DNA from: Saururus chinensis
Lineage: Eukaryota; Streptophyta; Magnoliopsida; Piperales; Saururaceae
Reading direction: 5' to 3'
NCBI GenBank assembly: GCA_035235625.1
Contig: CP141140.1
Coordinates: 15,396,685 to 15,460,684, forward strand
DNA: 64,000 nucleotides
This document shows positions 1 through 64,000 of this stretch, piece after piece. Both the position numbers and the translations under genes were made by a program. The notes below the pieces were generated by a model. The model saw only the letters and a list, made by a program, of their open reading frames with translations, had not been told where the DNA came from and ran no database searches. The first letter of the stretch is position 1; each line of letters opens with the position of its first letter.

Positions 1-126
1 AGGGGATTCTTCAAGTGCGTATAGACACATTATTTTAAACTAAGTAAAAATCTTCTCCCTCTCCGGTGTCGGTGATACTGTAGGCGTCGGAATTAGAAGA
101 TGCAAATAACAGTGAGAAAAACTCAC

Positions 127-660
127 ATCGGCCTCCAGCTCGTGAAAAGAGTTGCAAAGCACCCAGTCAGCCTGGTTCATATTGCTGAACTGGTTCACTA
201 CCAACTTCAAGACTACAACAAAAGGCGGTATGTCAGACGATTCAAGCTGGGGCAATTCGGGCAATGATGAAGACTTTGAGTTGGGTGGGGTGCTCAGTCT
301 CCCCTCGAACACATTGTGGTAGATCAAATTAACTGCACAGGATTAAGGAATGAAGCTGCAATATGCCGTATTATTTAGCCACATTCAAAGCCCACGTAAT
401 GAATTCAGCCTCTGAATGAGATCCAACAGGGACTTTAACCACAGAGTTCTGAATCTCTCCAGGTATACCGCCGCAGGTGGTGATGCCTCCCGACTACCTT
501 CGTCGAAGCCATTTCGAGATGGGCTCGATCTTCATGGACTCCATGTAGGCTTCCATGGACTTGGTGACGAAGACTCCGGTGATCAGAGTCTCCGATGCTT
601 AGCCAACTGGAGCATGGGGTTGATGATTCATGTAGCAGGGTAGGGGAAAACTAGAACATG
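127..660 (-). pseudogene. UGT74-like UDP-glucosyltransferase, first-exon remnant
   Basis: Read on the minus strand from 660, this begins with HVLVFPYPA, then (after a stop) NPMLQLAKHRRL, the plant UGT N-terminal motif HVLVFPYPAQGHINPMLQFAKRL in broken form. It continues with VFVTKSMEAY, then after a frame change NGFDEGSREAS and LERFRTLWLKSLLDLIQRL. After a further stop and gap, the frame ending near 127 carries LPELPQLESSDIPPF, LVVNQFSNMNQADWVLCN and FHELEAD. The last two match the UGT74 segment VVNQFSN-DxADWVLCNTFYELEEE. GTGAGT directly after GAGGCCGAT (intron from 126) matches the single intron that UGT74-type genes have here, so a second exon would lie left of the window. At least two frame changes and stops at the HINP motif and after LNSLRGL make it non-functional. 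Family members transfer glucose from UDP-glucose to small acceptors; the acceptor here is unknowable. Confidence 0.85.
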
Positions 661-921
661 GGGTCTGGTTCCGTTGTCCCCCATCTCAACTTGTTGCTGT
701 CGCTAGAGCATCGATCTCTGGCCAGAGTTGATTGTTCTCTGGCCAGAGGTTGATCACAACGCTCTTCAGGCCAGATCCATCTATGGTCAGAGCAACACCT
801 GGCCAGAGCGATCTAGCCGGAGTGCTGGCTGCGGATGGCTCTGGCAAGAGAGATCACTGGCCATGGTGATCTTATTAATGGACTCTCCTTAGTCGTACCA
901 AGCCTTCTCTTCCACGATCTC
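661..921. repeat. Short interspersed CTGGCCAGAG motif repeats
   Basis: No gene is seen. The motif ctggccagag or close variants recurs five or six times between about 717 and 860, at irregular spacing. It looks like degraded repeat DNA flanking the LTR-like block to its right. Confidence 0.4.
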
Positions 922-1919
922 AGGCCACCATTAAAGTGGTCGGATCAGAGGAAGTAAGGTGGGATAGGGGTGGTGCACCAATCAAAATTTAGCTTTTACA
1001 ATTAATCTACAAAGATCATGCATACAACTCAATTCAATGAATAATAAAACACATCCAATCAATTAGCATATATATAAGAAATCATAATTGGGGAGAAGGC
1101 ATATTAACCTTGGGCATTCCAGCCCCTAGCACACCCTTTAAACCTTCAATTTGCTCACCACAATCAAAAAATAACAAGTAGAGGAAGGGGATTACCTCTT
1201 ATATGTGTAGATCCCTCAACAACCTTCGATCTTGGATAAAAACTTAGCAACTATGATGTCCCCAAAGCCCACTTCACGTCCCAACCAGCAAGGAGATCCT
1301 CCTCCTTCAAAAGCCTCGCCAAGAGAGCATGGTAGAGAATTAGAGAGGGGCGGCCAGCAACAAGCTTTTTCCCAAAGCAAGAGGAGCCGCACCAAGGGAG
1401 AAGGAAGGGGGCGGTATTGGGAGAAAGGAGGAGGGAGTGCGGGCGGCCTGTTCATTAGGGCAACCTCCTCTCTTAGTGTCCCTTAAATACCCCTCACTAA
1501 TCCTCTTCTTAATGGGCTTAAGGATGAGCTTCAATAAACGGACCTATGCTAAATTTTTCTGGTTTAATTAGAGGGTCATGCAGAACGGGAGCGAGCTCTG
1601 TCTCTCAGAGCCCGCAAAGGCATGGACCCCCTGCACACGGCCAAGTCCGCGATAGGGTTGACCCTTCGCTAATCACGGGTCCCACCATTGACACATAATT
1701 CGCGCATTTGGGCCCCACAATGTGTTAATGCACAACTAGTCGCATACTTAGTGTGTGTGTGTGACATAGGCAGGTCCTAATCGAATTAGTGTAACGAAGG
1801 CACATGTGGGATTGGCGCGACTACCCCCACCATCCTTAGACCCTGTAGCCCGTACTGGCTCATTCAGACTGCGACATCGTTAGACCGAAACGGGCCCAAG
1901 CCCATACCCTGGTTCAACA
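922..1919 (+). mobile_element. Solo-LTR-like element, copy A
   Basis: This ~1-kb block aligns along most of its length with the solo LTR at 43017-44016. Shared landmarks are the gtg-cgcaccaatcaa start region, the AAGGAGATCCTCC / AAGGATAGCCACC block, the AGAGCCCGC-GGCCTGGACCCCCTGCACAC block, cacatgtggg-ttgg and the terminal tt/ccAACA. The right end CAACA is followed by atctc at 1920-1924, and an identical atctc lies at 917-921, so a 5-bp target duplication is possible. The first bases do not begin with TG, so the left end is uncertain. There is no reverse transcriptase or other element protein. Short open frames inside it are not credible genes. Confidence 0.65.
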
Positions 1920-1924
1920 ATCTC

Positions 1925-4011
1925 CAGCAGTTACAAACCTTCACATCTTCTGTATTTATATCTTATTCTTATCACACTGTAATGTACAATCAATCAATAT
2001 GGAATACAACTTGACTTATGTCTTCTCCTTCTTCCTCCTGTCTTCTCCTCCTTCCTCTCTATTTTCCTACAGATCTGGCCAGACTCTGCAGCGGCAGCCG
2101 CTAGTACAAACACTGGAGAGAGGGAGGGAATATGGTATCCGGGTGCCCATAAGTAAAATAGTGGGGCCTATGGGGGAGTTTGAGCAATAATTTTTTTAAA
2201 CTTTTTTTACTCTTTTGAGGGGAATTGAGCTTTTATTATGGGGAAATACATGCATTCTTTATGCATTTTGTTCAATATCATTGAATCAATTCATAAACTT
2301 GAAACTAATGAATGGTCCTATAAAAAAACAAAAGAAAAATAAAGAATCCAATGAATGACGCTATAACATTCAATCCTAGTGATATTGTTCCACGAAGTGA
2401 CCAACCCAAAAGCGGGTTCCACAAAAACAGTTGTGAAAACCTCTGTTAGAAATACCTACAAAATTAAAAGACTCCCTCCTTTTATATTAATATTTAAAAT
2501 TTTAAAAATAGTAATTTTTATTAAATGGTGAAATTCATATTTATAAAAAAGAAAATAAGTATATGATATTTTTGTAAGTATCCAATCACTTAAGTTAACA
2601 AAATGAAGCTACAATTAGGGAACAAACTATTTTGCTAAATAAACTATTAATATGGAAAAGAGAGAGTACCTTTGGAAACTGTCCTTTTCCGTATCAACTT
2701 ATCAGGACCAAAGCTGTTTTGCACTCCCCCCACCAAAACAGCCAGGAAAAGCGCCCAATTGCTCAACATTCGTGTTTCCAAGTGAATTTGCTTTCGATTA
2801 CATGCTCAACATGTTTACAACACCATACATAAGGGCTCACGAGCACAACTTTGGTGGTTTAGTGGTAAAGAACCATCTATTGAAGCTATCCAATGCAGCT
2901 TGATTTACGATCATTGGCTTCATAAGGGCTTGGCTTGAAGTATTTTGGGAGCGCAATGAAGTTCGGCTTTGCTAGGAAACCTCACTTAGCTAGCTACACT
3001 TGAGCTAATGTGCCAAGTTGGATAGATGTGGTATAAGTGATTACAAAGCGTGAGGCCCAGTGGGCTTGGTTGTGACTCCACATGAAACTTGGCTTGGTTG
3101 TGACTCCCCACAATATGAAAATGTGTACATGTAAAAACACTGTAAGTATTAACTACAAAATTGTAGTAAAAATTTAAAATGTCACCACATAATTTGTAGA
3201 AGAAGTTGCTAAAAAAAGTTTACAAAATTGTAATAAAAATTTAAAATGTCACCACATGATTTGCTATTTAAGATTAAATGGATAGGTATATTTCGCATTC
3301 ACTTTTTATATGTTACAAAATTTTCTTATTTTACAAAACTTGTTGGGATTGACATCTACATCTTTCTCATTATATAACAACAACGAATGGAAAGTGAGAT
3401 AATTATGGGATCTGATAGTTTGGCGTGGAGAGCGGTTAGGACTGGCAAGATTTGGTCAAATCCAATTGGCGCTAGGACCCGATCGATTGAAATGGCGCCA
3501 ACTCACGTCCTGATATGTTACCGTTCATATGGATATTATAAATTTAAGTTAGTTTCTGAAATCTTAAATAGCCTTAGCGTCCGGATATATTGATGACATT
3601 TTTAACGCACATGACATCACAACTGGCCCATTTATGTGACTTTAAAGTAGTATTTAAGTGAGCGCGTGATCCACGCCATTCAGTACATTATAATTATTTG
3701 ATGTGATGTCTTACCTAGTTACCTTTATTATAATTAGATTTAAATTAGATTTTAACTTTTTTTAAATTAAATTTTTCTTATTAAATTAAGTAGGATTTGA
3801 TATTTTAATTTAATCGTAATTTATAATTAGACTAGGATTACTTTCCTTATGTTATGTTAGTAAGATTAATTTTTAATTCTCTTATAAATTGTAGTATACA
3901 GCTATGTACTAAAAAATATAAAAATTTAACAATTAATTTAGTTAATTAGTTTGCTCTCTATTTAGATTGAGGGAAAGCCGGAGAAAAGTAAAGATTCTAC
4001 TTAAAATCCCT
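1925..4011. other. Intergenic, AT-rich, no gene recognised
   Basis: I see no supported gene. A ~45-bp sequence (tacaaaattgtagtaaaaat onward, including taaaatgtcaccacat) occurs twice as a diverged direct repeat at about 3153-3200 and 3221-3263. The stretch 2480-2580 (ctccctcctt followed by AT-rich DNA) resembles a Stowaway-type MITE terminus but is not resolved. 3690-3960 is very AT-rich. The short open frames at 1999, 2632, 2652 and 3387 lack recognisable domains. Confidence 0.5.
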
Positions 4012-5509
4012 TTATTTCCTTCGTTTGGTAAACGTGGAAAAAGAAAGTAATATAGAAAGCGGAGGAAAAAGGGTGAAAAAGGAAGCCAAAAATTTTCCAC
4101 CCCTAGACCCATGAATTTTGGGAGAAAATCCTTAGGCTGAAGCTTCGTGCTTATTTTTGGACGTCTTCGTTCTGGGGAGCACGAGCAACACCATCTTCTT
4201 CCTCTGCTCCAATAGTCGCTTCCCCATCTCTCTCTCCTCCTGCTTTGCCACCGGCTGTCAAAATATTGGTTTTACCGTAAGTCCTTACTTTTTTATCTTT
4301 GTTCCTCTGTTCTCCGTCGTAAAGCTTGTGCTTTTGATATCTCTACATGTTGCGGGTTGATTTGAATGTTTAGTGGATCTGGCTTGGCTTTTGACATCTC
4401 TGTGATTTGAATGTTTTGTGGACCATGGTAGCTGAATCATATTTTTTGACATTCCAATATGCCTTTAGAAAAATTTTCATTTCCCATCGTAAAAACTGTG
4501 CTGAAAGATTGATGCCGTGAATTCCCGGTTGAAGCCGAAGTGCTGATTTTTTATGTGTTATTGTTTGGTTTCTTTTTCTTTTTCAGCTGTGTTTCTTTTT
4601 CTTTTTCAACTGTTGTATTTTGACATTGGAGGTCCAGAGCTGTCTCCACTGATAGTGTGTCTCCGCTGATACTTTGTGTAAAGCTATTGAGCAGAAAGTT
4701 AAATAATCAAATGTTGTAAGCATTAAGGAACAGTAGGTCATGAAAATTGCAAAACTGAGGATGAATATCGTGAGAAGTGAAACTTTTCGCACTTATGATA
4801 CACTCTTATCATCCAGGAATATTTCCAGAAACATTAATATATACCTTATCTTGGAATAAATTCACATCCTTCATTCTTATGGCTAGTCATTGTTGTCCTT
4901 TGTTGTAATTATTATCAGACTCTCCATTTTTTATTACAATGATTTATTTAGAGCTAGTTTTGGAATTAACTTTGAAAGTATGATTTCTTTATGTGTAATG
5001 CATTAGAGAGAAGAAAATCGTCTAAAAGTAATGCATGACCTCCTTTATTACCTTGTGCATTTAATGCTTGACTGCAAGGATGTTTAAGGTCCTCTATGTT
5101 TTCAGGAACAGCTAAAACTACCATTTAGTGTGCTGTTCAGTCTACCGTGTAATAGATATAGTGGTTTATTACTCATTTATTTCTAGGTTTTATGTTTTAG
5201 ATTTTTTAATTTAGCTATGTTTATCAAGGCTAATTGGGTTAACTTTGAACCATGTATAGATCAGATTGGATCGACAGGAAGACAACTAAAAACAAATCAT
5301 GTTTGCCTCATCTGTTGCCACCTCTAGCTAATATTGAATCTTAGCACTATCTCTAATATATTGACCATTAAGTAGTTTTAATATATTATATTTCAATGTT
5401 GTATTTCTCATACCATGTGCAGGATCTTATAATCTGCCATGTAAAGATTTTAGGCTGTTTAGTAATTAGTCTTCATCTTTCTTATGATTAAAAAAATATA
5501 TGCTTGTAG

Positions 5510-5757
5510 ATGGATAGAGATGATTGGGAAAGAAGAAAACAATGGATTGCAGGAGTAGTTGTTGCATATGCAGCTTATGCCGCATCAATTACATTCACTT
5601 ATCTCCATTTGGCAAACAAAAAGAAGCCTATGATTGAGAATAGAGACAGGGAGAGATGACATTATTTGACTTGACTTACACAACTTAGTAATGAAGATTG
5701 TCGAAATGAGATGAGGATGGGAATTTATGCATTTAGGAGACTAGCTTATATTCTAAG
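5510..5757 (+). pseudogene. Harbinger (HARBI1-like) transposase, N-terminal stub
   Basis: An ATG at 5510, just after a possible acceptor (cttgtag), opens MDRDDWERRKQWIAGVVV, then YAAYAASITFTYLHL and KKPMIENRDRER before a TGA at 5657-5659. The TGA is a frameshift: the next frame continues with LTQLSNEDCRNE and MRMGIYAFRRLAYILRG up to about 5757, with one more stop in between. This order is the N-terminus of plant PIF/Harbinger transposases, which precedes the helix-turn-helix and DDE nuclease. All of that downstream part is missing, and the sequence runs instead into the Myb/SANT-like gene. It is a non-functional stub created by internal deletion. Confidence 0.75.
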
Positions 5758-5908
5758 AGGCTTCATTTATTTTAAATACTTATAATGAGAAGTTTTGAAT
5801 CTTTATGTTTGTGACTAAAGGATATGATATGCGTGATGTTTTATATTCATTGCATTAACATATTGTTTCTTCTACATGATTTTAATAATAAAGAAGTAAT
5901 TATTACAG

Positions 5909-6861
5909 ATGGGGAAGAATCTAATATGGTCACCTCTAATGGACAAATGTCTGACTGAAGTTTTGAAGGACCAAATGCTGCGAGCCAAAAAATTGATCAT
6001 AGCTTTACTAGAGGTGCATATGTTGCTGTTCAAAATGCTGTTAAGGAGCAATTTGGTATTGAATGCACAGTAAAAAATGTAAAACACCGAATGAAGACCT
6101 TGCGTAGGTAGTTTGCCATACTTCAAGATCTTCATAACATGAGTGGGTTTGGCTTTAATGATGCTACAAAGGCATTTGAAGTTGATGCGAAGGTGTGGGA
6201 TGATTATATTAAGGTGAGGAAATTGGTTTTATTAATTTTGTTCACTATGTACTACATTGATTACTTTGTGCACTTAATGAACATGTAATTGTGGTATCTT
6301 ATAGGGGCATCTTGATGCAAAACAATTTAGAGATAAGCCCGTTTACAATTATGAAGCCTTATCTCTACTTATTGGCAATGATCGGGCTCTTAGTGAAGGT
6401 GTTGAACCTACCAAGGAAAAGAAGAAGCGTTTGGAGGAGAACGTCGATGGGGATGATATTATTGACCATTTTATGACACAAGACCTAGACACTGAGCAAG
6501 ATAACTTTGAATTCATCTTTGATTCTCAACCGAAACAATCTACACCCTCATCTTCAAAAGGTAAAAAAAAAAAGGTCTTAAAAGAAAGATTCAACCAGTA
6601 GATATAGTTGAAGAATTCAAATCATTTAAAAGTGGATTAGAAGCAGTTGCTATCGCACTTGAGCGTGGTAGTGCTAATATGCCATATACATACAAAGAGA
6701 AAGAAATATTTGAAGAAATATCAAAGATGAACAATGTTGATTGGGAGTATAAACTTAAAGCATATACCTATCTTACTGGAGATGTCGTAAAAGCGAGGGC
6801 TTTCATGGAACTTGAACCAGAGTACCGCAAAGACTGGTTGGATATGATGATGAGTTCATGA
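5909..6861 (+). pseudogene. Harbinger Myb/SANT-like accessory protein, frameshifted
   Basis: From ATG 5909 the frame reads MGKNLIWSPLMDKCLTEVLK, then GAYVAVQNAVKEQFG, KNVKHRMKTL, MSGFGFNDATKAFEVD and KVWDDYIK. This is the Myb/SANT-like (Myb_DNA-bind_3) domain found in PIF/Harbinger ORF1 proteins and in L10-interacting-MYB relatives. An intron-like gap (about 6214-6304) leads to GHLDAKQFRDKPVYNYEALS and LLIGNDRALSEG, the usual extension of that domain. An acidic linker and a run of about 11 A residues near 6562-6573 follow. Past this run the frame must shift to reach PVDIVEEFKSF and the C-terminus ELEPEYRKDWLDMMMSS (stop at 6861). Extra stops occur near 5990 and 6110. In active elements this protein binds DNA and assists the transposase in the nucleus; this copy is broken. 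Confidence 0.75.
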
Positions 6862-7289
6862 ACATGGTAGTAGTTTGTTTTAATATGTTTGGAAGACTTG
6901 ATTTTTGAGTTAGTTATGATTTTAGTTGCTAATTTTTGGGCATGTAATATAAATGCTTTCGAAGTTGGTTTTTTTTCAATGATTCTATATTTTTATTTGA
7001 TAGGCTTTGATTATAAATTAATTGAATTTTTTGATGAATTAATTCTATTTACATAAAATTTTATAGTTTCTTCTAATATCCATCATATTGAACCAAACAG
7101 AGAATTGTACTTTCTCCTTTACTTTTTCTGTACAATCAAACAGTGGAAATTTTTTAAGAATCCCCTTGTTTCCCTTTCTCATGGATTCTCTTTCTCTTTC
7201 CATTTCTCCCACTTTCCCCCAATCCAAACAGAGCCTTAGAGTCCTCTCCCACCTGGCTTCACTTCCGTATTATTCAACTTGAAATAGGC

Positions 7290-10010
7290 ATTAATGAGGC
7301 GGGTCAGGAACTCACCGAGGTTAAGCACTCATTGACATTCCTTAGCCAATAATCAGAGTCCATCGACCGTCACTTTGAGCTCATCGATTGCCAGTTTGAC
7401 CAAGTCTTGTTGGCCATCCAGCAAACACGTCTCTCTCCTCCAGCTTCAGACTTTTCCCCTCCACCAATGACATCTGGCCTTTCCCCGGAGTCACTTCATC
7501 CAGTTGCGGCTTCATCTTTCGGCGGCTCAAGGATGTTGATTGCCACCACTCCGCCAACGGTCCTCCTTCCACTCCCGGTTACTTCGGCAAGTTCCGAACT
7601 GCCACCACCTCTTGGATTTGCCTATGTGCGAGATGAATCCCATGCTCCACTTCCACCAAAGGCCTTGGATGCCTCTGCTCTCACAACCGTATTGGCTTTT
7701 AGTTCCAGTCGTGTGTTTCCACTTTCTCTAATGCCAGCCGCAACGCTATCACCTAATCGGGGCACCACAACCGCTTTGGCCATCCCGATCACCACTATTC
7801 ACCAACCTTCTTAGTGGCCTTCGAAGTTTCACTAGCCCACGACCATCAAGGCCATCCTTTTCTAGCATGAATCACCGCTGATGGCCTCCGTCGGTGTGCA
7901 ACTCATCCCTCCGCCACCGTTGCCTCTTTGTCGTCCTCTTTTTTGGTCGATCATCTCCCAACTGATGTTAGATTCGTTGTCCCATTGCCCCATGACACGA
8001 GTGGCCACATCCCAACACCGGTGCTGCAAGACTCCGCCGTCAGGGGGATGCCTCACTAGACCTCCAACGCCCTACCAACCGCTCTTGGGCGAGATCTCCC
8101 TTTCGCCTCCCAAGTGGTTGTTGTCCAACAGCCGCCAAACGCCCTCGTTCCTTCGGCCTCCATGACGAGCCCTTTCCAGCATCACCTTCCACTGCCCACT
8201 TCGCAAATTGCTGCTCCGACTGACCGTTGTCCACCTGCGGCACTGTTGATCTCTTCTTCTGCCACAATGACTCTACTCCTCGTTCCTCTGGAACACTTCG
8301 GGTAGTCAATTGAGGGAGGTGGTTTCGTTCACCACGAATTTTACTCGGGTCTATTTGGACATGGTCCTCCTATTGACCTAGCTGCACAAGCCTCGGGTCG
8401 TGTGGTTCACAACCCCCCTTTTAGCCAACATGTGGCTAGTTTGTGACCTCCGAGTTTTTCCCGTGCAACTCTATTTAATCCACACCTGCCCCCACCAGCC
8501 CTTGACCGTATGCGAGAAAACTAACACAACAAGTTTCATAGCTTGCTTCCACAGCATGACACTCGTGACTTGGATGTTGCTAATGATTGTATAGTGCACG
8601 CACATGATCTTCACTATGGCAGGTCCAATTTCTACCATAGGCTACTTCCCCCTCATCCACTAGGTTGTGGGCGTGGCACTCACTGACGTGGCATGCGTCC
8701 ATTTAGGTATGATGCAGAGGCTTGCGACTATGAGGATGTTGTCTAAGCTCGTCCAGTTCAATCACTTTCTCAATTGCGTCGTCTAAGCTCGTCCAGTTCT
8801 ATCACTTTCTCAATCTTCAAGGGTGATGAACCAGAGGAATGAGTTTCTGCTCGCGAAGATTTTTTTACTTCCATCGGACTCCAGCTCATGAGCGTATTGA
8901 TCTTTCTTCCTTTCACATGGAAGGTCGTGCACTGCAATGGCTTGAGCACTTTTTTTCTCATACTCCGCATGATACGTGGGATGACGTGGAGCGAGCTCTC
9001 CTTGATTGCTTCAGACCGACTAATTACGAAGATTATAGTCTGTCTTTCCCATGTTTGCCAGACTATCACTGTCGAAGCTTATCAAGATGAGTTTGAAAAG
9101 TTATCTCATCGGGTTTCCAATTGGCCAGAAGTTGCTTTGATTGGCACTTTCCTTGGTGCTTTGTGATCCAACTTGCAAGCTTCAATGTGCATTTTCAAGC
9201 CCCGTACCTTGACGGAGAGAATCCATATTGTTCATATGTGCCAAGAGCAATTTTAGCATCAACAACGTGTTCCACAGGCCCTGCCATCTTCTTCTTCTAC
9301 TAGTCCACTCACCACTATGGGCCATACACCTCCTACTTCGACCACTGGGATTCCTCTTAAGAGGTTATCCCATGTTGAAATAGAGGCATGTTGTTCAAAG
9401 GGCCTATGTTATAATTATGACAAAAAGTATTATCCCTAACCATCGATGTAAGACCCTTCATGCTTATGTAGTTAAAGATGGGCCTGACCCAGTGAATTCT
9501 CCAAACCTTGTGGCTAAGTTTGACCCAGCCCTAGCCGCCTTGGTGAATGATGTCAACCCATATTTTTCCATTCATGCCTATAAAGGTGGTAATACTCTCA
9601 ACACTATATGCATCAATAGCCAAATGGAGAAACATTGTGTCATGGTTCTTATCGATACAAGTATAACCCATAGTTTTATTAATCAAGTTGTTGCTAAAGA
9701 GTTGGGCTTGTAGATCTCCAAATGTCCCATTTTTTATGTTATGATCAGAGATGGTACAAAGCTTCGCAGTATGGGGTTTTGTCGTAAGGTGTGTTTGCTT
9801 GCTAAAGGCCTTACTATCACTTTTGATTTATACGTTCTACCTATCAAGGGGGCTAATATCATTCATGGCATGGATTGGTTGCTCACTTTGAGAAAGGTTG
9901 AATGGGACTTTGAATACATGTAAATGAGCTTCAAGATTGATGGAGTCAAGCACCTCCTTACCGCTCAACCTCTAAATAAGTTGCAGATTATTTAACAACC
10001 GTAATCGAAT
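7290..10010 (+). mobile_element. Ty3/gypsy gag-protease remnant, no RT
   Basis: Fragments appear in order. FELIDCQFDQVLLAIQQTR with a proline/serine-rich tract (7375-7810) is like gag N-termini. FHRTPAHERIDLSSFHMEG, RALQWLEHFF and TWDDVERALLDCF (8870-9025) are the retrotransposon gag core. After a frame change, CQTITVEAYQDEFEKLSHRV and NWPEVALIGTFLGAL (9055-9165) continue gag. Further down, VNPYFSIHAYKG, MVLIDTSITHSFIN (9640-9680) and IIHGMDWLLTL with KVEWDFEYM (9855-9920) are the retropepsin region. The protease motif has DTS where the active site has DS/TG, and stops and frame changes are frequent. Reverse transcriptase, RNase H and integrase are absent; the frame ends near 10010. It is dead. 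Confidence 0.8.
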
Positions 10011-10859
10011 TCTGCTTGGGTTTTACAACCATTTGCAATCAACGAGACTATTGATATTTCCGAGCATGAACGGTAAGTCACGAGAAATTTTTTTCTTAAG
10101 TACAAAACAAACCATTCGATTAAATATCTAGATCATGATAACTAGGGTTCACAAATATGAATATCAAATTATATGATATTATTATACGTCTCAAAAATCT
10201 ATAAAGAACAACCTATCCATCTAAGTACAACTCCTTCATCTATATGAAAATAAATAACAAAGTTGACTCTCACGCCAAAGATACACTTACATACCAAAAT
10301 TACGAAAATGAGAAACTACATCCCATGCTCGTCAATCTTGATTTTACTTGTCCTCACCTAGAAAACCAACAACCAATCAAAACAAACAACCAAATAACAA
10401 CGAAACATCTCCACCCTTAGGAGAAGAGCTTTCAAAAGAACTAAAGGTTTTATTAAAATTTTTCGGATCGGGCCATCATCACCCGATGTTAGTTGCCTAC
10501 GTACTCATCAAACAACATCTCCAATATTTCTAATAAGATCGGATCCAAACGTAGTTCTGCCTAGATACTACCATATCTTAAGATGCATAGCATCCAACAT
10601 GCAATGTTTAAGTAGTTTCAATCAACTTATATTTTATGCAAGTCCTTTAATTATTCAACTTGTGCTAATTAAACAATAAACAATAAATAATATCATTAAT
10701 TATCTCAAAACCCTTGTTTAATAATTAATACCCTTATCTAATCTTTTGAATAGACAAACACATCATATGACAAACTAAAATGATATATGACACTAATCAC
10801 ATGTCCTCATATTAACCCAACTCTAGGTTGGACATAATATAATTTGTGTTCACTCAGAG
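10011..10859. other. AT-rich intergenic DNA, no gene seen
   Basis: Low-complexity AT-rich sequence with no credible coding frame and no recognised terminal repeats. It separates the gypsy remnant from the LTR-like segment to its right. Confidence 0.4.
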
Positions 10860-11260
10860 ATAGACTCTTGAAAAAATCCCCAGACATAGGACTTCAACAT
10901 TAGAGTAGACTATTTAACAACATTTTGACTTAAATCCTCGGGGCTCTCAATAGCTTGCCACGAATTTGGAGAAGATGATCCCAACTATGCTCATGGACAC
11001 ATATTGGTGAGAAACTTAAGCCTCCATGATGCTTATGCAACTCTGCTTTTTTACTATACTATATGATCATGTGAAGACCTGCGGGAAACCCACGGTAGAG
11101 ACCTCGTTGGCCAATACCCTAATCGCCGTGGCAGTGAAGAAAGCGTATCACAATCTCCACCATCCAAACTCAAGGAGAAAATGTCTTCTAAGATATTACT
11201 AATGTAACCATAGAAGCCTAAGGTCCTTATGACCATTGACTCCCCCAAACATTCAAAACT
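10860..11260 (-). repeat. Dispersed repeat, inverted relative to 33130-33470
   Basis: On the minus strand this reads like the plus strand at 33130-33470. Shared blocks are GGTGGAGATTG(C)GATACG with a following cttc-tc-cacggcg, the tt-gggtattg-cc segment, a tctcccgcaggtctt-like segment (tttcccgcaggtcttcac here), the agagttgcataagcatcatgg block and the block ending in a tctactctaatgttgaag-like string. It is part of a repeat family, probably an LTR, present here in the opposite orientation. Confidence 0.6.
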
Positions 11261-11854
11261 TTAACAAGATTATTTTTATCTAGTCAAGTATTCGCCCAAC
11301 CATTTGGTCTCTTCACATTGTGAATCGGTTAAATAAATAGCTCATCCAATAAGTTATGACTCAGAGAACATCCCAAACCCTAATAGTCTTTATGAGACTA
11401 AGGTAAACTCTCATAACTACCCTCGGTTCATTAACTATCGTTGAATTCTATGCCAGGGCCCTGTTCACTCCATGAACCGGTCTCAAACCCTATTGAGGGT
11501 ATTTTACTCTTTATCTTCATTAGATGTTCTCCCCCCAATCTAACGAAAACTAAAATATATTGATTAATCTTCATTAATCTTAAGTTACCAATAGAAATTA
11601 ACGCATCAATAGTAAAAACATGCATCAAAATAATCAACATGAAGTTATACAAGTCCATCATAATAAACAGATGCCCATTGCACTCATTTGCAGGGCTAGG
11701 GCTCAACGAATTTAAGACCGAGAATGTAAATAACTCTAATGCATCACCAAATTTACTTATATAATACCCAAGTGGATTGATGCACTGGGTTGCAGACACA
11801 TGTAATACACTGCTTTCAACCCCGAGAATTAAGGTTCTTCTCCATTTATCCTTT

Positions 11855-13400
11855 AACATTGTCACACCCCTTACATTTGCAGCCATTTATTATTATTATA
11901 AAGTATCTTAACTCTTGGTTAACTAGGTTATCCGTTTCGACGGAAATATAATATACTATCCCTATGGGCATTAGGGTAATTCTACCACCTGGGCTATAAT
12001 AACCTCTCTTGTGTCATTTTGGCCATCTCACTGCCCCTCTATTTATTTTAAATTATTACCCTCTCCCAAAGCTTCACTCTCAATCGACTCGCGCTTCTAT
12101 TCACATGAATGTAAGTGATCTGCTCAAAGGGTATTTATGTTAATTTATTCAGGGCTTTCTTGAACTCTAATGGGTCCATAATTGATCTCAAGTATATTCA
12201 TTAATGTTATGGACCCGAGGTAATTTTCCTAGTGTTTACTGGGGTCATGAACCCCTTGAATTGACCTTAGTTGACTTAATAATTTACCCTTAACCCTAGG
12301 GGTAAAATGGTCACTTATTGAGTCATTAAGACTTTTCCTCACTATAGGGTTTTTTTTTTTAATTTAGGGTACACATTAAACTCTCACTAGAAATTTTTTT
12401 AATTTTTAAATCCACTCCTATGCCCCTGAACCAGAGCCCCTAAGTTGGGTAAGTGAACCGCAACTTAATTACGTGGGTAAAATGGTCATTTTAAAGACAC
12501 TGAGATTTTTCCTGGAATGAAACTTCGTCAAGTAACTCGACATACTCTTCCAGTCCTTCGGTATTTTTAAAAAATTTCTAACATCTAAACCCTCTTGAAT
12601 CTGAGCCTGAAAAAGTAATTAAATACCATTACAATTCACTTCTAAGGGTAAAATAGTTATTTTATATATTTTGAGATTTTTCCCTGTCTGAAACTTGGTC
12701 CATTTACTCATCAACTCCCTCGAACATTATGTAATTTTCTTGAATTTTTTTCACTTCTTAAACCTACTGAACCAGACTCAGTTCAGTGGGAGTTTTTTTT
12801 ATATTTAACCTGGGTCAGCTCTGCAATTCCAGCCCGGAATCGGGCCGAACCTGCAGACCTGCCTGCGGATCATCTTCCTCGTGGAGACACCCGCAGGGCT
12901 TCGGGCGGTGGCTGGATCAAATCCAGCCATCGGCAGAAGAATTCCGCCAGGGAAAACTACATGATCTCACATTGACAGCCAGTGCAATGCCGATCTGAAG
13001 ATTCTAAAGGTCACCCATGAGATAGCCCAATTTTTTGAGTGTCGGCTAGCACAACAGCTGCCATGACCAAGAGCAAAGTCGGGTCTGGTTTGATCATCTC
13101 CAAGTGGCGAACCTGACAAGCTCAGCCTTGCTCCTGTCTAGTGGCTATCGACCAATGTCGAAACCAAACTGCCCATCTCCGCTTGTAGGCAGAACTATCG
13201 ACGAACATAGCGGCTGCCACGATCGAAATTAGGGCAAGGGTTGTCTGATTCACCGTCGGGCAGCGAATCTAACGGACCCAATCCCCACCGTCGACAAGTG
13301 GTGCTCTTCTTCAGGCCGGAACCCAAAATAATTCACAGAAGAAGGGAGGCCAGAGACCATGTGCCACAAAAGGAATAAAATTTCAGCAATTAGTTTAGTT
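11855..13400. mobile_element. LTR-retrotransposon-like block
   Basis: It starts with TTGTCACACCCCTTACAT, resembling the TGTCACACCC start common to plant gypsy LTRs (the complement of such a start is also at 27851-27861). A three-unit diverged tandem repeat (12290-12790) and GC-rich DNA (12790-13330) follow. No protein is found and the right end was not located, so the class is inferred from the terminus only. Confidence 0.35.
12290..12790 (+). repeat. Three diverged ~175-bp tandem units
   Basis: Each unit begins with (a/g)gggtaaaat(g/a)gt(c/t)a followed by gagattttTCCt and a later cctgaaccaga-type stretch. Unit starts are near 12299, 12475 and 12645. The units are clearly related but heavily diverged. 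Confidence 0.6.
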
Positions 13401-13634
13401 AATTAGTTTGCTCTTCCTATCCTTCGTCTTTTTTTTTCCTCTCTCTTTTTTTCCCCTTTCTCCCCTAAATTTTCTAAATGTAGATAGTCTATATTAGAAA
13501 CAAGGTAATTAATATTGGACAAACTTTATAGAATCAGGTAAAGACACTTACATTCAGACACAAGTATCTATTTTGCACCTATAACTTTGTAATGGTATAA
13601 GTCCCTTTAGTAATTTAATTTAGAACGTGGCTAT

Positions 13635-13656
13635 CCCCCCCCCCCCCCCCCCCCCC
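13635..13656. repeat. Poly-C homopolymer (22 C)
   Basis: An uninterrupted run of 22 C. Its exact length is suspect because such runs are assembly-prone. Confidence 0.9.
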
Positions 13657-13869
13657 TCTCTTACTTTACACACCCTAAAAAAAATTAACAAATTACTAAA
13701 TACCCCCCATCCCCCACTATTCATTTTAATTTTATTTCTACTCTTTCAAAGCCCCATTCCCAATTTTCTCCCTCCCGCGAGAGCTTTTCAATCCCCCCTT
13801 GTAGTTCATTTTTCATGATTTTTTTTCCTCTCCCCCTTGCCTTGCTGCTTATCTAGAAAACTTTTGAAT

Positions 13870-14110
13870 AATTTCTGGCGGGGGGTAATCATTGCCAAAA
13901 TATGTAGAATTTGACGAGAATCTACGGTCTCCGTGAAAATAAGTTTTATTTGAAGGATGGTATCCCCCACCACAAAACATAAAAACTTATGAGAAACCCT
14001 TAGTAGGAGATAGTCACCGTCACAATATGTAGAATTTGACGGAGACTTAAGGCCTCCGTCCAAATCAATTTTATTTGGCGGAGGGTACCACCCAACAAAA
14101 AACCTCTAGA
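13870..14110 (-). repeat. Direct repeats of CACTA-subterminal type
   Basis: Two ~100-bp units 126 bp apart share (a)atatgtagaatttgacg, a ctccgt(g/c) block and an (aa)gttttattt/aattttattt block, then a g-gg-(t)a-cc(c/a)ccac block. Repeats of this form, with short GC-rich inverted arms, are typical of sub-terminal regions of plant CACTA elements. No CACTA terminus or transposase was seen. The block ends ~240 bp before the ADH TATA box. Confidence 0.45.
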
Positions 14111-14353
14111 TATTTTGGGGTGTTGAGGTGGCATGAGTAAAATTATAGGGGGTGTAAGGTTAGTAAGTTGTAAAAAAAATACCTATTATTTTTATGTGGC
14201 GGAGCTCTAAGCATTTTTTTTAAGGGGGAAATAAACCGTTCTTTAATTTATCGGACAACGATTCGCCAGCCTGTTAGAAGTTTTCTCCTCGTGCGTTCTC
14301 TCTTATCCGACATTCTCCGCTCCTCAGCAGTCACCAAGCTATCTTCCTCTCCC

Positions 14354-14361
14354 TATATAAA
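14354..14361 (+). promoter_or_regulatory. TATA box of the ADH-like gene
   Basis: TATATAAA lies 106 bp upstream of the ADH start codon in a C/T-rich context. Spacing predicts transcription starting around 14385-14390, giving an ~80-nt leader without an upstream ATG on the way to 14467. The start site is inferred. Confidence 0.7.
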
Positions 14362-14466
14362 CTCAGCTTAATAAGTACCCCAACACGATTTCCCCACTCA
14401 AGACTTTTCTAAACGCAAAGGCAGGGAGAAACAAAGAAAGCTTCCCGCATTTCCTCTAAGAAGAAG

Positions 14467-18191
<3,725 letters not shown>

Positions 18192-19035
18192 AGGGAAAAT
18201 CTAGCTTAGAGCTGCAGTCTAGCTGGCCCTCAAATAGACACCATGATCAGACTGCCAGCTAACCAGTGCTGCAGAACATTCTCTAAAGACATCATACAAT
18301 TTGTATGCTTAAAAAGGCATGTATATTACACCAATAATTCAAGGTCGCAGGGGCTAATAACTCTTGTCCTTATCCGCAGCTTTTTTCTTTCATCGTATAA
18401 TGGGTTTTATTAACACAAAAATTTCCCGGTCTACAAATGCTAATGTGGAAACAAATGATTAATTAACGCCGTTCATTCTTATTCCTGTTGTCTAGTCAGC
18501 CAGAAATAAACCACGTCCCTTCCATCAGTGTCAAAATCCATAATTCTTGAGGCACACCTTGTAAGCATGAGGTACATGCCACTAGCAAAACACCTCACAA
18601 AGAGCACTTTAAAACACCTTTTCGACACTACTCTGAGCTACAATTAATTAATTTATCAAAGCAAATATATCTCTGATAATGGTCAATCAATGTTTCTAGT
18701 TATCATAATGGTCCATGATTCATTTCTGTACTGTTGTCCTTTTTAACCAAGCATGTTACGAAAACTGGACAGTGCGAGATGGCAATGGCGCCTGATTGCT
18801 TACGACATCCCCTTCTGTATGCTGCGAGTCCAAAAATGCTCCTCAAATTTGGCAGTTGCAGCTCTGATGAGAATATTACTCAAAACACATGCCCGAATTT
18901 ACAAACGAATGTTCAGAACAGCAACTTAAATATGTACAGAAAATTCTATAAACAATCTTGTCATTACAGCAGGCGGTTACATAAAATTACTCAATCAATA
19001 TACAATTAATTTTTTTTACAGACCAAACAATCTCA
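18192..19035. other. Convergent intergenic region between ADH and DEGP1
   Basis: This 844-bp gap holds the 3'UTRs and poly(A) regions of two genes transcribed toward each other. The AT-rich stretch 18300-18440 is a plausible ADH 3' end. No independent gene is seen; the 18734-19009 open frame has no recognisable domain and probably overlaps the DEGP1 3'UTR. Confidence 0.5.
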
Positions 19036-22000
19036 TCATGATTCATCAGGCTTTGTTTCAAGGACTACTGGGATTTTCTCTTTATGATCATCCCGCAATA
19101 CCTCCACAATCACCTGAAAATCAGTACAACATGTCCGCTTCAGTCTACAGTTCCCAGGCCTTCATTCAACAATTGATGCAATTTTTGTGTAGAAAAGTTT
19201 CAAGAAAGTTAACATTATGTTAAGACTTTAAAGTCTTCAAAAGTGTATAGTTGAGAAAAAATGTTTGATTTAATTTAGAATGAGAAACAAAATTAACAAC
19301 CAACATTTACCCCTATTTTTTTAAGATAAAAAAAAAAACACAACAAAAGGATCATCTCATCTCGACAATCCTATCCATTTGACACTTCTTCATAATACAA
19401 GGACATAATTTGAAATGAGAAATGATGGTATATCCTATCACTTTTAAAAGTAGTGATCAAAATGGCTCTCTATAGGTCTCTCAATCCCACTAGGATATCT
19501 CTAGTCACCATGCACTTAGATCTAACTCCTCATTTAGATACGACCACATGATTATATCGAAGCTTGTATACAGCAGCTATTAATCTAATTTTCTCAATAT
19601 ATCTAGCAGTATATGCCAATTTAAATTTTTTTTAAAAGCAGCTGTGCCACCTGAAAGCTTGTTCTAAACAACCAAAACAAATTAGTAATGATTTGCATTA
19701 TCAGAAAAATATCAATCGAGTTCATCTGCAGTAAAATGCACCTACAGCAATTTGTGATTTGTACAAGAAAATAATAACTGAGCACCAAAGTCCTACTTAC
19801 CGTGTCACCTACTTTACATTGATCAAGAATTCTATACAAGTCACTTCCATTGTTGACCTTCTTTCCATTCACGGATGTAATAATATCACCTAAGACAAGC
19901 CTTCCATAGGCGTCTCTTTTGGTTGGTAGCAAGCCCTAAAAGATGACAAGACATAAGAATATTATTTAATTCATGCAAAAGACTCGTAAAAAGCATAAGT
20001 ACGATCTGAAAAATGATTTGCACAGCATATGTGGTGATTTTTCTTTTATTTGTGTCTCCAGTTTCCACTAAATTCAGTCCACATTTATTATGCAGCATTC
20101 TACATTACAATGTATGGGCCTCATAAAATTTAATAGTGATTGTATAGCGAGGCAATGCTTGGCTCCATGATGTGCAGGAAATAAGTCTTACTTTTAAAAC
20201 TTATGCAAATCATTTTTCTTGTTTGTGAGAACAGGAGTGACCATGGTTTTTGAACAGCAACAGGTTATGGCCAATAAGGTATTGACAACACATATCCAAA
20301 TCTATGGTCATGGATATGAAACTAAGACAATGTTTTCTCAGCAAGAGGAACCCCAAACCCTGAAATTTTGGTCACCATTGATGATATATATGTGGTGAAT
20401 ATTAACCAAAACGCATTATATAGGTGGTCATTGATACCCACCGACATTGATACATGAAACCTTGGTGTGTTTAAAATGCAGAAGGTCTTGGCACCCTAGT
20501 TCCAGATGTGTAACACATAAGCATGCTAGAGAATCAAACTAGCATACTTAATTCAGTGGATTGGCTTGATATGGTTCCAGTAGGAGCTTGCCATTCTGTT
20601 TGAAAAATCGACTTAAATTTTGTCCCAGTTCACAAACGCTCAGCTTCAATAGCTTTTTATTTACCACTACCTAATCATAGTATATATACAAGAAAAGGTA
20701 ATAACTTCTATAGATTAGACTGTATTATTTTTGCATTCAAAATCTGTAAAAAAACAACTATATTATGCGACCAATTTAGCTCAAGCTCAATGTCATTAAG
20801 CTCAGCTCATACAGGATACTACTCAAAGAGAAAATTTAGCAAGCCAAAGCTTCATGTTGCTTGGCTCATTAGTATCCCTAGCTGTACATTGTCAAAATGT
20901 CAAGTTTACTCTTACTATAAAAACACTTGACCATCATCGAGTTTCTGCCAGAACCTACAAGAAAGTGAAAAGTTTTAGTAACATACTGCTTTCCCAGCTG
21001 GACCACTTGCAGGAGCATCTAATACAAGCACTCCACTAACCCCAAGTTGCTCTACAGACTGATCTGGTGCAAATTTTATCCCCAAAATTGGTCTCGTTAC
21101 TTTTCCATATTTCACCAGTTGGTCAACTATTCCACTGACCTATATTAGAAAAATGGATGAGTCCTAGAAACCTGGACACAATAAAAGCACATAAGAACTC
21201 TACCTAATAAAAGCATTTGACAACAAATAACATACTGTGTCAACTGGAATTGAGAACCCAACACCAGAAGATGCACCAGAGGGAGAATAAATAGCTGTAT
21301 TAATCCCAATCAAGTTTCCTGAACTGTCTAGTAATGGGCCCCCACTATTCCCAGGGTTTATAGCTGCATCAGTCTGTATAACATCTTGTATTGGCCTTCC
21401 AGTAGCAGCAGAGCTGATTTCTCTGCGCAGTCCACTGGGAAGAACATACATGACAAACTCAGTAAAACCTGATAAATATTTTTCTCCCATGCAGTAATAA
21501 GAAATTGGACAAAATTAATATAAATTATATACAAGAGAACTTAATTTCTAATTACCTGATGACACCAGTGGTAAGCGTGTGGTCAAGGCCAAACTGCAGA
21601 CATAGATTTAGAACACCATAAGAATATCCAACTTAGAAATAGAGCATGTGCACGATGTTTACATTCAGCTAATATTTAATCTAATTAACAAGGAAAGAAG
21701 ACAATATTTTTTCACTCTGCACCATTCACACAATACATTTAAGCAAAGGATATGAACATATACAGACACATGTCAATTAATGACAACATCATCATCAACA
21801 TCCCTTCCCAACTCTCCGGGGTTGAGAAGATGTAGATCATGCTCAGCAATTCATGCCCAAATAATTCACCTTCAATGACAATCAGAATTCATCTCGTGTA
21901 CTCCTCATCAACTAATCGCAAAGCTCTTTACATTAGTTTTTCCCAACTACGACGATACTATAGAAGCTGTTCTGGTTTTAGCACACTGAGATCACATCAA

Positions 22001-23485
22001 ATACTAATTGCAAGTTGTCCTATTTGGAGATGTCATTTGTTAACAAATTATGCTCTTTTACTACTGCCTATTTTCATCTGTAGTTTAATTTTTGTCAATC
22101 TAACTCCTAAATTTGTTACAGATTCCCGTATTGCCCTTTTATTACAGAAGAGAATCTTCAAACTCTTCTTCACCCCCTCCTTTTAGCCAAAGAAGAAAAT
22201 CACAACCACCCACTGAAGTAATGGCTTCATGGTTACTATGCAATGCAGAGTACATATTCCCTATCAAAAGTTCTCCAAGTTATCATCCTCCCATTCACCA
22301 TCCCCCTCTTCTCTAGCAGTAAAAAGACTATCAGTTGGAAGCATCAATACTACTTTTCCTGAACCAATTTTCAAGACCATAAGCAAACCGCTGTCTAAGT
22401 GCCTGCGACAAACTCACAAACGGGGAAACATTAAAATGGAGTATACTCACAGGATTTCCAATTGCGTATACTTTCTGACCAACAAGCAAATCTGCAGAAA
22501 CGCCAACAGGAATGGGTCTAAGTTTGTCTCTCGGTGCATCAACCCGCAGAACAGCTACGTCTTTATCTTGGTCAAATCCAACAACTTTTGCATCGTAAGT
22601 TGATTGGTCAGCAAGAGTAACCCTATTACGCGCAAAATTTAATAAGCTCTTCAAACAAGTAAGTTCGACGCAGGAAATGATGCACAAAGAACCAGCAATG
22701 CGGCTTTAAAATTGATTCTCTGTGTTTTTCTTTTGTAGGCTAAGCGCGAAGATTTTAGTTGTTCAAATGTCAAGAGACACCGGAAACTGGGAAGAGGCAA
22801 ATGAGGAACCACTGTAAAAGAAATACCAACTTGAGGTCCGATGCACCACGTATCACATGATAATTAGTCACAATATGCCCATCTTTGTCCCATACGAACC
22901 CCGACCCCGACCCTTGTGGCACCTCCAGAACATCCAACGTAAACGCATCTTGCCTTTTTATTCAAACATACAAGCATCAGTAAATGTTAATCACAAGCGA
23001 AACGCACCGCATGGAGGCGCAAAATCATTAAAATTGGCGAATTTCGAAGCGGAACCGTGATCATACCGGACGGCGAGGTTGGTTATGTAGACGACAGATG
23101 GCGTATTCTCCTGGAAGAGGCGGACGGTGGCGAGCTCATCGGTCTGCAGCTTCCGGGGCGTGGTAACGACGAAGGCGGACGCCGGGTCGACATCAGCGAG
23201 GAAGAGCGACAAGGACAAGGCGACGGAGGTGCAAAACACAAGAAGGGAGTCAATCAGCGAGGGAGGAGACGAACTGGACTTGCTGCGGCTGCTGTCGCCG
23301 GAGGAGGAGAAGTGGGAGAGGGCGGAAGGGAGGGCAGGGAGGGAGACGGGGTGAAGGGGGGGCCTGGGGAAGAGAGATCTGGGGAGGAGGAAGGAGGGAG
23401 GCGGGAGGGAGGAGAGCTTTGGAGTGGGACGGAAAAAGGGGGACCGGAGGAGGGAGGATGTAGTAGCAGCAGCAGCAGCCGCCAT
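19036..23485 (-). CDS. DEGP1: Protease Do-like 1, chloroplastic (DEGP1/HtrA-type serine protease)
   Basis: There are eight exons on the minus strand: 23485-23067, 22953-22831, 22622-22451, 21593-21556, 21434-21236, 21139-20987, 19935-19801 and 19113-19036. Phases close to 438 aa, against 439 in Arabidopsis DEGP1. Residues 1-80 are a Ser/Pro-rich chloroplast transit region. [20 protein letters not shown] then PASA (to residue 104) is a lumen-targeting signal with A-x-A cleavage. The mature start ([20 protein letters not shown]) is the DEGP1 signature. The catalytic triad is His172 (TNYHVI), Asp202 (QDKDVAVL) and Ser281 (NPGNSGGP), followed by one PDZ domain from about residue 330 ([14 protein letters not shown]). 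It degrades damaged lumenal and photosystem II proteins as a trimer or hexamer in the thylakoid lumen. The ATG at 23485 starts the transit peptide; the upstream in-frame 35 codons look like 5'UTR. The longest introns are intron 6 (1051 bp) and intron 3 (857 bp). Confidence 0.96.
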
Positions 23486-24915
23486 TAGTGTTTGGAGCGA
23501 GTGTGCGAGAAGCCGAGCGGAGGGAGATTGCAGGTCGGTCGGGCCTCCGTTGTGGCTGCAATATAGTGGTTGGCCTGGGATGGGGTCCACCTGAAGGGGT
23601 CTTTGAAGTTAGATTTTCCTTCTGGGCAGATCAGTGGGCCCCAGGCAGCTGATATATGGGCTCACGTCGGTTAACGGTTTACTTTCTTTTTTTTTAAATA
23701 ACGTTAATATGTGATGTGGTATGTGCATAGGCGTGCGTTCAACCCATCGTGCACGTCATATCGAGATCTAACAGCCCGCATGTATTTTGGTGCGGGTGGT
23801 GGATCAGGACCCACCCACCCCATGAATAACATAGGAATCAGACCAAAAGCGCTAAGCGTATGCCATGCACGTGCGAAATTTACTTAATGGACGCCTATAT
23901 TCACGCCAAGCAAAATTGTCGGCCCCATATTGTGACACTTGTAAATTTAGAGATATTTCTATATAATAAAATGATTAGAATTAAAAAATTAAAAATCCTT
24001 ATGGTGATATCATTGATGCATCGGTCGATAAATTATAGTTTTATTATCGCCAAGCAACAGTATGTCAACAAAGGAATTAACAGTTTTATGTTTTCATTTG
24101 TAGAGCCAATGATAGGTCACTGCTGAAAGCAGTTATGTCAATGGGGTTAAAATTGTCCAAAATAAAAAGTTACATATCAATTCAATTAACTTTCTCCCAT
24201 ATGAATACTCTTTCATGCCTTATGACCCAAATATTTTGATAAAATGACTTTTGTTTCAGAGGAAAGACCTAGGGTACGTCAAATATCATAGAACATGGGA
24301 GAAGAGGATTGAATGTTAGGGACGTGAAACATAGCTTGCGGAGAAGAGAGGTTGAAATGCTAGTCTTAGGGATAAATTATGTTTTAGAAATTTGATAAAG
24401 AGTATGTCTTAGATAGTATGAATTATCTTGGTAATTAAATCATAATCTTGTGTAGAAAGTTGTTAATGGGAGATGTTATAATCATGATTATAGTTTAATG
24501 ATGGTAAGCATGATTTACATGGTTATGTGCATCAATTGTAGTTAAATTAAAGTTTTTATGAACACAGATGTTGTGGTTAAATATTTTTACAAAGGGAAAA
24601 GAATTGAAGACTATAATGGGAACTTTATTTCTTCTACTTTGATTACCAATGTGCTCATTATGCATCAATGAGATAGTTAGAGGAAGATGAACAATACTAG
24701 CATCGACGCACAATAGTACATTAGTATTAAACTTAGTATCGGCAGTGAGATCGACTCATCGTGGCAACATCAACAAATCAAACTCTTCTCAGTTTACTCA
24801 ATGTCAACAGGGGAATGATACGTCGATAATGGTGTCGATGGCAATATATGTATGAATAAGGGGTAAGTTAACCCCTCAGTTTGAGCACTTTAGAGAGTAA
24901 AGACTACAAAGGAGT
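23486..24915. other. Upstream region of DEGP1, no gene seen
   Basis: The first few hundred bases should hold the DEGP1 promoter and 5'UTR on the minus strand; no canonical TATA box was found at a convincing distance. From ~23840 the sequence becomes AT-rich and resembles degraded repeat DNA. No coding frame is supported. Confidence 0.4.
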
Positions 24916-25609
24916 GTCCATGCTGAAATGCCCGATAATTTTTAATATATTTTTTTAAAATTTACAAAAGAATTGCAATATAATGATTATAAATCGGGAA
25001 AAATGACGAATACAAAACTTGCGAAAATAATTTATAATTTAAAAACATTAAACATCATTTTTTCCCATACAAACTTTTTTTTTCTTTCAATCATACATCG
25101 TACAGCCAAAAACATTCTCATGCACTACTTGAAAACAAACGTATGAAATAAATTGCTATGATCATGTGCTTTAAATACAAATCTCTCCTAGACATCCCTG
25201 AGTATATGTCCCATAAACAGTTCATAATCTAATCTAAATTACAAGTCCAAAAAGTATAAACATCTTAATTTTCATCTCACAATACATTAGATCATAGCAT
25301 TAATAATGCAGTAGCAGTAAGTCAAAGGTATACCTGAGCTAATGGAAATTGATCTACCACAGAAATAAGTGTCCATCTCTAGGAGCTTTTCATCACAAAC
25401 TTGCAAAAGTCTCCTAAATATATGGGCTAAAAAGAGGGAGCATGAGTATTCTCAAAGTTAGTAGGAAAATATTCAGTAGGAAAAATCTAAACAGTGAACT
25501 TTGTAAGTCCATACATAAATGTCCTCATGCAACTCAACCATGAAGCATAAAACATACAAATACATCATAGTCACATTGTATAACAATCATGCACAAATAC
25601 ATATTATCT

Positions 25610-25915
25610 TACCTCTATTACACTTACTCTTACACTTATAGTCATACTCGTAAAACTCTTACACTTAGAGTCTTACTCAAAACATTCTTACAGTCTTTCT
25701 CGTACTATCTTACTCAAATTCTTCTCTTACAGTCTTGCTCAGAAACATATGCTTATAGTCAAACTCAAAACATACACTTACAATCTTGCTCGAAAACATA
25801 TGATTACAGTCTTATCAGAACATACTCTTTCAGTCTTACTCGGAATCTTACACTTACAGTCTTACTCAAAATCTTACAAACTTACTCAGAAACATACATA
25901 CTCATATAGTCTCGT
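25610..25915 (+). repeat. Degenerate ~30-bp minisatellite
   Basis: About ten copies of a unit with the consensus cttacacttacagtcttactc plus aaaacata run head to tail, differing by substitutions and small indels. Confidence 0.75.
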
Positions 25916-27065
25916 ATACATATTATCAACCACTGAAGCTTATTATAATTAATAAGCTCCAGCGTCAAAATAGAAAGGAAAGTTACTAGAGCATCACCTT
26001 AACCACCGGGGAGTAACTAGACACCATAGACTTTTTTTAAGGCGTACACCTATGCTTATTGGGGTACAAGATCAAACAGGTAAAAATATTTTCATTATAC
26101 TACTTACTTGAGCGCGCAATGCCCTACAATCTTAGGGCCATATAGTGCCAACTAAGGGTCATACAGTGCCACTCTTGGGCCAAAATCTTGCAATGCAACT
26201 CTTGGGTAGACTCATACAATGCTGACTAAGGGCAGAAACATAAAGTGTTCTCAATAGAGTATCAAATGTCTAGGCTTAATACATCACACAAACAAAATTG
26301 AAAACATACATTGCTCTCAACAAAGCATCAGACATTTGGGCTTAAATAGAACACAAAGATAATATTCCACATGATAAACACTATGGTTAGATATAAGACA
26401 TGCTCAGCCAGCTCATTATGGGCTAGCTCAAACACGGAGCTTAATCCGTCGAAAACCACATGTCTCAAACTCACAATGTTATCATATTAGTTTTACTTAT
26501 AATTCGAGTTTGAATTAAGTAATTTATGCGGTATAATTATGTCATAAAAACTTTAATCTTAGAGTCTTTCATTGATAAATCTAAAGTTGGGCCCGTTTCG
26601 AAACCCTAGTTCATCAGGGCATCAAACTTCACTTAAGCTAACCGTCTCATAACCATAACTCATTGTACACCAAATTCTTACATATTCATACAATCTCCGC
26701 TATCCACCTTATGGCCAAAACATCTTACTCAGATATCATAAAACTAAGTTCCTCGGAGCCAACCTCAGTTGTCACCCTCTTACTTATACCTCACTTATTA
26801 TTCTTATTTCCTACTTACCTCACTTATTATTCTTATTTCCCACTTCATAATATGTACGCAATGCCTGTATAATTATGTTGCACTCTTACTATCTTACAAT
26901 CCCCCCATAAGGCACCAAACCTTAAATTCGCTTAGTTGCTAGCCCCAACATACGCTCCAAACCATACTCATCCCAATCCTCACTCGTCAAACTTACATCC
27001 TCCATCTTCCATCATACAGTTACAATTCCGCATCCAAATCATATAGAACCCTCTGCAACCATTCA

Positions 27066-27097
27066 CCCCCCCCCCCCCCGCCACACACACACACACA
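27066..27097. repeat. Poly-C(14) followed by (CA)n
   Basis: Fourteen C, one G, then about eight CA units inside the LTR-like block. Confidence 0.85.
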
Positions 27098-27861
27098 TAT
27101 CTATCGCACAGGCGTATAGCCATCATACATACATATGTCCATCACACATATGTATAACATACACATAATTCCATACATTCCACTATTAGGCTACATAAGT
27201 TAAAGTCTCTTCTTCACTACACAATGTATTTGTTAACTTTAGATATATTAAACTTGTGTGTACTTTAAAATGAAGTATCTTTGTAGATTGACTTTTCCTT
27301 GCTTAATCTTGAAATGAAAATTACTTAAGTAAGATTTAAAATTTTAAACAATATCTTGTTCACCCCTCATAGGACATAGCTCTCCTTAGTGGACTTTCAA
27401 TTTCGAGTTGTGGAGATTTCTTGATATTATCATTGAGATTAGTTTGTATTTATATATGTGCAAATATATCATGAGCATAATGAATTGTGTGTGTGGTTTC
27501 TTGTTTAACTATCTTACTAGGCATATTTTTATACTCAACATCTATGTGGTGCAGGTACTTTGTAGTATACAAAAGGACTAATGTTAATCTTACTTAAAGT
27601 GGATAATTGTAGGCACGCAAATTTCAATCTATTTATGATATTTATGTTTATCATGATATTTAGACATGTACTTGGGAAAGACCCTATTTAGTTTATGATG
27701 TGGTTTGGCCTTGATTACTATTGTACTCTGATTTAAGATTTGTATGTTTGAAAAATAAGTGGTTTGCACCCCAAGATATACTAATATATGATTTAATAAA
27801 AGATAATTTTTTTTGTTGATGTATTTTAAAAAATGTACTTGGGAAATATTGGGGTGTGACA

Positions 27862-28970
27862 TTGCATGTGTGGTGATGACCGAAAATGGTTCTCACGCAA
27901 GGTGTTGGCCTGATGGAAAGTCTACCCTTAGAGTAAGATTAATAATCGACATATCTTTTTCATGTCGCCCAGTGAACATCACTTATGATAGGTCTCCACT
28001 GATGTTGGTAGGAACCAACATCTATATAATCATGTTGGTCACTCCCCTTCCACTAACATGCAAATGCTACATCAATAGAATATCAGTGAACTCCAATTGG
28101 TTCACCTAGAACAACATCCCACTGCTATGGAGAACTGTCGACACTACTACGACAATGTTAGAGCTATGTCAACCATTTGAAGAAACTTTTTTTGTTCCAT
28201 GGTCACCTTAACCACTCACATAGAATCAGTCATGTAACCTCTATTCACTATATACCGCTCAAAACATAAACCCCATGAAGAAAATACTGAAAACCATTAG
28301 ATAAACTTGTCACACCCATTTGATTGCATCCCATGCTACCACCTACACAGTTGCACCCATATTCAACCATACTTTTAATACCAACCCCTTGGAAAATTTT
28401 GAAAATATTGATAGTTATTATCCTATCTCCCAAATACAATTTTTTGATGCTTGTTCCCTTCCTCCTTTTGCTACTATCACTTTATCCTCGAAACCCTCCA
28501 TCTTTCTTTACTTTTAATTTCTATGCAGTCACAAGAATCTAGAATCGAAACTAGGTTTTTCACCTTCACTTCCTATTTATACTAACCTGAGGCAGTGACC
28601 ATGAAGCAATGGCTTACTACCTATAGTAACAAAATGTTCAGTTGCATGTTTTTATGCAAAGCTTAGTTGCACCACCGACATATTAATCCTCGTGTCGATA
28701 TACTATAGAAACCTCAACATGTCAAAATCATTTCGACCACTCAATTTTAAATTTCATTCTTAGCAATTCCAAATTAAAATTTACTACATAATTTTGAATC
28801 CTTACACATCCAAAACCTAATTGCCCTCATTATAAACATGACTAAAGGTAACTGAACCAACTAAGGGATAAGGGTTTTGCTCGTATCAATAATTACAATA
28901 ATAGATGATGAGATAGAGAAAAAGTACCTCTAGATAGAGAGGGGGAGGGGGGAGGGGGGGGGAGATAGTA
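27862..28970. other. Intergenic, no gene recognised
   Basis: Only short unrelated open frames. A G-rich tract (gggggagggg followed by ggaggggggg) lies at 28941-28963, next to the TIR element. Confidence 0.4.
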
Positions 28971-28971
28971 C

Positions 28972-29413
28972 GGTGAGCTGGTTGAGCTAAACATGGGATC
29001 CAAATCTCATGGACTGAAATGAGGTATTGGGAGAGCCAATCATGTTTTAACAAATAAAAAAACTATTACTCCCAAAATACCCCTCCCTCTTCCTTTCCCA
29101 TTTGCCTCGTTCCAAACAAATATGAGAAACTCTCCAAACCCTCACCTTCTCCATAGCCACTGCAGCCACCTACCTCGCCCCCTCCACATCACCTCAACGG
29201 CTGCCCATCTCTCCATCTACCACTACAACTCCTCGCCACAACCACTCCTCTCCCTGCTAGAACCTCTCCTCTGCGTCAGCAACAACCTGCACCTCCCCTG
29301 GCACCTTTGCGCCTCATTAGTCAAAACATGATTGACTCTCATAGTGCCTCATTTCAGTCCATGAGATGTGAACCCAATGGTTTTAATTAACATGGCACAC
29401 TCGACTCACTAAA
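28972..29413. mobile_element. Non-autonomous element with ~50-bp terminal inverted repeats
   Basis: The left terminus gtgagctggttgagctaaac, and then atctcatggactgaaatgag, is mirrored on the right by ctcatttcagtccatgagat and later ggcacactcgactcac. The 330-bp interior is C-rich with an open frame (29122-29331) of no known domain. Confidence 0.65.
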
Positions 29414-29425
29414 TACAATGCCTCA

Positions 29426-29464
29426 TTGTGTGTGTGTATATATATAGAGAGAGAGAGAGAGAGA
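29426..29464. repeat. Compound microsatellite (GT)n(AT)n(AG)n
   Basis: tgtgtgtgtgt, then atatatata, then about nine AG units in succession. Confidence 0.85.
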
Positions 29465-29466
29465 CG

Positions 29467-29690
29467 AAAGAGTTTCTCATGCTCCCCTATGACAATGAGC
29501 CGAATATAACATACACATGTGAAGCCATTGATATTTAAGATTGATGACGCATATGCAAGCACACATAAGCATCAATGATACTAAAGCTAACGTGCACTAT
29601 CATGCACGCCATCAGTCTTGTGGATGCTCTCGTGCATAGCTTATGGTAGGCTCATTGTCAGTGAGGAGTAGGAAAAACTTTTCCATATAT
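29467..29690. mobile_element. MITE of the GACAATGAGCC inverted-repeat family
   Basis: gacaatgagcc at 29492-29502 is exactly mirrored by ggctcattgtc at ~29650-29660, with partial complementarity outside and inside. The interior has the cacta/acgtgcac type blocks seen in relatives at 44209-44433. Confidence 0.6.
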
Positions 29691-30458
29691 ATATACATAC
29701 ATACATGCGCGCGCGGGGGGGTGGGGGAATTAGTCTATTATTGTAGTGTAATGAAACAATTTAACAAGGAAAAACATAACTATGAAATGAGTCTCTGAAA
29801 CATAGATAGTTATTACAAAACTAATGGTAATCTTAATTTAAGCAAGTTCTTAAACAAAATAAATCAAACATCTTAGAGGGAAGGTTTTATACAAATTTTG
29901 AGAGTGGCTGTAGCATCCAGGATTTTCAAGGTAATTTTTTGATTTTTTGGCTATTTTCTATGTTTTTTTTAGAATTAATTGATGAAGAATTAGCATAGTT
30001 AGGGTTATTTATTTATTAAGAGCTTAAATTGAGTAGGGTCACCTAGTGGGGACCACTTAGGGGTGACTTGGCATAGGGGTAATTGGCAATCCCGTATCAC
30101 CACCTTCTTCTTATAAAACTAGGCTTCCCCTCTATTTAAAACCTCCTCAAGTAAACCCTAGCCATTATCTCCTTCACAAGTCCTTGGGAGAAGCTGTTAA
30201 GGCTGAAAGCATAGAGGTTCCGATGGCCGGATAAGAGGGCTTGTCGCCGAGATAGGAGGCGAGGAGGAGGAGCGTGCACGAAGGCATCACCGGAAAAGGT
30301 AGGATCCTTATTTATGAAATTCAGTTGTAGGAATAGGCTTATAGTTAAAAGTTTAATCTGTTAGATATTTAGTACTACTGTAAATATTGAAACCTGACTA
30401 TTGAAATCGGCAAGTAGTATTTTTTAGCTTGTGGTTGTTCGGTTTCATGAATATAGAA

Positions 30459-30580
30459 TTGATGTACGTAGAAGTAGTTATGGCGGTTTGAACGTATGAT
30501 AACCCTTGCTGAAGTAGCCTTGATGTACGTAGAAGTAGTTATGGCGGTTTGAACGTATGATAACCCTTGCTGAAGTAGTC
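30459..30580. repeat. 61-bp tandem duplication
   Basis: Two adjacent, essentially identical units beginning ttgatgtacgtagaagtagt. Confidence 0.9.
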
Positions 30581-30627
30581 GTTGGTTGTAGAAGGGAATT
30601 TTAGATCGGTTATATGGCCTCTGCATG

Positions 30628-30650
30628 ATATATATATATATATATATATA
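30628..30650. repeat. (AT)n microsatellite
   Basis: Uninterrupted AT dinucleotides. Confidence 0.9.
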
Positions 30651-31354
30651 AGTCTGTCTGCAACTCCCGGCCGGCGTACTTGACTGTAAGCTTAGAGGAC
30701 AATTGCGGCAAAGGGAATAGATTTGCTCGCCACGGAATGACCGGTGCCGCCCTGGCTGCCCAAGGGTCGGCTCTGGTCTGTTCTTCGATAGCACAGACGC
30801 AAAGCGGAGTCTCTGCTGCTCATTTTACATGAGACGATGAGATTTTGTTTTTGCTTCTAAACATTGTGAGAAGTGAGGAGCAGATGGGAGATTGCACTGG
30901 TGGTGCCGAAAATGCTTTTGAACGCATCTAGGGGTCAACGGAGGAAGTCCTCGGCGGTTCTGGACCTACCGGACGACTGGCGGCTCATTGGCTGTGTGCC
31001 TCTTTTTTTTCCCAGGCGTGAAGAGGCAGTGGGACAGGGTGGTTGGGGGTGGTGCTTGGCATCTCACCCCATCCCAGAAGGCCGAGGAGTGGGCGGCAGA
31101 GAAGCTCTGGCGGACCCAAGCCACCGGACCGGCGGCGGTGCTCCAGGCCACCCTCCCTGCGTCTGCATGCTTCTGGGAGAAGAAGAAGGCTCATGGGGAA
31201 GATGACCCCGTGAGGCTTTTTCCTTGCGGGCCGACCCAGGGCCTCTCCTCCTAAACCGGTCCGGTCCTGAGGATTTTTGGGCCGGTTCAGGCCAAAATAC
31301 TCTAAATTTGTATCTTGTTAAAATACTTATACAGTGTATATTTATAAATGGTAA

Positions 31355-31408
<54 letters not shown>
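31355..31408. repeat. (TAA)~18 microsatellite
   Basis: Uninterrupted TAA/AAT triplets over about 54 bp. Confidence 0.95.
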
Positions 31409-32479
31409 TAGTTAAAACCTTGCAATGGGGCATGAGGGGTTTAAATGACTAATAGTACATTCATTAATATTTTAAATATACTAATTTACCTTCAGGGTGT
31501 TGGGGGATTTCGGTAGTTCTCTAAGCATAAGACAAGAGGAATGATCGAATGATCCTCTCTTGCAAGAGGTAGAGAAGAACCTTTTTTTTTTAATGTGGGA
31601 TGACCTTCTCTTGATTAATCAAGACTACTCTTTACACTTTGAAGTGAGTAGTAGTGATTAACCAATTCTCGAAATCCTTCAATTAATTGGCAAAATGGAA
31701 GAAGTAACTGGAATTTTATTAAAATAAGAAAAAAAGAGTTGCCAGGAGAAGTGGCTACAATCTGCAAATTTAGAAAAAGAAAGAAGAAACAAAGAAACTT
31801 CTTCTGGAAGAATGAGAGCTCCCTTGTACGAATTCCTCTTCCTTCTTGAATGCTTCTGTTTGTCTTTCAACTCCTTGAACTTCTTCAAACTTCAAAAGGT
31901 CAAGGCTTTTTTGAGAATTTTGTGTGTCTTTTGGTGTGTGATGGACTTCTGGATTTCTCTTTGGAGGTTCTGTAGACTTGAGAGCCAAAAGCCCCTTCTT
32001 ATGGAATCGAAGGGGTATTTATAGGATGAGGTTTGTACGGTTAAGCAAAGTAGTGGGGTGAGTTGGAAAGGTAGTTCGTGGGAAGTGGAGAGTGAATTAG
32101 TGGGAGATGAAAAATGGGTTAGTGGGAGGGTTAGTAAGAACCGGCTTGATTAGTAGAGGAAGTGGGGAGTGTGAAGTGTGGGTTAATGGGAAGTGTGAAA
32201 GAAGATCGGGTATTATACCTTTGACTTAGTCCCCTCCACTTAATCACTCTCTTTACACATCATTATTCATTTTATCTTTTTTTTTTACAAAACTTATTGT
32301 GGGGTCCACGAATGTCACTTAGCCTTTTGGTTTTATGGCTATTTCGGTGTAAGACTTATGGGGTCCCTCATAGCCCTTTGCAATTTAGATTTTTTTTTTT
32401 ATGTGGCCTGTGAGGCTTATAAAACCTTTCTTAGTCGTTTAATTTTGAGTGTGAAGAGGCCCTATGAGGTTCTCTCATA

Positions 32480-32985
32480 ATATATTTTTTTTATTGGAAG
32501 TTTTAATCTATTCCTACATGTATAGGATTAGATTTTGCCTCCTCATTTTTTTTTGTTAAAAGCCTTAGTCCATTCCTACGTGTGTAGGATTAGATTTTGC
32601 CTCATAATTTTTTTTTCTTTGGACTTTGTCCACTTCAAAGACTTTGTCCATTTAAAAATTTGGTCTCACTCAGAGCTAGTCAAGCTGTGAAATCTTGGCC
32701 ATTAGATTTTGATGAATTTTTTCTTTTGGACTTTATCCGATTTTGAGATTTTGTCCATTTTGAAAATTAAGTATCATCCAGAGCTAGTTAAGCTCTGAAC
32801 TCTTACTTTTGAATTTAAAATTTTTTTTTTACACATTACTACGTGCGTAACATTAGAATATGTTTCATATTTTTTTTCTTTGGACTTTGTCGAATTTGGA
32901 GGCTTTGTCCATTTTGAAAATTTAGACTTATCTGGAGCTAGTCAAGCTCCGAGATCTTTGCAATTGAATTTTGATTTGATTTGAA
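32480..32985 (+). repeat. Diverged tandem units with TTTGGACTTTGTCC motif
   Basis: The order ttctttggactttgtc, attttga-a, (c/a)tc-agagctagt(c/t)aagct and then a T-rich tract occurs three times (about 32620, 32725 and 32877). A cattcctac(a/g)tg(t)(a/g)taggattaga motif is duplicated upstream (32512 and 32572). Confidence 0.65.
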
Positions 32986-33129
32986 TTTTTTTTTATGTCA
33001 ACACAGGGGTGATTAGGGGTTAATGAACGGTGTGAGAACATATTCATTAATTTGAGCGAACGTGTGACATAAATAAATTATTTTGGATTGTGCTTATTTT
33101 ATGCGGAACCTTGAGCTATAGAGTCTTAG

Positions 33130-33470
33130 GTTCCTTAGAATTTTATCTGAAAAGTCTGCAAAGACTTATTTTTCCCACAGTTGGGGAATGGTGGAGATTG
33201 CGATACGCTTCTCCATCGCCACGACGGTTTGGGTATTGACCAGAAGGTCTTTACCACGGGTCTCCCGCAGGTCTTCCTAGGACCATATAGTGCGTACAAA
33301 AAGCGGAGTTACATAAGCATCATGGAAGGCTTGTGTTTCTTACCAATCTGTGTCCATGAACACAGTTGGGATCCATCCCTTCAGACTCGTGGCAGGCTAT
33401 TGAGAACCCTGAGGGTTTGGGTCAAGTTACTATTAAGCAGTCTACTCTAAGGTTGGAGTCTGATATTAAG
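33130..33470 (+). repeat. Dispersed repeat, inverted partner of 10860-11260
   Basis: It matches the complement of 10860-11260 in block order, as described there. The open frame at 33181-33450 belongs to the repeat and is not a credible gene. Confidence 0.6.
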
Positions 33471-34857
33471 AGTTGTTGCAAAGATTAACTTCTGCATCAG
33501 TTTTGTATTACTTTGGTGGTTTAGTCTCTGATATTGAGGCTTTTAACACTTTGAAAATGGGTCAAGGACTTGTTTTTAACAGAGCTAGATATCATTAGAA
33601 TAAAAAAAATTCAATGGCTTATGAATGATAATTAAAAACCAAAGCTTAGTCCCTTACTGGGTTTTATAAACTTGTTTGATCCTATTGAGTATAAGTGGGT
33701 ATACTCATGCATTTTCGTGATGCAGGTACCTCAGAGGAGGAGTGGCAGAGTAGCAAAGTAGCTGGATTCGTGGAGCGGGAACTCACTGCTTCAGAGTAGG
33801 ATTTGCTTTATTTTAGTAGATTGTAATAAGGCACAAGAGTTACCATTACATACTTTATTTGTTATTCTTTATTAGTTATCAGATTTTGCACATGGACGAG
33901 ACCTGACTCTTTATTTAATGAATTCTATCGACTATTATGATTATTTATAGTTTGATATTATCAATATGTTGAAAAACAGTAGTCACGGATTGAGGTTTAT
34001 TTTAGTCGATGGCTTGCATGATTTGATTTGAAGAAAAAAAATTATTACTCAAATTTTTTGTTGCATTTACTTCAAAAATATTATTTAGAAAACCCCGGCC
34101 GTGACCGTGGTCATCATCACTCTTTGGAGCATACAATAGAGGTTGTACCCATTGGAGTTGGAGTCTTGTATCCTCAATATGCAAAATATTAACACCTTTG
34201 TTTTCCTCTTTGTGGTTAAAGTAATTAATTTTAAAAAACTAAATGGAGTTGTTAACATGGGATGGAGGAAGTATTAGCCCACATATGAATCCATATACAA
34301 CTCTCACTTGAGATCCCACCAACCATTGTTTTAAAACTGGGACCGGCCAGTCAGACCGGACACAAAAGCGAAAATGGGTTAGGCCATCAAGGTTATCGAG
34401 ATCCGGCTAGCTAACTAGTATATCTTAAATGGGCCGACCTTAGTCAATCTGTGGCATTCTCCTTTCTTCCTGGAAAAGTGAAGACCCTTTTCCTCTAGTC
34501 TCTTGTCCTCCTAATCCCTTGGAAAGTGAAAACCTTATTGCTCCACCTCCAAATAGAATATTTTTGTCTCGACTCACCGCCTTTCATCGAAAGGTGCCTA
34601 AATTGTCATGCCAAGGCAGGCTTGAAGATTGCATTGATCACATGTTTGTAACTTTTACTTCATGAAAAAATGTCTCCTTTTAGATTTCTCCGATTTTTTT
34701 GTGGTTTGGAATTATGGAAGATTTTCAAGAATAGCTATGGGCAATGAGTTGGTGGATTAGTGGGGTTCTAATCGATATTGGCGAGGGGGATGGGAGCAAT
34801 CATGACTCTCTTTTACTAGCTCAGAAATTGCCTTTCATTTTTAGTGTTATTTTATTA

Positions 34858-35017
34858 AGGGCATATTTAGTAACCACTTTGAGAATTAAAGTAGTTTTCC
34901 TCGTGAGTTACAACAAGAGTATAAAACATCATATCACAAGAAAAACCACTTTAAAAATGAACCCTCCTTACGGAGAAGAAAGGAGGCAATTCTTAAAATG
35001 GTTGTTAAATAGGCCCT
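34858..35017. mobile_element. 160-bp MITE
   Basis: agggcatatttagtaaccac plus tttgagaatt at the left is mirrored by aattcttaaaatggttgtta and aataggccct at the right. Flanks tta / taa are consistent with a 3-bp target duplication. Confidence 0.75.
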
Positions 35018-35271
35018 AAAAGCTTGTTTGATGGGAAAATTGGAACACTTGGAGAGTCAGGAATTGGAAATTTCATATTTGATGGAGATCTACGGCTTTT
35101 CTTTCTGTAAATTGAGAGCATATTTCAATGAAGAAATGTATCATTAAGTGTCTCCTCCTTGTTCCACTCATGGTGTCGACTAGGCTATTTGTTTGTGGGA
35201 TAGTGATATTCTCACAACAAAAATATCCACAAAAACTCATACAAGAGTTTTGATTGGACTTTCAAATAAGC

Positions 35272-35671
35272 CTCACACATAGTTCACATTGGCTCACTTA
35301 TCTAGATCAATCAAAACTCATGTGTGAGTTATTGATGTGTATTTTTTTATGTAAAAATATCATTTTTTAATAGGACTAGAGGGATAGACGACGATGATGG
35401 ACTTGTTTAGTTTAGTGCTAGGGGGTGGGCCTAGTTTGCGCTCAACAGCTAGCCCGATGACCGTTTGATCAGATAATCTTCTTCTTGTGCAATATTGCAC
35501 TTTGTGATCAACAATCCGACGGTAGCCGTTGAAGTATTATCAACACCCACATCAAGATGGTTAAGGCTAAGTAGACTATGATATTTTTACATAAAAAATA
35601 CACACCAATAACTCACACGTGAATTTTGATTAGTCTAGATAAGTGAGCCCATGTGAACTATGTGTGGGGCC
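35272..35671. mobile_element. Non-autonomous element with ~95-bp inverted repeats
   Basis: The left arm (cacatagttcacat, ggctcacttatctaga, caaaactcatgtgtgagtta, ttatgtaaaaatatcat) is mirrored by the right arm (atgatatttttacataaaaa, taactcacacgtgaattttg, tctagataagtgagcccatg, tgaactatgtgtgg). A ~200-bp unpaired centre lies between. No coding capacity is present. Confidence 0.8.
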
Positions 35672-36479
35672 TACTGCTTACATACTGAAAAGGCGACAAC
35701 ATGAAGCTCCTTCTTCCCACTGTAGTGACCCATCTGCAGTGATGTTGATTGGTGACAAAGCGATAATTTAAGTTAGCAACCGGGGGTATCTTGATTTTAG
35801 ATTTTGGACAATGATCATGAAATCCCCAACCTCCAACTTTAGCGGTTTCTAAAGCGTACGGGGAAATTTTTTGCCCAATACTAGTGAGTTTTTTCTTCAA
35901 TTTCTGTTCCAGATTTGAATCATGTGCAAACAGATAGATTGGGATCAATAGAAGTTGCAATTGCCTACTTCCCTTTTAGTTTTTCCCTCATTATGTTTTT
36001 TTCCCTTTTTGATGCTTGATTTTGACTGTAAATTCGAACAGAAACATGGATCATTACGATAGGATTGTGGTTTATCCTATTGGAAAACTTCGGGAAGAGG
36101 CCCGTAGGGTTGGGATTTTAGACTCATAAGTGCACCGGTTGGGATGCATTTTTCATATTCTCTTGTTGTTTTTTAGATTGGTGCACACGCTAGCGCATGC
36201 CAATATAAATATCACTTACATTAATGTGGGCTAGCGTATATATATCACCCTCTAAAAAATAAAAGCTTCACATGAGTTACTCGTGTTCGGCACACTATGA
36301 GCAGAACATAAAATATATTTCCCACCTGCGGTTGAGCCCGCCAATTTACGTTGCGGTTGGTGCTACCAACTGCTATTAACCAACACTAACATGTGGAAGC
36401 CGATTTAATGTTTAACTACTCCGTTGAAAAATATTTTTATGAAAAAAAAAATTAGGTGTGCGACACACTCTGTGTTGTG

Positions 36480-37435
36480 TTGTAAACCCAGACCCAACTT
36501 AGGATGAAATTGACCCAAGATTAACTCCTTTTGGGTCGGGTCGGCTTGGGTATAGAAAAAAAGAACCGGCTGAATCTCGGGTCACGTCGGGTTTATCCAA
36601 TAGAATACCGGAGAACCGATCCGACCCGATATTTAACGTAAAACAAAGCGCTAATAAACCCTGGAATTAAAAATGAAAAATCTGAAACCTTTCTTTCTTC
36701 CGTTTTCTTCCCGTCTCCCCCTGCCCCCTCCCCATCCTTGTACGTTCGTCACCGCAACACCGTCTCTCACCGCGACAGTCTCCCTTCGACCGCTGCTGCT
36801 CAGCTCTCTTTGCCGTACGTACAAAATAGAGGAGGAAAAGAAAATGCGGAACTGTACTTTGCTGAGCCGTGACGGTGGCTGAGGAGTCCTCTGAATCTTC
36901 TGGCTAATGTGGGTTCTCCTTGACTTATCTTCTATTACTGGAACTTAGCCGCTGAATTTTGTTTCTTTCTCGCTCCTCTTTATTCTTGTTTAAATTTCCA
37001 ACCTTTCTTGAGGAATTGGGTTTTGGGGGTGGTTGGATTCTTGTTTTCACATGGAGTTGGTTGGAGGTTTATTCAAGTAGGAAAAAATAATATTTGTTTA
37101 CTTCGATCAGTTCCAGATTTCTTAATAGATCGGTTTTTTGTACGTCAAATAATTTGTTGATTTCATTTAGCTTTGTCAATTGATTCAACGATTTACTGAT
37201 TTACATCCATCGATTCTACGATTCAATACGGGCTCTAGAACCGACCCGACCCGACCCGATATAAGATCTCGGTTCTGAACTCGGGTTCCCGCGTATCTCG
37301 GGTTCTACCACGGGTCGGTTCGGTTCTTAGGTTCTCAAATACAATCTCGGGTCGGGGCGGTTTTAGGAATCTCGGTTCTTAGTAGGGACGGGTTGGGTCT
37401 TAGAATACCCGACTCAACCCGACCCAAGGTGCACG
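36480..37435. mobile_element. Element rich in GGGTCGG / CCGACCC repeats
   Basis: Short motifs of the form gggtcgggtcgg and gaaccgatccgacccg cluster at 36480-36640. They recur in mostly opposite orientation at 37230-37430 (accgacccgacccgaccc, cgggtcggttcggttctta). Clusters of short inverted sub-terminal motifs are typical of hAT-type elements. The interior (36670-36880) has a short open frame of unknown nature. Class is inferred only. Confidence 0.4.
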
Positions 37436-37810
37436 TGCAGGTTCATGCTTAATCGTCTAAACACTGTCGATTAGAATGGCCCTCGGCTAACAAACAAAAC
37501 TCCTGTCCATGCAGATTGAGGAATAGATAGGGGGAAGGAAAATAGGTGGTGGGTAGCTCCCCGTTATCGGGACTCATTGTTTTGGTTTTTTCCAATTCAA
37601 AATCAGGTTCAGACAATTCGGTTGGTCCAGACACTAATTTCTAGACGCAGCCGAGAAAAGATAAAATAAGGTCAGAGCAGGTATTTCCTTTTTTTTTTTT
37701 GGTTTCTGGGAGTGCTTAAACTGCAAGAAGCCCATCATCAAAGACCGTAACTCTGTCTGGGATAAGAGATTTTGTTGATTTGGTTCTTCAGCTGTGTGGG
37801 AACTGAATTA

Positions 37811-38024
37811 TGGAATCATCACTGTTGCAATCAAAGTAAGCAGAAGATCCTTATCCTACTCTCCTTCATTGCATGGGGATGGCCTATTTTTAGAGTTCTT
37901 TACATTTTATTTTTCACTCGATTGAGATGTTGGAATGGTAAGGATGTTTTTTTTTAATGTTATGTATTGCAGAAGTGAATTGCAAGAGGAAGTTATCAAG
38001 GTTTTAAACTTACCTTTGCTGGTA

Positions 38025-38057
<33 letters not shown>

Positions 38058-40397
38058 TTTTTTTTTTTTTCATTATATCGCGTTTGTATTGGCCTGTGTA
38101 CTATTAGATAAATATTAGGTGATGATATACATCACTGATAGCTAATTTATAGGCTTTTAAACAGTAAATGTTCTGATCCTTTTTTTCTCCTTTGTACTAA
38201 TGTCTGCATACAGAAATTGCAAATATCCGTTATGAAGAGGGTTATGCTAGGATTTTTCTGGGTCCTCCTTCATCTAGTAGTCAGCACTGTGCATCTGGTG
38301 ACCCGTACAACTCATAGTATCGAAAGCTACCTAATCTCAATTGCACAACCGGACAAGTATAATCAACTTCATTTAAATAAGTTAAGGTACCTGGCTGTGG
38401 TGGTGGACAGTGAGGAAGCTCTTTGTATCTCGAAAGTTGTTGAGCTCCTGTGCTGCTTGTCTGCTATTGGTGTTAAGCATGTCTGTCTTTATGATGCTGA
38501 AGGTATCATTTTGCTTGATTTAACGTCAAACCATTTATAGAACTTAAAATCATGGCCTTGTCGCATCTAGGTTTTATTTATTTTGGTGGAATCACTGTTA
38601 TTTAGCAGTTTTGATAGAGTTTTATTGATGTACTGCAGAAAATTTAAGCCTTCCTATGGGACATAGGCAAGTCCTTTTGTCGGGGTCCATCAATTTTCAA
38701 ACAATAAAGCGGACTAGTATTTTCCTGCCTTATGCAATGATTTGATGGGGACCTTGCTTACCTTTGGATGTGTTTTTGATAATTTTAACAGATAACTGCA
38801 CATGCTTCTATAAAGGAGGCCTTTTATTTATTGGTGTCATATGTTTTGTACTAGAGTTATTAATTCCTATTGTTATTTGTTAGTCTTACATTTTATTTGT
38901 TGTGTCAGGAGTATTGAAGAAAAACAAGGAAGTACTTTTGAAGAATGTGCATGATATGAGACTTTGGCAGGTGAGATTCTCATTTTGAACTTTTGATTCT
39001 TGCATAGCCCAAATGTTTATTTTATTGTGCAAGCTTTTGTTCGAGTAGTCTGGTGGCCCCATAATGGTGTGAGGAGTTCATGTCCATACTTAGTCTGCCC
39101 CCATTGTTTTATTCCTCGGTGTTAAACATACAGCACTGATTGTTGGCTTCATGTGAGGTAGTCCATATGAAACAGACAGCCAACACCCAACGAGTCTGAT
39201 GGGCAAGGGAGGTCTTGTCTTCTGACATATTTTTCGTCCCCCTTTGCCAGTTTGATTAACCCTTCACAGTTCAATTTGGAATGAGAAATGGGGAAGAGTA
39301 AATTTCCAACAAATTCTAGTATTTTGGTGTAGGGAACGGATGAGAACGATGCACATAAAGAGAAGATGGCCTTAGAGTTGCTTTGCTTCTCAAATGGAAA
39401 AGAAGCCGCAGCTAAAGCAGCCAGCTTTCTCTATTCTCAGCATTTGCAAGGCAGCCATTTCAGTAATGATCTAAAAGATCCAACTTTCACAGAAGATGAC
39501 ATGAACAGGGCACTTAAAGCTGTCGGTATGCTAGTATTTGACAAGTGCTGAATTATTGTCATTTTCTTACTCCTTTTGTCAATTTTAAGTAAGTCCTTCT
39601 TTTTATCTGTTGGTTAGGATGTTGGGGCCCAGAACCTGATCTTCTTCTTATATATGGAGAAGCCAGATGCCATTTAGGATTTCCGGCCTGGAGACTTCGA
39701 TATACAGAGATTGTGTGAGCTATATTCTGCATCATATGTTTTAAGTGTTTTAATTTATTTATTCATTATAATCCAAAGGTAGTGCAATTAAACTCGTTAT
39801 GCTATAAAAAGAGATTCATTATCGAATAAGATGCCTTGATTATAATACGTGGACAAAGTTACATCTCCATTGCAATAGATGGATTGCAATATTTAAGAGG
39901 TTTTAATCTGGTTTGAGAGTGTATCATTTTAGTGTTCACATTTTACATGGGAGCCAACTCTACAGCTGAAGCTAATCAAAGCCGGCATTTGGTGACATCT
40001 TTAGACATATGATGATCACATACTATCTATAGGGATCATGACGGGTGCAACTTTTTTCCTTTGTTGGTTTTCTACTTCGGAAACCTTTTCTATATTCATA
40101 GAACCTTCTCATGAAGTGTAGGATATACGAAAACAAAGTTGAAGATGGTAGTGTTTATATATGGAACTGGTTTGTCAAACTGAGATTCTTGTGGAGTGTC
40201 CATGATGTTTTCTGTTTTCCGTTTTCAAAGCAAGATTTTGGTCATCATTCATGTTGTATTTATTTATGTTCTTATACTGACCTTTCTTTAATTTTTTTAG
40301 ACATATGGGGACCCTGAGATCAATGCAATGCAGCGGTATACTAAAAGCCATTTATGAATTCACAAAGGTGCAACAGAACTATGGTAAGCCACCATGA
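37811..40397 (+). CDS. NUS1/LEW1-type subunit of dehydrodolichyl diphosphate synthase complex
   Basis: There are seven exons: 37811-37836, 37973-38000, 38214-38502, 38909-38970, 39333-39525, 39618-39714 and 40301-40397. Splice sites are GT-AG, phases close, and the product is 263 aa (plant LEW1 is about 250). The first two exons are short but keep one frame (MESSLLQSKSELQEEVIKKL) into exon 3. That exon carries a hydrophobic segment at about 27-47 (GFFWVLLHLVVSTVHLV), then LRYLAVVVDSEEA and GVKHVCLYDAEG. The C-terminal half holds EPDLLLIYGEARCHLGFPAW and RLRYTEIVHMGTL, the NgBR/NUS1/LEW1 signature within the cis-prenyltransferase fold. The subunit is non-catalytic; at the ER it pairs with a cis-prenyltransferase to make dolichol for protein glycosylation. 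The last exon ends NYG-KPP; NYG is directly followed by GTAAGC, so one more splice to a tiny exon cannot be excluded. Its 3' end is duplicated at 54201. Confidence 0.88.
38023..38070. repeat. (TC)n(TA)n(T)n tract in NUS1 intron 2
   Basis: About ten TC units, eight TA units, then a poly-T run, between exons 2 and 3. Confidence 0.85.
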
Positions 40398-41999
40398 GTT
40401 TAGACTCTTAATTCTTTTAACTAATTGTACTAGTGTCAAGGTTTCTGCTGAACGAAATTTTCATGCCTCAGAACTCTCTCCTGTTCCTCTATTTATGAAG
40501 CAATGCTGCCTTGATTTAACTTCGTGGATTTCTTGTGAACGTTTTTGCTATCTCAGAAATTTCTTTTATATGACCTGTTTTGTTTCTTCGTACAATCCAG
40601 CTCTTCTAAGTTTCAGCGAATACCAAATAAAAAAAATCATTATGGGTTTAATCAGGGCAAATGATGATTGTTTCGAATTGCTTTCAACGCCATCACCCGT
40701 TGAATCTAAATATATTAAAAAAAAAGAAATAGGTGAATTTAAGTTGGGAAGTTGGGTGTTAATGGATGGACATGGATGCAGGTTTACTGGGTGAGCATCT
40801 GTCCACTAAACACGATAGACTATTATAAAACTGTGCACATCTCTCCAAACAAGTGGATAAACATGGACGTCAATGAATATGTCAAATAGCTAGATTTTAA
40901 ACATAATGAATGAATTTTCTCACCCTAAAAAGTATAATATAAACTGGTTGATTAAAATAGAAATATTTTACAAAAAATTATAAATATTGTTTTTTGTACG
41001 AATTTGGTAATCTTCTAATAATGAATTAATCAATGCATGGACATGGCTTAGCGGATAGCTAAAGCTTGTGTCTGCATCCTTCTGCAAAGCCCGGATGTTT
41101 ATCAAATAGTGTTCCCTTATATCTAAATTCATGTGAAGATGGATTTACAGTTAATGTATGTGCTGCTTCAAGAGTTGTATTTTCATCCATTTTGATAATT
41201 GATTGATTTGTCTCTGTAATCAGGTACATGATATATGGTCAAGGATATGCATATTTTTGCTGTGGACTTGGGTGTTCTTACTTTGTGTGAAATATTATAG
41301 TGAGTACAATGTATGATGCGGGTAAATATGCATATGGGAAAAAAATGTATAATTTTGTATGGGGCAAAAAAATAAATAAAGTGGCATGCCCATAATAAAC
41401 TTCATATTTGAATAATTGGATATATGGTTTTAGTACTTAATATTATAATGTAGTTGGTGGTGGGGAGGGGATATTAAAAGACCTACAAGCTACATGTACA
41501 TTTTTATCTTACAGTTCTTTCTGAATCTATTTTTAACTAATCTCCTAGAATATTCTATTAATTCATCTAAATATTTGTGAAGCAGGTAGGGACAAATGAA
41601 CTCTATGTTCGTGCACTTTGACTAGTTACCATTAGCCAATAATACAAACTCGCCATATTCAAAGCCTGAGCTACTCAGGCTGTAACGAACTTATAACATT
41701 GTGGTGTCACTGCATGTGTCAATAAAAATCTTTGCAACCCGGCGAACTGCTTGGATAATACCTGACGTGAAACTGTAACATACTAAACAATACTTTCCTA
41801 GATATCAGTACTATCATAATACGGATGCACGCACACATTCTCTCAAAATAAAATGTGAGGATTGAATGACTTTTCTAGAAAGCAAAGCCATTTGATTTTT
41901 ATGAAATTCACATTTGTTATTATATTTTCAGCTAACCTGCAACGTATGGATTTCTGGGTGCGTCATAAGAATGGAAAGCACACTACTTCTTACCAAAAA

Positions 42000-42222
42000 C
42001 TGTCTGCATTTTTTATGTACCCTGTTCGTCGTGAGCTGAGTGTAAGCGCCTGTGAGGCATTTATTTTCGAGATCGATGGTGTACACGTTAGTGTATGTTA
42101 GCATAAGTAATATTCATGTTAATATGAATTAATATGTGTACTGTCGATCTCAAAAATAAACGCCTCACTGGCATTTCTTACGCTCAGCTCATAATCAATG
42201 CGGAGCATAAAAATCGCTTCCC
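42000..42222. mobile_element. Inverted-repeat MITE, absent from duplicate copy 2
   Basis: tctgcattttttatg, tcgtgagctgagtgtaagcg and tgtgaggcattta are mirrored by cgcctcactggcatttctta, cgctcagctcat, and cataaaaatcgcttcc. The corresponding place in copy 2 (near 56780) goes directly from aaaaccgtc to ttcggctgctgg. Confidence 0.7.
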
Positions 42223-43016
42223 TTTGGCTGCTGGCTGAAAAATACAGCGAATGCCTAGGTAGCTCATTCTTCACTCGATAATCCCTTCTTGTCTGCTTTG
42301 TTCCTTGTTCCCCGTCCATTTCTCTACTTACCTATCATTATTTTGTCTCTTCCATCACCACTGTCCCAACCTTTCACTTTCTTACTTTACACTTCCTATT
42401 ATGCAAAACCTTGCTTTCGTCCTCGTAGTGAATGGAAGCTGGGCAGACAAACCTTTGGATATACCCTCTCGTAGATGTCTCCAAAACCCATGTATTATTT
42501 TTTATAGAACCCTGACACATGCAAAGCAGTATTTTTTATAGCAATTGTTTGTGTAAAAAAAATATCCTTTTTAACACTTCTTCCCAAAGAGAACTTTGGT
42601 GCAAAACCCCCTAACTACAGGTGGTCTCACTCCACACAAACCGAGATTCACAATTTCAAATCTACTAGTGAAATTGCAGGCGTATACTGCATGACAAAGG
42701 GTGATTGTCTAGTTAACATCAGTTATACCATTTCACCTATTGTATTCTATTTGAGGCCAACTTTTTGTATTTAGAGTCACACAAACTACTCGCTCTGCCT
42801 TATATCAAGCCTCCATTTAGTTTTCCAAAATAAATTAAAATTAATTTATTTCAAAATTTAAATAGAGCTATTAATATGGGAAAGAGGCAACACTAAATAT
42901 AAATACATAAGTTGGTAGTTTGATCTTTAAGCGTGCTAGATGTGATATGCAAACTGAGGAAACTGCAATATGATTATGACTGGTTATTTAGTTATGTGAT
43001 AGATAGAGGGAGATTG

Positions 43017-44016
43017 TGAAGAGTGGCTGGACCAGTGGAAGCCCAGTGGGAGGGGGGTGACGCACCAATCAAAAACCAATCTTTAAATTAATCTACAATG
43101 AATTATGCATAGATCTCTAATCAATTAGCAATAATCATATATCAAATCAATGAATCATACAAATGGGAATTCAATAAGGGACAAATACGAACTAACCTGG
43201 GTTGTCCAGCCCTTGCACGCCCTCCAAAAGATCAGCCTTGCACGCCAATCACAAGAAACAACAAGCAAAGTAAAGGAGAAATACCTCTATGTGTTGATCC
43301 TTCAAAAGCCCTTTGCTTAGATTGAATCCTCAGCAGAGATCGGCCCCAAACCTTTTGATTTCAATGCTCCAACCAGCAAGGATAGCCACCACCTTTGTCA
43401 GCCTCGTCAAGGATCGAAGGAGAGGAGAGGAGGAGGGCAGCCAGCAAAGATTTTCTCCAATCCAAGGGGCTGGCCGAACTTGAGAAAGAGGGAGAGGGGG
43501 CGGCTGATTGAGAGAGGAGAGGAGCAAGAGAAGGGGGTGAACCACTAGGGCAACCCCTCTCCTTTCCCCTCTTTCCCTTTTATAGCCTCCTCTTTCCTCT
43601 TTTAAGTGGGCTTCAATTGGGCTCTCTTAATGGGCTTTCCCTGCTACGAATTCCGGCTTAAATCAAGAAGGTCAAACACAATGGGAGTGAGCTCTATCTC
43701 TCAGAGCCCGCGGAGGCCTGGACCCCCTGCACACAGCCAAGTCTGCGATGGAGTCGACCCCTCGCTAACCACAGGTCCCACCCTCGACACTTAATTCACG
43801 TGTTTGGAGCCCACAACATGTTAATACACGACCTAGTTGAATGCCTAGTGTGCATGTGTGACGTTGGCGGGTCCCAATCGAATTAGTGTAATGAAGGCAC
43901 ATGTGGGGTTGGCACGACCGCCCCCACCACCCTTGGACCTCGTGGCCAGTATCAGCTCACCTGGACCATGACAACGTTGAACCAAACCGGGCCCGAGCCT
44001 ATACCGTGGTCCAACA
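43017..44016 (+). mobile_element. 1000-bp solo LTR with 5-bp target duplication
   Basis: It begins TGAAGAGTGG and ends GGTCCAACA, i.e. TG...CA. It is flanked by GATTG at 43012-43016 and GATTG at 44017-44021. The duplicate region at 57571-57580 reads agattagtta without any insertion, which defines the empty site. It has no protein-coding domain; a TATA-like tttatagcc lies near 43579. It aligns with copy A at 922-1919. It must have arrived after, or been absent at the time of, the segmental duplication. Confidence 0.88.
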
Positions 44017-44208
44017 GATTGGTTACTTATTAATGTGACGAACAGGTAGAGGGTTTGTCCTTCATTTTGACTGGTTCATTGCCGTAGGAAATATACCATA
44101 TGACGTCATTGCTCTAAACCAAGCTAGTTGCAGGGCCATGAGCTATCTAAAAGCCTACTAGCAAATCTCAACCAAAAAAACGATAACAATATTCACTACC
44201 TCTCCACA

Positions 44209-44433
44209 ACAATAGTTTTTTATGTTCTATTTTGACAATGAGCCCCACGCAAGGGGCAAATGAGAGCCCTTATATTTGAGATCGATAGTGTATAAGTTAG
44301 TGCACATTAATATCAGTACTACTAACACTAATAATGTACACTAGTTTATATGTCATTGATCTTGTGGATGAAGGGCTCTCATGCGTTCTTTACACCGGGC
44401 TCATTGTAAAAAAAGAGCATTAAAAATGCTTCC
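44209..44433. mobile_element. MULE-like MITE, 9-bp target duplication
   Basis: The right terminus read inward is GGAAGCATTTTTAATGCTC, then acaatgagcccg. The left has agttttttatgttctatttt, then gacaatgagcccc. Flanks ctctccaca (44200-44208) and ctctccacg (44434-44442) form a 9-bp target duplication with one change. A counterpart is present in copy 2 (about 57773-57969), so this insertion predates the duplication. Confidence 0.8.
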
Positions 44434-44785
44434 CTCTCCACGCAAGCAACATGATCAAACAAATTCACTAGAAAAAGAGAGTAAAATTAAAATTCAGATT
44501 ACTCTGCCTCTGCAGCTCCTCATTGCGAGCTACCCAAGAGTTTGGATGGTGGCAACGGAGAATATTCCAATTGTAATGAAGGGAGATCCATCTACCCCTT
44601 AAGAATCCTCAACTATCGCTAGCATCGGGTTGCAACGACATTTTCTATAAGCACATCAAAGGAAGATTGACGCATCAGCTGGCTTGGTCTTTATTGAATT
44701 CATCCTTCAGCATTTCGTGAGGCTGCAGAGGGATGAGAGCAAGATGCAGTGAGGGTGACGGTGGAGTTGGCAATGTCAGCCAACA

Positions 44786-44985
44786 GAAGCGTTTTTAATG
44801 CTCCCTCTTCATTGTGCGTCGAGCGTAAGGAATGCCCAGGAGCCATTGGATTTCAACATGGGTGACGCACACACTAGCGCACGTTAATGTGCGCTAGTGT
44901 GTGCGCCACCCATCTTGAAATCCAACGGCTCCCATGCATTCCTTACGCTTGGCGCATTGTTAGAATGGAGCATATAAAATGCTTC
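44786..44985. mobile_element. 200-bp near-perfect hairpin MITE (MULE-like)
   Basis: Two ~97-bp arms are almost fully complementary around the centre gcgcacgttaatgtgcgc (near 44876-44893). Arm landmarks are gaagcgtttttaatgctcc / atggagcatataaaatgcttc, cgtaaggaatgc / gcattccttacg, gagccattggatttcaa / ttgaaatccaacggctc and acgcacacactagcgc / gcgctagtgtgtgcg. Flanks gtcagccaaca and atcagccgaca form an imperfect 10-11-bp duplication. It is absent from copy 2. Confidence 0.88.
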
Positions 44986-46044
44986 ATCAGCCGACATGTT
45001 CTGTACAATAGGACTTGATGTAGTATTTTAAATTAGTGATACACAAGCGGTGTGGGGATGGGTATAAGATTCGGAGTACATATATCAGCTTCCTTTCGTC
45101 AACCATGTCCGGACATTCCCTCTCTAAGCCCAATTCCTACACCAGCTATTCAGTTTGGACTGCTCGAGCTTCAGATAAACATGTGGAGACCTCCTATTGG
45201 ACACAAACAAGAATCAGCCCCTCAAAGCTTACAAATTCCCCTCCCTTGAGTCCATAAAATCTGAAAATGAATAGTACTACAGTTTTGAGTAGAGATGTAG
45301 TCAAGAGGTCGGGCTTGGGTAGGGTATTGTTAAACTGGTGAGTTAAACATAATTGATTCGTTTAGAATGAAAAGTTATTTTAATTATTAATTTAATTTTT
45401 TTAAAATATAAAATATTATCTATTAATAGCTACATTTAAAAAATTAGTAATTTTTATTAAATAGTAAAACCTACATAAAAAAGAGAAAATGTGCTTATAA
45501 TACTTTTTTTAAAATATTTAACTATTTAAATTAAATTAAATAAAACTTATTAATATACAACAAATTTTATTGTCAAATAGAACTATTAGTTTCTAAGAGA
45601 AGGAGTATATCTAAATATTTATTTAATTCAATATTTTACCTAAAAAAATATTAAAAGTTATAGTTCCTTTATTATTACCGGGCAACAAAATAACTCGTTA
45701 AGGCCTGATTTCCTAGGCTGAATAGCGAGACTAGCTTTAAAATATATATTAGACCTGTATAAAATATGGGCCTGGGCCTGTCCCAAAAAATACTGGCCTG
45801 CTTAATAGCCCAAGCCTAATAGTTGCAACTATCGATAGCCCAAGCCTAATAGTTGCAACCATTGATAGCCCAAGTCCACCAAGCTAATTTTTTTATGTGG
45901 TGTATAGTATTTGGGAAAAATTAACTTCCGGATGCCCGCAAGCCATCCCAGGTGAATTAGTGCTATCCATCAGATGATAATCGTGTGATTGTCTGTTTTA
46001 AACTAATGGGTACCTCTATTACACAGCTTCTTTCAGTCCTATGA

Positions 46045-46950
46045 GTGTTTTAAAAACTGGATCGGATCGGTCGGTCCAACCAGGTTTAGTTGGACCCGTT
46101 ATAAAAAATAGGCCAGTTCATCTTGATTTTAGGGTCGATTTAACCCGGCCAGGTCAGCATGACCCGGCCAGTTAAACCGGTTCCCAGTGTTCCGGTTCAG
46201 TCTGGGTTTTGAAAAAAAATATTACGAATCGATCAGGAGGTGCTCAAAGCTGGGCGATTTGGGGGCGACGGTGAACAGCAGCTGGCAATCTTCTCTAACG
46301 ACGACGATTCATCCTCTCTACATTCCTGCGTCGACCAACCCTTTTACGCCTAGCTTCATTTCATCGAAGGCTTGGATTGTTTTTGCTCAGTTGTAGGCCG
46401 GCGGCCATATTTCACCTCTCTGGGAAAGGGAAGAGATAAACTCCCCAGCTCAGTCGGCAGTGGTGATCGGAGGGAGATATGGTATGTGGAAGCCAGAGAT
46501 GAGAAGAGGGCAACTGAGATAGATGGGAGACGAGAGTGGAGAAGAGAGGTGGGCATCATCGATAGCCGTCTGCAAAGAAGAGGGCGGAAAAAAGGAGAAT
46601 GGGGCGAGTGAGAAATAGTGGCTGAAAGCATAGGCGAGGCGTCGACAATGCGAAGCAGAGGTTGATGGTGGAGCAAGACGGAGGACGGAGAGTGGGATCT
46701 GGGGACTTGGAGTCGGAGATCTGGGTGGCGAAGGAGTGGAGGGCGTCGGAGATCCAGGTGGTGAGGGAGCGGAGGGCATTGGATATCTGTGCGGTGAGGT
46801 GATTTAGGCGGCAAGGGATTTGGGTGGAGGGCAAAGTTTGAAGGGGGAGGACCGAGGAGAAGGTTAGATATAAACGGGTCAACCCGGGTTGAACCCAGTT
46901 AAACTGGCCTGGACACTATTTCGGGTCAGTGTCCTGGCAGGTTTTTAAAA
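46045..46950. mobile_element. TIR element with GTTTTAAAAAC termini
   Basis: The left gtgttttaaaaactgg is mirrored by the right cctg-caggtttttaaaacac. The sub-terminal parts are full of ccggcc, aaccggt and gggtcaac motifs. The interior holds C/T-rich DNA with open frames on both strands (46356-46882) of low complexity, probably not genes. Confidence 0.6.
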
Positions 46951-46983
46951 CACATCCTATCCCTGCGATACCCAAAGATTACC

Positions 46984-47695
46984 CCCCGAACACGTCTATT
47001 TGCACCCTAAGCATTATTCATCTATTGTTGTTAGATTGTATCAAGAAACATGAAGTAATATGTGTGTGGGCAAAAGCTCAATGTGGAGAAAAGCACCTTT
47101 ATGCTTCTCAAAATGCCCATAGAAGAATTCATAGATTGACCCAATTTATCCAGGTATAATCTTTACCCTTAGCAAAGAACACGAACCAGGAATCGAATAT
47201 GCCCCAAAAAGCGTAGAAATTTGACAACCACGGAAAATCGAGCAGAGCAAACAACTGCGTTGATTCAGATCGAATTACCTGAAACGGATCGCCGTCGTAG
47301 AAGAGATCGAAACTGAAGCCAGACAAAGAGAGAGAGCGATGGAAGTTAGTACAACGCACTGACTTTCCAAAATCGAGAAATAGCGAAGACAATGGCTCTC
47401 ATTGGTACCTCCGGCGAAAGAAAAACTCAAACTCCAGCCGCAAGCGATGTGGAAGAACCATAGGTGATGGGGAAGAATAGGCAAAAGGATGTGGAAGAAC
47501 CACAGACGATGGGGAAGAATAGGCAAAAGGCTTGGAAGATCGAGGGGTATACAGTAAATAAGCAAAAGGGGTAGTAAAGTAAAGATAAATTAAAATTCAA
47601 TTTGGGCACTTTGGGGTATATTTAAAAAAATTATAAATCACAGTGGGGTAAAGGAGATACGGGATAATGAGGGGTGCATATAGACGCGTTCTTAC
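46984..47695. mobile_element. Short TIR element, possible captured exon
   Basis: The left gaacacgtctatttgcaccc followed by cattatt matches, inverted, the right ataatgaggggtgcatatag followed by acgcgttc. On the minus strand, 47440-47280 has a purine/pyrimidine-balanced segment ending ccgtttcag|GTAATTCG, which looks like a 5' exon with a splice donor. The candidate protein segment (SLSGFSFDLFYDGDPFQ) matches no family I know. Confidence 0.55.
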
Positions 47696-47815
47696 CCGCT
47701 TCGGATCGGCTGTGAAGCACTCTCACCGGGTCAGGTGAGAGTGCCCAATAAAAAGTAGCCACATCCTCTTTCTCTCATAATGTCAGTAAACCGGGTTTCT
47801 ATACAATTTTTGTTT

Positions 47816-47893
47816 AAACCAAAATAGTTCAATTTTGGTTTTCATTCTAACCCAAAACCAAAATGGTTTAATTTTGGTTTTCATTCCAACCCA
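47816..47893 (+). repeat. Two ~39-bp tandem units
   Basis: Units begin with aaaccaaaat(a/g)gtt(c/t)aa, then ttttggttttcatt(c)(t/c). They are nearly identical. Confidence 0.8.
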
Positions 47894-48424
47894 TGGGTCT
47901 CTCCAGGGCTCCCCTCTTAATCTTCATCCCCTAAATCGCCACCAAAATCCCTCTTCCCCCAGAGGAGGTGCTCTCATGCCACCACTGCCTGGGAGAGATT
48001 CTGCCTCTGCAATCTACAGTCTGGCGGTTGTGGCCCTCACGATGCCACCATCCGGGAGAGAAGACTCGGATCTCCTATCCATAGCCCCCCTAATCGCCGG
48101 AGCCGGAGGAGGTGTCGGTGGTGGCTCTGACGCGCACCCAAGAGAGCAGTCATCTTCCTCTCCTAAATCCCCATCTGTGGCCCTTCTCTTCCCCTCATGG
48201 CGTCATCCTCATCGATGTCTCTCTCCTTCCTCATCTTGCTCCATCACTGTCGCCATCTAACGTCCATAGTCGGCCCAGTCCCACCTCTCTCCGACTACCC
48301 AGCTTTCAACTTCGTTGTCGCCTCTCGCCCGTCCATGGGGGCCTTGCAACTCCCCTCCCCTACTCATTCCTGCTTCATCTCTTCTTCTTCTTCTTCTTAT
48401 TCTGCTTCTTCCTCCCCTTCTTAT

Positions 48425-48580
48425 TCCATTGGAGCAATATTGTGGCAAGGTTAGAGCAATATTGAAGTGATATTGCGGCAAGGTTAGACCAATATTGCTC
48501 TACATTATAGCGATATTGCTGCAATATTGCTACTATTAGAGCAATATTACTCCAACATTATAGCGATATTGGCACGAAAC
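48425..48580 (+). repeat. AATATTG-motif tandem region
   Basis: About ten copies of the motifs gagcaatattg and gcgatattg/gcaatattg at 15-25-bp spacing, with a longer unit (acattatagcgatattg) repeated twice. Spacer words such as ggcaaggttaga also repeat. Confidence 0.75.
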
Positions 48581-48966
48581 TAGCGTGCCTAACACCAATC
48601 AGAAGACGAGTAAAGCCCAGTCAGCAGTCGTTATTTTCCGTCAATGGAGCTAACGGAGTTTTACATTTAGGGATTCAAAACTCAAATTTTGGAGGGATAT
48701 TGAAACTCAAATTTAGAATTCATTGAGGGCGATTTGGTCGTGGTGGCAGGACACGGCTCCCGGAGGGGGGTCCACTTGGTTCCATAGGGAGATGTTGCAG
48801 CGGGCGAAGGCGAGGAGGAGATCGGCGTGGAGGTCATTGATGCAGATGGCCAGTCAAGGGCATGTCCTCCATCCATTTGGCTTCGTCCTCTTTTTTCCCT
48901 TCCTCCGTCAACCCCACCGTGCCTTTCTTTCTGGACAAGATGATCTTCGTAATGGGGTTCACGGAT

Positions 48967-49323
48967 TTAAGTCCAAGGGCGACATTTCATTCGCTTTTGA
49001 GGGATTCGCCCTACTGCCCGATGGAGTAAGCTGGTGAAGGGAGAACGCTTGTCGCCGAAAGAGGTGTACTTGTAGGTGTCATCGATATCTTCGTCTTCAA
49101 CCAGCTTTCTACCGAATGATTTGGTTTTGGGAATCCTCTCGCACCTGTTCTTCGCCTTCTGGGTTACAGGGCAGATGGCCTTGTTCTTGCCATCACATGG
49201 GATTACGTCTTTGTCCATTGCCTCATTGTCTATTTCTCTGTCCAAGTGAGAAGTAGCCATGACATCTTTGAAGAGAACCAACAGCACAAGGATCCACAAC
49301 ACTTTGAATTTGAGGCTTGCCAT
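48967..49323 (-). CDS. Putative small secreted cysteine-containing peptide, 118 aa
   Basis: A single open frame on the minus strand. The N-terminus MASLKFKVLWILVLLVLF, then KDVMA, is a textbook signal peptide with likely cleavage near residue 23. The mature part (about 95 aa) is strongly charged. It has three cysteines in a C-x7-C-x9-C spacing (Cys43, Cys51, Cys61), a basic stretch, and then an acidic stretch EDEDIDDTYKYTSFG. Acidic residues around tyrosines resemble tyrosine-sulfation sites of plant peptide hormones, but I recognise no PSK, PSY, RGF, CIF, RALF or EPF consensus. The final ~25 residues (from GDKRSPF) are basic with a fourth cysteine and may be read-through of a decayed end. 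No TATA box or relative was identified in the window. It could be a genuine orphan peptide gene, an exon of a longer gene, or a decaying copy. Confidence 0.5.
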   Translation of the reverse strand: MASLKFKVLWILVLLVLFKDVMATSHLDREIDNEAMDKDVIPCDGKNKAICPVTQKAKNRCERIPKTKSFGRKLVEDEDIDDTYKYTSFGDKRSPFTSLLHRAVGRIPQKRMKCRPWT

Positions 49324-50210
49324 TGGCCCATCATTCTGTGATGCACTATTACGGGTTTTCCCTTTTCAGAACAGGTGTAGATTAAGAATGTTTATTTATT
49401 TGTTAAATGAGGCTTTATTGTAGATTGGGTATTCAATTATGGGTGTTACCTTGCATTAGCCCTCCCAGTGACAAAATTACTAGATTATTAATTTTTATAC
49501 TTTGCATCACATTACCTTGCATATATTTTTGAATTTTGTATCTGATACACAATTAATTGATCTCTACACTTGATATAAATGCCAACTACTAACCAAGACT
49601 TCTGTATCTTTTAAGGACTGATTTAGTATGAGCTGTTCATTCTCAAAATCTGATGCTATATATGTCTTCACTAGGCTGATACTAATATAAACTTTTCAGA
49701 TTCTTAATTTTGCGGAATGAAATACAAAAGATACTTAAAGAAACAAAACAGGAGGCTAATTAATTAGAGGTTATATAACCAGAGTATTTCTCTACCAAAC
49801 TAATATACTCTTCAGTCTTAAATCGTCCTATTTTATGAACAATTTCAAGCATGTAGCTCGAAGTGATTCAATTAGAATCGTGTGGGTAATTTTCACATAA
49901 TATGGAGCTAGCCAACTACTTCACAAATCTTCGAAATGATTCTTCTATGGTGTATACAGATTTAAATGGTCACCGGTTGACTCTTTCTATTGGGTCTATG
50001 AACTAAGTAATTAAGTAATAGCCTGAGTGAGATAAAAATGCAGTCAGAATAGAGGCGTTCTATTTCATTTGAGGTTTCGGTATTAGCATTAAGTAGTACT
50101 ATTTTGTAGCGTATTTCAAGAGTACTCAACTTGTTATCGTCTGTTTTGATCTTCAAAATGCACCATTATGTCTATGTGATATTATAAAACCGGCATCATG
50201 TCTATTGCAG

Positions 50211-50582
50211 AACACCATGTGCACGCCCACTTGGTCCATAAATGCCCACACCATATACTACATCACGCGAGGTAGTGGGTGAGTCCAGGCGGTGGGTCAC
50301 AATGGTAAGAAGGTGTTGGATCATACAGTGAATGCAGGGCTTCTGTTTGTGGTGCCACATTACTACATAGTGGTGAAGAAGGTGGATGAGGGTGGAATAG
50401 AGTGGGTGGTGTTCAAGGTCTCCACCATGCTGATGAGGAGCACTCTGACCGGAGCCAACTCTGCCCTCAAGGCAATGCCTACCTAAGTCCTGGCCAGCTC
50501 TTATAGGATGCTCAAGCATAAAAGGGGGCATGATATGTTGGTCCTTCCTCCTACAACCCGCTCCTCCTCTTATACAGAGTAG
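50211..50582 (+). pseudogene. 11S globulin (legumin-type) last exon, stop-interrupted
   Basis: After an acceptor (tctattgcag) one reading frame runs TWSINAHTIYYITRGSG, stop (50280-50282), VQAVGHNGKKVLDHTVNAG, LLFVVPHYYIVVKKVDEGG, IEWVVFKVST, LTGANSALKAMPT, stop (50484-50486), VLASSYRM, then a serine-rich tail and a final stop at 50582. This is the second cupin barrel and C-terminus of 11S seed storage globulins (W-x-x-NAH, V-x-x-V-x-x-NG-x-x-V-x-x, L-x-VVPQ, A-I-x-AMP-x-x-VL). Intact members are vacuolar hexamers in seeds. Only the last exon and a plausible 3'UTR (to ~50740, with aataatgaaa) are here; the earlier exons are not found upstream. The two internal stops are single-base changes (TGA and TAA), so it is a fairly young pseudogene fragment. 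Confidence 0.85.
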
Positions 50583-50744
50583 TGTTTTTGGACTTGTTAC
50601 AAGGAAGTAGATGCAAAGTAAGGCCAAGGGTTGTTTGTTTTTATTGTGTATGGAGAGTTATGAGGTTGGATAATAAAGAGGTGCATGTAAAGCAGGATGT
50701 ATCTATGTAGTGTGCATTATATAATAATGAAAGCAGTTGTTGCT

Positions 50745-51740
50745 GTTTATCATAAGAAGTTGTTGATATGTTTAACTAGTTTATTATGTCCATTAATATT
50801 TGTCAGAGTAATTTGTCAATCACCACACAAGTCTTGGGGGAACTGGTCACTGGTCAGTCAGCTAGCAGCCACAGCGTGTGGAAACTGGATGAATTGGATG
50901 AGATCGTCGGATGAAGCCCGGCATAGGATATTGGTAGAACCCGTCAATTGCCCCTTATAGAAGATGACCACGAAATTAGAGTTCTTAGTCTATGGTTGCT
51001 CTGGTCGTAAGGTCTTTAAATGCCATGATTCAGTCTTAAAATATGGCTTACATTCACCGTACATTCACAAAATTATGCTGATTTTATTTTTAGGCGAGAA
51101 CCCTTTGTTTAAGCCACCCCACTCCATTAACACCAAATTCACAATTACTTACTCTGGTCGTACTTCAGAAGATGTTTATATAAGCATCCAAAGCTTTGAT
51201 TGTGTAAAAAATATATACTGATACCAAGATTTCTACAGCAGGAAGATAACAAACAAAACAAACAATTATCAAGCTTGGAGCTTTTCTCGATATCAACCTG
51301 AAATTAAGCAAAATTTTATCCCATAAAATTTGCTCAATAATCTAAAATTTTGATGACTAGATTCAAATCCAATATTACTATAAAGGATCCATATGCCAAG
51401 AAGGTTGAATACCTTTAGGATTGCTGGCGTCGATAAAGTATGAGATACCAGGGGAAACAGGCGGGCGGCTATAGAGACACTGTTTGAGTTGTCGACAGAA
51501 GTGCTGGAGTCTAACCGAGATTGGAATGCTATGCGGCTTTGTGAAATCAGCAGGACTGTGGACTAGATCAGCCGGTGAAGGGAGACGCAGTGGCCGGAGA
51601 GAAAATGGCCCAATGGGGCAAATATTACGGTTAACAGGGGAAGCGGGTTAACAGGGCAAGCGGGAAAACAAAAATCCCCGCGCTCATTTGTTGAGCGCGT
51701 CTAATAATTTTTCTGTTGACGGCTACCCCGAACGACCTTT
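50745..51740. other. Intergenic, no gene recognised
   Basis: AT-rich DNA with two open frames (50697-50960 and 50964-51221) lacking recognisable domains. From ~51640 the composition turns GC-rich where the nested repeat region begins. Confidence 0.4.
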
Positions 51741-51744
51741 TTAC

Positions 51745-52464
51745 TCATCTTCTGATGGGTGCTAGGCACGCCAGTTTGGTGCCGTATCGGCACCTAATAT
51801 TTTCTCGGCATATCTTGCCCATCCGAAGCGCGTGACATATCTTGTTCTTCCAAGGGGCGGCGGTGAGTTGAGGTGCCCTGAGTTGCGTCGCCACTGATGG
51901 TGGCTGCCTAAGGAGGCAGTGAAGGCGGCGGTGAGTTGCGGCGCCAGCAGTGGTTGGCTGAGTTGCGGCGCCACCGATAGTGGCTGGCCGCAGTGAGGGC
52001 GGCGGTGAGTTGCACACCACCAGACCTTCAAGGTCCACCCATATTAAATCCACTAACTCGTCTATAATTATAGCCGGGGTATTGTCTGACGATAAACCAC
52101 CCGGCGCCACCGACTGGCCTACCGGAGTGGAGTTGCTAGAGGCGGCATTGGCTGTAGAGGTCCCAGCAGAGGCTGTCCGGGCTCGGGTACCGGCTGTGGC
52201 TGACCGCGCATGCTCCGTGGCATATCTTGTTCTTTGCACAGGAATGAGGAACGTGCTCCAGTTCACGTATGATCTGCCATTGGGCAATCTTACGGTTGAT
52301 TCCCGACGCTGTTGCAGAATGTACCTATCTTCTGCTTCAGTCCATCGCTTTCTCCCCATCCCTTTTCTTGGACTGGACAGTAGATAGAATTGGTGATCAG
52401 AGGGCCTTTTTCTTGAACAGAGGGTAAGAAGCGCTTCGGATCCGCTTCGTATGCCACGGAGCAC
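51745..52464 (-). CDS. Hypothetical 239-aa open frame with Myb-like motif, in repeat DNA
   Basis: This is one of the longest uninterrupted frames in the window. Residues ~36-52 read GRKRWTEAEDRYILQQR, like the first helix of a Myb/SANT repeat, followed by RLPNGRSYVNWSTFL. The rest is low-complexity Ala/Ser/Thr/Pro and then the translated GC-rich repeats (HCLLRQPPSVATQLRAP). A second, related coding-like version lies in opposite orientation at 52555-53019 (LEGLVAPQLTAALTASLG repeated). The frame may be open because the repeats lack stops rather than through selection. Function unknown; it may be the degenerate second gene of a transposon, as Myb-like proteins accompany several plant DNA elements. 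Confidence 0.25.
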   Translation of the reverse strand: MLRGIRSGSEALLTLCSRKRPSDHQFYLLSSPRKGMGRKRWTEAEDRYILQQRRESTVRLPNGRSYVNWSTFLIPVQRTRYATEHARSATAGTRARTASAGTSTANAASSNSTPVGQSVAPGGLSSDNTPAIIIDELVDLIWVDLEGLVVCNSPPPSLRPATIGGAATQPTTAGAATHRRLHCLLRQPPSVATQLRAPQLTAAPWKNKICHALRMGKICRENIRCRYGTKLACLAPIRR

Positions 52465-53010
52465 AGGCTTTCCCGACTGATGATGCGCGGTCAGGCTGTG
52501 CAGCCACAGCCGGTACCCGAGCCCGGATAGCCTCTGCTGTGACCTATACAGCCAATGCCGCCTCTAGCAACTCCACTGCCAGTCGGTGGCACCCCGGTTA
52601 CAACCATAGAAGAGTTCGTCTATTCAATCTTCAATCTTGAAGGTCTGGTGGCGCCGCAACTCACCGCTGCCCTTACTGCCTCCTTAGGCCCGCCAGCATC
52701 GGTAGGGCCGCAACTCAGCCAACCACGGCTGGCGCCGCAACTCACTCCACTGCCAGTCGGTGGCACCCCGGTTACAACCATAGAAGAGTTCGTCTATTCA
52801 ATCTTGGTGGCTGAAGGTCCGGTGGCGCCGCAACTCACCGCCGCCCTCACTGCCTCCTTAGGCCCGCCTGGCGCCGGTTCTACTGGCACCACAACTCACC
52901 GCTCCTTAGGCCAGCCACCATCATGGGTGGCGCCAGTTCTTGCTGTATTTCGCCGCCCCATCCTTGCTGTCGGCCGCTCCCTCATTGACGGCGCCGCCTG
53001 CCACCTATTT
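51850..53010. repeat. GC-rich nested inverted and direct repeat region
   Basis: An inverted repeat pairs ~51990-52203 with ~52501-52700. On the minus and plus strands respectively both read CAGCCACAGCCGGTACCCGA, then GCCCGGA-AGCCTCTGCTG, CAATGCCGCCTCTAGCAACT and CTTGAAGGTCTGGTGG. Within the right side, a ~190-bp unit (ccactgccagtcggtggcac ... gcgccgcaactcaccgc) is directly repeated from ~52567 and ~52747. The motif gcgccgcaactcac recurs many times on both strands. Confidence 0.85.
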
Positions 53011-53060
53011 TCGCAGTGAATTGGAGCAGGTATGACACCCATCAATATTTTGTTATAAAT

Positions 53061-53140
53061 GCATAAGACCAAATAAGAAACCAACATCTCTCGAATTCTT
53101 CATAAGACCAAATAAGAAACCAACATCTCTCGAATTCTAT
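53061..53140 (+). repeat. 40-bp tandem duplication
   Basis: cataagaccaaataagaaac, then caacatctctcgaattct, occurs twice in immediate succession. Confidence 0.92.
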
Positions 53141-53314
53141 AGGAAGAGTAGCTATGCATCGTCACCATTTAAATGTAAGAATCATTATGCTACCGAAGTC
53201 TAGGCTTAGCTGGGCCTTTGTAAATCACAAAAATTCCGGTCTAATTTTTTTTTTTGCAGTGGCACTTTAAAGTTTTCTTATCCTCAGTCTATGAATTTCT
53301 AGAGCCCAAATTAT

Positions 53315-53845
53315 ATTTTTAACAGAGAATTTTTAATATTTAACATAAAACCTCCTTCACATTTAGCCAAATCTTTAATCTCTACTGCAGAAGATAAAGC
53401 TGCCACTGTTGATACATAGTTAACATTGATGCTCTTTCTTCTTAAATCATCAAAAAGCTCCAATGCCAAAATAATACCGGTTCTGGGCATAACCAGAGAT
53501 CGTGTTCCCCAAAAATTTCATCTTTGTACAACATACTATCATATATTCGTCAAGCAACTTCCACATTTCCACACTTGGAATACATGTCAATCAATCCATT
53601 GAAAACTGCACGAGGGAAAACTCTTCTTATCACAAAACCATGCATAGCGGAAGAGCAAAGAGTTTACAAATTGCAGGAAACAAGTTTAACAAGCTCACTG
53701 AATTGGGCCCCACACCTGCCGATTGCATTTTTCTAAAGAACTCTAAAGCTTCGCCTGGCTCAGAGCTCTGAGAAGCACATGCAAGGATGGCAACCAAGCA
53801 ACCACATCTGGTTTAGGCATTTGTTCAAACATCTTTCAGCAATCA
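53315..53845 (-). pseudogene. Pentatricopeptide repeat (PLS-class PPR) protein fragment
   Basis: On the minus strand, and switching frame several times, it reads KMFEQMPKPDVVAW, ALEFFRKMQSAGVGPNSVSL, MHGFVIRRVFPRAVFNGLID, MYSKCGNVEVA (then TGA), RIYDSMLYKDEI, SGYAQNR, ALELFDDLRRKSINVNYVST and AALSSAVEIKDLAKCEGG. The words VFNGLIDMYSKCGN, W-x-x-MISGYAQN-type and F-M-QMP-PDVVAW are hallmarks of plant PLS-class PPR proteins, which edit or process organellar RNA. At least three frame changes and a stop disable it. Neither the N-terminus nor a DYW end is present. It is a truncated remnant lying immediately left of duplicated copy 2. Confidence 0.82.
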
Positions 53846-54200
53846 ATTTTGTGGTTTTTCCTCTAACCATTTAAGTTTACAAGACACATTTTGTGAGCAA
53901 AATACTGAAACGTAGCTCTCAACTGAAATGTTACAGCTTTCATCAAAATGTTTCAAACTAGTTAAATCCCTTCAAACGTAGTTTAGCTATCAAAATATAT
54001 CAAATGTAGCTCTTTTGTAGTCATCCTTGGCTCTGCGATGATGGCCTTCGGTTGATGTGCTAGTAAAACGAGCAGTTAATTATTCATTGGGGTTTCACTG
54101 TGTCACAATTTTCTGTAGCCTGCACCATGTCAATTCACAATCTACATCGGAAAATTTACTCCAACTATTACTCAAAGCATGATTTATAGGATTTAAAAGA

Positions 54201-55163
54201 TTTCTCAGCATTTGCAAGGCAGCCATTTCAGTAATGATCTAAAAGATCCAACTTTCACAGAAGATGACATGAACAGGGCACTTAAAGCTGTCGGTATGCT
54301 AGTATTTGACAAGTGCTGAATTATTGTCATTTTCGTACTCCTTTTGTCAATTTTAAGTAAGTCCTTCTTTCTATCTGTTGGTTAGGATGTTGGGGCCCAG
54401 AACTTGATCTTCTTCTTATATATGGAGAAGCCAGATACCATTTAGGATTTCCGGCCTGGAGACTTCGATATACAGAGATTGTGTGAGCTATATTCTGCAT
54501 CATATGTTTTAAGTGTTTTAATTTATTTATTCATTATAATCCAAAGGTAGTGCAATTAAACTCGTTATGCTATAAAAAGAGATTCATTAGCGAATAAGAT
54601 GCCTTGATTATAATACGTGGACAAAGTTACATCTCCATTGCAATAGATGGATTGCAATATTTAAGAGGTTTTAATCTGGTTGAGAGTGTATCATTTTAGT
54701 GTTCACATTTTACATGGGAGCCAACTCTACAGCTGAAGCTAATCAAAGCCGGCATTTGGTGACATCTTTAGACATATGATGATCACATACTATCTACAGG
54801 GATCATGACGGGTGCAACTTTTTTACTTTGTTGGTTTTCTACTTCGGAAACCTTTTGTATATTCATAGAACCTTCTCATGAATTGTAAGATATACGAAAG
54901 CAAAGTTGAAGATGGTAGTGTTTATATATGGAATTGGTTTGTCAAACTGAGATTCTTGTGGAGTGTCCATGACGTTTTCTGTTTTCAAAGCAAGATTTTG
55001 GTCATCATTCATGTTGTATTTATTTATGTTTTTACACTGACCTTTCTTTAATTTTTTTAGACATATGGGGACCCTGAGATCAATGAAATGCAGCGGTATA
55101 CTAAAAGCAATTTATGAATTCACAAAGGTGCAACAGAACTATGGTAAGCCACCATGAGTTTAG
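54201..55163 (+). pseudogene. Truncated second copy of NUS1/LEW1 3' exons
   Basis: It contains the 3' part of exon 5 (54201-54292), all of exon 6 (about 54385-54481) and exon 7 (about 55061-55157) of the NUS1-like gene with their introns, but no exons 1-4 and no promoter. Splice sites are retained. Coding changes relative to the intact gene include Pro to Leu in EPDLLL (now ELD), Cys to Tyr in EARCH (now EARYH), and Gln to Lys in RSMQCS (now RSMKCS). The first two fall in otherwise conserved positions. With no start it cannot make the protein. An antisense or read-through transcript is conceivable but unsupported. Confidence 0.88.
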
Positions 55164-57772
55164 ACTCTTATTCTTTTAACTAAATGTACTAGTGTCAAGA
55201 TTTCTGCTGAACAAAATTTTTGTGCATCAGAACTCTCTCCTATTCCTCTATTTTTGATGCAATGCTGCCTTGATTTAACTTCATGGATTTATTGTGAACG
55301 TTTTTGCTCTCTCAGAAATTTCTTTTGTATGACCTGTTTTGTTTCTTTATACAATCCAGCTCTTCTAAGTTTCAGTGAACACCAAATAAAAAAAATCATT
55401 ATGGGTTTAATCAGGGCAATAGATGATTGTTTTGAATTGCTTTCAACGCCATCACCCATTGAACCTAAATATATTAAAAAAAAACAAATTGGTGAATTTA
55501 AGTTGGGAAGTAGGGTGTTAACGGATGGACATGGATGCAGCTTGACTTGGGTGAGCATCTGTCCACTAAACACGATGGACTATTATAAAACTGTGCACAT
55601 CTCTCCAAACAAGTGGATAAACATGGACGTCAATGAATGTCAAATAGCTAGATTTTAAACATAATGAATGAATTTTCTTACCCTAAAAGTATAATATAAA
55701 CTGGTTGATTAAAATAGAGATATTTTACAAAAAATTATAAATATTGTTTTTTATGCGAATTTGGTAATCTTCTAATAATGAATTAATCAATGCATGGACA
55801 TGGCTTAGCGGATAGCTAAAGCTTATGTCTGCATCGGATGTTTATCAAGTAGTGTTCCCTTATGTCTAAATTCATGTGAAGATGGATTGACAGTTAATGT
55901 ATGTGCTGTTTCAAGTTGTATTTTCATCCATTTTGATAATTGATTGATTTGTCTCTGTAATCAGGTACATGATATATGGTCAAGGATATGCATATTTTTA
56001 CTGTGGACTTGGGTGTTCTTCTTTATATGAAATATTATAGTGAGTACAATGTATGATGTGGATAAATATGTATATGGGAAAAAAATCTATAATTTTGTAT
56101 GGAGCAAAAAAAATGTGGTATGCCCATAATAACATTCATACTTGAATAATTTGATATATGGTCTTAGAACTTAATATTATAATGTAGTTGGTGGTGGGGA
56201 GGGGATATTAAAAGACCTACAAGCTACATGTACACGGAGATAATATTAGATTTTTCAAGTTTATCTTACAGTTCTTTCTTAATCTATTTTCAAATAATCT
56301 AACTATTTGTGAAGCAGAAAGGGACAAATGAACTCCATGTTCGTGCACTTTGACTAGTTACCATTAGCTAATAATGCAAATTCGCCATATTCAAAGCCTT
56401 AGCTACTCAGGCTGTAACTAACTTATAACATTGTGGTGTCACTGCACAGTCTGCATGTGTCAATAAAAATCTTTGCAACCCGACGAACTGCGTGGATAGT
56501 ACCTGACGTGAAACTGTAACATACTAACCAAAATTTTCCTAAAGATTAGAACTATCATAATTCGAATGCACGCACATATTCTCTCAAAAATAAAATGTGA
56601 GGATTGAATGACTTTACTAGAAAGCAAAGCCATTTGATTTTTATGAAATGCACACATGTTATTATATTTTCAGCTAACCTGCAACGTATGAATTTCTGGG
56701 TGCGTCATAAGTGGTCATACGAAATAAAATAAAAAAAGCAAAGAATGGAAAGCACACTATTTCCTACGAAAAACCGTCTTCGGCTGCTGGCTGGAAAATA
56801 CGGCGAATGCCTAGGTAGCTCATTCTTCCCTCGATAATCCCTTATTGTCTGTTCCTTGTTCCCCGTCCATTATCATTATTTTGTCTCTTCCATCACCATT
56901 GTCCAACCTTTCACTTTCTTGCTTTACACTTCCTATTATGCAAAACCTTTTATGCACCTTGCCTTCGTCCTCGTAGTGAATGGAAGCTGGGCAGACAGAC
57001 CTTTGGATATACCCTCTCGTAGATGTCTCCAAAACCCATGTATTAATTTTTATAGAACCCTGACACATGCAAAGCAATATTTTTTATAGCAATTGTTTGT
57101 GTAAAAAAAATATCCCCTTTAACACTTCTTCCCAAAGAAAACTTTGGTGCAAAACCCCCCAACTACGGGTGGTCTCACTCCACACAAACCGAGCTTCACA
57201 ATTCCAAATCTACTAGTAAAATTGCAGGCGCATACTGCATGTGCTGAACAACAAAATGTGATTGTCTAGTTAACATCAGTTATACCATTTCACATATTGT
57301 ATTCTATTTGAGGCAAACTTTTTGTATTTAGAGTCACACAAACTACTCGCTCTGCCTTATATCAAAGCTCCATTTAGTTTTCCAAAATAAATTAAAAATA
57401 ATTTATTTTAAAATTTAAATAGAGCTATTAATATGGAAAAGAGGCAACACTAAATATAAATACATAAGTTGGTAGTTCACATGATCTTTAAGCGTGTTAG
57501 ATGTGACATGCAAACTGAGGAAACTGCATAAGCCTATGACTGGTTATTTAGTTATGTGCCAGACAGAGGGAGATTAGTTACTTGTTAATGTGACGAACAG
57601 ATAGAGGGCTTGTCCTTCATTTTGACTGGTTCGTTGCGGTAGGAAATATACCATATGACGTCATTGCTCTAAACCAAGCTAGTTGCAGGGCCATGAGCCA
57701 TCTAAAAGCCGACTAGCATATCTCAACGAAAAAACGATAACAACATTAATTCACTACCTCTCCAGAGTTTTT

Positions 57773-57969
57773 TATATTCTACTTTGACAATGAGCCCCAC
57801 ACAAGGATATCTAAGATCCACGGTATATAGGTTAGTGTATGTTAATATCAGTACTACTAACGCTAATGATATATGCTAGTTTATGTATCATCGATCTTGT
57901 GAATGAAGGGTTCTCATGCATTTTTTACACCAGGCTCATTGTCAAAAAGTGGCATTAAAAATACTTCCC
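57773..57969. mobile_element. MULE-like MITE (copy 2 ortholog of 44209-44433)
   Basis: It has the same gacaatgagccccac ... ccaggctcattgtc inverted repeat at the corresponding duplicate position, with the right flank ctctccacg conserved. It has scattered changes and a small deletion at the left. Confidence 0.7.
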
Positions 57970-58470
57970 TCTCCACGCAAGCAACGAGATCAAACAAACA
58001 CACTATAAAAAGAGAGTAAAATTAAAATTCAGATTACTCTGCCTCTGCAGCTCCTCGTTGCCACCTACCCAAGAGTTTGGATGATGGCAACGGAGAATAT
58101 TCCAATTGCAATGAAGGGAGATCTATCTACCCCTTAAGAATCCTCAACTATCACCAGCATCGGGTTGCAACGACATTTTCTATAAGCACATCAAAGCAAG
58201 ATTGAAGCATCAGCTGGCTTGGTCTTCATTGAATTCTTCCTTCAGCATTTCAGTCAACCACGTCCGGACATTGCCTCTCTAAGCAAAATAACTCGTTAAG
58301 GCCTGGTTTCTTAGGGTGACTAGCGACGGGTTTCAAAATATTAGGCCCGTATAAAATATTGGCTCGGGCCTGTCCCAAAAAATACTGGCCTGCTGCTTAA
58401 TAGCCCAAGCCTAATAGTTGCAACCATCGACAGCTCAAGCCCACTAAGATAAATTTTTTTATGTGGTGTA

Positions 58471-59325
58471 TATTTTACGGCAAGACGAAAAAACAGAAAT
58501 ATGTGGCCCACTTCTCAAAACAGGAGGCCCATTTTCTAAGACACGATCGTGAAGCTGTGATGCAAAGTATCTAGTATCTACAATTAACGTAAATAAAATA
58601 TTTTCTTTATTATAACGGTCCTTTACGAACGAGCCCCAAGGGCCCAATTTGCATCCCATGCACGAGCTGAATCTGGTGGGCGAAGAAGTTCATCTGGAAA
58701 CAGTAGGGTTAATGGGTTTGGGTGACAAAAGCCTGTCATAATTTTAGGGTCGGACCAATTTCTTAGTATGAGGTTAGGCTTAGGGCTAGGGCTGGGCGAA
58801 AATTTTAATTTCATCTTTAGGGTTCGGGCCTAACCCCCAGCCTACCAAGGTTTGGCCTGCTTGCTGCCCTAGTTATAATTGACTCGGGCTCATGCATGTT
58901 TGCATGAGCTTGAGCGGATACTCCTTAGGAGGCAGACATGTTGCATGTCACCTTTGCCTCCGGATTGAGATTCAACAACCTATGATGTCGGGCTCATGTT
59001 TGATGCACGTAAACCTTGTACTAACTTTTTCCTAAAAAGTTATTATTAAAAAATAAAAATATATATTTATAACGTTAATTGAGTCAAGTTGCATAACATA
59101 TTAAAGGGATGCTAAAATAGTTGCATAGTAATGTCGTGGCCTACAAACACAATGCTAACTACTCCCAATGAACTTGTCTAGCCTAACCCGTTTTCATGAC
59201 AAGGCTAGGTGACCAACAATAGGAGACTAATTCATCACCCAAAAATGGTGTAAGAGAAACTTGGGAAATAGATCCAACAATTTTCATATTCTCCCAATCC
59301 ACATGTCCTCTCGTCATAACTCAAG
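58471..59325. other. Intergenic, no gene recognised
   Basis: Contains no supported coding frame. The gggctagggctgggcga and gggcttgagc-type words resemble the sub-terminal motifs just inside the duplicated block. Confidence 0.4.
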
Positions 59326-61075
59326 TGTAACGTCCCTGATATTTCTGCGATATTTCTTATATTTTTTTTGCTCATTTTTTGACAAAAAAATTTGATGCTA
59401 CAACATATTTATTTTTACTCGATATTTATACTAGTGAAGTCAAGTGTGAAGCTCGGTCGCGGTCGTTGGGCCTCAATGCATCATAGTGATTTTCAGCGCA
59501 AAAATGAAAGAAAACAATGAAAGAAATAGAAGAAAAAAGAAAAGAAAAACTAAAGGATTAGGCTCGCTCGAGCCTAATCGAGAAGCTTCAGGACAACCCC
59601 CTCCCTTTCTCATTTGGCTGAACTGGAGGTGGCGCCACCGGGTGGCCACCAGCCGACCTCGGCTTGGCTACGACGAGGCCGCCTCCCCAGCCTGGCTCAA
59701 CAGTGCCCATCTCGGCTCCGCCTCTCTCCCTCTTTGTTTTGGACTCTGTCACTGTCAGCACTGGCTCAATGACCCCACTTGGCCCTATTCAACCTCCGCC
59801 CAATCCCTCCCCTATTTTTGTTTGTGGTAGAAATTTGAGGTTGTGCTTGCCAGAGATTGCCTCCGGTCGGCCAGCCTTGGGCTGGTGATGGCAGGATCGT
59901 TGTCTCCACCCAGCCCTGCCGGCCCCCAGCTTGATTCAGCCTCCACCATTCCAAAACCTCTGAGACCCCCTTCTCTATTTTGATTCTTCGATGCACTACT
60001 GCTGCCAAAAATGGTTGTCTACCACTAGTTGTGGCTTCACTTGGCTATCACGAACGCAATGACACATGCCAAAGCCACCACCATCACCTACCAACCCTTC
60101 TCATGCACCCACTGGGTACTTCTCTGGTTATTTTTGTCCCTATTCACAGTGCAAACTGGCCGTTAGAGAGTTGTGTGCCACTACAACCATCTCTAACCTC
60201 TATTTATTGCCAGAGTTAACTCTAGTCAACCACCACGACCATGGCAGAGCTGACCAAGGTCGCCGATTTTCTTACCCATCCCCTTCTTGTATACTCCAAG
60301 CTCTCCTTTGTTTCTGTTTGTTGCTAAACTTGTCATCGGAGGGCCATTTTGCTGGGGCATAAGAAGTTTCTGGTCGGTCGACTTTGGCACAACGAGGGCC
60401 AACCCCTATTATGTTTTGCTCCACCCTATTACGCCTTGATTCGTGTGTGATCCAAACAATGCACAACACCCCCAACTCAGTCCTTTTCTTCCTTGTCTCC
60501 ACCGGTCGTTGGCCTTCAGCAAGCCTTGGGGTCAACCTTGTTTCACCTGTGACCTTTGCTCAACCCCGAACTTCCCTTTACCCTATGCGTGCGAAATGCA
60601 CAGCTACCCGCACCAATTATTTTGGTTATGGTTGGTGATCGACAATGTCGCTACTTTGACCAACCACCACATTTTAGCCCTAACTTTGTCACTTTGTTGG
60701 GCTTTGTGCCTTTTTGTGATGCAAGTTCCATGTAGGATTAAAATAACTTTTGATGTGCAATAAGGACGATGCTGCTAGGTCACTTGACATGGTTAATATA
60801 TTCTTCCTTTAAAGTAGATGACTTTAGACACGTGAATGTTAATTTGTTTATGTTTGTGCATATCAAGATATTTAGACATGTACTGAGGCAAGACCCTATA
60901 TGATTTAGTATATAATTTAACTTAAATTATTAATATACTTTAATTTAATATACGTATGTTTGAAAAACGGTTACCTCATACATAGTAATAACTTTTAGAA
61001 TGATTGACAAATAGTTTCAAAATTTTTTTTGTTGTTTTTTTTATAAAAATAAGTTTAAAAATATCAAAACATGAC
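59326..61075 (+). mobile_element. LTR-like block, ~1.75 kb
   Basis: It opens with TGTAACGTCCCTGATATTT and closes near aaaacatgaca, i.e. TGT...ACA. The region 60840-60970 resembles 27640-27760 (gatatttagacatgtact, aagaccctat, tatgtttgaaaaa). The interior is C-rich with many short frames but no retrotransposon domain, so it looks like a solo LTR. No target duplication was found (flanks tcaag / tgcgt). Confidence 0.5.
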
Positions 61076-62236
61076 ATGCGTTGGACAAGACATATTCACC
61101 AATTTTTCGCCAAAAGGGGGAAGTGTGGGTGGCTGTGAGCGCCAACGTTGATTTGGGCATTGATGGATAAATGCACTCGTGGAGACATGGGAGGAATAGG
61201 AGGGAAAAAGAAAAAAAGAGGCTAAGGACATCACCACTCACTTATGTCTTTGGTGGATTTTTGTGGAAATTGCCTCGAGCCCTTGATTGATGGAAAGAGG
61301 GAAGAGGAAAGAGAGGATCTGTTGAATCCATCACCCATTTCCGCATTCGGGCGAGCCTAACGCAAGGAAAAATAAAAACTGATGGAGACTCGGGGAGGAG
61401 GAAGAAGAAGAAGAAAAATGGGTGGAATAAAAGCTGAGCAAGAAGACGAGTGGCCAGAGTAGAAGCATGCCCTGACGTGTCTTTCTATATAGTAAGGTCT
61501 CATATGGTATTTTGTGATCGCATAGAGATATCAACTTCCTATAATAAACATAAAGAGATTGGAACCTTCCCTGGCCCGTTATAGTGAGCTTCGGTATCTG
61601 TTGCTGAGATTATTAGTCGTGTTTTGCAAGTGAGGATGAGATAAAAAGTCAATTCCAAATAATATCATGTTGAATCGAAAGTTTACTTATGTGAGAAGGT
61701 GATCATTACGCAAATGCGGCATCAGTTCCCTCCTCTCTCTCGTGTCTCTCTGCGTGCAAGTGTTAGCAAAAATGCTTATATCGAAAATGAATACGAAATG
61801 TTTGGCATTTTTAACCATGTTTTTGCTCTTTTGCTGCCTATTCCATGTCCCCCGATGATTGAACATGCCCTACGTCAATCATCGTGTCATAACCCTCGAA
61901 TTGAAATCCAATACAATAAGTTGTTAATTGGATTTGATGGGGTGAAAGAAAATTCCCGCATCGGTTTTGAGTCAAATCTAAAACGAACAGCACCACGATA
62001 GGTTTATCCAACCAATAGGAAAGTGAGTATCCTTCGATCCGTCTGAGGCCACTGCAGCTAATCCCAACCGCTCGATTAGCCAACCAAACCTCACAACTAA
62101 AAACAGTCTACGGTAGGTAACACCCAAAAGCACATTCGTAACGACTTCCAACCGTTGGATTCCCGGAGGCGCGCATCCAGCGGTTTTGACCGGGAGTTGG
62201 AACCGACTCTAGTGTGGGGAGAGAGAGAGCTCATCC
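61076..62236. other. Region upstream of H3.3
   Basis: 61076-61650 is probably repeat DNA. From ~61990 the sequence becomes promoter-like. tccaaccgttgga at 62147-62159 contains the AACGG core of mitosis-type (MSA-like) and MYB sites on the minus strand, and related aaccgct and agcggtttt motifs lie at 62067 and 62179. Their role is inferred. No gene is seen here. Confidence 0.4.
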
Positions 62237-62244
62237 TATAAAAG
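62237..62244 (+). promoter_or_regulatory. TATA box of the histone H3.3 gene
   Basis: TATAAAAG, followed by GC-rich then pyrimidine-rich DNA typical of a transcription start at about 62265-62275. The 5'UTR exon then ends at 62338 (gcgtaaaag|gtgaat). Confidence 0.75.
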
Positions 62245-62338
62245 CCGGCCGCCCCTCTTCCGTTAGAACGTTTCGTTCGATCTCTCTTTGATTTCTCTGT
62301 TTTCGCGTTGACGAAGGGAGAATTTGAGCGCGTAAAAG

Positions 62339-63947
<1,609 letters not shown>

Positions 63948-64000
63948 TGTGACCTGCTTAGCTCGAGTGGTGGTTGCATCTTCTTTTGGCTGACTTGGTG

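Follow-up and report, generated by a model that had tools for sequence, protein, structure and literature searches.

A headless NUS1/LEW1 fragment beside its parent gene in Saururus chinensis, probably left by local segmental duplication through non-homologous repair

In Saururus chinensis, the 3' end of a NUS1/LEW1-type gene and the DNA downstream of it occur twice, in the same orientation, on either side of a repeat-rich spacer. This arrangement was probably produced by a local segmental duplication through non-homologous repair, which left a headless NUS1 fragment beside the complete gene. Here, the window designates the whole stretch of 64,000 nucleotides that was analysed, A the 5' half of NUS1, B1 and B2 the first and second copies of the duplicated block (also called copy 1 and copy 2), X the spacer and C the right neighbour; the proposed change can thus be written A-B-C -> A-B1-X-B2-C. 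The event is an ordinary, known kind of genome scar in which the order of events is unusually well readable. Two complete copies of this dolichol-synthesis gene lie on different chromosomes, one of them having been partly copied again, and the order of the duplications and of some transposon insertions can be read from the three related loci.

The complete gene of the window (38232..40397, forward strand) has an open frame of 239 codons across five coding exons (38232-38502, 38909-38970, 39333-39525, 39618-39714 and 40301-40397) with GT donors and AG acceptors. All six PDB sequences matching its protein at E<=0.01 are named NUS1 (best E 4.7e-12, residues 55-237), and these chains come from solved dehydrodolichyl diphosphate synthase complexes, NUS1 being the partner subunit. 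As the protein scores 14.2 bits with Pfam PF01255 (catalytic cis-prenyltransferase), below the curated cut-off of 27, it is not classed as a catalytic cis-prenyltransferase. The C-terminal R-x-G motif of the solved NUS1 chains is absent from the window protein, which has QQNYGK (i.e. N-x-G) where the PDB alignment has EQRLGK; this motif is not a defining criterion here for the plant NUS1 family. The N-terminus of the protein looks hydrophobic by eye.

Comparison of the window with itself by BLAST yields four collinear plus/plus blocks between the copies: 39434-41969/54202-56711 (93.1%), 42222-43015/56778-57575 (90.1%), 44016-44716/57571-58251 (87.5%) and 45686-45846/58284-58441 (84.8%). Their bit scores sum to 5,960, against a top score of 30.1 among 20 mononucleotide shuffles of copy 2. 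The edges of the blocks, located by base alignment, lie at 39434/54202 and 45906/58471, with uncertainties of about 2 and 5, respectively. The first copy (39434..45906, forward strand) runs unbroken on its left side into the NUS1 gene and truncates a repeat, R, at its right end, while the second (54202..58471, forward strand) comprises a 5'-truncated NUS1 fragment (the tail of exon 3 and exons 4 and 5) and downstream DNA, followed by its native right context. The duplicated block thus includes the final 2.5 of the five NUS1 coding exons and about 5.5 kb of downstream DNA.

A first-pass annotation of this DNA had reported a collinear, same-orientation duplication of the 3' end of a NUS1/LEW1 gene, and this is confirmed by the self-comparison, the base alignment and the NUS1 match in the PDB. 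The base-by-base alignment that it called for recovers edges matching those it had claimed (39434-45910/54201-58470) and gives an identity of 94.4% over 4,182 aligned columns, i.e. 5.6% divergence overall. Its description of this divergence as low and mostly single-base is incomplete: 234 substitutions (152 transitions and 82 transversions) are observed, but indels, the longest of 999, 557 and 380 bp, make copy 1 6.47 kb long and copy 2 4.27 kb. The left breakpoint does fall within a coding exon, but the third of five (39333-39525); the number given, exon 5, would require two untranslated 5' exons. As for a copy lying 15 kb downstream, the starts of the two copies are indeed 14.8 kb apart on the same strand, but the second was not simply placed away from the first, the new material being an 8.3 kb spacer and its two junctions.

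Copy 2 does not contain a complete NUS1 coding sequence: only residues from about 145 onward are present and the first half is missing. The label 'promoterless' would appear to fit this absent 5' half. The introns and splice sites are kept, which eliminates a retroposed pseudogene. Four coding differences separate B1 from B2, three non-synonymous and one synonymous, the latter a silent change in copy 2. Two changes at conserved residues had been reported in copy 2. The first, EPD to ELD, is indeed a change in copy 2 and affects a proline common to both PDB NUS1 alignments shown; the second, RCH to RYH, is also a change in copy 2, but the cysteine aligns with T or S in these two alignments. A third amino-acid difference (Q/K) is assigned to copy 1, since the paralogue found on C3 shares the K of copy 2. 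Four coding differences do not suffice to demonstrate a loss of constraint. Nevertheless, copy 2 is most likely a functionless, drifting, headless fragment that would give no working protein, and gene counts for Saururus chinensis should not include 54202-55160 as a NUS1 gene.

The two-locus picture given by the first-pass annotation has to be extended, as a second open NUS1 gene exists outside the window, on C3. When 39434-41969 is used as a query, 59 genome matches are obtained. Besides the two window copies, they comprise C3:1581731-1583033 and C3:1586239-1587512; the other 55 are all confined to one repeat at about 41250-41627. A protein search for NUS1 exons retrieves five in the window gene, five in the C3 gene and three in the window fragment, which account for 13 of 13 candidates. 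The coding sequence of the C3 gene is open over all five exons; the stop codon of the window gene is replaced there by an Arg codon, and its last open frame has 40 residues versus 38. Clear similarity between the window and C3 extends from 37573 to 59168, with a small additional piece at 37480-37519. For the neighbouring DEG1-like gene, one exon used as a query finds nothing on C3, its sole other match being a weak one on C1.

The window and C3 genes differ by a dS of 0.146 and a dN of 0.033; therefore, the C1/C3 pair as a whole has been under constraint. An origin of this pair in the whole-genome duplication of Saururus chinensis is rejected, because the Ks of that duplication is about 1.15 in the available part of PMC11955255, which makes the pair much younger. 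In a three-way comparison of 3,595 columns, B1 has 80 changes of its own, B2 82 and C3 380, and 17 columns differ in all three. Thus, B1 and B2 are sisters, and the age of the local duplication is roughly 0.4 times that of the C1/C3 split, a figure that is relative.

The divergence between B1 and B2 is unevenly distributed, with six differences in the first 600 aligned columns (1.0%) versus 228 in the remaining 3,582 (6.4%). This excess likeness at the left end gives a Fisher p of 0.02 using C3, for a stretch picked after looking. It is unexplained by a simple one-event story and may reflect gene conversion, chance or an artefact. In the last case, the assembly would have joined end to end the two haplotypes of a single locus (a false heterotype duplication). 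Besides the closeness of the left ends, such an error would be favoured by the heterozygosity of Saururus chinensis, given as 2.50% in the accessible portion of PMC11139940, and by the occurrence of false duplications where haplotype divergence exceeds the usual, as stated in an extract of PMC9516828. The same extract lists gaps as characteristic of false duplications, but the window contains no ambiguous base and no gap separates the copies. Furthermore, the overall divergence of 5.6% and the 999-bp insertion argue against two haplotypes, the P-to-L change at a residue shared with the solved NUS1 chains would be odd for an allele of a working gene, and the junction between X and B2 would probably offer an assembler hardly any overlap. 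An assembly artefact is therefore regarded as improbable, and a genuine duplication is considered below.

The original neighbours of the block can be identified from the C3 locus and from repeat R. Downstream of the gene and the block, C3 has an insert of about 850 bp and then homologues of 58488-58973 and 58890-59168 (69 and 74% identity); the native right neighbour C (58488..59168, forward strand) is thus matched in order downstream of the C3 gene. Repeat R (58350..58796, forward strand) spans the right edge of copy 2 continuously, apart from a short internal gap. The order seen there is also found at C1:58.42 Mb and on C6, and on C3 with the insert of about 850 bp; copy 1 departs from this repeat at 45906. 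The C3 order and repeat R together indicate that copy 1 lies beside the original left neighbour and copy 2 beside the original right one. Consequently, the ancestral order shown by these sequence comparisons is A-B-C, and since both neighbours have been kept, the derived part is the spacer (45907-54201, 8.3 kb) with its two junctions. The segment 58488-58796 is itself a repeat, also present at C1:58.42 Mb and on C6, and the C3 order evidence, with its 69-74% match, is partly repeat-based.

Both junctions cut into older repeats. The junction between B1 and X falls within repeat R, and the one between X and B2 lies inside a repeat, T (53101..54199, forward strand), which meets coding exon 3 there; the two share no more than 2-3 bases, and 1-2 bases are unassigned. 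The six genome matches of T extending to its right end all terminate at 54198-54202; these six copies, from five places, when aligned mutually, share a sequence that extends past 54199 and is absent from the window. Therefore, T cannot be regarded as a complete transposon ending at the junction. The internal cut in T and the scarcity of shared bases point to end-joining or template switching rather than transposition or crossover between repeats.

The spacer is rich in repeats and T adjoins the left edge of copy 2, as might be expected if a transposon of the Helitron or Pack-MULE type had captured the 3' end of NUS1, or if two copies of one repeat had recombined. Both origins are very improbable: T is cut inside rather than at its end, and copy 2, far from being enclosed by the ends of one element, continues rightward into its native neighbour and has an internally cut repeat on its left. 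In addition, the breakpoints do not share a repeat, T meeting coding exon 3 and R meeting X, and the self-comparison of the window reveals no repeat common to exon 3 and the border between B and C.

The spacer itself (45907..54201) consists of several repeats and about 1.26 kb without match elsewhere. Two elements can be delimited in it. V (46043..46955) has inverted ends (13 of 15 bases) and a terminal direct repeat of 5-6 bp (CCTAT or TCCTAT), likely a target-site duplication. Z (48571..51806) also has inverted ends, with limits set where its genome copies stop matching; it is 97% identical to C1:10223702-10225960 over 2.26 kb and has no target-site duplication agreeing with its match-defined limits. 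Without V and Z, the spacer is reduced to about 4.1 kb. The 1.26 kb at 51800-53061 matches nothing else in the genome, and such a lack of match is not proof of rarity. X is not a single transposon, as V and Z are distinct repeats, each having its own set of copies in the genome, and 1.26 kb is unmatched. Nor is it a displaced nearby sequence, since no match was obtained in window positions 1-39433 and 58472-64000, in the 10 kb upstream and 20 kb downstream of the window or in the 60 kb around the C3 gene. Searches of the genome found no donor for X as a whole.

An identical final structure, with no need for a distant template, would be reached in two steps. A longer unit, possibly the entire gene, would first have been duplicated in tandem; a central deletion with insertions would then have eliminated the terminal part of copy 1 together with the 5' half of copy 2, leaving X in between. 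A deletion formed by end-joining, with filler, between adjacent duplicated genes is described for maize p2/p1, according to the available part of PMC2686159. Against this route, X has no trace of A or C when compared with window positions 1-39433 and 58472-64000 and with the 20 kb past the right end of the window, and we consider it unlikely.

Under the preferred reading, local duplication by non-homologous repair, we infer both the repair route and the source of X. Starting from A-B-C, a break would have occurred within repeat R at the border between B and C. The broken end would either have been ligated to repeat-rich DNA located elsewhere or have been lengthened by copying such DNA; this ancestor of X would end inside a copy of repeat T. 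In a next step, it would have been linked to coding exon 3 of the NUS1 gene carried by the sister or homologous chromosome, or would have switched template into that exon, and B would have been carried through a second time up to C, giving A-B1-X-B2-C, in which B1 retains the complete gene and B2 is the headless fragment. The 999-bp insertion in B1 at least, and probably Z as well, landed later. It is doubtful, though conceivable, that one replication-based repair event with two template switches in the plant germ line made the whole of A-B1-X-B2-C by inserting about 4 kb of repeat-rich DNA of distant origin at a tandem-duplication junction. If true, this two-switch insert would far exceed plant filler DNA, for which the accessible portion of PMC2686159 gives lengths of up to 131 bp.

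The proposal that the two copies could serve to date transposons as older or younger than the duplication works, and is answered for part of the elements (the 999-bp insertion, R, T and Z). The 999-bp insertion in copy 1 (43017..44015, forward strand) postdates the local duplication, because its site is unoccupied both in copy 2 and in C3. It is flanked by a 6-bp target-site duplication, AGATTG. In a scan of about 2,500 end pairs per element, repeats of 4-8 bp were found for 12 of 12 stretches, so that short flanking repeats mean little alone; AGATTG is retained because the empty site is seen twice. The segments 44718-45097 and 45129-45685 were likely gained by copy 1, as they are absent from copy 2 and C3. 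Two repeats predate both duplications: R, which occurs at all three loci and is truncated in copy 1, and the one at about 41250-41627. T, being cut by the junction, was in place no later than the local duplication. Z probably inserted afterwards, as its nearest copy among the matches listed differs by 3%, less than B1 differs from B2.

Partial, 5'-truncated local duplications of plant genes give pseudogene fragments. The case described here resembles them in its retained introns, in the same orientation of the copies and in the missing promoter side and first exons. It differs from them in the 8.3 kb repeat-rich spacer between the copies and in the dispersed complete paralogue that reveals the ancestral order. 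A 2016 study cited in PMC8316200 reportedly deals, by its title, with direct duplications arising in break repair, and the likeness, drawn from that title alone, is the direct duplication. End-joining with filler DNA has been described for the maize p2/p1 chimera (Goettel and Messing 2009, PMC2686159). In the part of that article available, the filler is 50 bp long and copied from nearby, whereas the spacer found here reaches 8.3 kb, or about 4.1 kb once V and Z are subtracted, and the searches revealed no template for it; as in maize p2/p1, according to the same part, a non-homologous junction lies inside a gene, between duplicated units.

Self-comparison of the window shows that positions 935-1919 and 43022-44016 are 71% identical and represent two members of one repeat family, the member at 43022-44016 being the insertion in copy 1 of the duplicated NUS1/LEW1 3' end that is younger than the duplication. 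The same type of comparison reveals a 200-bp segment (44786-44985) that is 81% identical to itself when read as the reverse complement, and this segment sits within a piece found only in copy 1.

The spacer separating the two copies includes a 1.26-kb stretch (51800-53061), G+C-rich in appearance, which contains internal direct and inverted repeats and, according to the ORF list, carries open frames on both strands. The genome search returned no other match for this stretch.

The second open NUS1 gene of the same genome (on sequence C3, last exon near C3:1582615-1582713) encodes an Arg where the window gene has its stop codon, and its last open frame comprises 40 residues versus 38 in the window gene.

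Elsewhere in the window, an open frame at 9384-9713 (+) displays a weak match to a retroelement aspartic protease (E 0.04, under the Pfam cut-off). An exon of an alcohol-dehydrogenase-like gene lies at 14933-15286 (+), with ADH class-P as best match (E 3.9e-27). A chloroplast DEG1-like protease gene, whose wider extent was judged by eye from the ORF list to be about 19621-23608, includes an exon at 21203-21514 (-) that best matches Protease Do-like 1 (3qo6, E 2.3e-37).
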